Made by a program: the position numbers and the translations under genes. From NCBI RefSeq assembly GCF_035083965.1, contig NC_089724.1, forward strand, positions 19,610,974 through 19,674,973: 64,000 nucleotides of DNA, given 5' to 3'. The stretch comes from Branchiostoma lanceolatum. Its lineage: Eukaryota > Chordata > Leptocardii > Amphioxiformes > Branchiostomatidae. Shown here piece by piece: positions 1-64,000 of this stretch; the first letter of the stretch is position 1; each line of letters starts with the position of its first letter. The notes beneath the pieces are model-generated. The model was given only the letters and a program-made list of their open reading frames with translations. It was not told where the DNA came from and did not search any database.

Positions 1-1234
1 TTCTGGGATGATTTTGGGGGGGGACCCAATAAATAGAATACTCCTTTTGTGGCTTGCTTCTGTGCTATTTCTTAACGCCCAAAATATAAAATGATGATGC
101 AGATGTGCTAATATGGGGAAGTAAATGTCAATTTCAACTTCACTAAACAGAATGGTTTTCTCCAGAATATTTCAAGTTTTACCCCCTGAAATCGCTTAGG
201 GCACCGCATCTGGCATCTGGCGCTTCAGCCCGAGCGCATTTTGCCCCTACACACTGTCGCCCTTGGGACCAGGCTGTGGCGGGAGCGGAAAATTTGCTTC
301 AGACAGCTACAGTGTTAATCACAACAATTTGTCTCAAGCGAGGGTCCTCTGTGTAGACTGACCTAGAAAAGTCACATAGGCCATGTCTCCCCTTTCTTCA
401 ATACTGTGCAGCAATTTGACCACAAAACATTGCTTCAATCGAGGAGTAACCATCTTTGTAGTGTTGTTTTTTTCTCTTGACTGGAAAAATACATGTACTG
501 CAGCTGTAGTTCACAAACATTTTTATTTACATACAGACAAATACCTGTTGTCTTCACCACAATCTACACCCACACTTTTACACATGGAGCTTGTATATAT
601 AAAGTCATTAGAAATATGTGTGGCTAATTCTGTTATACTAAAGGTCCTATATTAGTTATATAATGAAGTATCTTGGTTCTTGAACAATGATAAAGTCTTA
701 CTTATAAGATCCATATCCACACAGTCAAAAGTTACACCATGTAAGGACAGTAAAGAGAGGTTATTTTGTGTCTAAAATGTTACCTTCTTGAGAAAGACAA
801 CCAAAGTTTAGAAATCAAATATTTACACAGAGTTACACAGATGTATTCAAGACTAGGTTTTATAGACCTGTGGACGTTTTACATCCTTGAAACAAGTTTG
901 CAACAAAGTAATGAACAGGAAATATTTACAGGTTACAACATTATACATGTAATTAATAGTACAAAACAATATGTTATAATGATAAGCTACAGTCATTATG
1001 TGTCAACAATTCAGCTAATATTATAGATGGCCAGTTCATTACTGGAATAATTGTAGCAACAATACATTGATGGCAGTTTGTCTAAAAGTACAATCATCAC
1101 AATATCAAGTAGCTAATATTAATAAATCTGATAGTCGACTGTATTCTGAAGTATAAACAAAAAGAACAGAACAGTGCAAGCAAGTTAGAATCTTCTTCAG
1201 AGCTTTCTGTGAACTGATTTACGCTATATCTTAC
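1..1234. other. Non-coding flank, 3' side of minus-strand gene
   Basis: I see no credible coding exon here. It is probably the 3' UTR and downstream region of the minus-strand gene that ends at 1235. A TTTATT at about 523 reads AATAAA on the minus strand and could be its polyadenylation signal. Two TACATGTA octamers lie at about 489 and 953. Confidence 0.4.
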
Positions 1235-2304
1235 TTAGAAGAATTTATGGTCCATGTACGGAACCCTAGGTAAATTTGGGTACAGCTGGCGAACCTGGCC
1301 TATGACACAGTCTGGCATGATCTCTCTGACACTCTCCTTACCAGGACTGTGTCTACCACGAACCCAGCAGTTGTTGTCGTCTAAACCATCCAGGTATGCT
1401 TGCCACAGTCTATTCTTTTTGTCTAAATACCTTGAGTCATACCATGCACAGCGGTCACTCAGTAATTTCCAATACTTTTTGTACAGATTCTTACGAACTG
1501 CCGAGTTGTTGTTACTAGGCGGGTTTCCAATCCCCAGCCATCTCTGAGGTCTAGCTGTGATACATGGATCACAGAAGCAGTGCTGGCATTCTGTGGCCGA
1601 TCTAGGTTGGTTGGATGTGGACATGGTTGGCTGGAAGACATGTAGAGACACAGTCATATTATTGAAGATGTCTTGGATCAAACTCACCTTCCTAAACATT
1701 TTTTTGTACATAGCAATGGCCAGTCACCACTGACATGACAGATGCCTCAGAATGAGGAATACTGTGCTACATCAAGAATTGCATTTACCTCAGGCTGATT
1801 TTGTGAAACTGCTGTGGCCTCAGCTGGGTCTGGAGTTGGTTGGCTCTGTGTCAGTGTACTATCCTGATCTTGACCTGGAGCTGACTGTACGTGATCTTGT
1901 CCCTCTGTCTCCTTGAACACAAGACACATGGCATACTATTATTAGGGAAAGTTGTTATATAATGATTCTGTGTAATAGTCCATTTTTCCTGGGATCTAGG
2001 AACAAGTTCTCTTTTCAAATGTAAAACATATCAAAGAACTCCAAGATATGGCAAAAGAAATTCATAACAAACTTTGTCATCATGATTTTTTAGAACATCT
2101 ACTAACCGGGATGTCTTCATCTCTGCATGATCGCCGTGTTTTCTTCCTGGCTGGCTGGTTGCCTGCTGACCCTCTGTCAGTTGAAGGAGTGGGGTAAGGG
2201 TGTTCAATCAGATCCCATCCACTGTGCCCAAACAGGGCCCGAATGACCATTTCCTGCTCTTCAGTGACTTCTAGGCACCAAAACTTTGTGGTATTCTCAG
2301 CCAT
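1235..2304 (-). CDS. Uncharacterised 238-aa Cys-containing protein, divergent partner of the transposase-like gene
   Basis: Three exons join in frame at phase 0: 2304-2107 (66 codons, starts MAENTTKFWC), 1911-1789 (41 codons, Gln/Pro/Thr-rich linker) and 1630-1235 (131 residues plus stop). All junctions are GT-AG. The N-terminal exon ends in a basic patch (ARKKTRRSCR). The third exon carries a compact domain with ECQHCFCDPC, then WLGIGNPP, a basic and aromatic stretch (RKNLYKKYWKLL), REIMPDCV, and a terminus reading VRQLYPNLPRVPYMDHKFF. The spaced Cys/His could bind zinc; this is inference. From memory, similar C-terminal domains recur in uncharacterised proteins of lancelets, corals and fish, but I cannot name a family. 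Its start is only 220 bp from that of the divergent plus-strand gene, so shared regulation is likely. The exon model is good; the function is unknown. Confidence 0.65.
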
Positions 2305-2524
2305 TTTTGCCCTTTGTGCAGTGTTCTTGAGTTGACCTCAGTTAGAGTGCCCGCCCACAAGGGAAATGACCAAATACAGCCAGTGCTCACTCGGGTTCAC
2401 AGTGTGCTCCTAGTACATGTACATGTGTAACCCTAGAAGGCATCATTCTGGGGCTACTTACATGTATCTCCCAAAGGCTTACAGCGCGCGCCTATTTCAA
2501 ACCGTCAAATGGTAAGGCAGAAAC
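2305..2524. promoter_or_regulatory. Shared 220-bp divergent promoter interval
   Basis: This interval separates the start codons of two head-to-head genes, so it must hold both 5' UTRs and probably a bidirectional promoter. It contains a double palindrome (ACATGTACATGT near 2416) and another TACATGTA near 2459. No clear TATA box is seen. Confidence 0.45.
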
Positions 2525-5500
2525 ATGGAGGTACCTGCTACACCTTCATGTTCTGATCAGTCTATTCCACAACCTCTCTGCTATCGCGATCCAAATGCAC
2601 TACCGAGAAGGCCAAGGCCGTCTGATGCCCCAGCAGCCAAGAAGGCCAGAAATGATGCCTATCGAGCCAAGAAGAAGGAAAATCGGGCCAGTTTGTCCCA
2701 AGAAGAGTTGGCAGCTTCCAAACAGGATGGCAAGGTAACTTTCACTGCACCAAATCTCGTGGAGAAGAACAAGCTCATGACAATGATGCATAACATCAAG
2801 GCCAACATCGGACCATCCCGGTCATCGCAGGAAAGGAATTTTGCAGTCCTGAAGGAGGTGTTCACATTCTACATCCAGCATCATTCTCCAAGCACCTTCA
2901 GTCAGATGGCAGAGGGTGGGGCCTCTCCATCATTCCCATCCATGGAGATGAAGAAGGAGGACAGCACACAGCAAATCGTTTTGCTGACTCCAAAGAAGGT
3001 GACTGACCTCCTTGCTCTCACGGAGGTGCACTTGCGCACATGCAGAGGAAGTGTCCACATGGAGGAGGATATTGGGATGGATGGGCATGTGGGAATATGC
3101 ACCTTCCTTTGCACTGCATGCCCTTGGTCGGGACGGTGGAACACCTCGCCAAAGTTACCTAACAACCGCTTCCTTGTGAATGACAGGTGAGTCTTTTTTA
3201 GACAAATGACTACCGGGTATATGTCATGGATAGTAGCACTGAAGACGTAAAATCAATCAATTTACAACTTTCCTTTGGTCTCTATGGATGTGGAGGTTAT
3301 TTCAAGTCAACTTTTTTTCAAACATTTAATCTGAATACAATTTATCTCTTGTAGGATGCTCCATGGAAGTTTTACCAGCGGCATACTGACGATTCAGTAT
3401 GAAAAACTCTGCTCCGCAGCAAACATCGGCGTGGTAAAAGAAGAGGACAAGAATGTTGGTAAGAACATAATTCATAATACAACATCAATACTGCTAGTGA
3501 AAATCTTTATCCTGCATGGGTTAGTAATGCGAGAGATTATCCATATGTACTGTCAGGATTAACCGTGAGAATTTGAACAGTATTTCTTTTTATCACTTCC
3601 TTAGTACTGGATGAATACAAAGTGGTCGTAGAGGAGCTGGCAGCAGAATCCATGGATAATGCACTGGAAGAGGTATGTGGTACTATATCATTGATTTTTC
3701 CCTTTATAAACTTTATTCTATTCCTTCATCCAAATGAAAGGAAAAGGAATTTTTGCTTCTTGTTTTTGCTGTTCTGAAATGCAGCATTGCCATAGTCTAC
3801 TACATTTCTAAGTCACTCTGCTTTTTTTGTCTGTAGAACTGGGAGGCTCAAAAGTCAGACGGTGAATGAATGAATGTAAAGTGTAAAGCTGACTGTCATC
3901 TGTCTGGACTGTATAGAAATCATCATATCTTGTAATCACTGATAAAAGGGAATATAAGATTCTAAAGGAACTTGCGACAACTGTGATTTGATTGACATAT
4001 CAATTATTCATCTATCTTAGGAAATCACTGGGAGCGTCCTTGCAGAAGATGATGAAAACTTCCATGGGATAAAAGTCCTGTCTGATGCCCGCCACTGTTG
4101 GCGCAAGAACGCCTACAATTCTGATGTCGTCTTTCTGGGTCACATGTGAGTAAAGCTAATTAATAGTCACTATAATTCAATATAAAAAGCTACACGAAAA
4201 AAAATTATCATGTACTTTAGTTTGTTTAGATTTGGAAAGCTTATAATATAATGTAATTGAACTTCAGGAGTTTTAGGCCTCAGACACAGAGGGTTTACAT
4301 TTTGTGATTTTTTTTTTGTATTGCTGTTGGTCTAGAACACACAGGGTGATCCGCCATGTTCTCGTGACTAAGGAGGACGAGCCAGTGTCACAGAACCATG
4401 AGACATTTGGAACAAGGCGGTTCTATGAGTGGGCTGATGCCAGAGGTATGCAACATTTCCAGTATGTATACCATAAGTATGGTAAATGAAGAAATGAAAG
4501 TTTGAACAATGAACAATGTGACAAGAAGAGTCGTACATTTACATACATCAATGATTGTGTATACAGGGCTTAGCATCCATCTGCATGGCCACGACAGAAA
4601 CATGTCCGTGAACAGTTTGGTGAAGGAACGGCAGTACACAGACAATGGCAACGACACATGGCATGGTATGTTACTCATCTTTTATTTCTGGTAACTTTGG
4701 CAATTCGTTTTGTTATTTTATGAGCCTTTGAACAAGAATTAGGATTTTACTAATGCCACTGGACTGACCCATTCCATTATACCTTTAGCTACGAAGAACT
4801 TGGCAAAATCCTTTGCTAAGGTAGCCAAGGGGACAATTGTCAATCGTGGAAGGACCTGGCACCCGGAACTCTCTGACAAAGGTTTGTGGATTATACCTTA
4901 GAACTTGCATTATCTGCCCTATACATTGTATATGAGTATGACTGTGTAACCACTCACTCCGTGTTTGGGAGGAATTACAGATTATAACGGGCCCCCTGTC
5001 ATATCTAGCGGTATTTTTATTAGATGCATCGTTGAAGGTGTTGAAATTGAACATATGCTGTGTTATATGATTGCAGGTGCAGGTGTGAAAACACACTTCT
5101 ACTGGTCAATGAAAACCTGCAACGGTGACCCAGATCTTCTGCAGTCTCGTCTGGACAACATTGTCAGGCACTACCAGGTAACTTGAGATACGTAAGACTA
5201 TACAGAGGTGTTCCAATTTTATGGCCAGCAAAAGTCTGCTCACTGTACTTGTTGAAAACAGCTAGGGCACTTTCCTCAGTACTGTGAACTGTATGTACTC
5301 ACAGTACACAGTGCCTGTCAGGACAACTCGTCAGATGTCTGAGTGTGATACTAGCTGGTAGAAATTCTTTTCTATTATTTCCAGCAATGAAATACATGTC
5401 ACGTCTCTTTTCAGAATGACCACCGGAACTGCTTTGCAGGGAATGGCCAGTACAGGGGAGCCAGGTGTAGGACGGACCCAAACTACCTGCCACAACGAAC

Positions 5501-6127
5501 CACACTGAGAGATCCTGTAGCTATACAGCTCATGACGCAATGGATAAGAGACACACAGATCTACAAAAATCCTCTGGACTATGCACACGTAAGGGAATTC
5601 ACAGTTTCACATGGATGATTTGCTTTTATGAGTACACGTGTGTTGCAGAAAAAAATGTGAAAGCAAAATGTAAAGTCTTCAATTTTATATTCCAGTGTGT
5701 AGACACCCACTACGTGGAGTCCTTCAACAATAGCTTGCTCCAATACCACGACAAGCGAATTGTGTTTGGAAAGGACCAGTATTCCATGCGCAGCTACCTC
5801 GCCGTCCTGGACTGGGTAAGACTTTAAAAATGTTTTTGTGTGAATGAAACAGATATAATGCTGGAGGTAACGTGTTATATTATAATATTTCTGATTAGAG
5901 TAAAAGGACAATATTTCTGTACCAGATATTCCCTCTTGTTCATTCTTCCTATTATTACATTGCAGAATGAACATGTTGACAGAGAATATACATCCATAAC
6001 AAGGAGACAATCTGCCACCAACCCCAGAGCTGTGGAGGGGCACAAAGTTCTCAAGAGGAAAGGCAACAACTTCAAGGCCACCATCTGGGACACTTTCATG
6101 GACACAATCTTCCCTGCCGTCAACTGA
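2525..6127 (+). CDS. Intron-rich DDE-transposase-like protein of about 605 aa
   Basis: Eleven exons join in one frame: 2525-3186, 3355-3458, 3605-3672, 4021-4145, 4336-4445, 4567-4665, 4789-4881, 5077-5177, 5415-5588, 5696-5815 and 5966-6127 (606 codons with stop). The N-terminus is basic (AAKKARNDAYRAKKKENRA). A Cys cluster follows (C173, C192, C196, C199). The rest carries blocks VLSDARHCWRKNA (D300), HGHDRNMSVN (D366), GNDTWHATKN (D386), KTHFYWSMKTCNGDP, CVDTHYVESFNN (E520) and LDWNEHVDREYTS. Ordered Asp, Asp and Glu in such blocks, with the Glu in a VESFNN motif, resemble RNase-H-fold DDE transposases; this is inference. From memory, related uncharacterised proteins are common in corals, fish and lancelets. 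I see no flanking terminal inverted repeats, and eleven clean exons argue for a host-type gene or an intron-bearing element. AATAAA at 6661 is a likely polyadenylation signal. Confidence 0.75.
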
Positions 6128-7497
6128 TCAATATCTTTTTACCGTTTCTTCCCTATTTGCATAGCAATTCATATCTTTATGGAAAACAGGTTGAGTAATT
6201 GTTTTTGGCTGATCAAATTTGTTTGTATTTTTTTGTGTGAGTTTAGGATTCAGTCATTGAATCACTATATCTTTTTCTTATTTCATGAATGTTGAGACAC
6301 TGATTATATATTTATGTATTAGGCCAGATTGTTTGTCACCTCTCATAATTCTTATGGAAGAGGTGGGTATAACGTTTATGATAGTCTGATTGTCAGGATT
6401 TGGAATTGTGTTACTTTTTTTGGCCCATGGTACATTCTAGGTTACTATCATGATACTTTAGAAATGGAGATTATTTCAGGGGCTATAATGATTTTTTTTC
6501 TAAATGAAACATATGAAGTAACAGGATTGGCTCTATGATTTACAACATGACTACATGAAGAATAACCTTGTCTAGATTTGGAAGTGTGTGCCTTTAGTAT
6601 TACTATTGGAACTATGTCTGTTTCAATCATGTGTGTAAATAGAAACTGCCAATGTTTGTAAATAAATCACTGTGCAATCTTGCCTTGCTAATCATGTATT
6701 CAGCTTCCTGAATTGTTCAGGATGACACATTGACCATGTCTCAAACTCCTATACTTCTCACAAAGTGTCGATATTAGAGCTATGTTATACTGGTAAGATC
6801 AAATGCATAGATAGAGGGCACAGTGTCAGCGCATAGGCGAATATATGTATTCAAGTACAAGTGTTATGTCAATGGTTTATGCTTATCTAGCATTCTTCTA
6901 CACAAGGCTGTGTAGAACTTCTCTTATTGCTGTACAGTTATGGTATACGTATCGTATCAAATAAAGAAACACATTTCTGTTACTGGTAGGCCTTTTTTTA
7001 CACACGCAGCCGTGTTGGTACATCAGTCTGTAGGTCTAGCTGCAACTGGCCTCTTTACCACAGTCCCAGAGCACAGATAGAATTTCCACTTTACCAACAG
7101 CCACCGGCCAGGCAAGTCAGCCTGAGGTCTCTTGCAGGGTTGGGGATTAGCAATTACTATGCCTGTCAATTAAACATTTTGTCTCAGCCTGAGCGCAAGA
7201 TTCGGGTTTAATTAACGTTAACCTTATAGAGATTAGTCCATGCGAATTAGCGCTCCCCTAAAACAATAAACCAAATTGGTCCAAATAATAGTCCAAACTC
7301 CGGTAAGGTTTTAAAATCATTGTTTGATCACAACTAACAGACATGGCGGAACATTTGCAAACGTTACTTTATCCGTCTGTTTACACTGCTGAAGTTCTAA
7401 CCTTCATTCATAGGTGGCGCTCGTGCGAGATTTGAATTTAAAAAACATATCCGTCTCGCGAGACTTGAACCAGCTGATCGGCAACACTATCGGCAAC
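6128..7497. other. 3' UTR and intergenic stretch
   Basis: The first part is AT-rich 3' UTR with AATAAA at 6661 and again at 6960. The rest shows no coding exon up to the ATG of the SWIB gene at 7498. Confidence 0.5.
7454..7463. promoter_or_regulatory. TCTCGCGAGA core-promoter palindrome
   Basis: An exact TCTCGCGAGA lies 34 bp upstream of the ATG at 7498. In vertebrates this palindrome marks TATA-less housekeeping promoters. No TATA box is visible, which suits a housekeeping chromatin gene. A near copy (CTCGCGAGA) is at 63573. Confidence 0.5.
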
Positions 7498-10400
7498 ATG
7501 GCTGACATTTCGGAAGGCCAGATACGTGAGAGCATCGCAGGTATGCAGACGTTCCTTTACCGACGAACCAACTTAGCGAAAATTTCTTGATGAGTTCGAC
7601 ACTAATAAACTCAAGGCACGATTTGGTGTCGTATCGAGATGAGGGTTTGCGTGAGAGGGGGGTGGCGTGAGGAGAAACTCAGCACGTGTGGAGAGGTGAT
7701 GGTTTTGGGAGGGGTTCGAATTCTACGCAGACAGGACATATGTGGCAGGCCCTGGGTGGGGGATCCGACAAATTTTATGACAATTTATTCTGTACCGGAA
7801 TTAAACGTCATGGAAACCCGTCGACGTTCTGTCGGCACACTTTTAAAACAACTGTACAGATATTCAATATGCAGCACAACACGTAAACGTTTCCAAACCA
7901 CAGTTCCCGTCCATCTATGTGTTTTTGTTTTATATCCCAGTCTGTTCCCAAATTTCGAGGTAGGGAGGGGCTAATCTCCGAGCAGATCTATCAGTGGCAA
8001 TGACAGTATCCAACGGGCAAAAGTAGCATAATTCTATTGGCCTCTGCTGTCATTGCCACCGTGACCGATAAATCTGCTTGAAGATTAATGAGGGGTCTGA
8101 GGAACGGACATGGAGAGGTGTGAAGATGTGCCAAATTTTTGCACATTGAAGATTATGAAAATTCATAAGATATTTGACATTACAAGACAATAATGCACAA
8201 ACCCTTGACCAAATTATGGTTTTCTCTGGTTCGTCCCTGATGGGAACCCACACATGTCTGCACCCAAGAGTAAGTTTAGCAATTCAACAATATTTTCTCG
8301 AAATTAGCAGATTCTTAAGATTAAGATTCTTAAATATCAATTATAAGGAATTTCCTTCAATCTATGATCTAAAGCAAAACAAGTGCCTAAATTTCCCTCG
8401 ATCACATGTCAGTTGTTTTTTATTGATCAGTATTATTGTAGTTCACTCACCATACCGTAGGAATGGATAGAGTGAAATATTTTGTTTTTGTCAGGTTTCT
8501 CCTGTCTTTTCAGTTATTCCACTCCCAAATACCCCCAAACTTTTTTTCATTTTTTGAAACAGACCTTAAAAACATTTTTATGAAGTTTTTTTGTTGTTGA
8601 ATTTTTAGGCAAATTGACCTGGAATTTGATATAAGGGTGCCTTGAACATGTACCCATGTGACTTAAGTCACATATTTGCTATACACCACTTCAAAATGAT
8701 TCATTTTGGAGACTTTTGGGCCTATTTCCAGACCAAGCCCTATCCCGGTTCCACGTTCAATCTAAGGTTTGGTCCGTCTGCCGTTGGCCAACAAACAAGT
8801 GTTTCATTCGGGTTACCTGAGGTCATGTTGCATTAGATGTAATTTTTGGATGGCCCATTTCTGCAAAACGTCCAATGGGGAGTGCGTGAAATATGCTGTA
8901 TTTGCTTGCGTGCAAATGGCAGCCTTTCTACTTTATTTAGGGTTATGTAGATGATACCTGATCATTTGTTATAATCATGCATCTGTGCAACAAGGACCAT
9001 GATTTTGACTGGATTGGTGAAATTATCCTGCCAACGTCAGACACTGTGTTGTCGGGAATTTCGGATCTTGTTTTGTGACACATTTTCATACTGTAAATAC
9101 AGAAATGTTTGCGGTGGTTTTATGTTCGCGGTCTTGTAGAGAACTCCTCACCGTGAACTTATACCACCACAAAAAGTGTTTCCATTATGTGACTGTAGCG
9201 CTATTATTGTTTCAAACGTGAACTTAAAACCATCGTGAGTACTCGTTTTTCTCTCTACCATAAAATTGAATCCCAGCAAACTTAAATCCATTTAAAGTAT
9301 TCAGCTCTGGTGTTTGGCCTTTGAATGTAGGATCATGACAAATTTGGTATCTTGTAAAGAGCAATAGATAAGCTTTCCAATGATACATAATTCTATACAA
9401 TTGACAAAGTAAAAACAAAGAAATGATTGAACAAATTTATGTTTTCAAACTTCTTGCGCTGACGGTAGGTATGTTAGTGGTATTGAATCTCATGACATTT
9501 TAGCTTCAAACTCCTTGACGAATGACTTACTATCCTTCAGAAATCTTGAAACATGGTGACCTGACCACCTTGACATCCAAGTCAGTACGGAAGATGCTGG
9601 AAAACAAGTTTGAAGTGGAGCTGACTGAGAGGTGAGTCATGGAGGCGAGCGGTACCAGATAGATTATGTCTGATAGATAAATGAAAGTCAGGGAGAAAAT
9701 GACTAGGAAAATTAAAAAGACACTCAAGGAAAAGAAATACATAATTTTTTATTGGATGTTACTTGAAAACTTGTCTTCAGCATATGTTTATTCCAAACGT
9801 TGATTTACTGTTACAAGCCTGAAGGTACACTATTGCATGCAATGATTGCAGGAGTTATTTCTCCTTGTGTGCCCCCCTCCCCTACAGAAAGAAGGAGATA
9901 GACAACATGCTGATGGCCATGATCGAGGCTAAACAGGAGGAGGAGAACGGACAACACAGTGACTCATCAGATGACTCGGTAAGGCTCTTTACGTCTTGGT
10001 CAGATTGTCTCCATCCCCACCAGCTTCATTGCAAACAGCTCAACTGTCCCTTCCACCTCTATTCTGACCACTCCCCTTTGTGATTCCGTATTTCTACACA
10101 TTACATGTACAACAGTCTGTGATACACAGCACAGTGTATCAACTCTAACTGAGCTGGTTGATAAACCTCAGCCAGTTGTTTCCACTTGTAAACCAGATTC
10201 TCGCAGCCATATAAGTTGGACAGGCATCATTCTTTGTAAACTGATCATTTATTGTAAAAGGATAGAAACTTGACAGTACATGTACTTGAAATTGTGAGCA
10301 GAAGTGAGGTGGTTAGTTGTTTCTGTTCTCATTTTTGTTGTTACATCAATCCTTCCATTGCTTGTGACAATGTAGATATTAAACCTCATGTCTTGATTTA

Positions 10401-13400
10401 TTGCACTCTGCGTATCCAAAGAGATCAGTTAGCATATTTATTGTTCTTCTGAAGGAAAATATTCCAGAGAGAGACTGGAGAGGAAAATCAGAAGAAAGGA
10501 AGCTTTGCTCAATAGGGGATATTTGACACTTGTTCTTGTGTTGAAATGTTTGCCTTATACTGCTAAAAGAAATTTTAGATATCAGCCCAGCAGGTGCAGG
10601 TAACGTTAGAACTGTAAAATTAAGCAGGAATTTATGAAAGAAACTACACTGTATCTTCTAAATTGCGCTCAAACTGCTCTAATTGCAAGGCCAGATGGCT
10701 GAAGCCTACAGGCTCTTGTTACCGTACCAACGGTCGGTGCCGTAGGTAAAGTGCTTGGTCATGTCAGGGGAGTATTTGCTGGCAGGTGGGGTGCGACCCA
10801 TGGTCTCTGCCAGGGTGCGGGTGAAGTGCGGGGCGTTCCCACAGCACAGACCCACGTACTGCACACCCAGCTCCTTGCAGCGCTGGCCGAAGTTAGCTAC
10901 CATGCTGCGGCCACACAGAAATTCATCCATGTCCACGATGAAGGCTTTAGAACCTAAACAGAGGGAAACTGGTCAGTTGTTTGAACAAAAGGCATCTTAA
11001 TAAACTATCATGGCAAATCCTTGCCTCGGGTCATAGTGACATCGGTAAACAAACAAGAACCCATTAAGACATTGCAGTCCCCATTGTATGAGACGTAAAA
11101 ATATGTGCAATGCAGTTTTCATTCACTTTTGATAAAGAGTAAAGGTGCATCACCAGGTCAAGTTAGACTTTGCCATAATAATGTGTCCTAGATGAACTGA
11201 AATATAATCATTGCAGTGCAGTGTGAACCATACAGAATGAAAATTGATGCTAAGATTTAAGAAGACTGCAGGAAGGTAGCATTACTCACCTTTGTGGCTG
11301 ATCAGTGAGTGCATGGTTGGCTGTTGTTCATTGGTGCGGTACACAACGGGTAGGGCTGCAAATGGCACCTGTCAAAGAGGAAACAGCATCTTTATCTGGA
11401 GTTGGGACTGCTGAAGTTTTTGGAAGTCTTAGGAGTTCTTGATGGACAAAGTCTGTTTGTTCATTTGTTTGTTCCGCATTACAGGTATACAGCCTTTAGG
11501 TGTAATGCACCTGGTTTGTACAAAAGGTACAAGCTGTGTAACCCCAGAATGATAGGCTTGATCCACTCACACCGAGATGGACCACTACTCTTTTCAATAA
11601 GTGTGGTGGGTTCTTTTAACATACCTGGCTCGCCTCAAACATGGGACATCCGGATTTACGTCCCATCGGAGAGGACGTCCCTAACCAAAACTAGGTACTC
11701 ATTGAGTTGAATGAAAGCTTAAGCATCTATGATTTTCACCTTAACCTTGTTGACAACCTTCTCCATCAGTGGCAGCATGGTTGCAGGCCCACGTCCACAG
11801 TTAAGCCCCACAACTGCCGCTCCAGCCTCCTCCAGGGCTAGCATGGCCTCCTCCACAGTGTGGCCACACCAAAGCCCTTCCCTTGACACAGAGAAGGACA
11901 CCACAGCTGGAAGCCCTGTTAATGCGACAGGAAACTTTTTATTTCAATCCTTTACTTAGATAATCGTTACTTTAGGTACTAATGAATCATCTTTGTTAAG
12001 TGTTCCATTGAATTACAAGTCTCCAAGGAAAGGTGTACTAGATGAAAAGGAAAACATGCCTTAATTACCATTGCCGTACTGCTTGATACATTCAAGAGCC
12101 AGCAAGGCCTCTCCCAGGACATGGAATGTCTCTGCAACCATAAAGTCTGCCCCCTCAGCCACAGCCCACTCTGTCTGCTCCTGTGGACACACAAACATCA
12201 AGCTTGATTAGTGACTAGTTCTACCACTGTTGTTGATGTCTTATGTATTGTGAGGATTTTGACCATCATGATGGTCTTTGTCAAGTCAGCAACAAGAGGA
12301 ATTGATTCGTCTTTTGCTCAAGAAGATATTTATTTAGTACCTTGAAGATCTGCCTGCACTTGTCCAATGCCTGAGGATCGTCAGGTTTGTAACAGTTGGT
12401 GTTACAGATGTTCCCTGCCATCAGGGTCCCGGTTTCGTCTGCCACCTCCCGGGCCAGCTTCAGGGCTGTACGGTTAAACGTCTCCAGTTCATCCTCCCTC
12501 CCTACTGCCCGCAGGGTCTCTCTGTGTCCATAGTACTGTACAATAGGGAAGGAAAAGTCTGGCTTATCTACATGTAGGCTGCAGCCAATATAGATACAGT
12601 CAAACCTGCCTATAGCGGTCACTCAAGGGACTGGCCAAAATCGACCGCTATGGACAGGTGGCCGCTCTATAGAAACGGTTGATTTTGACCACGAACAATA
12701 AGTGCCACACTGAGAAACATTTATTCACATAATATACATGTACAGTGTACAGTCAAACTTGGTCTACCGACCACTTCCACAAGACGACGATCGGCTCAAG
12801 ATCTTGAAGATGACTGATTTCGGTCGGTCTCGATTTTTCCACAAGCATATTATTTAAGTCCAAGTCGATCCATCGATCCGCCCCCAAACCGGAGCACATG
12901 CGACTTAAAATGTTGCCGAAGACAACCGTGTCATTTTCAATTGCGCGGTGACATTATTTATCGGGAAAAAATTGCGGAATATCATGGTAAAATCAGCCTG
13001 TTTGGGTTGGATTCCTTGACGGTGTGGGAAAAACAAAATGGTGCTTGAGGTCATAGGGTCATTGGGATAGTCTACTGTAATGTAGGTGTGGGGTATGATT
13101 TTACTCTATATTAAATAGTACAATATGTAAACCTATTTCGTCAAAGAAGTTCTTTGAATAAAGAGAACACACAAACAAAGAATTGATGACTTTAAAACCT
13201 TTTTGTAGAGGATGAAAGGCGTCCGTATAATTTATAATAAAGTGCTCGCCCATGCTACTACTAGTGAAGTAACCCAAGTAAACAAAGCGTCGGCAACATG
13301 TACCGCGCGCAAGAGACTCTTTGTCTGCAAATTTCTGGCGTCTTAGCGGTTTTGGAAATTCAAAACCCTCACCAGGGGCCAAATAAAACCATAGGCAACA

Positions 13401-16400
13401 TTTTCATGGGTAATACTGCATGCTATAAAAAAAAATATAATGACAATATTTTTCTGCCGAGATTTGGAAAAAATCTTGCGGCGACCATGAGCCGCGACCG
13501 TTATCGGCAGTGTTTCCAGACCCGTGGGACCGAAAACCGTGTGGCCGCGACCGCGTTGGACAGTGACCGCTATAGACGAATTCTTAATGCTTACGTCAAT
13601 GGGAAAAATCCAAGGGACCGACAAAAAGTGACCACTATGGGCAGGTGGCCGCTATGCAAAGGTGGCCGCTAATACAGGTTTGACTGTAGTTGTACAAGCA
13701 GGTCTGTCTTTAGGTGATAACCTTTTGAGGGAACAAACTTTTTCAGCTTTCCTAACTATTTCTAATAAGAACTAGTCTTTCACCATAACCTCAGCTAGCA
13801 GCATTTCACAAATGCACAAGGTCCTCAATTCAAACAACAGGTCTAGCAACATTATTACATATGTTTGAGTGTGTAAGTGCAGTGTTAAGAAAAATGGCCG
13901 ACATGTAAACTAAACATTTGCAACTACATGTACATGTATGCAAATTTGATCTAAAAGACCCATGGTTCAACAAACTTTGCTCTGATATCAATTCTTTATG
14001 ACTATCTTTTTCTTTGGAAAAATGAAACATCATAGTTGAGGAAATTTTGTATTTCTGGTTGTAAAGTACATGTACCTGTAGAAACAAAACCAAACCATTT
14101 TACATGATTTAGAAGTGTTCATGTGAGGTTGTCCTTACCGTGAATGCCAGCACAACGTCACTCCCAGCGTGCGCAAACTCCCGGTGCAGCCCCCTCACTA
14201 ACTCTGGATGCTCCACCACAACTTCAGGTGCGAATGGTCCAGCCTTCAGGTATCCACGTCGCTCAAACTCAAACAGATATCCCTCTGCACAAATCACAGT
14301 CTCTCCTGCCTTGAGGCGATCAAGCAAGCCTAGGATTGAAGGACAATGTAGTTCTCTTATATAGCCTTTACAGTTTAACTTAACACCCATGCTGAAGGAG
14401 TTTGGTTCAGATAGAATAAGCTGTTTCATGCATCATTATATGAAATAAACAGACTGAAAGGAAAGGAAAAGGAAAGTGATTTAGCTCACTGAAACCTAAT
14501 CTTCCATTGGTCATGACAGAGAAGACAGAAGCTATGTACAGTATTTACAGGTTCATTGTACAGGGGGAAATTACCCTAGCTCTTTTTGACCAGCACAATG
14601 AACATTGGACCACGGCTTAACGTCCCGTCCTAAGGACTGCAACCCTTTCCGGTAGCGTGCATGTCAATTGAGCGACACAGCCGGGATCAAACTCGCGGCT
14701 TCTAGTTCTAGAGGCAAGATCGCTAACCACTGAATTTTGTGTCCAACAAGTGGACATATCTGAGTTCAGACTTATCCAATACAGAAAAAATAAAACAGGA
14801 TTACTCAATTTACTGTAGTCTAGTAACTTGCCTTTTGGTCTTGTTGCCATTCTTGTTGACAGATAATGCCAGGAGCCCAAGTAAGGTCCTCCTTCCTCTT
14901 TGGCTAAAGACAAACTTTGTGGTACTAAGTTGTTATATGTTACAGTCTCTCATCAATTGTGGTATTCATTCCAATTAATCAATCTGAAGACATAGGCTGT
15001 GTTCACACTCGACCAAATCTATGTGAATCAATTCGCATCCAATGTTTCAATTCGAATAGCTGCCATGGAAACTGCGCTCTTGCAGCCAGTCCACACTCAA
15101 TTTACCTCAATTCGGCTATCTTGGAATTTGAAGGAAATCGCTAGCAGCGTGCAACGTGCAGCGTTCATCTTTCCAAAATTGGGGGAACTGGCAGATGCGG
15201 ATACTTCCTGCTCTTTTTCCTTTGGATCATGATGTGTAATCATCAAAAGGAACGAAAAACAAAATCTATTCCCATCAATTCAAACTGGCCCTTAATGCAA
15301 ATTGATTCACATAGATTTTGCCAAGTGTGAACGCAGCCATACAGCTAAAGTAATAGGGAAATTGAAATAAATATTAAGTAGTTTTGAAGAAAGTTCCCAC
15401 ATTTTGATACATGTTCTAATGTTTAAGTCCATAAAGACATTTATGGACAGACAGGTTAACTAACTGTGTCAGGAAAATCTAGATTTTTAGAGGACATCTC
15501 ATCTGGATAGTATTACTATATCTTTTTGGAAAATCTGTCAATAATTCCGTGTAACAGAAGTACATTGTATGTGAGCCAAGTGTGTGGTTACTGGTTACTT
15601 ACCTTTTTTCAGTCGGCAGGTGACAAAAGCAGTTAAGTTAATGTTCAGGTATATTGATAGACTTTCTGTAGACTTTCTAGTTGGAACTAGTTCAAGGAGG
15701 GCCGGTTAAAACCAGATTCAAGATCGGACCATTTCACAGAGGGAGGACAGATCTTAGGGAAATAATTTTGCAGTGAAATTACAGCAGAAAATGAAATGTA
15801 CTGATCAATATGGCCATTGCAAAACACTTGTACATGAAGTACGACATGATGTTTTTGTCTAGATCTAGTCGAGGGAATTAATCTCTAACTCTATTAAACT
15901 AATGTCTACATGGGGTACTTTTGGTCAGTGAACCATGACTGTTTGTACTTTGGTCTGAAAATACCGGACAAAGTTCAGGTGACAGAGGTATTGACTGACA
16001 AGCATTGTACTTGTAGTCTCCTACTGATGCATATCTACTGTACATTGACCCTTGTGACCATGACTAAGATAGAATAACCTCATGAAAGAGACTTGAACAA
16101 ATGACTAGGTTATCATCTCCATCCATCAAAATGATGGTATAGTGAAGTTGGTAACTTTAATCAACAACCTTTTTTCTGTGTCTTATACAGTTTGCTCCAG
16201 AGCCTCCAAAGAAGAAAGCAAAGAGAGCAGCTAAACCATCAACTAAGGTAGAGAGTGATTCATATGCTTTGCTTCCATTTGTATTTTTCATTGGTATTTA
16301 GTGATGAATAAATTGTTTTTTTTAGATCTTTATTTGGATTTTTCAACAACAATGAAATTTACAGATACATGTCAGCACTAAAGCAACTCAAAAATAATGA

Positions 16401-18840
16401 ACAATTTGCAACTTTTCTCAGTCCACTAATCTAACAATTTATGACATAGTGTCCCCCACTTAATTAAATGTTTCTCAATTTTTCCATAGTTTTGTGCATA
16501 AATTGTTAGTTAAGTTTCTACTATGACTATCATTTTTCAACATAACCTATGAATTTTCACTGTATGTGATAATGTCATATATTGTGTTAATCCAAATTTA
16601 CTGAAACACAATACAAATCGTCATAGTACTTGATATACATGTATTGAGTTAATATAGAAAACTTTATTGCAGAAAAAGACATCCAGCAAAAAGCCAGTTG
16701 CTAAAACAAAGGGGAGCAGGTCCTCCAGGAAAACAGTAGATGATTTGTCAGATGATGATTCGGATGGTGTGGACGATGAGAAGCTGGCGAGGAAACTCCA
16801 TGCTGAGGAGAACAGAACATCCATGCGTGCTGTGAAGAAGGCACCAGTGAGTACCAGTTCTCAACTCTACTGTCAGCACAAGAACCATGTGCCAACTAGG
16901 TGACAATGTCGGGAATGATTTTGGAAGCTCTGATAGCGCAGCATCCCAATGCATAATAATTGTAGATTCCTTAAGTTAAGTTCCCTATCACTGTACCAAT
17001 AAAAAAAATGTGTGAAAAGGTAGGGATATGCAAGACCTACAGTCCATATCTCTTACATTATTTGCATTCTTCATTGTTTGGTCTAGTTCAAGAAACTGAT
17101 TCAGATGCTGTGATAGTATGTACATGTAATGTCAATCAAAAGGTGAAGTCACAAACTGTACCTGAAATCTTTTAGTTCAGTTGCTTTGGTTGATTTACCT
17201 TTGATGAAAGACTTTGCTGATTCCTACAGGCCAAGAGGAAGAGGAAGAAGAAGAAGAAAGATTCAGATGACAGCAATGATGATTTTGAAGAGAAACCAAA
17301 GAGAAGTTAGTCTTTTTCCTTAGTGAGATGATTTTATGTAACTTCGATGTGATGATGCTGTCCTCTTGTGTGTTGGATTAAGGTAGCGGATGCATTGAGT
17401 GAAGTTGTCTCTAAGTTGTTTTCCCATTCTACAGCATTGAATGATACATATACACATGTTGTTATGTATTTATTCAACAATTGTGTATCACTTATTTCAC
17501 CACTTACCTTTCCTGGACCTTACCAAAGGCTGCCTGGCTGATTGCTTTGAACTGCATAAAAAGATATATTGTTAAAGCACAGAATTCCTGCAAATGTCAT
17601 ATCCCCAAGGAAATGTTGACACATTTTGCATGAATGATGTCAAAGCAATGTAGAATTTGTGCGCTAATTTTAAAGTCTCTTCATTTCTCCTAATTACAGA
17701 AAACTTGATGTACTCCAGAGACATGGTTCTGTCCCCTGACCTGGCTGCTGTGGTTGGAGGAGAAAAGGTAGGTCATGACCTATGAACTTCATGGTGACCT
17801 CTGACACTGGTCAGAGGTGACCAGCTAATACTTTATTATCAGGCAATACTTTATTATCAGGCATCCACTTAAGTTTTGTCATGCTTGCAGCAGATATTTG
17901 CACTGTAAACTCATAATTTCATATTTGATTGAAAAAAGGGAACATGGGGGTTGCAATGTTCTCCTTATGTGATAGTAGACTAAAGTGAACCTAGCATATC
18001 CTTCAAGTAGTGTTTTGTCTCCCATCCCCACAGATGCCCAGGAGTGAGGTAGTGAAGAGGATGTGGGCTGTGATTAAGGAAAGGAAACTGCAGGACCCCA
18101 GTGACAAACAGTACATCATCTGTGATGAGCAACTACTGAAAGTCTTTGGTAAGTTGTCAGTCTATGATGTGCAGATAAACAAAGCTTTATCCAGATATTT
18201 TGTACGTATAATCGCACGGCTGCTGGATGTGCCATTGGCTCGGCCTCCACAAATTTGTCATAAAGCTGCTGATAATTGTCTTCACATTTGCCAAAGTGGA
18301 CTATTATGACGCCATCCTGCAATTATCATGAAAACTCTCCTGTATAGGTAGTTAACAGAGTAGACAGCTGAACATAGTTTGAAGTCTTTGTGTCCTGGTC
18401 ATAAGAATGAAATACTGTAAATGCATTTAAGTTCGTGAGTTTTTATTTCACGATAAGGTGAAAATGGAGTGTTTGCAGTGGTTTTAAGTTTGCAGCAGCG
18501 CTATAGTCACATACCACTTCAGTATTGGACAAAATCTTCATGGTGGTTTTAAGTTTGCGGTAAAACGGTCGCCGCGAAAACCGTGAACATAAAACCACCA
18601 CGAACATTTCTGCATTTACAGTAGCAGTGGCCTATGTTGGGACTCATCAGTATTTATATGGTAACCATACAGTGAATTGGCATATGGTGTCAATAGAGCT
18701 ATTAAATGAAGTATTGCCTTTACTGTCTGATTCAGGGCCTCTACAAATGAATGTTCTGATTTTCAGGCGAACGTCGACTGAAGCCATTTGGAATGATGAA
18801 GTACCTTAAGAACCACATCATGGACCCGAAAGCTTTGTAA
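7498..18840 (+). CDS. DEK C-terminal plus SWIB/MDM2 domain protein (UAF30/TRI1-like), 262 aa
   Basis: Nine exons join in frame: 7498-7540, 9541-9631, 9888-9978, 16191-16247, 16673-16846, 17230-17305, 17700-17767, 18034-18148 and 18767-18840 (263 codons with stop). Residues 1 to about 65 match the DEK C-terminal winged-helix fold ([41 protein letters not shown]). The middle is Lys- and Ser/Asp-rich with nuclear-localisation-like runs. The last 80 residues are a SWIB domain ([46 protein letters not shown], then [10 protein letters not shown]). The same order is known in yeast UAF30 and TRI1, which act in chromatin and RNA polymerase I factors, so a nuclear role is expected. The 6.2-kb third intron contains a complete antisense gene. 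AATAAA at 20257 and 20814 are candidate ends of a long 3' UTR. Confidence 0.88.
7966..8098. mobile_element. Short MITE with long inverted arms
   Basis: The left arm (GGGGCTAATCTCCGAGCAGA onward) is inverted at the right as AAATCTGCTTGAAGATTAATG. The inner parts GGCAATGACAG and CTGTCATTGCC also pair. It lies in intron 1 of the SWIB gene. The same family recurs at 39815 and at 40590, shown by the shared GTATCCAAC segment. Confidence 0.6.
9089..9240. mobile_element. One-ended copy of the TACTGTAAAT MITE family
   Basis: It begins TACTGTAAATACAGAAATGT, then GCGGTGGTTTTATGTTCGCG, which closely matches the inverted right end of the complete element at 18413-18623. I cannot define the other end. It is in intron 1 of the SWIB gene. 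Confidence 0.5.
10706..14429 (-). CDS. BHMT: Betaine-homocysteine S-methyltransferase-like enzyme, nested in a SWIB-gene intron
   Basis: Six exons join in frame: 14429-14139 (start uncertain), 12535-12341, 12180-12069, 11915-11740, 11368-11290 and 10953-10706, about 366 aa. It belongs to the zinc-dependent homocysteine S-methyltransferase (pfam02574-type) family, cytosolic enzymes that make methionine from homocysteine. Family marks: [20 protein letters not shown] near the start, [11 protein letters not shown] and [12 protein letters not shown]. The zinc ligands are the Cys of [10 protein letters not shown] and the Cys pair of [11 protein letters not shown]. It stops soon after the Cys pair and lacks the roughly 40-residue C-terminal oligomerisation tail of human BHMT (406 aa). 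The methyl donor (betaine or S-methylmethionine) cannot be decided. The first coding exon is unsettled: the homology begins at a phase-1 acceptor near 14336, and the ATG at 14429 only works as read-through of that point. The whole gene lies antisense inside SWIB-gene intron 3. Confidence 0.88.
11500..11695. repeat. Dispersed-repeat-like sequence
   Basis: A segment with GATGGACCACTACTCTTTTC, GTGTGGTGGGTTCTTTTAAC and TTACGTCCCATCGGAGAGGA resembles a repeat I recall from marine invertebrate genomes. A related ACGTCCCGTCCTAAGGAC motif occurs at 14620. It lies in an intron of the nested BHMT-like gene. The boundaries are approximate. Confidence 0.4.
12597..13686. mobile_element. 1.09-kb non-autonomous DNA transposon, Tc1/mariner-pogo type
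   Basis: The ends are perfect inverted repeats CAGTCAAACCTG and CAGGTTTGACTG, each flanked by TA (12595-12596, 13687-13688), the usual target duplication of Tc1/mariner/pogo elements. Inside the ends, GGTGGCCGCT-type motifs repeat in imperfect inverted form. No transposase frame is present. A second similar end (CAGTCAAACTTGG) sits at 12750, suggesting a nested or compound copy. It lies between exons 1 and 2 of the BHMT-like gene. Confidence 0.75.
14540..14750 (-). repeat. tRNA-derived SINE-like sequence
   Basis: Read on the minus strand, AGTGGTTAGCGATCTTGCC resembles a polymerase III A box and GAGTTTGATCCCGGC a B box. A non-tRNA body with GGACGGGACGTTAAGCCG follows. This order is typical of tRNA-derived SINEs. 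The ends are approximate and the A box is imperfect. Confidence 0.5.
14995..15338. mobile_element. 344-bp inverted-repeat MITE
   Basis: The left end GGCTGTGTTCACACTCGACC and the inverse of the right end (GGCTGCGTTCACACTTGGCA) match over about 45 bp, including AAATCTATGTGAATCAATT. ATA flanks both sides and may be the target duplication. The interior is non-coding. It lies in SWIB-gene intron 3. Confidence 0.65.
18413..18623. mobile_element. 211-bp MITE with TACTGTAAATGCA ends
   Basis: A perfect 13-bp terminal inverted repeat (TACTGTAAATGCA and TGCATTTACAGTA) continues as imperfect inversion through AAACCACCACGAAC. It lies in the last intron of the SWIB gene. A related partial copy is at 9089. 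Confidence 0.7.
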
Positions 18841-21800
18841 GGGCGACTTTGCACCCCTTTGGTTTATTGGAGAGGTCTGGCCTGCCATGCAATGGGTTTG
18901 TTTATTGAGATTTTTATACTGTTAAGTTGCACTGCCTTTCTATATGTGGGAAGCAGTATATGTGCCTGATGTACAGACTGTGCTCTAGAGTACACTTGGA
19001 CTTGATGGGAGTGACAGGCATTGTTGCAGTATTTTTGTACAGAGAGAAACAAGGTATCGGTATGAGTAATGCCTGATGAGTAAGTAGAGTATGATGCTAT
19101 TGGACTGTGCAATGTGAAGAAGGGGGAATGCACCAGCCTTGTTATAAGGTCATTTTCCAGCCTGAATTTTCTCCATAGGCAGACGACTTTAGACTTTGGT
19201 AGCTAAATTGGCAGCCTCCAGGCTTATGTTGGTTTAACCCTTTCCTTACAAGGGTAGCCTTTGGCACCTATTTTGTTTTTGATACAGAGATAGGCAGCAG
19301 GGAGAAGGTTAAACCACATTGATGTTGGCCCAGGGCCCACCCAGCTGCCATGATGGCGGTCGGGTGGTGCATATACTAACCATACATTGTCAGGCTACCT
19401 TGGCTGCTATTGATAATCACATATACATGTTTAAGATTGAGATTGAGAAACATTTCTCTTGACAGTGTCCTGCAAGGATTGGAGTGGTGGCTGCTAACAT
19501 GACTTTTGTTACACTTTGTGTTTTGGTGTTATGGACCAGACTAACTTTGGCCAGTTTTGGACAGTTATATTGGCTACACTGGTAGAATTGGTGCTGTACC
19601 CCTGTCTTGAAACTTGTCTGTTTAGAATTGTTTAGAATTGCAATTCAAAGGAGATGGAGCTAAATGTGGAATATTGCTGATGGTGCACCGTGAGACATTT
19701 GTGCGATTCAATCAATATAATATAATATAAGAGAATGCAGTTTATCTTCAAATGTCTTTTGAAAAGTATTGCAAAAGGATTATCAATAATCAGTTATTAG
19801 ATTAAAAAAGTTTTGCATCAGGGCTTCCCAGAGAACTAACTAAACTTATGTTAGCTATTTCGAGCTATTTCAGCTGTATGTTATTTCAGCTGTATATTTT
19901 GTTGCAGATTTTGCAATCATTTTGATGGATGGAGATCATAGCCTATAGTTAATGGTATCATAGAGGTTGGCATATAATGGTACCTAGCAGATAGATGAGC
20001 CTAAAGGAGAGTCATTGTACCGTAGTTATAAAGTTTATTCAGTAATGTGCAAGTTACATTGTAAGTTATATTGTTACTGGAATATATATATTGATACAGT
20101 TACTTCTAGTTTATATTTGTTCTGTTGAAATGTATCTCATTATGAATATAGCAAAGAACATGTATCAATGAACAGTTCTTGATTTAACTAGAACAGAGTG
20201 TCAAATCAATCTCAAAGTTTAAATCAAGTTATATTTCCATTATAGCGTAAAAGTGAAATAAAGGCTGTTAAAAGACTGTCAGACAGCATACATGTATCTT
20301 TGTGTGCAATTGTGATAAGTGTTTGTACATTGTACCACGGTACATTTATTCCATATACATGTATTTTTGTTTTTGAAATTGTATAGAGAACAGAAATAAG
20401 AAAATTTCCTGGCATGGCCAATCTTTGTTTACTTATCAATATTCTTATCAATATTTTGTTCTTCAAATGTAAACTATAATATTTGTTAACATAAGAAAAA
20501 GATTTATTAATTGGAACCAGGTCATGACATGATATATGATATGAACAGCTGATGTGGCTGAATATATGTGAAAGACGTAGATAGGAAGTAGTACTGCTGT
20601 GCACTTTACAGTAAACATATCCACTGGCATTGATTGGCATTAACCTGATTACGACATGCTAACATGCAAGACTTTTCTTTGGAACCAGCATTTCAGTTAC
20701 GTTTTTTCAAAGCTCATTTATAGATTAGTTTTACACACAAAACTGCCAAGTAAGCCTTCATATTATAGTACTAGTTTTAGTACTGATGAACAGGTTAGTG
20801 ACAGATATTTGCAAATAAAAGTGAGGCTACACTGTGCTGTGTCTTTGTGACTCTGTACTGAAAAGAACAAAGCGAAACACCTCCCAGAACTTGCTGCCAC
20901 ACACCTTGAATAGGAAATGTTGAAACCTAACACACGTGGCCAACAAAAACTCGTGCATGCCCAGACGTTTTAGGACTAGTGTTGTACCTTCTGTGATCCA
21001 TTGAAAATGCACATTTTGAAACTTCTCTAAATTGTTCAATGTTTCAAAACTGTTTGCAAGTGCTCCTGCTAATTAAACATTCTGAGCTGATTCAAAACAG
21101 CTCCTTAATTTGATTCCCTAATATTCTGGTAATATGCTTCTTTCTGTCGTAGAATAGGACGTGTAAATAGAATAAAGGTATAACTTGTAAAATGGAAGCA
21201 CAGTGTAGGTCTGTACGTCAGCCTTGAGTTCATTGTGTCGACTAGAATGTGTTTCCTTTTAGTAAAGTGAGCAATGTTAGTATGTATTGGCAAAAAGAAG
21301 AGCGTCCTAACACCATTAAATCGCGGTTCCCTACAGACGAACAGCAATCCGCACATGTGCCCTGGTCATAATATTAATGGACTTGAGAAGACCGACGGGG
21401 TTACACCATGCCAAAATGTGAAGATATTTTGGCGCATCTCAGAACTTGGCTGACCTAAACCATCCAGATACTGAAGAAGGCAAAGAAAGCAGTGCACCCA
21501 GCCGCTTTCTGTTACACCAAGACGTGCTGTAACAATGAATTTATTCAAGCTGGATTCGCCCATTTTATCACTTTGATATGCAGCTCAAAAACGCGAACAT
21601 TGTTTTTCATCTCTTCACGTGTGTAACTTGAGCTAGTCTTGCACTTCTTTTGAGAAGTCTGGACTCTCTGTGTATCTAACAGCTTTTGTGTGCTTGTTGG
21701 CAAATGTCGCCTTTGCTTTGGGTCATGCATCTGTTGAAAATCCCTCTCCGTTCGTATTCACGTATAAATCTTGATATATGTGACGTTAGTATTATTTAAC

Positions 21801-21872
21801 AGTCGTTGTCTACTGCCTTTTTTGTAATGCAAATTCTAGTATTACCCTTGCAGTGCTTAATGAACCTTCACC
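18841..21872. other. SWIB 3' UTR and intergenic region with a hairpin repeat
   Basis: There is no credible coding exon. Candidate polyadenylation signals for the SWIB gene are AATAAA at 20257 and 20814. A hairpin repeat at 19231-19315 is listed separately. Confidence 0.45.
19231..19315. repeat. 85-bp hairpin repeat (GGTTTAACC ends)
   Basis: It is bounded by GGTTTAACCCTTTCC and the inverse GGAGAAGGTTAAACC. The right half, GGCAGCAGGGAGAAGGTTAA, is repeated exactly at 53461-53480 after a related TTTGGCACC segment, so this is a dispersed family. Confidence 0.55.
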
Positions 21873-23354
21873 CTATGGTTTACGGAGCTTTTCGGTGTTC
21901 GACAAGAGACCAGTGGGAAGGAGTCTCATTTCCACCAACATGAGCGTGTCCACGTGGTCCGTCCAGGTATTCCAGTCTATTCCCTGGTCGCGGTCATTGT
22001 CTTCACTGTACAGATACACGCCGTTCAGGTTGGAGTGGTGACAGCTCCGGTACCACCAGGCTCCCCGGCAGATCGTCGCGCAGTTACCGCTCCTGGCATC
22101 GTTGTCCCTGTCCCAGGTGCTGAAGGGCTGGCCCCGGTGGTAGGACAGCGAGTCGCCCGCCGTGCCGCCGTACTCTCCCAGCCTCAGGCGGTACAGACCA
22201 GCTTCGTCCTCTAGCACGACCCAGCCATAGTCCGCGTACTTGGACTCCCCATCCCAATTCACCATGTAGACTCGCAGCTTGTAACTGCCCTGGCTGGTCA
22301 GCAGGTGAATCCTGTCGTTTCCCAGCCAAAAATCTCCTAATGGAGACCCGAAGCCACGCTTGTACTCATGCCAGGTCCTGTAGAAGTCGGTGTTGTTGTC
22401 TTTTCTCCGCTGTATGACAGTCCAGCCCTCGCCGTTTTCTATCCGACAGTAGACGTAGAAGGGTTGACCTAACATGCCGCGGTGCATGGAGGAGTAGGGG
22501 TAGTTGAGAGGTTGGATGATGTAGACGCCGCTTTCCGTGTTTCCCATATGCATAGCGACCACGTCCTGACAATCTGCAACACATATCGCCGTAGTTAAAA
22601 GCCGCACCAATGTTTTTTCTAGTTTAAACAGAAATGGCGTTTTTGATATCTAGATCTTGGCGGTCTGTTGTAATCAAGGTATATAACAACCCTGTATACC
22701 AGTACATTAAAAAGACAAAATACGATGGATGTCCGCTACTGGCATGATGGGCTGAAAATACTTATGGGCTGAAAATACTTATGGAAAACAATTGAATTGA
22801 TTTAATTTGATTTGATTTGAAAACACTAAATTTAAAATACCTTTTGGATGCACGACTGCACTGCCTTCTGCTTCTGCGAGGTTTTTTTCCGTTCGTTCCT
22901 TCGACCTTTGGTCGAGCAATTCCTGAATAGAATAGGACACATCTTGCAGGCCTTGCTCAAACTTATTCAGCCCATCGTTGGTAATGAGAAGTTGTTCCGA
23001 CATTATTTCTAAGAGGTAGTCCCTCCGTGGGATCACATTTTCCTTTTCCTCCATCATCTCCAAAGCCCCTTCCACGCGCGAGACTACGACGTGCAGCTGT
23101 GTCTTGAGATGGTGGAAGTAGTTGATAGCGGTACCTCTCCAGGACAGTAGGGCGTCAATCCCTTTGCGGATGTGTTTGATGTCCATGTATAGATAGGACG
23201 TGGCATTCTCAGGCGGGTTCTTCGAAGGATGTTTTGTCGCCTCATCATCTGACATCCGTAAGGACCGTTGTTGACGTCTGCGACTGACGTCAGACGCCGT
23301 TAGTAGCCTGATGAAGACGCAGGCAACACAGACGAGAAGAGTAAGACGAACCAT
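21873..23354 (-). CDS. Secreted fibrinogen-related (FReD) protein, 404 aa
   Basis: Two exons, 23354-22841 and 22573-21873, join at phase 1. The N-terminus is a signal peptide (MVRLTLLVCVACVFIRLLTA). A 150-residue helical, Glu- and Leu-rich segment follows, containing one N-glycosylation site (NATS). From residue 172 a fibrinogen C-terminal domain begins with the usual DCQDV. It has YCRIENGEGWTVIQRRKDN, GFGSPLGDFWLGNDRIHLLT, YRLRLGEYGGTAGDSLSYH, and the calcium and binding region WDRDNDARSGNCA followed by GAWWYRSCHHSNLNGVY. All family landmarks are intact, so it should be functional. Ficolin, tenascin and angiopoietin groups share this fold; with no collagen or EGF repeats, assignment to one of them is not possible. 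Lectin-like immune recognition is a common role of such proteins in invertebrates, but here that is inference. Confidence 0.92.
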
Positions 23355-25189
23355 CGCGGGGAAGGGATCCAGACTAACGGAGATGTGAAGTCTGCCAGAA
23401 GTTCAAAGCACTTTTTAAAACTACTTTGGCGAAAGATCAAGTACTTCTGTGGAGTTGGGAGGCTTTTTGGCTGCTATTATAACATTCCACAGGTGCATTA
23501 ACACTTTTGTGAACTATCTGACTATTTGCAGTCTATCCTAATTATTTATTCGCCCTTCACGCGAAGGAGATGCTAAAGATAAAAATTTGGTATGTAGGAG
23601 AAAGATTCATAGATCGCAGCCACAATGTAATGAAAAGCAGAGGGCATAACTGTATTTCTACCGACAAGCTATGGCATGATGGCCATAACATGTCAAATAC
23701 ACCATAACATGTCAAAAGCAGTCAGCGCAAAGAGTTCGGAAACTTTTACAAATTTGAATATTTGCCCGTTGTTCTTTGTCAATAGTATGGTATCATGTAT
23801 AGGTGGAAATTTTCTTCATTGTACTTCTCAGTGATACCAAATTAGTCATGATCCTAACGTTATAACTTCAAAGGCTGAACTCTAGAGCTGACTATAGGCG
23901 GGTGCGTCACAAAAGAAGAGTGCTAAAATTCCCCCAGGCCCCCAAACACAGCGTCTAAATGTATTGGTACTTTGTTGTGGCGACCCACTCACGAAATCAG
24001 TCATTGTGATCATTCCACAAATGCGTTATTAAAACAAAGGAAATATCATTTAAAAGGAAAATATACAAGATTTCCATTTCTATAACGCTAATTATTAGTT
24101 TCAAAAAGCTGACAAATGATCAAGGGGAATTTTGGCATTTCTACTCTCATCATGAAGTAGCCATTGTTCTCGACCCATGAATGTACAATCATAACAAATG
24201 GAATTTTATTGTTAATTGCACTAAATAAACCTTTCAATGATATATATAATACAATGCAAATGATAACGTCTTCACGGAGATATGAAAGTTTCCACACTTT
24301 TTATGAATCAAGTTTCTAGACTTTTATGTCGAGTTTGAATGCATACATTTAGCGTTATGACCGGTGCTGGAGGGCCATTTGGTACTTAATTTGAAGATTT
24401 GCAACTTGCAATTTATAATATCCACATGTGCATGACGTTTACGTGGGGCCAATTTTCACCTGACAGAATGAAATCAAGTTTCTCATTTGATAGTGGTTCA
24501 AACGGTAAGTTACTCTTAGACACTACCTGTACTCCTGTAGTAAGATAAAGTCATCAGAGCGTTGAAATGAACAGCAGAGCCGAACAGCAAAGCTAATCCT
24601 CGGGAATATGACGTTACAATTCTGATTCCATTTGTCTGACTCATGTCTATGTTGGATAAGAGCCAACCGAGCCTCTGGCTTTGGTCCAATGAGACCTACA
24701 TGTATGCAGGAGAAGGCCACCCGAGCCTAGCTGTTTCTCTAACGAAAATACAAGAGCGTATGGTAATGGCAAACTTTACCCCATTGCCTACATATTCAGG
24801 GTCACTGGTATCGTGATGCGCTGTTCCTTGAGCCTTTTTTACCATATCGGTATCAAGTATTGCAGCTATGTTGAGGAAATGCCATAAATGTCAGCCTTCG
24901 CTATTGCGGGATAGAACTTTCGGCCCGCCCCCTACGGACACCCTTCACGCAATTTGTTGCATGGGCACCGCTTCTACTACGATAACCCCACTCAGTACAA
25001 TATTTCGATACAGTTTGAAAAGAAAGAAAAACGACATGTTTCCCTTTATGTCAAAGCCTGGAATAACAAATTTCATGTTACAAGTACGGTTTGTATGAGG
25101 AATCTCGTCACAGAATTAGCTATAAGTGTTATAAAGCATCTTTCATGAGGCCAGGAAACACCACCTCTCTAATTGACTTGATAAGGCCC
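23355..25189. other. Intergenic region between divergent genes
   Basis: This holds the upstream regions of the FReD gene (minus) and the first IGFBP-Kazal-Ig gene (plus). I see no coding exon or clear repeat. Confidence 0.4.
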
Positions 25190-28100
25190 ATGAAAGTCAA
25201 GATGGAGACGAAGTTACTCCTGGCCGTTTGGCTGGTCCTCCACACGGCGTACTGCCTGCCGAAGGACTGTGGGGAGTGCGAGCCTGACGCCTGTCCAGAG
25301 ATCGACTGTCCATCCAACATGACGACGAAAGATGCTTGTTCCTGCTGCGGTGTCTGCTTGAGGGAAGAGGACGAAGTTTGTGGAGGAAAGCATTGGTCGG
25401 AAGGCCGCTGTGTGGAAGGTTACTACTGCACTGGTAAGACAAACTTTTCTCGACGGAACAAACTTGATATCACGGAACACCGTCGTTTTCAGGCGGTTTT
25501 TGCTAAGGGGTTGTCTAGTAAAAAACTAAGCTTTAGTACAGTAGATTGATGACATTTGTAGAAATAGCATTTGCGAAGCTCAGAATCTCTAGCTGAAAGC
25601 TTGCTATGTTTGCGCTGCGCCTGTTTTCAATTAACGAACGGTCAAGTTTTGTTTTACTTGGGTTCAACAACCCCGTATTCACATCCAACGGTATCGACTG
25701 AAATGGAACCAAATATGCAATATTCTTTTTTTTTCTATGAGCCTTAGCTTTTGATATCTGTTGATCAAACCACTGACCATGAACGTATACACATCGTTCC
25801 GACTAGTTGATTGTCATGAACTGTCAGCGAAACACCAATTGATTTCTCACTCCTCGTAACCATAAACATATAGTGTATGTACTAGAGGAAAAAGCGCTTG
25901 GCCATTGGCTAAAAGCAATCGCCTCATCTACATCTTTTTGTTCTGCTTTCATGCAATCAATATCTGTGTCAGTAAGTCCCCTTCCCTTCCATCAATCCGT
26001 GTTGAAACAGCGGATCCGGACAACGCTGATGAGAAGCCTGGAGTGTGTAACTGCAAGTACCCGTACCGTGTGTGCGGGTCTGACGGGAAGGACTATGACA
26101 CCTACTGCCAGCTCAGGTTCACCTCCTGGCGCAGCAAGAAGATGGGCGGAGACAAGATCCACAAGGTGCACAAGGGATTCTGCGAGTTCGGTCAGTGCAG
26201 CGCTTTTTCTGCACATTTGAAGTGTAATCATTTCGTTAGTAACTTACCAGATACAAAGATAAAGGGCCAGTCTAAACTGGAAGAACATCCTACCTGACCG
26301 TAAACTTTACTCTACTCTAAAGGCATGCTGTGCCGTGGCTCAATGTACAAGTATGGCCCGTATCCGCCGCGTATGTTGAAATTGTAGACAGACTGTAATT
26401 ATTTGGAAGTACACTTAAGTATGAGGAAGTCATTATGTTTTATATTTGCAACAGCCAAGCAGACTTAAGTATGCGGCAGAATGGATTGGGGGACTAGCTT
26501 CTTCGTTTTCAGTTGTGTGGTGGAAGTTAAAGCTATTTATAGAAAACGTCCGCCCTGACCTGTAACTTTCCGTGACTGCTTTTTAAGTCAGTCCAGCTGT
26601 CTGTCACCGAGTACTTCAACTTTAATCCAACCTGACCAATAAATAAACACAGTGTCATTCCAATGGCTTGTCAGTCAATGTAGGCAGGGTGTACGGTTTA
26701 AGTGAATTCGTCCAGTTTGGGCCGAACCGCTAGTTCGCTATAGAAATAACTAGTTCATCGACGGTTGGTTTTGAAGCAGATCTAGACATTTTCTTTATCT
26801 GACAGAGATACCCAAGGGCAGTGGGGGAATTAGGTCAGTTGCTTGGAAGGTGGCCAATATACTCCATCTCTAATCAGCCTGAATTATCAGAGAACAGCTT
26901 GCACGCTGTGCGTCTATTGGACACGTACCAAGGACTATCGGGCACAGGGACCTGGCTTTGAGACAAATAGTTATAGAGTGTGGTTTCATATAACCGGCTA
27001 ACAACATCTGTACCAAGTCACACAAAAAAGAAACATGTCAATGGTCAATGATATAGGAAACGTTAAAATACTTTCACCATAAGGTTTTCATTACGCTCCA
27101 GACGCCTAGGCATGGTCATTGTCATGAGCAAGAGACCTTTCCTTATCAACATTTAATGTCCGTTTCTCAACATCATCCACACAACAGCGCCGATCATCAC
27201 CATTCCACCGACGGACGTCCGGAACACCACGGGCAACACAGTGTTCATGAGCTGTGAGGTCAAGTCCAACCCGTCTTCACAGATCGTCTGGAAGTTTAAG
27301 AAAGGTGAGGCGCATCACGATAGTTAATTTGTCATCCGTGCGACATTCCTGTAGCCTGGTTTCCATCCTATTTTACATGTAGCTTCTCTGATATTTGATG
27401 CAGGGTAGCGGTCAAAGAAGTGAACCGGAGCTAGAATAGGATAGATACCATGCTAACTTTCTCGTGCCAAGGCAAGCTGGAGAAATGTCATTCATTCATT
27501 CCTTCATTATCTAAATACTGCATTGTCCGTCTCAGTTGACGGGGGCAACTTCGCATAGTCAGAGTTGACATCACTGTGCTTGCCAGAAACGTCTTAGCCC
27601 TAAGCCACACCATAAATACATCCAAGTGCATTTCCGATCTGAAACATTTTTTAAACGTTGAAAGTAGGGGTTTAAGCGCGACTTAGCGTGAGAACGAGAC
27701 TTGCATTTTTGGAATGTCTACTAGTCCACTACAAAGAAATCCTTGTCATTACTCACATACTTACAGTCGACTTTCTGTTTTGTTTGTAGATGAGGAGGAT
27801 GAAGGAGTCGACCTCCCAGCCGACTATGCCAACACATTCTGCAGTTTCCGCGGGGGGCCGGACACCAACAAGGTGACTGGCTGGGTGCTGGTAAGTAGGG
27901 CCTACATCAAAGTAGCGCCGTCATATTCTCATTCTATGGACGTTGATTTATTCATATAGTGGCGTTTACTTTGATATCCTCATCTTTGTCGCACCACTCA
28001 TATATCATGTGTGGCAACCTGACAGAGCCGATGATACAGACATACACCTGCACTTGGCACCCTGACAGGCTGTGTGATTTCTTATTCCCCAGATCGAAGG

Positions 28101-28203
28101 CCTACAGAAGACCAATGCTGGCATATACCAGTGTTTTGCTTCCAACAATTTTGGAAACGACACCAGCACGGCCTACGTGGAGGTACAGGAGGAGGAACTG
28201 TGA
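25190..28203 (+). CDS. IGFBP-Kazal-Ig secreted protein, copy 1, 250 aa (KAZALD1/IGFBP7-like)
   Basis: Five exons join in frame: 25190-25433, 26011-26190, 27188-27304, 27790-27890 and 28093-28203. The signal peptide (METKLLLAVWLVLHTAYC) is preceded by an in-frame ATG at 25190; 25202 is an alternative start. Exon 1 encodes a Cys-rich IGFBP N-terminal domain (CGECEPDACP, DACSCCGVC, then CGGKHW and GRCVEGYYC). Exon 2 is a Kazal-type domain (CNCKYPYRVCGSDGKDYDTY, C then GFCEFG). Exons 3-5 make an I-set Ig domain (FMSCEVKSNPSSQIVWKFKK, NAGIYQCFASNNFGN). Vertebrate proteins with this order are IGFBP7, IGFBPL1 and KAZALD1, extracellular-matrix modulators of growth-factor signalling. Exon phases match those of its tandem neighbour at 30115. 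AATAAA at 28601 is a likely polyadenylation signal. Confidence 0.88.
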
Positions 28204-30114
28204 GACAGTGGCACTCTTATGAAATCACGTGCACTAATATGAAAGCTTTGAGTGCTAAAAACGATGTCAGAAGTAAACATTAACATTCGTGTATTGACTT
28301 CTTTATTGCTGTTAAGTAGATGTTTAGGTAGAAAATGATAGTGGTGCGTTTGTTCTCAACTGATGTTAGTTTGTGGCAAAACCCTGACATATTTTTTTGA
28401 ATATTTTCTTACATCAATATCTCAATTAAAAGGGTTAACTACATGCTAGGATATTAGTACTAGTAGTAACTTATGCTTTCAGTTGCTTTATATGCAGGAA
28501 AATACTGAACACCATGAGAATAATGATCATGTACTTTAGCACCCACCTCTCCTCCTCTCACAGACAAACCATTGGATAACATGTTCATGTGTTCTTCCTA
28601 AATAAACACTTTGTCCACTCGTTACAAACGGAGGTAACGACAATGTCAAACTTGTTATTTAATTTTTATAGCCCAATGGAAGGGGCAAGGCCCTGTCTAA
28701 GAGTGATAAGTTTTTGAACATTGCACAACTTTCCTTACAATTAAAAACAACTTTTATGAGAAATAATACTTAACAAGAGTTTCACGACCACATACCTTAA
28801 CCAAATCATTTCGAGTGACGTATTATAAAAGTTTCTCATTGGTTATGCAAATAATGTCCTCATTTGCATAAATCATATCACTTGATCATCTTCTTTGACC
28901 AATATAACAGAAGTTTAAAGTCTTATCTAAGCAGAAGGCTATTGTAGCATTTCTTCATGAATTATGTAAATGAGGCCCTGATTTGTTATATTCAATGGCA
29001 TATCACTAAATTAAAAAGGCAATTGTGCTACTATGGTACTGCGTACCGCCCCCTCCCGGCCGCATTCCTCAGCAATTAATGACCAAAATCTTCTATTTTT
29101 CTCCAATTCAGTGAGGTCAACTTTCCTAGCTATCTGATATTTTGATAATGTTGCAAGCCAACAATAGACAAATGGGTCAAAGGGTCATGAGGCAGGTTGC
29201 TTACAGCAAACAATAGGCTTTTAGGTGAAGCAAAGGAAGCTGTTTGTTGCTGTTGGAAGTGTAATCGACACCAGTGATCCAGCCCAGTCACCCTATATGG
29301 GCCACTCCATTCCGAACTTAAGGGAGAGACCAGGCTGGATCATTGGAAGATGACGATGCAAAAACAGTATTTATAGACATCCTTGGAAATGTTTTTGGTG
29401 GAGACGGATTTTGTTTAGAAGACATTTTCTTTATAGTTTTCGGATTATATCCTTGTTGGTATTCATTGAATCTGATCCACGTTACTGGCATGTCTCACAC
29501 ATTCACTATAGTTTTCATACACAACATCCAAGTCTTAGAATCCATACTAAGCAAGTGAGCAAAATCATCTTGTTGATGCGTCATATTTCTATGCTCTTTG
29601 ATAAAAAAGAACTGTTCACTATAAAAGGTTTTTGCTCCTCAGTCCATAAATGTGCATGGGTATAGTTACATTGCAAAAGCCTGTTGCTGTGCACCTACTT
29701 TAAAAAGCTGCCACCCCTACAGTGGTAGTGGTACCTCCCTAGCATACAGGAATGCCAAGGTGTTTGCTCTTGGATGACAGCATCCCCTTACAGTAAACTG
29801 TCAAATGGCTCAACTTAACAAAAAATATAAGACATACAAAATTCATTAAGATGATATTCCCAAGCTAGAAAACATATTTACCACAGTAAAAAAGCTAAAA
29901 GACTTAAAAACTTTGGCCCATGTCTTATTTGCTAAAATCTGTCACTATTTCATGTAGGTGAGTATTTTCCATTCTACAGTAATATAGCAGTCTCCCCAGG
30001 CTGGGCCCCCCACAGTCCACACACTAAGATTCCTGTGTGAGTCCAGACAGGGTGCAGCTCCTGCATTCTCTCTCCAGCATCTTGATAACTCTAGCCAGGG
30101 AACCTCAGTAAGGC
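28204..30114. other. Intergenic region between tandem paralogues
   Basis: It holds the 3' UTR of copy 1 (AATAAA at 28601), a small hairpin element at 29271-29346 and the upstream region of copy 2. I see no coding exon. Confidence 0.45.
29271..29346. mobile_element. 76-bp hairpin MITE
   Basis: The arms CCAGTGATCCAGCCCAGTC and GAGACCAGGCTGGATCATTGG are inverted copies with few mismatches around a short loop. Confidence 0.5.
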
Positions 30115-33100
30115 ATGGACATGAAGGCTTGGGGAGTTCTGTTGGTGGTGCTGGTGGCAGTGGCAGTGGTGGAAGGGAGGAAAGGGAAGGCTCTTGGGAG
30201 GTGTCCTCCCTGTAAGCTGGACCAGTGTCCCGACATTCGGGGCAAGTGTTTGGGGGACGTCTTCAAGGATCCCTGCGACTGCTGTGAGGAGTGCGCCAAG
30301 ACTGAAGGTACACCTGTAGTTTCCTTCATAAATATGGTCAACACTATGGTGTGCTGATTCCAAAACCACCATTAGTTTAAAACTAGAAGGAAAGATTTGG
30401 AGAATATACATGTACATCAAAACTCCATCAAAACAACAAAGGCTCAATATACTTTACAGTTAATTGCCATGCATGAAGCAGAACTAGAAACATCTAATAT
30501 TGCAGGAAGAAATGCCAACTTTTTTTCTCAATTTCTAATAGCTTAAAGAATAGAATATTTATTCATGGAAAAAAAGCTGACTTTGCAAATTTGCAGGGGA
30601 AACATGTGGAGGGAAGAGGAACAAGCTGGGAACATGTATGGAGGGCTTACACTGTGAGACCAAGAGAGGGAGGAAGAAGGGCGTGTGTGTCTGTAACGTG
30701 GAAGGAAAGGTCTGTGGCACTGATGGTGTCACCTACAACAGCCTGTGTGAACTGGACCTCAACAAACTGGTGGGCTTCAGGGAAGGGTGGTCGCTGGAGA
30801 GGCGCCATGATGGACCGTGTTACTCAGGTATGGGACATCAAATCTTCCTATATACATTTATGATTTATGTATAAACAAGCAGGGGAGGGGTTGATAATCA
30901 TGGTTGTCCGTCTGGCCATCTTAATATATCCCGAAGTGAGGTTAACAACCCGCAATGTGCATTTTTCTGCTGAGGTTTTATGTTGGCAACTGGCAAGTAT
31001 TTGCTATTTTCAAATACAGGACAGAATACATGCAAGTATGAAGCCCCTGAATGAAGCATAAAAAGAATGAGATTGGGTTAGGGTTCAAATTACTCTTGTA
31101 AATGAGAAAAATTCCATTCCATTTCACGGCAATGGTATGGTATTGGCACAGAACCAGACATACAGAAGGCATACAGCTCAGGGAACTTTGGGAACTGGAG
31201 TCCCATTATATCAGCAGAAGCATGTGGCAAAATCAATACTTAAAGGACGATTACCACATTACTGCCAGGGTTATTGGATTATTGTACAAGAACCTGAACC
31301 TGAGTTCAGAGGAGCAGCTCTGTCCTGTTGGTAAAAGCCATTAAGCCCATGATACATGGCCGTTTCGGTAAAATTTACAGTAGATGAAAGTGTCAACGAT
31401 AATCTGAACCATAAACATAAGAGAAATATATGGTTCTGGGTTTGTTGAAGGAACAATGTCCCGGTAAATCAAGTTGTAGAGATGCAAATGCAGCACATCT
31501 AACGTTATAGTAACATGGAATATTATGTGCAATAATGTACTGCAATACAGCTGAAAAAAAATTAAGTACTCATAATAAGACTCTAGCTATACAAAAATCA
31601 AGGGACTTTTTCTTGCCCTTTCCTTTCACTATCATGAACAGATAAAGTTAGACTGATGGAAGAAAATATGCAAAAACTGTTGACTCTATCCCCTCCTCCA
31701 GCCCACCATCTCTACTGATCAGTCCCTTGTCTGCCTCTGCTGGAATTCTCCACCAATATTTACACATCATTCCTCAGAAAATATGCTAAATGAAGTGTTG
31801 GTTGAACTAATCTGCTTTACCAAGCTTCCAAACACCTGGCACTGTTGTGTTTTTCCTTCCAGAGGTTTTAAAGATGTGTTAAAGGCTAAAGACTCAAAAC
31901 CTTTTAGGAACACTTAAACACTTTGAATCTTTATAGGTCCCACGGTACTCTCACCATTCTTCAGTATTTTCTACAAACCATTTTTATAAATCAGTAAATG
32001 AGAAACAATAATATCAGCATCGCTTAACAAAACAGGCATGATCCATGTTTCTTGTGGGTGAGTTGAAATTGTCTTCGGTTACAGGGGCCTCTAAACATTG
32101 TGGGCAGCTAGTATTTAGGTTTGACATACCACAAAAGTCTTAGGGAAATGGAGATGGAAACATTGCTGCCCTGAAAACAAATACAACCATTCACTGCATG
32201 TTTCTGTTGGAAAGAAAGTTTGTGCCCAGTAGGTCTTGAAGGGGCCCCATGGGGGGAGAGGCAGACAGCATTTTGGGTAGACTGCTGACATGTATAAAAA
32301 AGACACATCAAAATTTCTACTTACTGTATCATTACTCTCCAAGTTGAGGTTTGGATCCGACTGGTTTTTTACATGTTTTTAGGCGTTTTTGTCGGGCTTT
32401 CTATATTGTCACATTTGGACGGCAAACACAAAGAAAACGGGACAATATGGAACCGGTAACTGCTACTGTATAGCATTAATTTCAATGTTTGTTTAAGATG
32501 TATAATGAGACTACTATTCCACTGGTTAGCTGGGAAATGACAAGAAACATACATGTATTTTCCACGTCATTTCTCAAGTACATGTACACATCTGGCCCTC
32601 CCTTTAGTAATCACACAGTCAAATTCATTGTGTCTAGACTCCACTTCCTTCACTAAGTCAAGTGTTTATCTAACCCATTTGGGGAGTCTTATCCCTTCTC
32701 CTTTAGGCTCTGACACTAATTCCCAGTTAGCTTAACCCCCATTATGCACACATGATCTTGCACTGTTTGGACTGCTTATAGCAACTATCCTAAATGGAAA
32801 ACATTACTAGTAGCCCATGTACATATTTACGATAGAGTCAGGTGTTTTCAATTTGCAAAAACAACTGCGTGGCTATACTTACATGTATAGCCATTGTCAT
32901 TTGATGAGAGCATTAAATTTTGTATGGAAAATTCTTTTCCTTCAATCATGGATATACAATGTAGTACTAGATGGTAATAGTATGGGTTATTTTCAAGAAA
33001 TCTTTCAGCAAATGTCAGTGTTTGGTGTTGCGTGGCAGAAGTAAGTTGTTTTAGGCTAAAGACATCCTTTTAAAACTTTCCGCGTTTGCTTCAGCTAATG

Positions 33101-34295
33101 AATCCGTCCTTTTGAGGCAAATTTTAAGAAGGGATTCTGAGAAGGATTCTGAGAAGGAAACGTTTGTCCAATATGTTCCGATTTCCATTCCTTCAATAGG
33201 ACATCTGTCTAAGTGGTACAAGTAGTATTGACCCAGTTGGGGTTGGCTGAAAATTTGATCATTGTGTTACCACAGCTCCAGAGATTGTGACCCCGCCCCA
33301 ACACCTGGTGAACACCTCAGGTGCACAGGTTTACCTCATGTGTGAGGTCACCGGTGTCCCGTCTCCCAGGATGCTTTGGCGCAAGCTGGAAAAGGGGCCT
33401 GATGGGATGGTCAAGGTCTCAGAAATACCTGGTAAGCAGCACATTGCCAACCTTACTACACTGAACAATTGGGAATGGGAAAGTGGCAACTGTTATTAGG
33501 GGTGGAATGTGGGGGGGGGGGATGGTTGTGCAAAATGAATATGGACTTGCACAGCTTTGGACCAGCTATTCTCTGATTCTTCTTGTGTGTTTTTAGGGGA
33601 CAAACAAAACCTGGCCATCCAAGTTCGAGGAGGCCCTGAGAAGCACCAGGTCACCAGCTGGGTACTGGTAAGTCTACCTACAATGAACAAAACATGTTTC
33701 TGTTCTTCTATTCATTACAAGGAAGATACTGTAGGTAATGGAAAGGAGGATGTTTTAAGTATTTCTGTAAGATAACTTGAAGAAAGAGTGAAAAGAATGA
33801 ATACTTCTGCTTCATGTTCAATCCTTAAATTCCTCTTTTGGACTGGTCCACTGTAGATCTACCCTGTGTATGAGGAGGATGCTGGGGAGTACGAGTGTTA
33901 TGCTGAGAACTCAGAGGGCTGGGTGACTGCACGTGGCAGCCTTACGGTCCAACATGGGGAAATCATTCAAGGTGACACTGGTTTACAGATAAACTGATAA
34001 AACATTTTTTCCTGTCTTTTCATGATAAAACATGTTTTCCTATCTTGTTTTCATAAAATTATCATCACTACAAAACCTTTTCAACAACTATACCTGTTTG
34101 GCTTTTCATTGAATATACAATTTCACAGATGCTGACTTTGATGATGATGTTGAAGATGATGATGAGGAAGACTATGATGATGCAGATAGTGAGGAGGAGG
34201 AAATGGAAGAAGAAGAGGAAGAAGAAGACGATGAGGAAGACGACATCCCAGAGGAAGAATTAGATCGTATGGAGGAAAGAGAGAACGATGCATAG
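30115..34295 (+). CDS. IGFBP-Kazal-Ig secreted protein, copy 2, with acidic tail, 310 aa
   Basis: Six exons join in frame: 30115-30307, 30597-30827, 33276-33431, 33597-33667, 33857-33971 and 34129-34295. After a signal peptide (KAWGVLLVVLVAVAVVEG) come the IGFBP domain (CPPCKLDQCPD, DPCDCCEEC, then CGGKRNKLGTCMEGLHC), a Kazal domain (CVCNVEGKVCGTDGVTYNSL) and an Ig domain (YLMCEVTGVPSPRMLWRKLE, DAGEYECYAENSEGWVT). The last exon adds about 55 residues made almost entirely of Asp and Glu, which copy 1 lacks. A tail like this could bind calcium or basic matrix partners; that is inference. The second exon combines the end of the IGFBP domain with Kazal, whereas copy 1 completes IGFBP in exon 1. 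Shared phases and the WVL-gt junction inside the Ig domain show the two genes arose by tandem duplication. Confidence 0.88.
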
Positions 34296-35485
34296 GATAC
34301 AGATGGAGTGTTTGCATTACATTGAAATTAGCTACCTGGGGGTTGCAAAAGCTATGCATTCACTGATGCTTTTTCCTTATACAAAATATCTGTGCACAAT
34401 GCTTCACCTGAAAAGTATTGAACTGATGTGAAACAACAACAGATGTTAAGTCTTGCCCACTGATGGCATTCTCTTACCAATCTGGACTTGGTAAGAAACA
34501 ACATGGCTCCAACCTTTTTATGATGATGCTGTTTCTTGTGATTATCTTTCAATGGTTATCTAAGTATTTAGTATAAGCCAAAGTGTGCTTTAGCATGTCC
34601 TTCATTTTCTGTATAGCATGTCAGCTTTTTCAACTGACTAGTTTGTATATCTGTTGATAGAAATACAGTAAATTACCATTTAAAGTATACAAATTATTAG
34701 TCAATAATCCAGAAAATGTTTAATGCAACATACACCAAAATGCTGCATACAATTAATGTGACAGTTTTTTTCCATACTACACGCTAGATTGTTACAGGAG
34801 TAACTCTACATGTATTTCTAATAATAGCTACACAATGACTTAATTCATACTGAGCTTTGTAAGTGCATTTCTGAATTGACTGCAGTCAAAACAACATCTA
34901 CCAGTATATTACACTTTGGTATGCAAATGTACATTATCCAAGCAATCTCTATGGAGAAAGGATTTTTGTCTTAACTATTTTTACTTTAGAAAGTCTATAT
35001 AGCTGCTGATGAACCCATCTGACATCATGGGATGGTAAAGTTAGGTATTATCTTTTTCCTCTGTATAGAATTTTACTTTTAATTCAGCATTGTTGTTGTG
35101 CAGTATTTATATGGATTGTGCCATGGTAGGAGTTATTCATCACAGAGTGGTCAGTAACTTGCTACCACAGTAGTGTTTTTTTCACTGACATCAAGTTATC
35201 TCTTGTGCATAACTTGTACCAACAAATATAACCAATGGTGCTTCAAAGCTTCGTCTTGCCACTTGTTTATTCACATCATTACTGTCAGTAGGGGTGAATG
35301 TCTATCTTAAACTTAAGTCACAATTATAAACATAATTTACTTACTGCATGTATTGTTGTATCCGGCCACCACATCCTTCTTGCAAAAAAAACAACAACAA
35401 AAAAACTGAAAATGCTATCTTTTGATCAGTCTGTTCCTGATTGTAAGGTAAGTCAAAATCACCTCTATATATACATTGCCTGATA
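34296..35485. other. Convergent 3' intergenic region
   Basis: AT-rich DNA between the ends of copy 2 (plus) and RPP30 (minus). A TTTATT at about 35266 is AATAAA on the minus strand, a candidate RPP30 signal. I see no coding exon. Confidence 0.4.
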
Positions 35486-38400
35486 CTACTTAATCTTTTT
35501 CAGAGCCACAATTTTGGGCTTCTTCCCAGGTGGGTCTTGTCCCCCCCCTGAATCCTTTTCCAAGGCTCTCTTGTCAGTAGAGACTGGAGGAATCCTCTCC
35601 ACAGAGATCACCCCTGGGGTCTGTTTCATGATCCTCTCGATGGTAATCACGCCAACTGCAGAACCTCGGGTCTCTGAGAGGGATGTACAGAAGGTATACA
35701 ACCACTGATAACGTATTGATAATCCTCGGGCTCCAAATGTCTAATTCCTCGACTACTATAACCTAAAATACACATCTCAAAAGATATTTAGCTGTTTAGC
35801 TACGTGTACAAAAGTGTTACGTGTACCAAAGTGTCACAAAAGCAAATACAGTTATAAGAGCCTAATTTTTACTTCACCTTCAGGATTTTCAGGCAAATAC
35901 AAATCTGTATTTTATTTTCAACAAATTTAAGATTACACTTGGTTATCTAACCTGTGTATCTGTCCTGAGTTAGTGGTACTCTATAGGAAGATGAAGACAC
36001 TCACCTGCATGTAGTAACACAGATCTACAGTTGATGGAGACAGCATCCTTGGCCTGTACCTGGTTCATGCCAAACAGCACTCCTCTGGTCATAGTGTCAA
36101 GGACATTTTCCAAGAGATTTTTGTTCTTTTTGCAAAACTGCTCAAAGTTATCCTTAGCAGATGAAATCACTGAGGCCTACGAACTTCATTGAGGCGATCG
36201 TACAGAGTTACTAAGTATCACTGTTGAATACTTTCCAAAATATAAAAATAAAAACAAACTGATAAAATGTCGTTTATGTATGCTGCTTACAACTGGAAGG
36301 ATACAAGTTGGCTACATCATGAGGACCTCTAAGCTCTATTGCCTGAAACAAAAGTTATCTTCCTGATGAGTCCAACGGACATTGTGGTAAAACATCAGAT
36401 ACAGGAGACAGGATATTGGATCCATGTAACCATAAATGATAAACAGTTACTGACTTGTTTACTAACTGTCGTTCAAGCTAACATTTAGTTGACAGAAAAA
36501 CATTGAAATGCAGAAATGGCAGGGCCGGGACTCGAACCCGGGTCTCTGGTACATTCAACCAGTGCTCTTCCGGCTGAGCTACCCTGCCTTGTTGGCACAG
36601 ATTTACACAAAGACATAGCAGAAAAGTTACAAGCAATGGATTGATGTTGAAGGAACAAGCCATAGTCAGAATAAATTCTTTACATATAACATAAGTCACA
36701 ATTGTGACAAGAAATAAGAAGTCTTTGCAGATGCTTAACAGAATGCAGAATGGACTCTGTAACACATATCATAATGTATGTGTTACATTATTAGTATCAA
36801 CAACTACACAAAGTCTGTCACGAGTGAAGAGAAGAGTACTGAGGAGTGAGGACTGAAAACAGTGTCACACTTTCTGCAGGAGGCAGCAGGTTTGATGAAG
36901 GAGGAGGAGACTAAAGAGAGAGTCCAAACTTTACTCCACAGTCTAACAACAGCGTACGCATTTGGAATTGTAAAATATTCTTACCACGATCTGAGTGAGT
37001 ACATAGAATCATTACCTGATAGAAGAAATTACAGAATCAAACATATGAATGTTCATGAAGGCGGAACTAAAATACAAAAGCTGCAAAGCCTTGTATTAAA
37101 ACTGTTATGTTCTTATGTATATTGAATGCTCCTGGAAGAATTAATGGATTGAGAAACACTTCATTGAAATCTAACCTTTTCAGCTTGGCTGGAAAGGATG
37201 ATATTCTGCAGAAAGGACAGAAAACAATATTTAAAACATATGTTTGTGTCAGCACATCCTTAGAAGCAAACCAGTTATGAGTTTTTTTGTCAAAAATGTT
37301 TTGAAATTAAAGCTTTTGGACTAAAACTGTACACACACATACAGATACACCCACATAGCAGTGGTACGTAAATGTCAAGATTTACCATGAATCATTTGCC
37401 TAGGCAAGACGCCCTGTCTTCTACCTTTTCTCCCAAGTAGTATGTTCCATGGAAGAAAGAAATGTTTACCTTTCCCTTGCAGAATGTCATCAGGTCTGTA
37501 GCATTAGAGATGATGTATCTTCTCAGGGTACTATCTGTGTTTGAAGCAAATAGCATAGTCAAGAGCAATGTATTACAAACGTACACATGTTTTGATTTGG
37601 TTCTTCATTACTTAGCACAAAAACCCTTTATACAGTTTTTTAACAGAAAAAACTATGAATCATGCATAAAGATTGTAGACAAGCTAAAAAGTCAACATTC
37701 TCATTCTGGTTAGCCATGTACATATAGTCATCATAATATGTTGTACAACCATGATGCAAACCTGTCACATGCAGCTGGTCACATGAAATGACAACTTTAC
37801 CTCGGATAGCTGGAGAATAAACTATCTCAAAGTAGGCTCCTCTCGCAATTGCCTGCAGAACAGAAAGAGACACTTTTATTCTACTGTCTATATAGAGAAA
37901 ACTAAGATGGACTCACAGAGAATACATTTAATTTAGTAGGAATATAATCTGCCAAAGGTGTCCATTTTTCCAAGTTGTACAACTATTTATAAGACAATAC
38001 TCACACAATAGCTATTATACCAATCATTGAGCCGTACTGTAAGTATCATTTGAGAAAAAAAGCCCTGTACAGTCTCTTGTTGGGAGAAAAATTTGTCAAG
38101 AAGCGGTTGGATGGAAAAGCAAATATTGTCTTTAGACTTTACCCTCTTGATCGGAGTGAGCTTGAGAAGGAAGGGAAGCTTCTGTGTCATGTCCAGGGTT
38201 ATGATGTCCACCTCCAGGGTCTTACAGGCTGCCTGATACAAGAAACATTAACATTTTAGTTATAATTTTGAGAAATAGCCTTGGAACAACCACTGGAGCA
38301 GACGCAAACTTAACAGGATGCACCCAGGGTGGATTCCATGACAGAAAATCGCAAGCTAGTAACAGTCAATATACAAAAATTACATACATCTTGTATTTAC

Positions 38401-41400
38401 ACATAGCTAGAGTTGCATCTATTTTCTGGCTTGTTTTCAATTTAACACAATCAAACAAACTTACACCTCCTTTAGGTACGGATGTGTTATCTTGTTTAAC
38501 ATATTTCTTACGTCTTGTCATAAGATTACTTACTTCAAACATCTTTAAGTTAAGAGGTTGAACAGCAAGGATGTCATAGGCAGTGATTGTTGGATTATTG
38601 GCGGTCTGTAAGAAAGAAAACACATGTTACCAGGCTGTGATATTCTGCAACATATCAAAGACAATCTAGCCTGGGTGCCATCCTAGTAAGTGTTGTGCAG
38701 CTCTAATGCTCCCCGTTAATCATGTGAGCCCGGGTGAACTAACTAGGATGGCATACAGGATTTGACAATCAGAACGTAACCAAAAAAGTCAAGCCATATA
38801 ATGATATAGACATGAGACCATCAATGCCCCTACATTCAAACAACCCATTGACAGAAAGAGACTATCTAAAGACAATTTAACTTACCACTTTATATTTCTG
38901 CTCATGAGTCTCTATGATTGCTGTTAATCGAGTTAACTGCTGGAATGTTTTACCCTGTGCCTGCAAATGAGATAAATGAAGTTATTTGCAACTAGTTCTG
39001 TTCTTGTACCCATATTTGATATTTTGCCATTTAAACAATACTTTGCATTGATATAGTGATACTATTCTTTTACAGCCAGAAAATAAATTGACAGTTGACA
39101 TTACAATGTAAAAAAGTCTTTGAATACAATTAATTCAAATACCACATTTAGCTAACACACAAAAAGTCATTACATCTGTTACATTCAGAATGTTTGTCAA
39201 GTAATTATAAGATAGAAATGAAAATCAGAAGTGTTCCTCACTTAACAATTCTGAAGATTTACCCACCATTAAAGGGGCCAAAGTTGTCTTGCTTAACTCA
39301 ACTGGTTTCGGTGGAGGAGGAATTACCTACAAAGAACATGATGATTACCAGAGTACAAACTAAGTGATTTTCACTAACACTTGTGGAATCTAACTTCCAT
39401 ATGACGACACCACATGTCATCCATGGAATAATTTGGTTGGTGAGAACTTAAATACAAACCCATTGTGGTATGAATTTGACATTACTATGGAAATGTTACA
39501 ACTTAGACAAGTGCTAAGGCAATTATCAAATTTTCTTCCCTTGATGGATAAGTTCATGATGAGAAAGAGATGCTTTAAACTACTTCAGAGTTAAACTGGT
39601 GTATGCATAAATGCATAAATCAAAATTTGAAAAAATCTAGGGACTAAAAAGGTAATCGAATAAGGAAAAAGACTGAATATAATACAATAGTCCCATTTTC
39701 CTGCAGGCCCCCAGACGGTACAATATTAATGAGAAGTGTGTAAACAATGACTTCCATGTACAATGGGGTGTGCCATTAATACCAAAAGGTATGTAGTCAC
39801 CTTGTAATGTATTTGGCCGGGTCTAGTCTCCAAGCAGACCTACGGGTTGGCAAAGACCGTATCCAACAGGCAGAAGGAGTTTTCATAGCCAACCCAAGGT
39901 CTGCTACAACTCAAACAGGGCGGAGCATTTCTATTCAATGAAGGTGCCGCTGCCCCTCCTCGTTGTAATGCTAACAGCCGTACGAATGTCCGGGGTACTA
40001 ATCTTTTTATGACCAAGCCCAGTCACCCGCGCACGTCCCAGTGGGAGGTTCGCGCCTTGGTTGAGCCTAGTAAAAAGCTCTCACAATAGCAGTTTCTTTC
40101 ACCCATCGGCGATGTTTGTGGCATAATGGAAAACCGTTCTTACAAAAACATTCGTAGACAATGTTTACTGTTTCGGGTTCAAGCCACTATTACTAGAGAT
40201 TAACTGCAAGATTCCACGTGACCACATGGCGGGAATTGCCCTTACAGTTCCGACGTAACTGGTCAAAATTGATCGCATTTTGTGACGATTGAAGTAGTTT
40301 TGGTAGCGATCTTCGTAACAGATTGATTTTGAAAAAGAGACCAAGTCTTTTCTGTTGGCAACATTTAGTTTATTTTTCCTGGGAAGTTTAATTTTCGCGG
40401 TACAGCTCTGCCCAAGTAAACGGCCTCTCAGTCGCGGCCTGGAGGTGTCAGCCCGGCATGGCGCCGCACGCCCGTGCGGACAGAGAGTAATAAACTCACT
40501 TACAGAAGCACAGTTTGATTAGGTAACAATTAGATGTTAATAGCCTTTGTTCAGACCGACTTGTTCCAGACCTTAGATTGCACTTTGAGCTCCTTCTTCC
40601 AGTTGGATACGGTCTTTGCAATCTATTGGGTCTGGCTGGAGACTAGGCCGGGTCACCCTTTTTCTAAATGTCCATTTAATGTTACTCAGAAATGTCTTAT
40701 CTTTGGACCATTTTACGGAATTATCTTCAGGGTTAAGGTTATATAACTTTATGAGGTTTAGGGTTGACAGGATCGTGAGGTGTTATGCACAAGATTATTA
40801 AATGAACATCCTGTCAAAAGTACAACACAATTCTTACTGACAGGAACACTTTCTTGCCATATTGATAGAAATATCCTGTGAATAGTGCAATAAATTTTTC
40901 TTGACAGGAAAAACCTGTCAATAAACTATTTTGCCCTATTGTTAGGAACATCCGTGAATAGAGCAACACATTCTTATTGACAGTGCAAATAATCTTATTT
41001 ACAGGAACATTCTGTGAATAGTGAAAAATCAAAACATATTATCAATCATTATTCTGATGATTTATCAAGTGTCTCTATGACCAGTACTTACTCCTTGTCC
41101 TTTCGTTGTTCCTGGTGTAACGACGCAATTAAAGGCAACAGACTCATAACCAACTGCAAAACAATAAAAGAAGAGTTTTGTGACATAATTTCATCTTTAA
41201 CACTACATAAAGGGCCGACCACACCTGGACGCGCCCCGCCCCTCCTTATTAGAAGAGTCATGATGGTTTCAGACTTTGCTAGGTAGGTCCAATGAGGTCC
41301 TTTTTTAACCTCCTTGGTAACGCGAACACTGCATAAAAGGAGAATCCCCACTACACTGTTGTTCTTCTCTATAGTATGCACTATAATCTGTACTCACGTT

Positions 41401-41479
41401 TGATTGCCATTTCCACAATTTGACGGAGATTTTCCGTATTTTCCGAGTAAGGCACGTTGAAATCACAAAATCGCGCCAT
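35486..41479 (-). CDS. RPP30: Ribonuclease P/MRP protein subunit p30, 297 aa
   Basis: Twelve exons join in one frame: 41479-41398, 41153-41092, 39326-39267, 38960-38886, 38605-38534, 38232-38143, 37852-37801, 37534-37470, 37205-37176, 36342-36305, 36084-36005 and 35673-35486. The product is the TIM-barrel-like p30 subunit of nuclear RNase P and RNase MRP, which trim tRNA 5' leaders and pre-rRNA. Landmarks shared with the human protein: MARFCDFNVPYSEN, FQQLTRLTAI, YDILAVQP, DIITLDMTQKLPF, RGAYFEIVYSPAIRDST, RRYIISNATDLMTFCKGKN, AIELRGPHDVANLGVLFGM, and AKDAVSINCRSVLLHAGETR. The C-terminus is a Lys-rich tail (GKKPKIVALKKIK). Length is close to human RPP30 (268 aa). Exon 10 ends at an unusual AACTT-gtatcc donor, chosen because it alone restores the conserved VANLG junction. 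The start is divergent from the kinesin gene, 1.4 kb away. Confidence 0.94.
36518..36588 (-). tRNA. tRNA-like sequence (possible pseudogene), 71 nt
   Basis: On the minus strand it folds as a cloverleaf: acceptor GGCAGGG with CCCTGCC, D arm GCTC/GAGC, anticodon stem CTGGT/ACCAG and T arm CCGGG-TTCGAGT-CCCGG. The A box (TAGCTCAGCCGG) and B box (GGTTCGAGTCC) are perfect. The anticodon loop reads TGAATGT, so the invariant U33 is G, and the formal anticodon would be AAT. That makes decoding doubtful: it may be a tRNA pseudogene or tRNA-derived repeat. It lies within an RPP30 intron, same strand. Confidence 0.6.
38667..38762. mobile_element. About 95-bp hairpin MITE
   Basis: The arms CCTGGGTGCCATCCTAGTAA and the inverse of the right end (CCTGTATGCCATCCTAGTTA) form a hairpin in an RPP30 intron. 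No coding content. Confidence 0.6.
39815..39920. mobile_element. MITE of the GTCTAGTCTCC family
   Basis: CCGGGTCTAGTCTCCAAGCAG begins the copy. AGCAGACCTACGGGTTGGC is inverted at about 39887-39904 as GCCAACCCAAGGTCTGCT. CCGTATCCAACAGGCAGAAG in the loop matches the copy at 7966. Located in RPP30 intron 2. Confidence 0.6.
40588..40657. mobile_element. Inverted half-copy of the GTCTAGTCTCC family
   Basis: Its reverse complement starts GACCCGGCCTAGTCTCCAGC and ends in GCAAAGACCGTATCCAACTG, the same order as at 39815. The two copies face each other and may bound a larger composite element of about 840 bp in RPP30 intron 2. Confidence 0.5.
40800..41035. repeat. Degenerate tandem repeat
   Basis: Units such as TGACAGGAACA, ATCCTGTGAATAGTGCAA, CCGTGAATAGAGCAACACA and TTCTGTGAATAGTG recur every 50-60 bases in altered form. 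This suggests an old minisatellite in RPP30 intron 2. Confidence 0.45.
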
Positions 41480-42901
41480 TTTGTTTTTCGTCAGGGTTTT
41501 CTCATTTCATGGGGGAACTTTGTTAAATAAAAAAGTTTTATATCTGACGAATAAACGTCACTATAGTCAGATTTTAATATTACATGTAACGATTACCTAT
41601 ATTATAATATTATCTTATTGTTTTATTCACTATACTCAAAGTACGTGAAACTAATTGAAAGGTGATAAAATTCCATCCCTTTAGTGAAAAATAAACCAGT
41701 CCAGGGGCAAAGGTTTCCTATCTCTCGCATGTTCACGCGAGATCTAATGGAACGTTAACGGGTGACCAATCAGAGCTCATGTTTTTAGTACTGTCCGAAC
41801 AGATTCTATTTTAAAGAATTTGATTGGCCAATTTTGAAATAGGTAACTTACGGCGCTGAAGTACAAAAGTGCTACAGTTGTGTTCAACCGAGAGGCGCGA
41901 AAGACGTCCATTTATTCAATTTCTTGTGGAAAATTCCGTACGTTTGTCGTGTTATGAGAGGTTTATGAGCACACAGATAAGGTAAGGGGCTCTTGAGTTA
42001 TGCTGTGACCTGTGTTTGTGCAATTTGTCAAGGATTCATGAAAAATATTTGTCCAAAAAAAATGGCGACTAGAACCTTATCAGGTTGTGTCTTTTTTATG
42101 GGTCTTTTGAGAAATTTGACTTGGTAGCAGTCCTTAGGAACGAAAACTTAGATGTTTGTGAAAGTATGTGAGACAAATATATTTGACCTTTGATTTGAAA
42201 TTATGGAAAGATGACCTACAGCTGGTATGTTTTCAGACCTGGAAAAAATATTTATGAGGTGGACAAAAATATATGTATGACCTGCAAAAATATGGGGCCT
42301 ACTTGGATAGCTGTCTTCATCGTCTTCCTGGATATTTCTTAAATCAATCTGTAGGTCTAACCAAGGACATTATATAATATCCTTGGTCTACTAGTAACCA
42401 CAGGTCCAGCCATGCATAATTGTTCATATGCCGACCTTGGCATTCCATTGTTAGGTGGGGCACAATAGTTAATTTAACCATCACTGGCACTGCTGTGTAA
42501 AATTATAATAATCTTATCAAGACCAGACATCACATAATACAGTAATCAGATATGCAAAAGTATTTTTTTTACCATTGACAATGACAGGATGTTCCTCTCA
42601 ATAAGATTTTTTGCACCATAAGTATTAATAAGAATTTCTCTTGCACCTTTTTTGGGGGGTCGGCCGCTGGCAAGGCCTAGGGACATAAAATTTCCGATCT
42701 GACATCTGAACTTGAGTGATGAAAAACAGCGTGCGAAAAATTATACGCGCACAGCGCAACGATATTGTGATTGGTGCAGTAATTATCATGTGTACGAAGC
42801 TCCAATTTTGGGTGCACACAGGTGCACATGCACCCACTATTTCAAGCCCTGCACTTGATTGAAGATATTATTGTTGACACAGGTATCAATAGTCCAGCAC
42901 A
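41480..42901. other. Divergent RPP30-kinesin intergenic region
   Basis: It carries the 5' parts of both genes. A possible non-coding first exon of the kinesin ends at a good donor (CAGATAAG-gtaagg, near 41980) and would join the acceptor just before the ATG at 42902 (TTGACACAG). No other coding exon is visible. Confidence 0.45.
41760..41840. promoter_or_regulatory. CCAAT boxes and CHR-like motif upstream of the kinesin
   Basis: CCAAT at 41766 and 41828, an inverted ATTGG at 41823, and TTTGAA at 41833 lie together. CCAAT boxes (NF-Y) with TTTGAA (the CHR bound by MuvB complexes) mark animal G2/M genes, and KIF20 kinesins are such genes. The motifs are seen; the function is inferred. Confidence 0.45.
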
Positions 42902-45900
42902 ATGTCGGATCAGGACACCCAGGACATCCCACTGTCTGATGGAGAGGAGGATATGTTGGAAGATCCTGGTCTGGAAGATACAGTTTCTGATGAAATCATT
43001 CGCAAGGTATTTTTATGGAATCAACAGCCTGTGATGTCCAGTAATTCACGCCTTTTTCAACTTGAGCACTGCTATAGTATTTTGAAATAAAAAGTTGTAC
43101 CACAGTGGAGCACTGCTACCTGCATTGATACTATAGCATCTAAAAAAATACTGAACTGATACAATCATCTTTTTCCTTAGGATCTCCTATCAGATTTTGC
43201 AACACCTGCCAAAGTCCCAACTGGGCGCAGCAGCATTGACCATGGCACTGAGCACATGAAGGTTTACCTCAGGATCAGGCCTCTGGCAGAGGATGAGAAA
43301 GAACATGGAGAAGAACAGGTCTGGTGGAGTAGTTTATGCTGTGATCTTAGAATTCTTATTCATTACATAACCTCTGACTGTAAAACTACTACAGACAGAA
43401 GTATGTTCGTCTTTTTTTTTATCGGTGGGGCAGCCCAGGGCTTATTTGATCTCTAATAATATTCTACCCTTGCAGTCATCAAGTTGTGTGATAAACATGT
43501 TTGCTTTCCTTACAGGGCTGCATGCATATAGATAATGAGAACACCTTGGTTACCATGGCACCCAAGGATTCCTTCATGTTCAAGAGCAGCACCAGGGGGT
43601 TTGGTGACATCATGCACAAGTTTGGTTTCTCTCGCATCTTCAACGAAGACACCTGCCAGAAGGACTTCTTTGATAACTCCATGCTGGGAATGGTGAAGGA
43701 CTTTGTGGGTGGACAGAACTGCCTGGTGTTCACATATGGGGTCACCAACTCTGGCAAGACTTATACCATACAAGGTAGGATAGGAGATTTATTTAACTCT
43801 GGCTGTGCTTTTGACCCAGTGTTTCTGCCAGACCGTGACTGAGAGGCCGTCCACTTGGGGAGGGCCGTAGCACAAAAATTAACTGACCAGGAAAGTAACT
43901 GAATGTTACCATCAGAAAAGACTTGGTTTATTTTTCAAAATCAATTTGTTACGTTGTTGTGTACATTTCTGTAAGGTTGAAGATGATGTACATTGTACTT
44001 CAAATGTATTTTTTACAGGGAACTCCAAAGATGGCGGCATCCTTCCCCGTACCCTGGACGTTGTCTTCAACAGTATTGCGGAGAAGAAGTGGGAGGGGGG
44101 CATAAGCTTGAAGCCCAGGTGCTTCTCCGATGTTGTCAAACTGGACGAGAGAGGCGTGCGTCAGCAAGAGGCTATAAAGGCAGCTGTGCTGAAGATGGCA
44201 GAAAAACAGGTAACTATTGATGACACTGTCCTGCATAGCCGCAGTATCTTAAACCTGGAGATTAAGGTTCACTTTAGTACTGATCTATGCAAAATTTTTC
44301 AGCTGATTAAACCATTTTTTTTCAGGATCTAGAGGGAGCCAGTGGAGCAGACTTGACCAATATTTCCAAGATGTCAGCCATGACAGAAGACTCCTTGTGC
44401 AGCCAGTCCTCTCAGAAATCTGACACTATGGCGGACTCAGATGGTAAGGCACTGAATGATGGTTTCTTCACTTCATAGCAGGTTTGAAAATGATTAATTA
44501 AGCTGTTGAGTTTTCTTGTGTCAGCTAACACAGTAGTAGACTTAATTCTTGCAGCAACTGGTGTGACCTTAACGAAAAGTTGATGTAATCTTTTAATGCA
44601 AATGTTATTGTTTTATAACAAAAATTTGGTTAGTATTAGTAAGGTAAAAGATTGAGGCATGTTTCTCAGAGAAAATGTTCATACTTCAATATATGTGTTC
44701 CCTATGTGTGTGTGTGTTGTGTTTGTTTCTTCACTATGATTGTGATGTCTGTTATGTGTTCTGTAACAGTATCTTGTATGTCCAGTTCACCTTAATCTAA
44801 TGACAAAGGTAAATAAGGCACATGATATTATATCTTCTCTCAGCTAAGAACACTTAAGATAAGATGAGTTCACCATTATGTCATAACATTTAACTAACTT
44901 CCTCGTAAGATAATGCATGTTAACAGACAAATCTCGTCTCCCACCCTCCTCTCTGTCCCATGTCCACCCCCTCCCCTCCCCTTCTCTATGCTCGGTGTTG
45001 TCAGGAATTGATGTCCTTGCAGAGGTGGAGTCTCGTGTAGCAGATGAGACATCAGTCAGTGTGGATGCCCAGGGGCCTGTCAAGTTTTCCATTTGGGTCT
45101 CGTTTGCTGAGATCTACAATGAGTACATCTACGACCTGCTAGAAGCCTACCCACAGGGAAAGAACAAGCGCAGGCCGACCCTGAAACTTTCTGAGGACAA
45201 GCATGGCAGTATATACATCAAAGGTCTGTCTCCATCTCAAGCCAACCAGATTACATGTTATATTGCCATAATCTAGTCACTAGTGAAACAGTTAAAGATA
45301 ACAATACAATGTGTACATATTCAGATTTTTGGAGCTGCAGTAGTGAGTGGTGATCTTAACTACATGTTTCTTTAAATTCTGTTCCGTTTGTTGCCATAGC
45401 CATCTAGTTTGGTCCTAAGAAACCAGTGTATGTTTCCAGGTCTAAGGGAGATCATGGTGACCAGTGCAGACGAGGCTTACAAAATCCTGACCATTGGGCA
45501 GAAAAACCTCCACATTGCTGCCACCAAGATGAACCACTGCTCCAGCAGAAGGTAGGAAATATGTCTATATAAACAACATGGGGGCTGTGGACTGTGGTGA
45601 ACCCACTATGACCCCTTACGGCCTTAGGGGAAGTGGTAGAACCTGAAGGGCAAAGGCCTCAGGAGACCAGAGTCCTGGAAGAAGGCAGAATTACACGTAA
45701 GTTGGTGCTCCCAAAGATACCGGTGTGCTTGTGTATGACTTAGGTTATAAGAACCTACAACCTAACATGGACCTTGGGCTGTCACTCCAATAGTGTTTGC
45801 AGTTAACACCAGGAGTGTAGGGCTCTCATTGGACAATGGCCAGATAGGAAGATTGTTTTAAATTTCATGGTTGTGACGAATGCTGTCTGGTAGGAGTAAG

Positions 45901-48900
45901 AGTTTTGGCTCCCTTGCCCAAACTGTATCTGTGGATTCTTATACAACAAGACTTTAAACTTGACTACCTAAGATGACTGTCATGTTGTGATTGATAAAAT
46001 CCCTTTCCTAAGTCTAAGGCACCAAATTTGTCTCTCATGAACTCCTGTTTTGTTTCAGCCATTGTATCTTCAGTATCAAGATCCTGAGAGTTGTGGATGT
46101 TGATGACCCACATGTGGCCAGAGTGAGCATGTAAGTCACTAGTCTCGTCTTGTAGTAAAGAGTGATACTATCTGCAAATGTGTATGCTTGTCCTGCCATT
46201 GTTCTTTTCGACAGACATTGGGGGGTGAATTAGAACAAAATGTTTGCAGTTATTATACTATAAGACACAATTCTTTGTGTAGCATTTATAAATGGGTTGT
46301 TTTTATAAATACACTACATGAAATCTTTTTTAAACTTACGCTTTTTTGTAATCAGGTAGTGAGGTACTTCAAGGTGCCATGTATGTACCAGTAGATTGGT
46401 TCAATAATGTTTTGTTTTTGTTGAAGGTTGTCCTTCTGCGACCTGGCTGGATCAGAGCGCTACACAAAAACCCAGAGCACCGGGGATCGACTGCGAGAGG
46501 CAGGGAACATCAACACCTCCATCCTCACCCTCGGCAAGTGTATCAAGAACCTGAGGTGGAACCAGCATCATAGGTATGTGTACAGAACTGTTATCTACAG
46601 GAGAGAAGGGTAGTTCTGTTCACACAATGTTGGAAAAGTCATTCATTCAGTGATTACGGTTTGTAAAATATTGCAATCTATACATCAAGGCATATACATC
46701 AAGGCAAGGATGTGTTTCTGTTGTATTCTCTGTTGGTCTGTTTCCAACAGTGTGTCTGGTTCGAATCCTTATATCTTGACTTGATAAGCATATCTGTTTC
46801 TTTATGTTGCAAATAAGTGATTTACACTATTTTACAGGGACCACCCAAAGATCATTCCGTTCCGTGAGAGCAAGCTGACGCGGCTGTTCCAGAGTTTCTT
46901 CCTCGGGCATGGCAAGGCCGGCATGATTGTGAATGTGAACAAGTGTGCCTCCATGTTTGACGAGACATACCATGTCCTCAAGTTTTCAGCAGTTGCTAAG
47001 CAGGTATTCATCAGTTATTATTTTTTTTGGGGGGGGAGTCAGTATTAGTGATTGGTAGAGTACACTTAAGTAGGTAGTTGATACCAGCTTTTCTGCATTG
47101 CCTATGACTATTAGACACAAAATGTCTGATTTCTCTGAGACTTAATGCTACATAGAGCTGTTTCTGATTGTTGGTTGTAATTTTCTGTGGTAGATTGTGA
47201 CCAGGATCACCAAGGTGGACAGGTGGAACTCGTCTTTCCCTCGCCCAGCACCGCCTCGAAACGTGTCTCTTGCACTCAACACCTCGGCCACGCCCAAAAG
47301 TCGTGCTACCGTTGGTTGGGCAGCTAACGCAGTACGGGCATCCACTGTGGTGGAACAGGAGGTCATTGAGGAGGAGGAGGAAGAAGAAGATGATGATGAC
47401 GACGATGATGCAGAGACCACGTATACGGTAAGAAAGTTGTCTTCTTATCTCTCCCTTATTTAACTGCAAAGGGCAAAATTCTTATTTGTCTTTTTCTAAT
47501 TAGAAAGTATAAGTAAAAATGGTATCATTGGTCATGTTATGTTGTATGCAGCCTGCCACTTGTCATATGTCGTCCAATTGACAATTCATGTGTTTGCGAT
47601 CACAAGCTTAGGCTTTTGACAAAGATATGTGTTAACTTAATCAATACCAAGTCCAGTAAATAGTTGTTCATGATGGCACTGTCTCCTCTGGTCAGGCTAT
47701 CATTAGCCGTTTGCGGAAGTTCAAAGACTCCTTTATGGAATCTGCACCAGGATCTGGAAGCACTTCTAAGACGAAGTCCCAGCGCAACCTAACTGTAAGA
47801 CGAGATTCCATTAGCTGGGAACACTGTAGTGTAGTAGCTGCTGAAAATAGATGGTAGTTGCAGGGGCTAAAAACTTACCTACTTCATTATTGCCCTGGTG
47901 CCCCACGTTTTGCTTCCCCACTGGCACAGAATTTTCCCATAAAATCTATCTTAAATAATGCCGGAGATCTTGCTGTGCATGGCTCAGGTACTGAAATGTT
48001 ATACTGCTGCATGCTAATGGTTATCATATTCAACACATTTACCTTAGGACCACTCCTGATCTGAGTAGCACACCTTCCGTTTATTGTGGCAGAGAATCCC
48101 TTTTTTCTTCCATGCACAAATAAGGGTTTGGGCCATTGCTTTGCTATAAAGCAGCTTCTAGTACCTTATATTTCTGACCTAGTATTCATGCAAAATCTGT
48201 ATAGCAGGCGTTCATAAGAAAATCTGATTGTTTTTCCACAACCCTCTGTTCAGGACTTGGCATCTCTGGTGGAGAAGCTCCAACAGGAGCTTGTGGAGGA
48301 GAGGAAGGAGAAGGTCCTGATGGAGGTCCGCATCCGGGAGGAGGTGTGTGAGGAGATGGCCAAGTCTCTGGTGGAGATAGAGAACGATTACAGGTATGCT
48401 AAGATGTCTTCTTAATTAGCTCAGTCTTATATTGTTACATTTATAATTGTTAAAGAAGTTTTTGTTGTATGTACCACAAATTCAAGTCTTCTCACACTTG
48501 TTCTTCCTCCAGTGAACGCCTGCAGCAACAGCAGCAGAACATTGAGGAGAAGTGGGAGAAGAGGATTGAGATGTACAGCCAGAGCATCAAGAAGTCCCGT
48601 AAGCGGGCTCGGGTGGACAGAGTACAGGATGAGGAGGAGGAGTGGGTCTCCAGTGTTCTCCTGCATGCAGAGCAAGTCAAAGTCAAGGTATGTGTGTTAT
48701 ATTGTCAAAAAAAGGAAAGTTTCCATAAATGCTTAACTTGTTTTGAGAAAGATCTAAACTATTGCTTTTTGGTTAGCTCATTGATCGGAACGTTTCCTAT
48801 TTTGTATTCTACCTCATCCACTACACCATTGCTGTTCCAGGAAAGGGATGAGCAGATTAAGGATCTGACGATCCAAGTCACCTCGATGAGTGAAAACCTG

Positions 48901-50240
48901 AAGATTGCAAATGACAACCTTGACTTCAAACGCCTGGAACTCCAGCGCCGGGATGACCAGCACAAGCAGGAGATGACCCGGCTGAAGGAGTCACTGCAGA
49001 AGGCAGAAAAGGCTGCATCACAACAGGTATACCTGTTCTCCCTCTCTAATTTTCATTTAGTTTAAGGATGAATGATGTACATATATCGTGTTGGTATGTC
49101 TTATTAATAGGAAAACTTCCCTAATGAATTGAATGTTCTGTCATACAGTTTTTACTTTCCATTTTTGATCTTGTTATATATATATATATTTTTCCAGGGG
49201 TCATCCAGTAGTTCTGTAGACACACACCTGCAGACAGAGCTGAGTGAGGCCCAGAAAACAATCAAGGCACAAGAGAAGGAGATAGCAGATCTCCAGGTCA
49301 GGCCCACAAAACGTTGCTCAGAAAAGTTTGATATTACAGATCTCTGGACTTTTTCAATCTTAAAACAAGTTAAAAATGCTTTAAGCCATATAGTGTATGA
49401 GACTTAAAAAAACATTAGAGCTTTGAATGCTATGTTACCAATAATTGTGCAATGTGAATGATATTTGGTAACTTATTGACCTGACTTTTCATTGTCTTTT
49501 GATTGTAGGAAACACTGAAGGAAGCAGGGGAGACCTTCTTTGAGAAGAATGACGAAATCGAGAAACTGAAGTCCGCTATCACCGAGGACGAAGAGAAGCT
49601 GAAGTCACAGGTAGAAATTCCTTCAGAACAAAATATGAGCGATACATCTTTTTTCCCCCACCAGCATACTGTCATAGTTTCACGTGAAGATGGTTGACAC
49701 TGTCCTGTCGCTCTTCTCCAGAATGCCACCATTACAGACCTGCAGCAGCTTGTGGAGGAACTCCGTACCTTGGCGGATCAGACCAAGGCCACCATTGCCG
49801 AGAAGGAAGAGAAGATTGCTAACCTTGCTAAGCAAATCCAAGACCAAAAAGGTTCACCCTCTTCTTCACCCTCCCAAATTTCTTCTCCTGGCCCTGAACA
49901 AGTTCAGTCAGAAAATGTTGCTCCCGAGTCCCAAGCATCCGCCTCTAGTACTAATGAAGGCTCCACCACAAGTGGTTACAAACCAGTTAAAGCCAATTTT
50001 CATGGGCCGTTATCAAGTAAGATGTCTCCACACTTGCCCTTCTGTACCCCGCCTCGTAGTAAGCTCACACAGTTGAACAGACATGTTATTAGCCCAGGGG
50101 GAGTATATAAACCATTTGGGGGGTGCAAGACTACATCTCCCATCAAGGGAAGGTATCCCCGTAACCAGAACTACATGTACACACCAAGCTTTAAGTACAA
50201 CCTGCGGTCAACCAGGACGTATACTGGCAGGTACAAGTAA
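42902..50240 (+). CDS. Kinesin-6 short isoform of about 1,026 aa (KIF20A-like) by extended exon 18
   Basis: If exon 18 is not cut at 49851 (weak donor AAAAAG-gttcac), the frame stays open to a stop at 50240. This adds 129 residues: a Ser/Pro-rich stretch (SPSSSPSQISSPGPEQ), then FCTPPRSKL, ISPGGVYKPFGG, SPIKGRYP and a basic end (YNLRSTRTYTGRYK). Its low-complexity then basic Thr/Pro/Arg character looks like a kinesin-6 tail rather than intron. The size fits human KIF20A (890 aa), whose terminus is also basic and rich in Ser-Pro/Thr-Pro with an LRSRRS motif. ATTAAA at 51209 followed by GT-rich sequence could end this transcript. No transcript evidence is available here; the isoform is inferred from the open frame and composition. 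Confidence 0.6.
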
Positions 50241-53200
50241 CATTAAGATGTTGTCAGTTACACAGATAGGGAGGATGGATAGAGGATATGGCACTTAGAA
50301 GCAAGTAAAGTGGGTAGAGGATATGACACTTAGAAGCAAATTTTATCTACTCACATAAGTTATTCTATAATGTTGAAGCTTAGATTCCCCACCCCCCTTT
50401 TTTTGCCTCACAAAATTATATGTATTAATGTGCTGAATGCAGAGATATGATATGTTACACTTGTTATCTTGGTCTAACTAGAAACGGGCCATTATCCTGT
50501 CAGAGATTTTTATGCTCAAAAAGAGATGCTTATTTCATTAGAATGTAAAAATATCGAGAGTTCTGCTCATGGCCATTAGTCATGCAAGTTGCCGCACAAA
50601 GAAATAGCACAATGTATTTGACTATCTTAAAAGTTTGTCTAGGAATCCTAATTACAGTTAGTCTTTATATATATATGAGATGCACAGGGCTTATTCACTG
50701 CCATTACATGTAGTTCAGTGCAATACTTAGTATGTTCCAGGCAAGGCCATAATATTATGTACAAGCAAGTCTTTGGCATAAGCAACTATCTTCAAGGTTT
50801 TTTTCACATGCATGCTCCTCTTTTCTTCTCTCACAACATGGCAAAAGGGCCCCTTTCTAAGTTTCTTGCATCGTTTTCTTTCTAATGACTGGTGCTCTAC
50901 TTTAGAACTGCCCAACACCACTAACATACATGTAGCTGTTTTCATGTGATATCCTTTGAAGCTTGCAATTGCACTAACACTCCATTGAGAAAATGTATGG
51001 GATCTTTGTATGGTGGTAAGTGCAAAACAGCAAGATGTCTTTGGGTACCCTGCAAATTGCTCCCTATGCAACCTCTCTGCTTTGATATGTATATCTTATT
51101 TGCAAAAATTATGTTGATCTTTCTGTGCTTCTAAAAGAAATGAGTAAAATAGTCTTCATACTGTGTGTAGTACTTTGGTGACTGAATTCATGCTTGTAAT
51201 CTTGAGAGAATTAAAGCCAATGTAAAATCAAGTTGTGCTTTCTTTCATCTTTGTGTGTTTTTCTGGAGCAACACCTTGCCTCACTAAGACATCTTGCTGG
51301 GTTGATTCTACTGTGTTACTGAGAAGTTTCACATGCTTGTGTTGAAGAGTACAACTGAAAAACATAGCTTGTAATTTTCCACAACATACTGAAGTTCACA
51401 AAAATGTAGCTTACATGATGCTATTTTTGACATCACAAGGGTGGTCTTTTATGATACCTAAAATGAAGAAAAACGATGTCCACATTCCTATTCATCAAGG
51501 TGTATATATCTTTCCCTTACTACATACAACATATATCCTACAGACACGATGGACCAAAAGATAGAAGCCCTACAACAAGACCTGTCTCTCCTGTCATCCG
51601 AGAGAAACGAAGCCATCAACAAGGCAGACAAACAACAAAATGAAATCCAGGAACTAGTAGAAAAGGTTCAGTCCCAGACGGTTCTGCTGAATGCCACCTC
51701 TACAGGTGAAGAGGATGAGACTCAGCCGTTACGTCAGAAACTGTCTGAACTGGAGGATTCTCTCAAGGAGGCAAGAGCAAAATCAGACTCCTACCAACAA
51801 AAGGTAGAGGAGTTAGTTAAAACAAAGGAAGAGCTTGTGTCCTCAAAGCAAAAAGTTTCAGTACTAGAAGAACATCTCCGTGAGGCCCAAACAACTTCAG
51901 AGTCTAGTAAAGTCAATGCTGATGAGCTGTCTAGTAAGCAAGAAGAAGTCCTTTCTTTAAGAAAGAAACTGGAAGAATTGGAGGGCAGCCTGGAGGAAGT
52001 AACTTCAAGTGTAGATTCCAACAAAGAAAAGATGTCCAAGAAAGATGAAGATCTTCTCTCCTTGAAGCAGAAGATTCTAGACCTGGAGCAGGCTGTAAAA
52101 GACTCCACAGCAGAAACAGAACAATACAAAGAGAAAGCTGAGAAATTTGAGAAGACAATGGAAGACTACAAGACAGCCCTGAGTGATCATGAATCTTTTG
52201 TGGAAAACCTGAACAAAGAAGTAAAGGAACTGAAGTCTGAGCTTGAGGAGGAAGTGAAGAGTCACCAAGCTGCAAAGACACAGGTACTGGAATTAGAACA
52301 CAAGGTTGAAGAGCTGGACACAGCAAATAAAACAATAGCAGGGTCAACTAGAAAAGGAGACAAGGAAAAGCAGAGGCTGGAAAAGGCTCTTAAAGAAGCC
52401 AATACATCCCATTTGGAAACCAAGAAACATAACTTAGAGCTGGAGAAGAAGTTACAGGAAGCTGAAAAACACCTGGGAGAAGCCAAGAAAAGGGAGCAGC
52501 TAGCTAAGAAAGATGTGAAGTCTGCCAGAGAGAATCTGAAAACAGCAGAGGAGCATGTAGCTGCGAATGAAAAGTCTATAAAAGACTTCAATAATCATGT
52601 TGCAGAGCTTAAGGAATCTGAGGGGAGTCTCAAGAAGCTGTTGGCCTCAGCCCAGGAACAGGCTGATAAACTCACAAGCCTCATGACTGAAAGAGAAAGT
52701 GCAATTAAAGAGTTAAGAGAGGATGTTGCTACCAAGGAAGCTGCTGTGAGGGAGAAGGAGGGAGAAGTTGGGTCCTTAACTCAAAAGCTTGATGAGATGC
52801 AAAAGGTACGGAGCATTACAATGTTGTTGCTCTTTTACACACATTACACAGGCCTCAAAATTCCCATGAGCAAGTTGATGAAGAAAATTACAAATACTGT
52901 GAATGTAGACAAATTCATGATAAAATGTTATCCTCACTATAAGTGACTGTAAAAGTTATCAGTTTAGCTGACTTTTAAAAACCGAAGGTAAAACACAGAC
53001 AACCATAACTAATTAGTTATGAGTTTGATTTTGTATCTTAAGCAATAGCTTTGATGTTCAAAAACGATGTGATGCTTAAAGGTATTCATGAGTTCCCCAC
53101 TCCTACACAGCTGCACCAGCAGGATAAGGACACCTGCAGCAGCCGACAGGAGGAAATAACACAGCTGCAGACTCAACTGTCTGAGGTCAAGAAGCAGCTG

Positions 53201-56200
53201 CAAGAGAAGGAAGCTTCAGAGAATGAGGTAACTCCTTGACCTGGAAATAAAGTCAAAACATCTTAGATGTTGCAGTAATGTTGCCAAAATGTCTTGTAGT
53301 ATTTTACTGAAAAATGATTTTCATCATACGGTGTCTTCACATGCTGATGGCATTCTTTTTGTCCCTCATCTTTCATATCATGGCTAAATCACACTTGTTG
53401 TTATCCAAGAGAATGCTAGAAAAGCCATTTGGCACCCAATCCCTATTGGTTCCAGAATCAGGCAGCAGGGAGAAGGTTAATGACATCTAGATGAAAGGAC
53501 TGGCAGTTTGGGGCATTTAAAGCTTGACCATCATTTGTTTCCTTACAGATGAAAAGTCAGGTTGCGATGTTGTGGAACCAGACCCAGGCTGACAAGAATG
53601 CCTTACATGATGCAGAGAGTGTCTCCAGGCAGCTGGAAACCCAGGTGGAAGGGCTGAAAGGACAGCTGAAGGAGAAGGAAGACCGTGCCTCCATGTTGGA
53701 GAAGGTTAGTCAGCAGATGCTGTGCTGGAAGGTTGTGTTTTATGGTTGCAGTGACTTTCAATGTTGTAGATCGGTCTGGTCTTTTCTAATCTTCATTGTG
53801 AGCAGTCATGTATGTGACAGGCCTAGTTAGCCACACATACACTAATCACAAGAAGATCTCAAATTACAGCCATGAATTTGGCCATGAAATGGCATTTGTG
53901 TCACTGATTGGCAGCAATTTTACTGTGTGTCACAGTTCTTGACCTCCTGTGCTGCCTATCCTCTGTACCAACTGGAATGATCCTTACCTTATAAGATTTT
54001 TACTATGACAACTTCAATCTACTCATAGCATGTTCAATGATGAATGTTTACCTCTTGTTTTAGGATCTTGAGATTGTGAGATCAACTGTTAGTGACTACA
54101 AGGCAGTCAGAGAAGATCTTGAGAAGGTAGGACTTGTCTCTCCTTATTAGCTCCTCTTTCAAGCCAGCTAGTTTACCCACTAATGAATCATTGGTCTAAG
54201 TACGTTCTTCAGTGTGCAATTCTGAGGTTGACTGAGTAGGTACAGAAAGATTTCTGTTTTTTTGGTGGTCTCAATACTGTATGCTTTTTACCTGCACAGA
54301 CACGGTCCCGGGAAGTTGACATGAGAGCCACCTTGCTGTCCATGACAGCACAGCAGGAAGAGAGGAACAGCACCATCAACAGTCTGGAGGATTCCCTGAA
54401 CACCCTGAAGCAGGAACTGAAGGAGAAGGTGGATCAAGCCAAGGTAGCTCAGGAGGAACAACAAGCTGCAAAGGTACAGGAATAAAAGCATGTCCAGAAG
54501 TCTGATTGTAATGTGGTATGATTAAAGACATGGAAGGAAACAAGATGAAATGTCTGTTACATACCTGAAAGATCTGATCATGACTTAATCTGTCCTTTTA
54601 TTGAGCAGAAGGAGAAAGAAGATGCTGCCAAGAAAGTAGAAGAGTTGGAAGCTCTCCTGGAGGCGAAGGAAAAGCGGCTGAAGACCAAGACTGCTACCAT
54701 CAAAGAACTGATGGAGAAGGCTGACCAGGAGAGGATGAAGGCTGAGGGCGAGAGGAAGAAATATGAGATTGCTTTCACAGGTTTGCCAATGACATCTACC
54801 TGTATGTACTAAATAAAGCACTGTTGGCTGGACCATGTAATGGGTTTGGATGTTGCTGATACAGTGAATTTACCCTAATATATGTAGTGATGATTTGCTG
54901 GTGTAAAGTGGTGTTGAGTAAGAGATCTTTGTTCCTATTCTCTTTAGACGTGCAGGGTAATGAGACGGTGATCTCAACCCTGAAGCAGGCTCTGGAGGAG
55001 CAGGAGGCTACCATGGCAACCCAGGACAAGGTGCTGGAGAGCAAACAGGAGGAGATCCAGACATTTGCAGATGGTGAGTCAAATCCTCACACAGCCAGTC
55101 TGGCAGTAGCTACCAAGCATCTACTCGCCTTAAAAAGGATTTGTACATTGATTTGAAATAATTGTTAGGCTACAAATTTACTGCCTCTGACAATGCAGAA
55201 GAATCTCCGGGCAATCCATCACACGAGGGGGAAACTTCTATTTTGACCATATTATGTAAAGGACTCTGATTAGGCCAAATGCTTACCTATGCCTTTTTGA
55301 TGTACAGAACTGGAAGACTTGCAAAAGAAATACTCAGAGCTCTTGGAGTCGTCTGATGTCAACAAGAGGGAACTGAAGAGAACAATCAGCAACTTGGAAC
55401 ATCTGAAGTTGAACTACGAGCAGGCTGACACCGACAGGAAGGCAGCACAGGAGGAACTGTGTAGTGTGAAGGAGGAAAAGGATGGGCTGCAGGAACAGGT
55501 GAAAATTTTATTGGCTTCATGTACTGAGAAACACATACTTAAAACATTTACAATTCATATTTACTTTACAAAATCACTTAACAGGATGAACCATTGTTTT
55601 ATGTATGAATTGGCATGTATGCCAGCTAAAAAGCTTCTTAATTGAATTTAGTAAGTCAGTATTTGGTCTTTTTGTATTTTTGATTAAATCAGTATTTGGT
55701 CTTTTTGTATTTTTAATCAATCTTTTGATTTGCTTCAAAGTTGAAGACCCTGTCTGAAAATGTCCAAGAGCTGGAGCGAACACTTTACTCTACAAAGAGT
55801 GAGGAGGGGGCACTTCAAAATGAAAAATATCGTTTGGAGGATGCTCTTGCTGACAGCAAAAAGGAAGTAGAGGTAAATGAATTACTATAGATTGTCCAAA
55901 TCATTGTATTTAGAAATTCATTTGCTAGTATACACATGCAACAAAGATGATGTTTGGAGTATTGACTATTTTGATAATGCAGGGGACAAGCATTTTTGAG
56001 CTATGTTTTTACAACTCTTATTGATTCTGTCTTTGTCAAGCTTATCTGAAATACTGCCTTACTATGAGACCTTACAAATCCTGAAAAAGCATTGATCTGT
56101 TTTAGAAGTACAAACTAAATCTGTATTTGTTGAACGCATAGAACATGAACACTTATTTTCTTTTAACAACGTCATCATGGATGATATTCTATCAACATTA

Positions 56201-59200
56201 CATTCTCTCTGGTAGGCCCTTGAGCAGTGGCTGTCAGAGTCAAGAAAGGAGTTGGAGCAAGTGAAAAAAGAGCATGAGCTGGGAGAAAAGAACAACACTG
56301 ACAAGGTAAGCTGGAAATGTCCTGGAATGGATGGTCAAGATCTACATCATCGATGAGTATCTTTTAAGTGCTTATGTAGATACAGAATTGTGTATGTTGA
56401 TTGTGAATAGGAGTGCTAAGAACTAGCTGAGTGTTTGACTGATGTTGACTGCCATGTTTCACAGGAAGCCCTGGAGGACACAGTAAGGCAGCTGAAGCAG
56501 GACCTGGAGGCAGTTCAACAGCAGAAGGAGGAAGAGCTTGCCCAGTGGAGGAGTGAGAGAGACAGTCTTGTGTCTGAATTAGAGAAACAACTCAAGGCCA
56601 TAGTTGCCAGGGAAAAGGCCACGCAGGAGTCGTTGGCAGATGCAGAAGAAGAGATCAAGACATTAAAGACTGAGAAGGAAGCAGTAAGCATCATAACTAG
56701 GTTACCATAGACCAGTAGGGCTTAATCTTTCCTTGTGTGTGCAAGTCAATGTCCAGGTCTTGCATACATCATGGAAAAAGTAGGCAGTAGTAAGTTCAGG
56801 GCAATAGACATTTTACAGCACGAGGATGTCCAAAATGTTGGTAGCATTTGATATTAGGTTGTCAATTCCTGGAAGGTTGGTCCAAGTACCCTTAAAGGAT
56901 GTTGGCCTTTCCATTGCTTTTAGCTTTTGCCAACCCTGACTTAAAAATCAGGATACCTTCATATTTTAACAACAGAACACAGCTGTATAACCACCATTAC
57001 CATATTACATGGATAATGCCATAAAGCTTGCACTGCACGATTAGAAGATTACTAGTTGCCTCTTATTGCTTGTCCTCCACAGACCCAGGAGTCGAGTGAC
57101 CGTCTGACAGCCCTGCAGAGCCAGCTGGACGAGTGTTACTCCACCATCTCTCACCTGGAGGAGCAGCTGAAGCAGCAGACCAGCGGCCCAGCCACCCGCC
57201 GAGGCAGGCGCAACACCCGCTCCGCCATGATCAGTGAGGACCAGCTGCGCAGGGAGCTTGATACCTGCCGCAAACAGGTACTGTTTGGATGAATTTTTTG
57301 TTTGCTGATATTAGTAAGTCATCTGGACTGTACAGTTTTCAGATTACACTTTTCTTTTATCAGCTCTTGGTAATGCCTAAATTGTCTTTGATCCAGAACT
57401 TCTAGAGCACCAACATTTATTACCTTTACTTTTGCCTTTACAAAAGCTGCAAGAGGAGTATGGGCAGTACCTAGCTGAATATGCACAGGTAGAGGCCTGG
57501 TGTGACACTCTGTAGTGCAGTGGTGTGTTTCCTCCATAGCAGCTGGTTTCTTTCAGCTTTAGAATTTTCATTATACTGAAATATGATATACATTGTACCA
57601 TATTGACTGACAAAGTTATAAAGGCTTGAACCATGCAAATTTTAGAATAAGTACAAACTTCATTTTCACTTAACCTGTCTTATTTGTTACTTGTCTATTT
57701 CAATTTTCAATACATTATGGAACAAAGAGCAAAACAGGTATAAAGACATCTCTGCTACAATGTAGTTGCTGTCCTAGATTAGCAATCATAGCTGTCAGTT
57801 CTTCTCAACGACTAAAATACTGAAAAAAAGTTAAGATCAAGATCTAACCTACAAAAAGCTCTAGAAATCCCCTAGTAGCTCCCACTTGTAGAATAGTACC
57901 TAACACAGTACTTATTCCCACAGTTGGTAGAGGAGCAGCGTGCCAAGGAGAAAGTGTCTGATAACCTTGACAAGGCTGTCAGGGCAAAGGACAAGATCAT
58001 TGATGAGCTGAAGAAGTCCAACCAGGACCTACAGAGGGAACTCTGGGCACAATCGGTTGGTTCATTTAGACTGATGCCATCAATGATAATATTATGTTAG
58101 TGCAGTAAACCTGAGTGGCACTAAACAATTGCTTGATTAATAGCCTTTGGCAAAATCAATATACAGCATAACCTTCCCCATGCTGTGACCATTGCTATTC
58201 CTTAGTTCGTTTTTAATCCAGCAAAAGTCAGTGGCTCAGGAAATATGGGTTACACTTGCTGAATTTCTTTTGGCTCCATAATAACAATTACTCTTGGCAC
58301 ATGCACATGCACATAAATGGGATGTTTACTTTTTAAGGACGAGCAAAGTCACCATGCGAGCAGTAGCAGTATTGAAAGTGCCATCATCAAACAAGAGGAG
58401 GAGGAAGAGGACATAGAAGCTGCTGAGGAGGTATGGAATTTTACATGCCATATTAAAGCTAGGCAGTTTTAGGAAAAGATTGAACACATATACAAAAGAA
58501 AGGACATTTCTTTGTTAGATGACCTTCAAACGCTTTTTCATTTGACAGGCTACAGAGGAAGGAGACGGGCCAATCGTGTTTGACGAGAGTGAGATTGTTG
58601 ATGAGGAGGGGAACAGGAAGCGACGCTTCCCGTCTGTCCATCTGGAGATGGACGTCACACCTGTGGTCACCAAGCGTAAGACAAAAACCACACGAGCTGC
58701 AGGGAGTCGCAAGGGGAGGAAGAGGAAGAGTGAAGAAATGGTGGTATGGATGCGAGATTTCACAAATTTTCTTTTGTATGTAACATTTGGATTGAATGTC
58801 TTCTGATGCCTACTTGCTTATTCGTTTAAAAATCATTAATGCTTCCACATATGTAGTAAAGCTCAATAAATAATCCTTCCCAGAATGCTTTACCAATTCC
58901 AAATGGCATGTCTACTACCCTTGCATCAACTCCTTTACACTTCTAAACAAACATTAAGTTTACCTTTTACTGACTTTATAGAATAAGAATGTGCCACATT
59001 CATTCACAGTATTTCTAGATATCAATCGTAAATGACTACTTTCTGTACACATCCCTTTTTTCTTTCAGTGAAGGGATATTAGCTTGACAAGGTCATTTTG
59101 GGCATGTGTGTGTCCTGAGGAATGTTGTGTGTGTTTTTACAGGAGAATGAAGACCCCAAGGTCGACACCCCTGCCACAAGAACCCGCAGGAGAAAGAAAG

Positions 59201-60535
59201 TCCCCAAGACATCTGTGAAACAGGAACCTGTATCACCAAGTAAGGAACCACTCCTTCCGGAGTTTGATGATTGAAGTTGTCTGATTAAGCCTAAAATTAA
59301 GTCAGTGTCATGTATAAATGTCTTAACATTAAAGAAGACTTATGAGGCTCGAAAATGGACAAGATTTTTGTTGTTTGTGTTGATGTTTTGTTGTTGTCTT
59401 TTCAGACCCTTCAGAGATGCATGTACCAGAGACTCCAGAGGATCAGTTGCCACTCAGCTCACTCCGTGGGAGCAAAAGAACAGCCCTCTCCAAAATTGGT
59501 GACTATGTCAGCAACTCGCCTATGGCCAAGTCAGGTGAGAAAGCCTGGTCATATGTTCTGTCAGCTTGTACATGAAGATGAAATGTTGGACGCCGCTAGA
59601 TTTTGCATGCAGAATTTCGATAGATAAGTAAATGTGCACCTATTCCACCAGAGCTATGGAATAGTTTGGATAATTTTGTCTTCCTAGTATTGTAACTGAA
59701 CATATCAATGCCATGCCACACAGCTAAGAAGATAGTGGAGGCTGCAGTGGGAATGGCATCTCCAACCAAGTCACCTGTTTCCGAGTCCCCTCCCAGGCCC
59801 ACAGAGAAAAAGAAACGTCGGAAACTTTACAAGACTGACATCTCTGCACCATTCGAGTGCCCTCCACATCAAGTAAGGAATGATTTGTACCTTTGTGTTG
59901 ACCCCCCATAGGTGAGGCAACAGCTGTGGCTGCATGAATAAGTATTGGACTTCACATTAATAGTACATGTAGATCAATGGATCAAGCCCTGCTGTTAGCA
60001 AAAATGATATAGAATGTTTTGGTCAGTTCTTTGTTATTCTTCTCTCATGTCCACCCTGCTACAAATGCTTGAATGAGGGCAACTTACAAATGGCAGCCTG
60101 CTGCATGCCAGTGTCATCTCTTATTCTTTAGTGCTAGTACCATAGCACTAAAAGATTAGAGGATCAGATGCTAGAATACAGTGCTGAATTACATGTAGAT
60201 GATCATAAGTGTTAGGATATAGAAATTATAGAATCTACCACCATTTGTCGGTCACAAGTGTTAGGATAAAGGTAAATATAGGTAAATACTTTTACCTTCT
60301 AAGTCATACAAAGTCTTGCCCAATGTCGAAATACCCAAATACCATGATAGAATGCCAGCCATGGCAAGGTACTTACACAATTTGTCAGCTGTTCCAATAA
60401 AGTTGTTGATTCAAAATAAAATAACTGTTTATTTGCTTTTCATTGTAGATGATGTCAACTGGGATCAATGAGCCGGCAGAGGATGCACACTCGATTGTGA
60501 CTAGGCGACTAAGGACGAGAGCACACAAGAAATAA
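42902..60535 (+). CDS. KIF20B: Kinesin-6 family protein, long isoform of about 2,170 aa (KIF20B/MPP1-like)
   Basis: Thirty-eight exons keep one frame. Starts run 42902, 43181, 43516, 44019, 44326, 45005, 45440, 46059, 46427, 46838 (motor), then 47194, 47696, 48254, 48513, 48841, 49198, 49509, 49722-49851, 51544-52805, 53111, 53549, 54064, 54300, 54609, 54948, 55308, 55741, 56216, 56465, 57083, 57447, 57924, 58338, 58549, 59143, 59406, 59724 and 60449-60535. Motor marks: P-loop GVTNSGKT (156-163), switch I NHCSSRSH (375-382), switch II DLAGSE (410-415), and the long loop-6 insertion of kinesin-6 between them. An acidic linker and about 1,400 residues of coiled coil follow. The tail matches human KIF20B: RKRKSEEM, KIGDYVSNSPMAKSAKKIVE, RRKLYKTDISAP and VTRRLRTRAHKK. 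KIF20 kinesins act at the central spindle in cytokinesis. Exon 34 may end at 58740 or 58743. Confidence 0.93.
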
Positions 60536-62461
60536 TTTGGCGGAAACAGGCGGGGGCAGGCTGGTGACATGAATATAACAACACATATCGTCGTATAAAA
60601 GATATTTTCTACAGATGTGTATATATAAGCAGTCACTATTATAAGAGAGCAGATTTTGTTTTTGTAAGGAATAACTAAGGATAAAGATGGCTTTCTGCAT
60701 CATCAAAGGGTTTTCCATTTATATTAGTGAACATTTTACCACATAAGATATCTTGATATTAAAGTACTGGTAGATTTATAACAATTCACAAAACAACTAT
60801 ACTTTTCAGCAGAAATCCATTGTGAAACATTCAGACATGCAAATGAATCTGCTACTTTGTTTCAGTGGACTTAAAACTGTACAGATATATCTATGATCTA
60901 TGCTCAAATGATTTCATCTCTTACTTCCAAGATTCCAGCTTCTATTCCTGGAGAATATGCTTGATTTTGTTTTACTATAACAATCCTTAAGTTTTTACTC
61001 TTTAAAATAATGGTTACTTAATTATATGTACTTAAACTGTCCACTTTTAGATACTTTAAGAAATAAAGGTACCATGCAACAAATGTTTTTCCATGTACAT
61101 CTTCCTTTCTGCCTAACCTGTGGTATTAAAATAAAGTTGAATTTCTAACAACATTTACTATACTAATGTTGAGAGCAAGCTACCAGCTTGTGGATAGACT
61201 ATTAGCATTCTGAATTAAGTTTTGCTCTCCGGTGCACCACTTCATGTCACTAACATATTTAAATCCTACCTTCATGTACTTCATGCAACAAAAAGTCTGT
61301 AAACAAGATACTATATTACTGCCCATTTTCATGATTCTAGCTTCTTAACCGAGAAGTAGTTAAACCCAGTGATAATATATGGACTAGGACGACTGAAGGT
61401 CATATTTAATAAGACTAAATGTTCTCTCAGTTCATTTACTATACATCATTCATTTCTTTGCTAGAGGGTCAACCTGGGCTGGATTGTTAATGGGCGTGAC
61501 CCTGGTTGGGAGGGTGCCAGCTGCGCCTTGGGTGTTAGTGAGGTATTTTGTCAACCAGACATGTCCAGGAAGATTTATGATCTGTTGCTGGTGATTAGGC
61601 ACTTTCAATGAGCTCTGGGATGCTCTTATTTACTTAGCGTGGCAAGAAAAAGAAGGCAAACTTCATATTCATCCTAAGAACTTTACTATCAGCATGTTTC
61701 TATATAAACTTGACTGGGACTGCATCAGGTACATTGTACCTACACTTTTCGGGTGCATAGGCCCAGAACACTTCCAACATGCATGACTGCACACCCGATA
61801 TGTTGATCCTATGGTTAACTTGTCTGGACTGTCATCAATGGAATGTCAAGCAGACTATACAATGAGTGTCTCATGGCTGATTACAATAACTGACACAATG
61901 ACTCAATTGGAACTCACCTTGCAGTCATGCATCAAAAGATAGGAGTAAGGGGTCAGACAATATTCCTACATTCAAAGTCAGAATGTGCAAGGATACGTTT
62001 TATTACATGTTTATCGGAAAAAGCTGGATAAAGATGTGCACTGTACATTATACATGCTTCTTGGGTACATATATGAATAATGAACAATTATGAAGTACAG
62101 TCAACTGCATCCTGCAGAAATAATTCATGAGATCAAAAAAAAAAGTACATTGTGTATAAATTGCAAATGGCACTAAAAGGCACAAGGAACACAATGAGTC
62201 ATTGAAGATGCAGTCACCAGTACCTTATGCAGTGACCCCAGACTTGTAAAGAAGATTTTCAGCACTTAATCTTTTTCACAAAGAATGGCTATTTCCTTTT
62301 CTCAATATAAAGTTCATAAATGTCAAAAGGAGAGAAGTCTTGCACAGTGACACCAAAAAGGGACATAACAAAAGCATCATAGACATCTATCAAATATCAT
62401 GACTGTCATACTGGAAATGTGGACTACTACTCCTGCAAAACGTTTCCAAAAGAAGTATGCT
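60536..62461. other. Kinesin 3' UTR and convergent intergenic region
   Basis: AT-rich, no coding exon. AATAAA at about 61062 and 61129 are candidate polyadenylation signals for the long kinesin transcript. The right part is probably the NHP2 3' UTR (minus). Confidence 0.4.
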
Positions 62462-62945
62462 TTAGATTGGTCTAGGCAAGGTCGTCACATCTGTCAGGCA
62501 CTCGTCATAGCTGGTCTGGTAACTTTCATTAGGCTTCAGTAGCACACAGCAGGTTGGGCGCTTGGACCCCGCTGCCTCTCCAAGATCCTGGAAAAACATC
62601 AACAACAATATCAAACCTTTACTCTGCCTACTTCCAGAATTACCCAACATATTAGTTCATGACACGGATAACACTAGTAATGAACTGACCTTGTTTACTC
62701 CTAGTTCACTATGCAAGCTTCACAAGGTAAAAGATATGATAGTGAAGTTTTTTTATAGCTCGATTGCACAGCAAGTTTTGTGACAGTGTTAACCTTGTTG
62801 TGACACAACTGGGGCATTCAGCATCCTCCCCAAACATACCTGTTTGGCTGGCACATAGCAGTACGGAATCTTGGCATCTTCACACACAACAGGTAGATGG
62901 CAGTACACTTCTATGGGCGTTGTGTCACCAGCAATCAGTACAATT
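62462..62945 (-). CDS. NHP2: H/ACA ribonucleoprotein subunit NHP2, last two exons (partial)
   Basis: Exons 62945-62840 and 62587-62462 join at phase 0. The first encodes [18 protein letters not shown], then [15 protein letters not shown]. The second encodes [20 protein letters not shown], a YDECL motif and a terminus ending LPRPI. These align closely with the C-terminal half of human NHP2, an L7Ae-fold protein of H/ACA snoRNPs that guide rRNA pseudouridylation and of telomerase. The upstream exon must end in phase 2 (GG) and encode the RGVKEVQKF region; I cannot find it up to 64000, so the 5' part lies outside the window. About 76 residues are present of roughly 150. Confidence 0.88.
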
Positions 62946-63557
62946 CTGTAACACAGAATGCAAAGTTAAATGTATGGATACCAGTGTTCTCGCCAGCGCC
63001 CGTCCTCCCGTCATTTGACGGGTTTTTGTCGCTCATGACGGACAAAATTTTTGCCCAACCCGTCATTTTTAATGGACAAAAATTGGTGTGTGAAGATATT
63101 TAGACAGAGCTTAGAATTTTCAAAAACTCCAGAGGATCAGCGGAAGTTCGTGACGAGGGCAATCTAGATCATTTCTAATGCCCGCCGGCGACAACCCCAG
63201 CAACACACAGAGAGCGCCGTGGTGGTTGCTAGTAATATTTGGTGGCCGCCGAAAACTCGGTGTCATGCGCCGCCCTCCCCACTACAGTTTTGGCCGGTCG
63301 CATCAGGCTGACGTTTATTTCTGTTTTGTCCCTCTCGGTTCACCGTCAGTTATTGTCATCAAAGAAGCCTTAAAATTCAGAAATACTCCTATAGCTATCA
63401 GGCTTTCTGTAATCTGTGTAAACAGTATTAAAGTTCAAGCCGCGGCGGCTGAGTAACATGCTTTCCTCCCGCAAGAAATGGTAAACAGGCGTCAGATATT
63501 GTAATCCACCAATCACAGCGCACGTCTCCGTCGCATCAAGAAAAAACGACCAATGAC
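62946..63557. other. NHP2 intron or upstream with repeat-like sequence
   Basis: No NHP2 exon is found. Around 62990-63080, GACGGG and GACGGACAAAATTTTTGCCC motifs alternate with inverted copies (CCCGTCATTTGACGGG), suggesting a mobile-element remnant. The open frame at 63178-63456 resembles nothing I know. Confidence 0.35.
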
Positions 63558-63585
63558 ATGCGAGTCTCGCTACTCGCGAGATTTC
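63505..63585. promoter_or_regulatory. CCAAT and CTCGCGAGA promoter-like cluster
   Basis: CCAAT at 63509 and 63550 and CTCGCGAGA at 63573 lie just upstream of the ATG at 63618. The GC-rich setting resembles a TATA-less promoter, as at 7454. Confidence 0.4.
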
Positions 63586-63617
63586 AGCTAAGCGTGAATT
63601 TGCGAGATGTTAGGGGA

Positions 63618-63901
63618 ATGGCGGGAATCGCAGGGAATCGCAAGGATCGCACGACGAAGCGGCTGTTGGAAGGCTTGAATCGACAATTTTTGAACACATT
63701 CAGTGCAGTTACCGGAGAAATTAACCGTGGAAAACATGGTACAAAAAAATGGACGTCTTTATTGCGTTCTTTCTCAAAGTAGGGTGTCAAATTCCTCATT
63801 ATGTTCGATAATTACAGGGCGCATACGGAACAAGTGTTGAAAAGTTGTGTTTTATTTTTGCTGACTTATTCTGTGTGTATTTTTTGTAGGACGTAGCTGA
63901 T
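63618..63901 (+). CDS. Possible very small gene, 43 or 54 aa, unknown function
   Basis: An ATG at 63618 opens a basic frame (MAGIAGNRKDRTTKRLLEGL) that either runs on to a stop at 63782 (54 aa) or splices at CATG-gtacaa (63738) to TTTTTTGTAG at 63890, ending in HGRS (43 aa). A promoter-like cluster precedes it and AATAAA follows at 63906, so a complete short transcription unit is possible. I do not recognise the protein. It lies antisense to NHP2, probably inside one of its introns, and could be a chance frame. Confidence 0.3.
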
Positions 63902-64000
63902 ACGTAATAAAGTTTTGTTGTGCTAAATTTTATTTTCTTTGCCGATTGTATACAACATAGAAGTGCAGCTTGTGCGTGAAGTTGTGAACATTTGATATTT

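Follow-up and report, generated by a model that had tools for sequence, protein, structure and literature searches.

A lancelet KIF20 gene with a KIF20B-type tail and a predicted second, short ending

Could a single kinesin-6 gene supply two motors, one of the KIF20A type and one of the KIF20B type? Janisch et al. (2013), as listed among the references of PMC5374676, call KIF20B vertebrate-specific in their title. The question is raised by a locus in a 64,000-nucleotide stretch of the Branchiostoma lanceolatum genome (the window), in which a kinesin can be read into either of two endings. We posit, with a probability of roughly 0.58, that the terminal exon of this single KIF20 gene is composite and would give a spliced, long KIF20B-like form and a short KIF20A-like form produced by intronic polyadenylation. 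What supports each ending, which other readings of the locus have to be weighed, and what would the arrangement mean for the history of the two vertebrate genes?

One gene model, two reading paths

The gene model (Table 1) was built with exon borders picked by hand at AG/GT sites such that the frame stayed open. From the ATG at 42902, exons 1 to 17 join in frame to give 854 codons, and exon 18 begins at 49722 in phase 0. Two ways of continuing had been proposed in the first-pass annotation, and both are present in the sequence. If exon 18 is read through, the frame closes at TAA 50240-50242, and the product has 1,026 residues. If exon 18 is instead spliced from the donor at 49851 to the acceptor at 51544, the frame is preserved, and the reading continues through the exon at 51544 and 19 more to give 2,169 residues plus a stop, ending at 60535.

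Table 1. Features of the KIF20 gene model, in coordinates of the window
Feature	Coordinates	Strand	Description
Exons 1-38	42902-60535	+	Joined reading without internal stop
Exons 1-10	42902..47003	+	Residues 1-509, comprising the N-terminus and the kinesin-6 motor; from translation, PDB match and motifs
Exons 11-17	47194..49610	+	Neck, which includes an acidic stretch, and start of the coiled-coil stalk; common to both forms
Exon 18 core	49722..49851	+	Last shared coil, residues 855-897; ends at donor AAG/GTTCAC
55-residue Ser/Pro-rich stretch	49852..50016	+	Probably in both forms; ends at in-phase donor CAA/GTAAGA
Short-form-specific end	50017..50242	+	74 residues, stop TAA 50240-50242
Short-form 3' UTR (putative)	50243..51240 (end estimated)	+	ATTAAA 51210-51215 and T/GT-rich downstream stretch; GC 0.36
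Exon 19, first long-form-specific exon	51544..52805	+	421 residues; coiled coil by eye
Exons 20-33	53111..58430	+	Remainder of the long coiled-coil stalk
Exons 34-38	58549..60535	+	Basic KIF20B-type C-terminal tail; stop 60533-60535

Which donor ends exon 18 in the long form? The splice from 49851, as first annotated, keeps the frame, but a far stronger donor lies downstream. On a generic donor matrix with provisional values, the 49851 site receives 0.0 bits, the bottom score for the model's 37 donors (median, 7.5), and the site after 50016 scores 7.7 bits, the highest of the 29 GT sites between 49722 and 50242. On a matrix derived from the gene's other 36 donors, the scores are 3.95 and 7.82, respectively, and 4 of the 36 fall below 3.95. 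Both sites are in phase 1, as the acceptor at 51544 requires; that acceptor scores 5.8 bits, seventh lowest (tied) of 37. Alignment to a provisional KIF20B sequence mildly points the other way (1532 for the 49851 junction versus 1486 for the 50016 junction), a comparison in which the 55-residue insertion is itself penalized. In total, 50016 is more likely to be the better donor of exon 18. Because it is much stronger and in the same phase, the long form probably has 2,224 residues, and 49852..50016 is probably coding in both forms. If the 50016 donor is used, the short form has just 74 residues of its own (953-1026).

The gene shares the window with several other features. On the minus strand are open reading frames at 10706-14432, one with a below-cutoff Pfam S-methyl_trans match and another without a Pfam match, which we take to read like betaine-homocysteine S-methyltransferase; a fibrinogen C-terminal domain (21873-22649; E = 3e-64); and a tRNA-Ile (AAT) gene (36517-36588). 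On the plus strand are a SWIB domain (17995-18306; E = 6e-20) and, at 25067-30871, IGFBP-like (below cutoff) and Kazal exons.

A KIF20 motor joined to a KIF20B tail

The motor domain finds its best PDB match in KIF20A (E = 4e-131; 441.7 bits), and the next kind of match, 5x3e, reaches 198.9 bits; we take 5x3e to be Zen4, a relative of KIF23. The P-loop GVTNSGKT and the motifs SSRSH and DLAGSE are intact, the KIF20A alignment passes with few gaps through a long loop L6 of the KIF20 type, and the motor carries IYNEYIYDL, as KIF20B does. The domain is thus closer to KIF20A and KIF20B than to KIF23, which places it on the KIF20 (MKLP2/KIF20B) branch of kinesin-6; the sequence supports a single kinesin-6 gene whose motor is of the KIF20 kind. 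In the alignment to the PDB entry, a Cys occupies the position of Trp153 in KIF20A, and the motor lacks the bulky residue found there in KIF20A and KIF20B motors. PMC10508983 states that Trp153, being bulky, keeps the central sheet of the KIF20A motor twisted. The Cys (within 43516-43774) raises the side possibility that the bulky-residue trait arose later.

To which of the two paralogues is the motor closer? It is 47.9% identical to KIF20A (PDB letters) and 44.3% identical to human KIF20B (provisional sequence), and the paralogues are 47.0% identical to each other. Three topologies were compared for four sequences over 301 columns, rooted on parts of 5x3e. The tree of best likelihood places the gene outside KIF20A plus KIF20B, hardly ahead of the tree that joins it to KIF20A, and the approximately unbiased test rejects none of the three (AU P values of 0.557 for outside both, 0.534 for with KIF20A, and 0.106 for with KIF20B). 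The grouping with KIF20B is the least likely of the three, and bp-RELL (0.042) leaves it out of its 95% set. A gene that split off before the vertebrate duplication would fit these results. Together with a KIF20A-colinear stalk and a KIF20B tail in one gene (see below), the near-equal distances and the best tree speak for a reading in which the choice between short and long ends is itself ancestral and in which, once the vertebrate genome had duplicated, the short end stayed with KIF20A and the long one with KIF20B. We regard this isoform subfunctionalization, put forward in the first-pass annotation, as tentative and rather improbable.

The first-pass annotation had assigned a KIF20B tail to the long form, and this assignment is borne out. 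When only KIF20B letters printed in a paper are used, the gene's C-terminal tail matches KIF20B better than any of 2,000 shuffles, and the printed peptides align to KKKRRKLYKTDISAPFE in that tail. Residues 1573-1828 (exons 24 to 29) match KIF20B 1300-1498 with a BLASTP E value of 2e-8, a provisional KIF20B sequence serving as reference. The region found only in the long form, about 1,272 residues, agrees with the long KIF20B stalk, which has several coils with hinges, when judged as a whole rather than coil by coil. Thus, the lancelet gene resembles KIF20B (MPP1, MPHOSPH1) in its C-terminal tail, stalk segment 1300-1498, IYNEYIYDL motif, and long stalk; it differs in that its motor is not nearer to KIF20B than it is to KIF20A and in that, as read here, the gene can also end early.

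Must the long stalk belong to the same gene? Exon 19 is by far the largest exon (1,262 nt). Its GC content (0.433) is below that of its neighbors, its codon choice (-0.106) is more intron-like than theirs, and an in-frame ATG lies five bases into it at 51549, preceded by A in position -3 and followed by G in position +4. One alternative is a pair of neighboring genes: a short kinesin that ends at 50240 and, beginning at ATG 51549, an independent coiled-coil gene, which would be either split off from a KIF20B-like gene or the ancestral, still unfused state. The deviating composition of exon 19, the context of its ATG, the in-frame stop preceding that ATG, and the poly(A) signal upstream of the exon all suit such an arrangement. 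Against it, the donor and acceptor across the gap are phase matched, GC content over 51236-51543 is 0.357 with no promoter-like rise, and the KIF20B tail is joined in vertebrates to a KIF20 motor in one protein, with just such a motor lying directly upstream here on the same strand. We consider two genes very improbable and retain the single gene with two endings.

Is the short end coding?

One objection to a short form is that the gene makes nothing but the long KIF20B-like form, the short end being read-through into an intron that stays open by chance and is at most retained in some transcripts. We judge this explanation unlikely on balance, and the evidence bears on it from both sides. At 129 codons, the read-through of exon 18 is the longest among the 37 introns, followed by one of 125 codons, which crosses a 153-nt intron and continues in the exon behind it, and then by one of 48. 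Dinucleotide shuffles of the 129-codon stretch remain open in only 7 of 4,000 cases, which argues against chance; the 74-codon part by itself remains open in 69 of 4,000, a result we count against the short form. The two parts of the extension have GC contents of 0.473 and 0.484 (the latter for 50017..50242), compared with 0.498 for all exons, and GC content drops beyond the stop to 0.364 (50240-50500), next to 0.366 in the other introns. This step, from 0.48 ahead of the stop to 0.36 past it, speaks against chance read-through. None of 630 overlapping 388-nt windows, drawn from the few introns long enough, reaches a GC content of at least 0.48; among 223-nt intron windows, 74 of 2,501 do, which counts against the 74-codon part.

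Codon usage divides along the extension. Synonymous codon choice in the last 74 codons (0.197) is exon-like, matched by none of the 2,057 overlapping windows taken from introns and by 23 of 1,624 presumed noncoding windows, and it, too, speaks against a chance opening. The first 55 codons (49852..50016) are intron-like, with 1,812 of 3,111 intron windows scoring as high; for all 129 codons together, the counts are 9 of 473 among intron windows and 241 of 1,568 among presumed noncoding ones. These two results favor the long form alone, as does the full-codon score of the extension, which at -0.189 per codon lies under all 38 exons, though over all 468 overlapping intron windows (maximum, -0.248), and which is not frame specific, a different frame of the same extension scoring -0.138. 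None of these coding measures is independent of GC content, and the coding scores of the short end are mixed. The short end also has no similarity to PDB, to Pfam, or to the KIF20A and KIF20B tails, again as expected if only the long form is made.

Two further features fit a real ending better than an accident. Intron 18 is outsized, at 1,692 nt (1,527 nt with the 50016 donor) against 576 nt for the next longest, and between 50243 and 51543 it holds a single AATAAA or ATTAAA, the ATTAAA at 51210, followed by a T/GT-rich stretch. In the predicted protein end, the basic character first ascribed to it holds for the 74 short-specific residues, which include 14 Lys or Arg, no Asp or Glu, and five S/T-P sites. 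Taken together, the short end looks like more than random read-through.

How similar to KIF20A would such a protein be? KIF20A 668-890, mostly a provisional sequence, aligns in order with the shared stalk of exons 15 to 18; against the shared stalk plus short tail it scores 112, a value reached by 0 of 500 heptad-block shuffles and exceeding those in 85 long-only coil windows (at most 80) and in windows of provisional KIF20B sequence (at most 98). The stalk is colinear with that of KIF20A, itself partly provisional in sequence, up to the last coil, so the short form, as predicted, has the layout of KIF20A. The final residues do not follow suit. Alignment of the short tail to the KIF20A C-terminus had been named beforehand as a point on which the proposed correspondence could fail, and here it did: there is no similarity to the KIF20A tail (Z scores of -0.7, -0.5, and -0.8), including -0.8 against peptide 860-880 as printed in PMC6688537, taken as mouse, and -0.5 against a provisional sequence of the last 60 residues of human KIF20A. 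The likeness is one of makeup alone, both tails being basic, acid poor, and S/T-P rich. According to PMC7337490, the acidic patch at 636-652 of KIF20A is the essential CPC-binding element and RRSQR (675-679) is one of its CPC-related elements; a search for RRSQR in the lancelet gene did not find it. In sum, KIF20A (MKLP2) provides the best PDB motor match, a stalk colinear with exons 15 to 18, and a basic, S/T-P-rich end, but it differs in its last residues, in RRSQR, in having Trp153 in place of Cys, and in its length of 890 residues versus a predicted 1,026.

Two other kinesin-6 proteins offer partial parallels. Drosophila Subito, compared here by description only, is an MKLP2-type kinesin-6 from an invertebrate, its motor flanked by N- and C-terminal parts; unlike the lancelet gene, it comes with no mention of a long KIF20B tail in the passages of PMC5940148 considered. 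MKLP1/CHO1 (KIF23) is a kinesin-6 with isoforms that differ by exon 18, as stated in PMC9581516, but there the difference is inclusion of an exon rather than an alternative last exon, and the protein belongs to another subfamily.

How one gene might make both motors, and what this would mean

In the model that we favor, a composite terminal exon in one KIF20 gene, the donor of exon 18 (more likely 50016 than 49851) would be spliced to 51544 to yield a KIF20B-like motor of 2,224 (or 2,169) residues. If that splice were bypassed in favor of the poly(A) signal near 51210, translation would stop at 50240 and yield the 1,026-residue motor, with a short stalk and a short basic tail bearing Cdk-type S/T-P sites, that is, a KIF20A-like layout. 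We infer that both transcripts are made and that the choice between them is a contest of U1-dependent splicing against intronic polyadenylation. U1 can dampen intronic polyadenylation. Intron 18 contains a U1-like donor, gtg/GTAAGT, at 51016-51021 (9.4 bits), 195 nt before the ATTAAA, and there are no acceptors above 7 bits between 49722 and 51706. Could this site, following 51015, dampen the poly(A) signal at 51210? The arrangement suggests that it may.

Does the locus preserve the state from which the vertebrate genes arose? It is possible that an ancestral alternative last exon was inherited. The fuller proposal, in which the KIF20B tail is prevertebrate, a composite last exon made KIF20A-type and KIF20B-type motors before the duplication, and the vertebrate genes each fixed one ending, is speculative, and we think it doubtful. 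Given an invertebrate source, a complete KIF20B-type tail joined to a lone KIF20 motor would mean that the defining part of KIF20B is older than the vertebrate duplicates. With the gene coming from a lancelet, the tail would thus be older than the vertebrate-specific view of KIF20B, as found in PMC9581516, allows. If the short form is also expressed, the locus would be a clean and testable example of an isoform choice, one that may have been split between two cytokinesis-motor genes.
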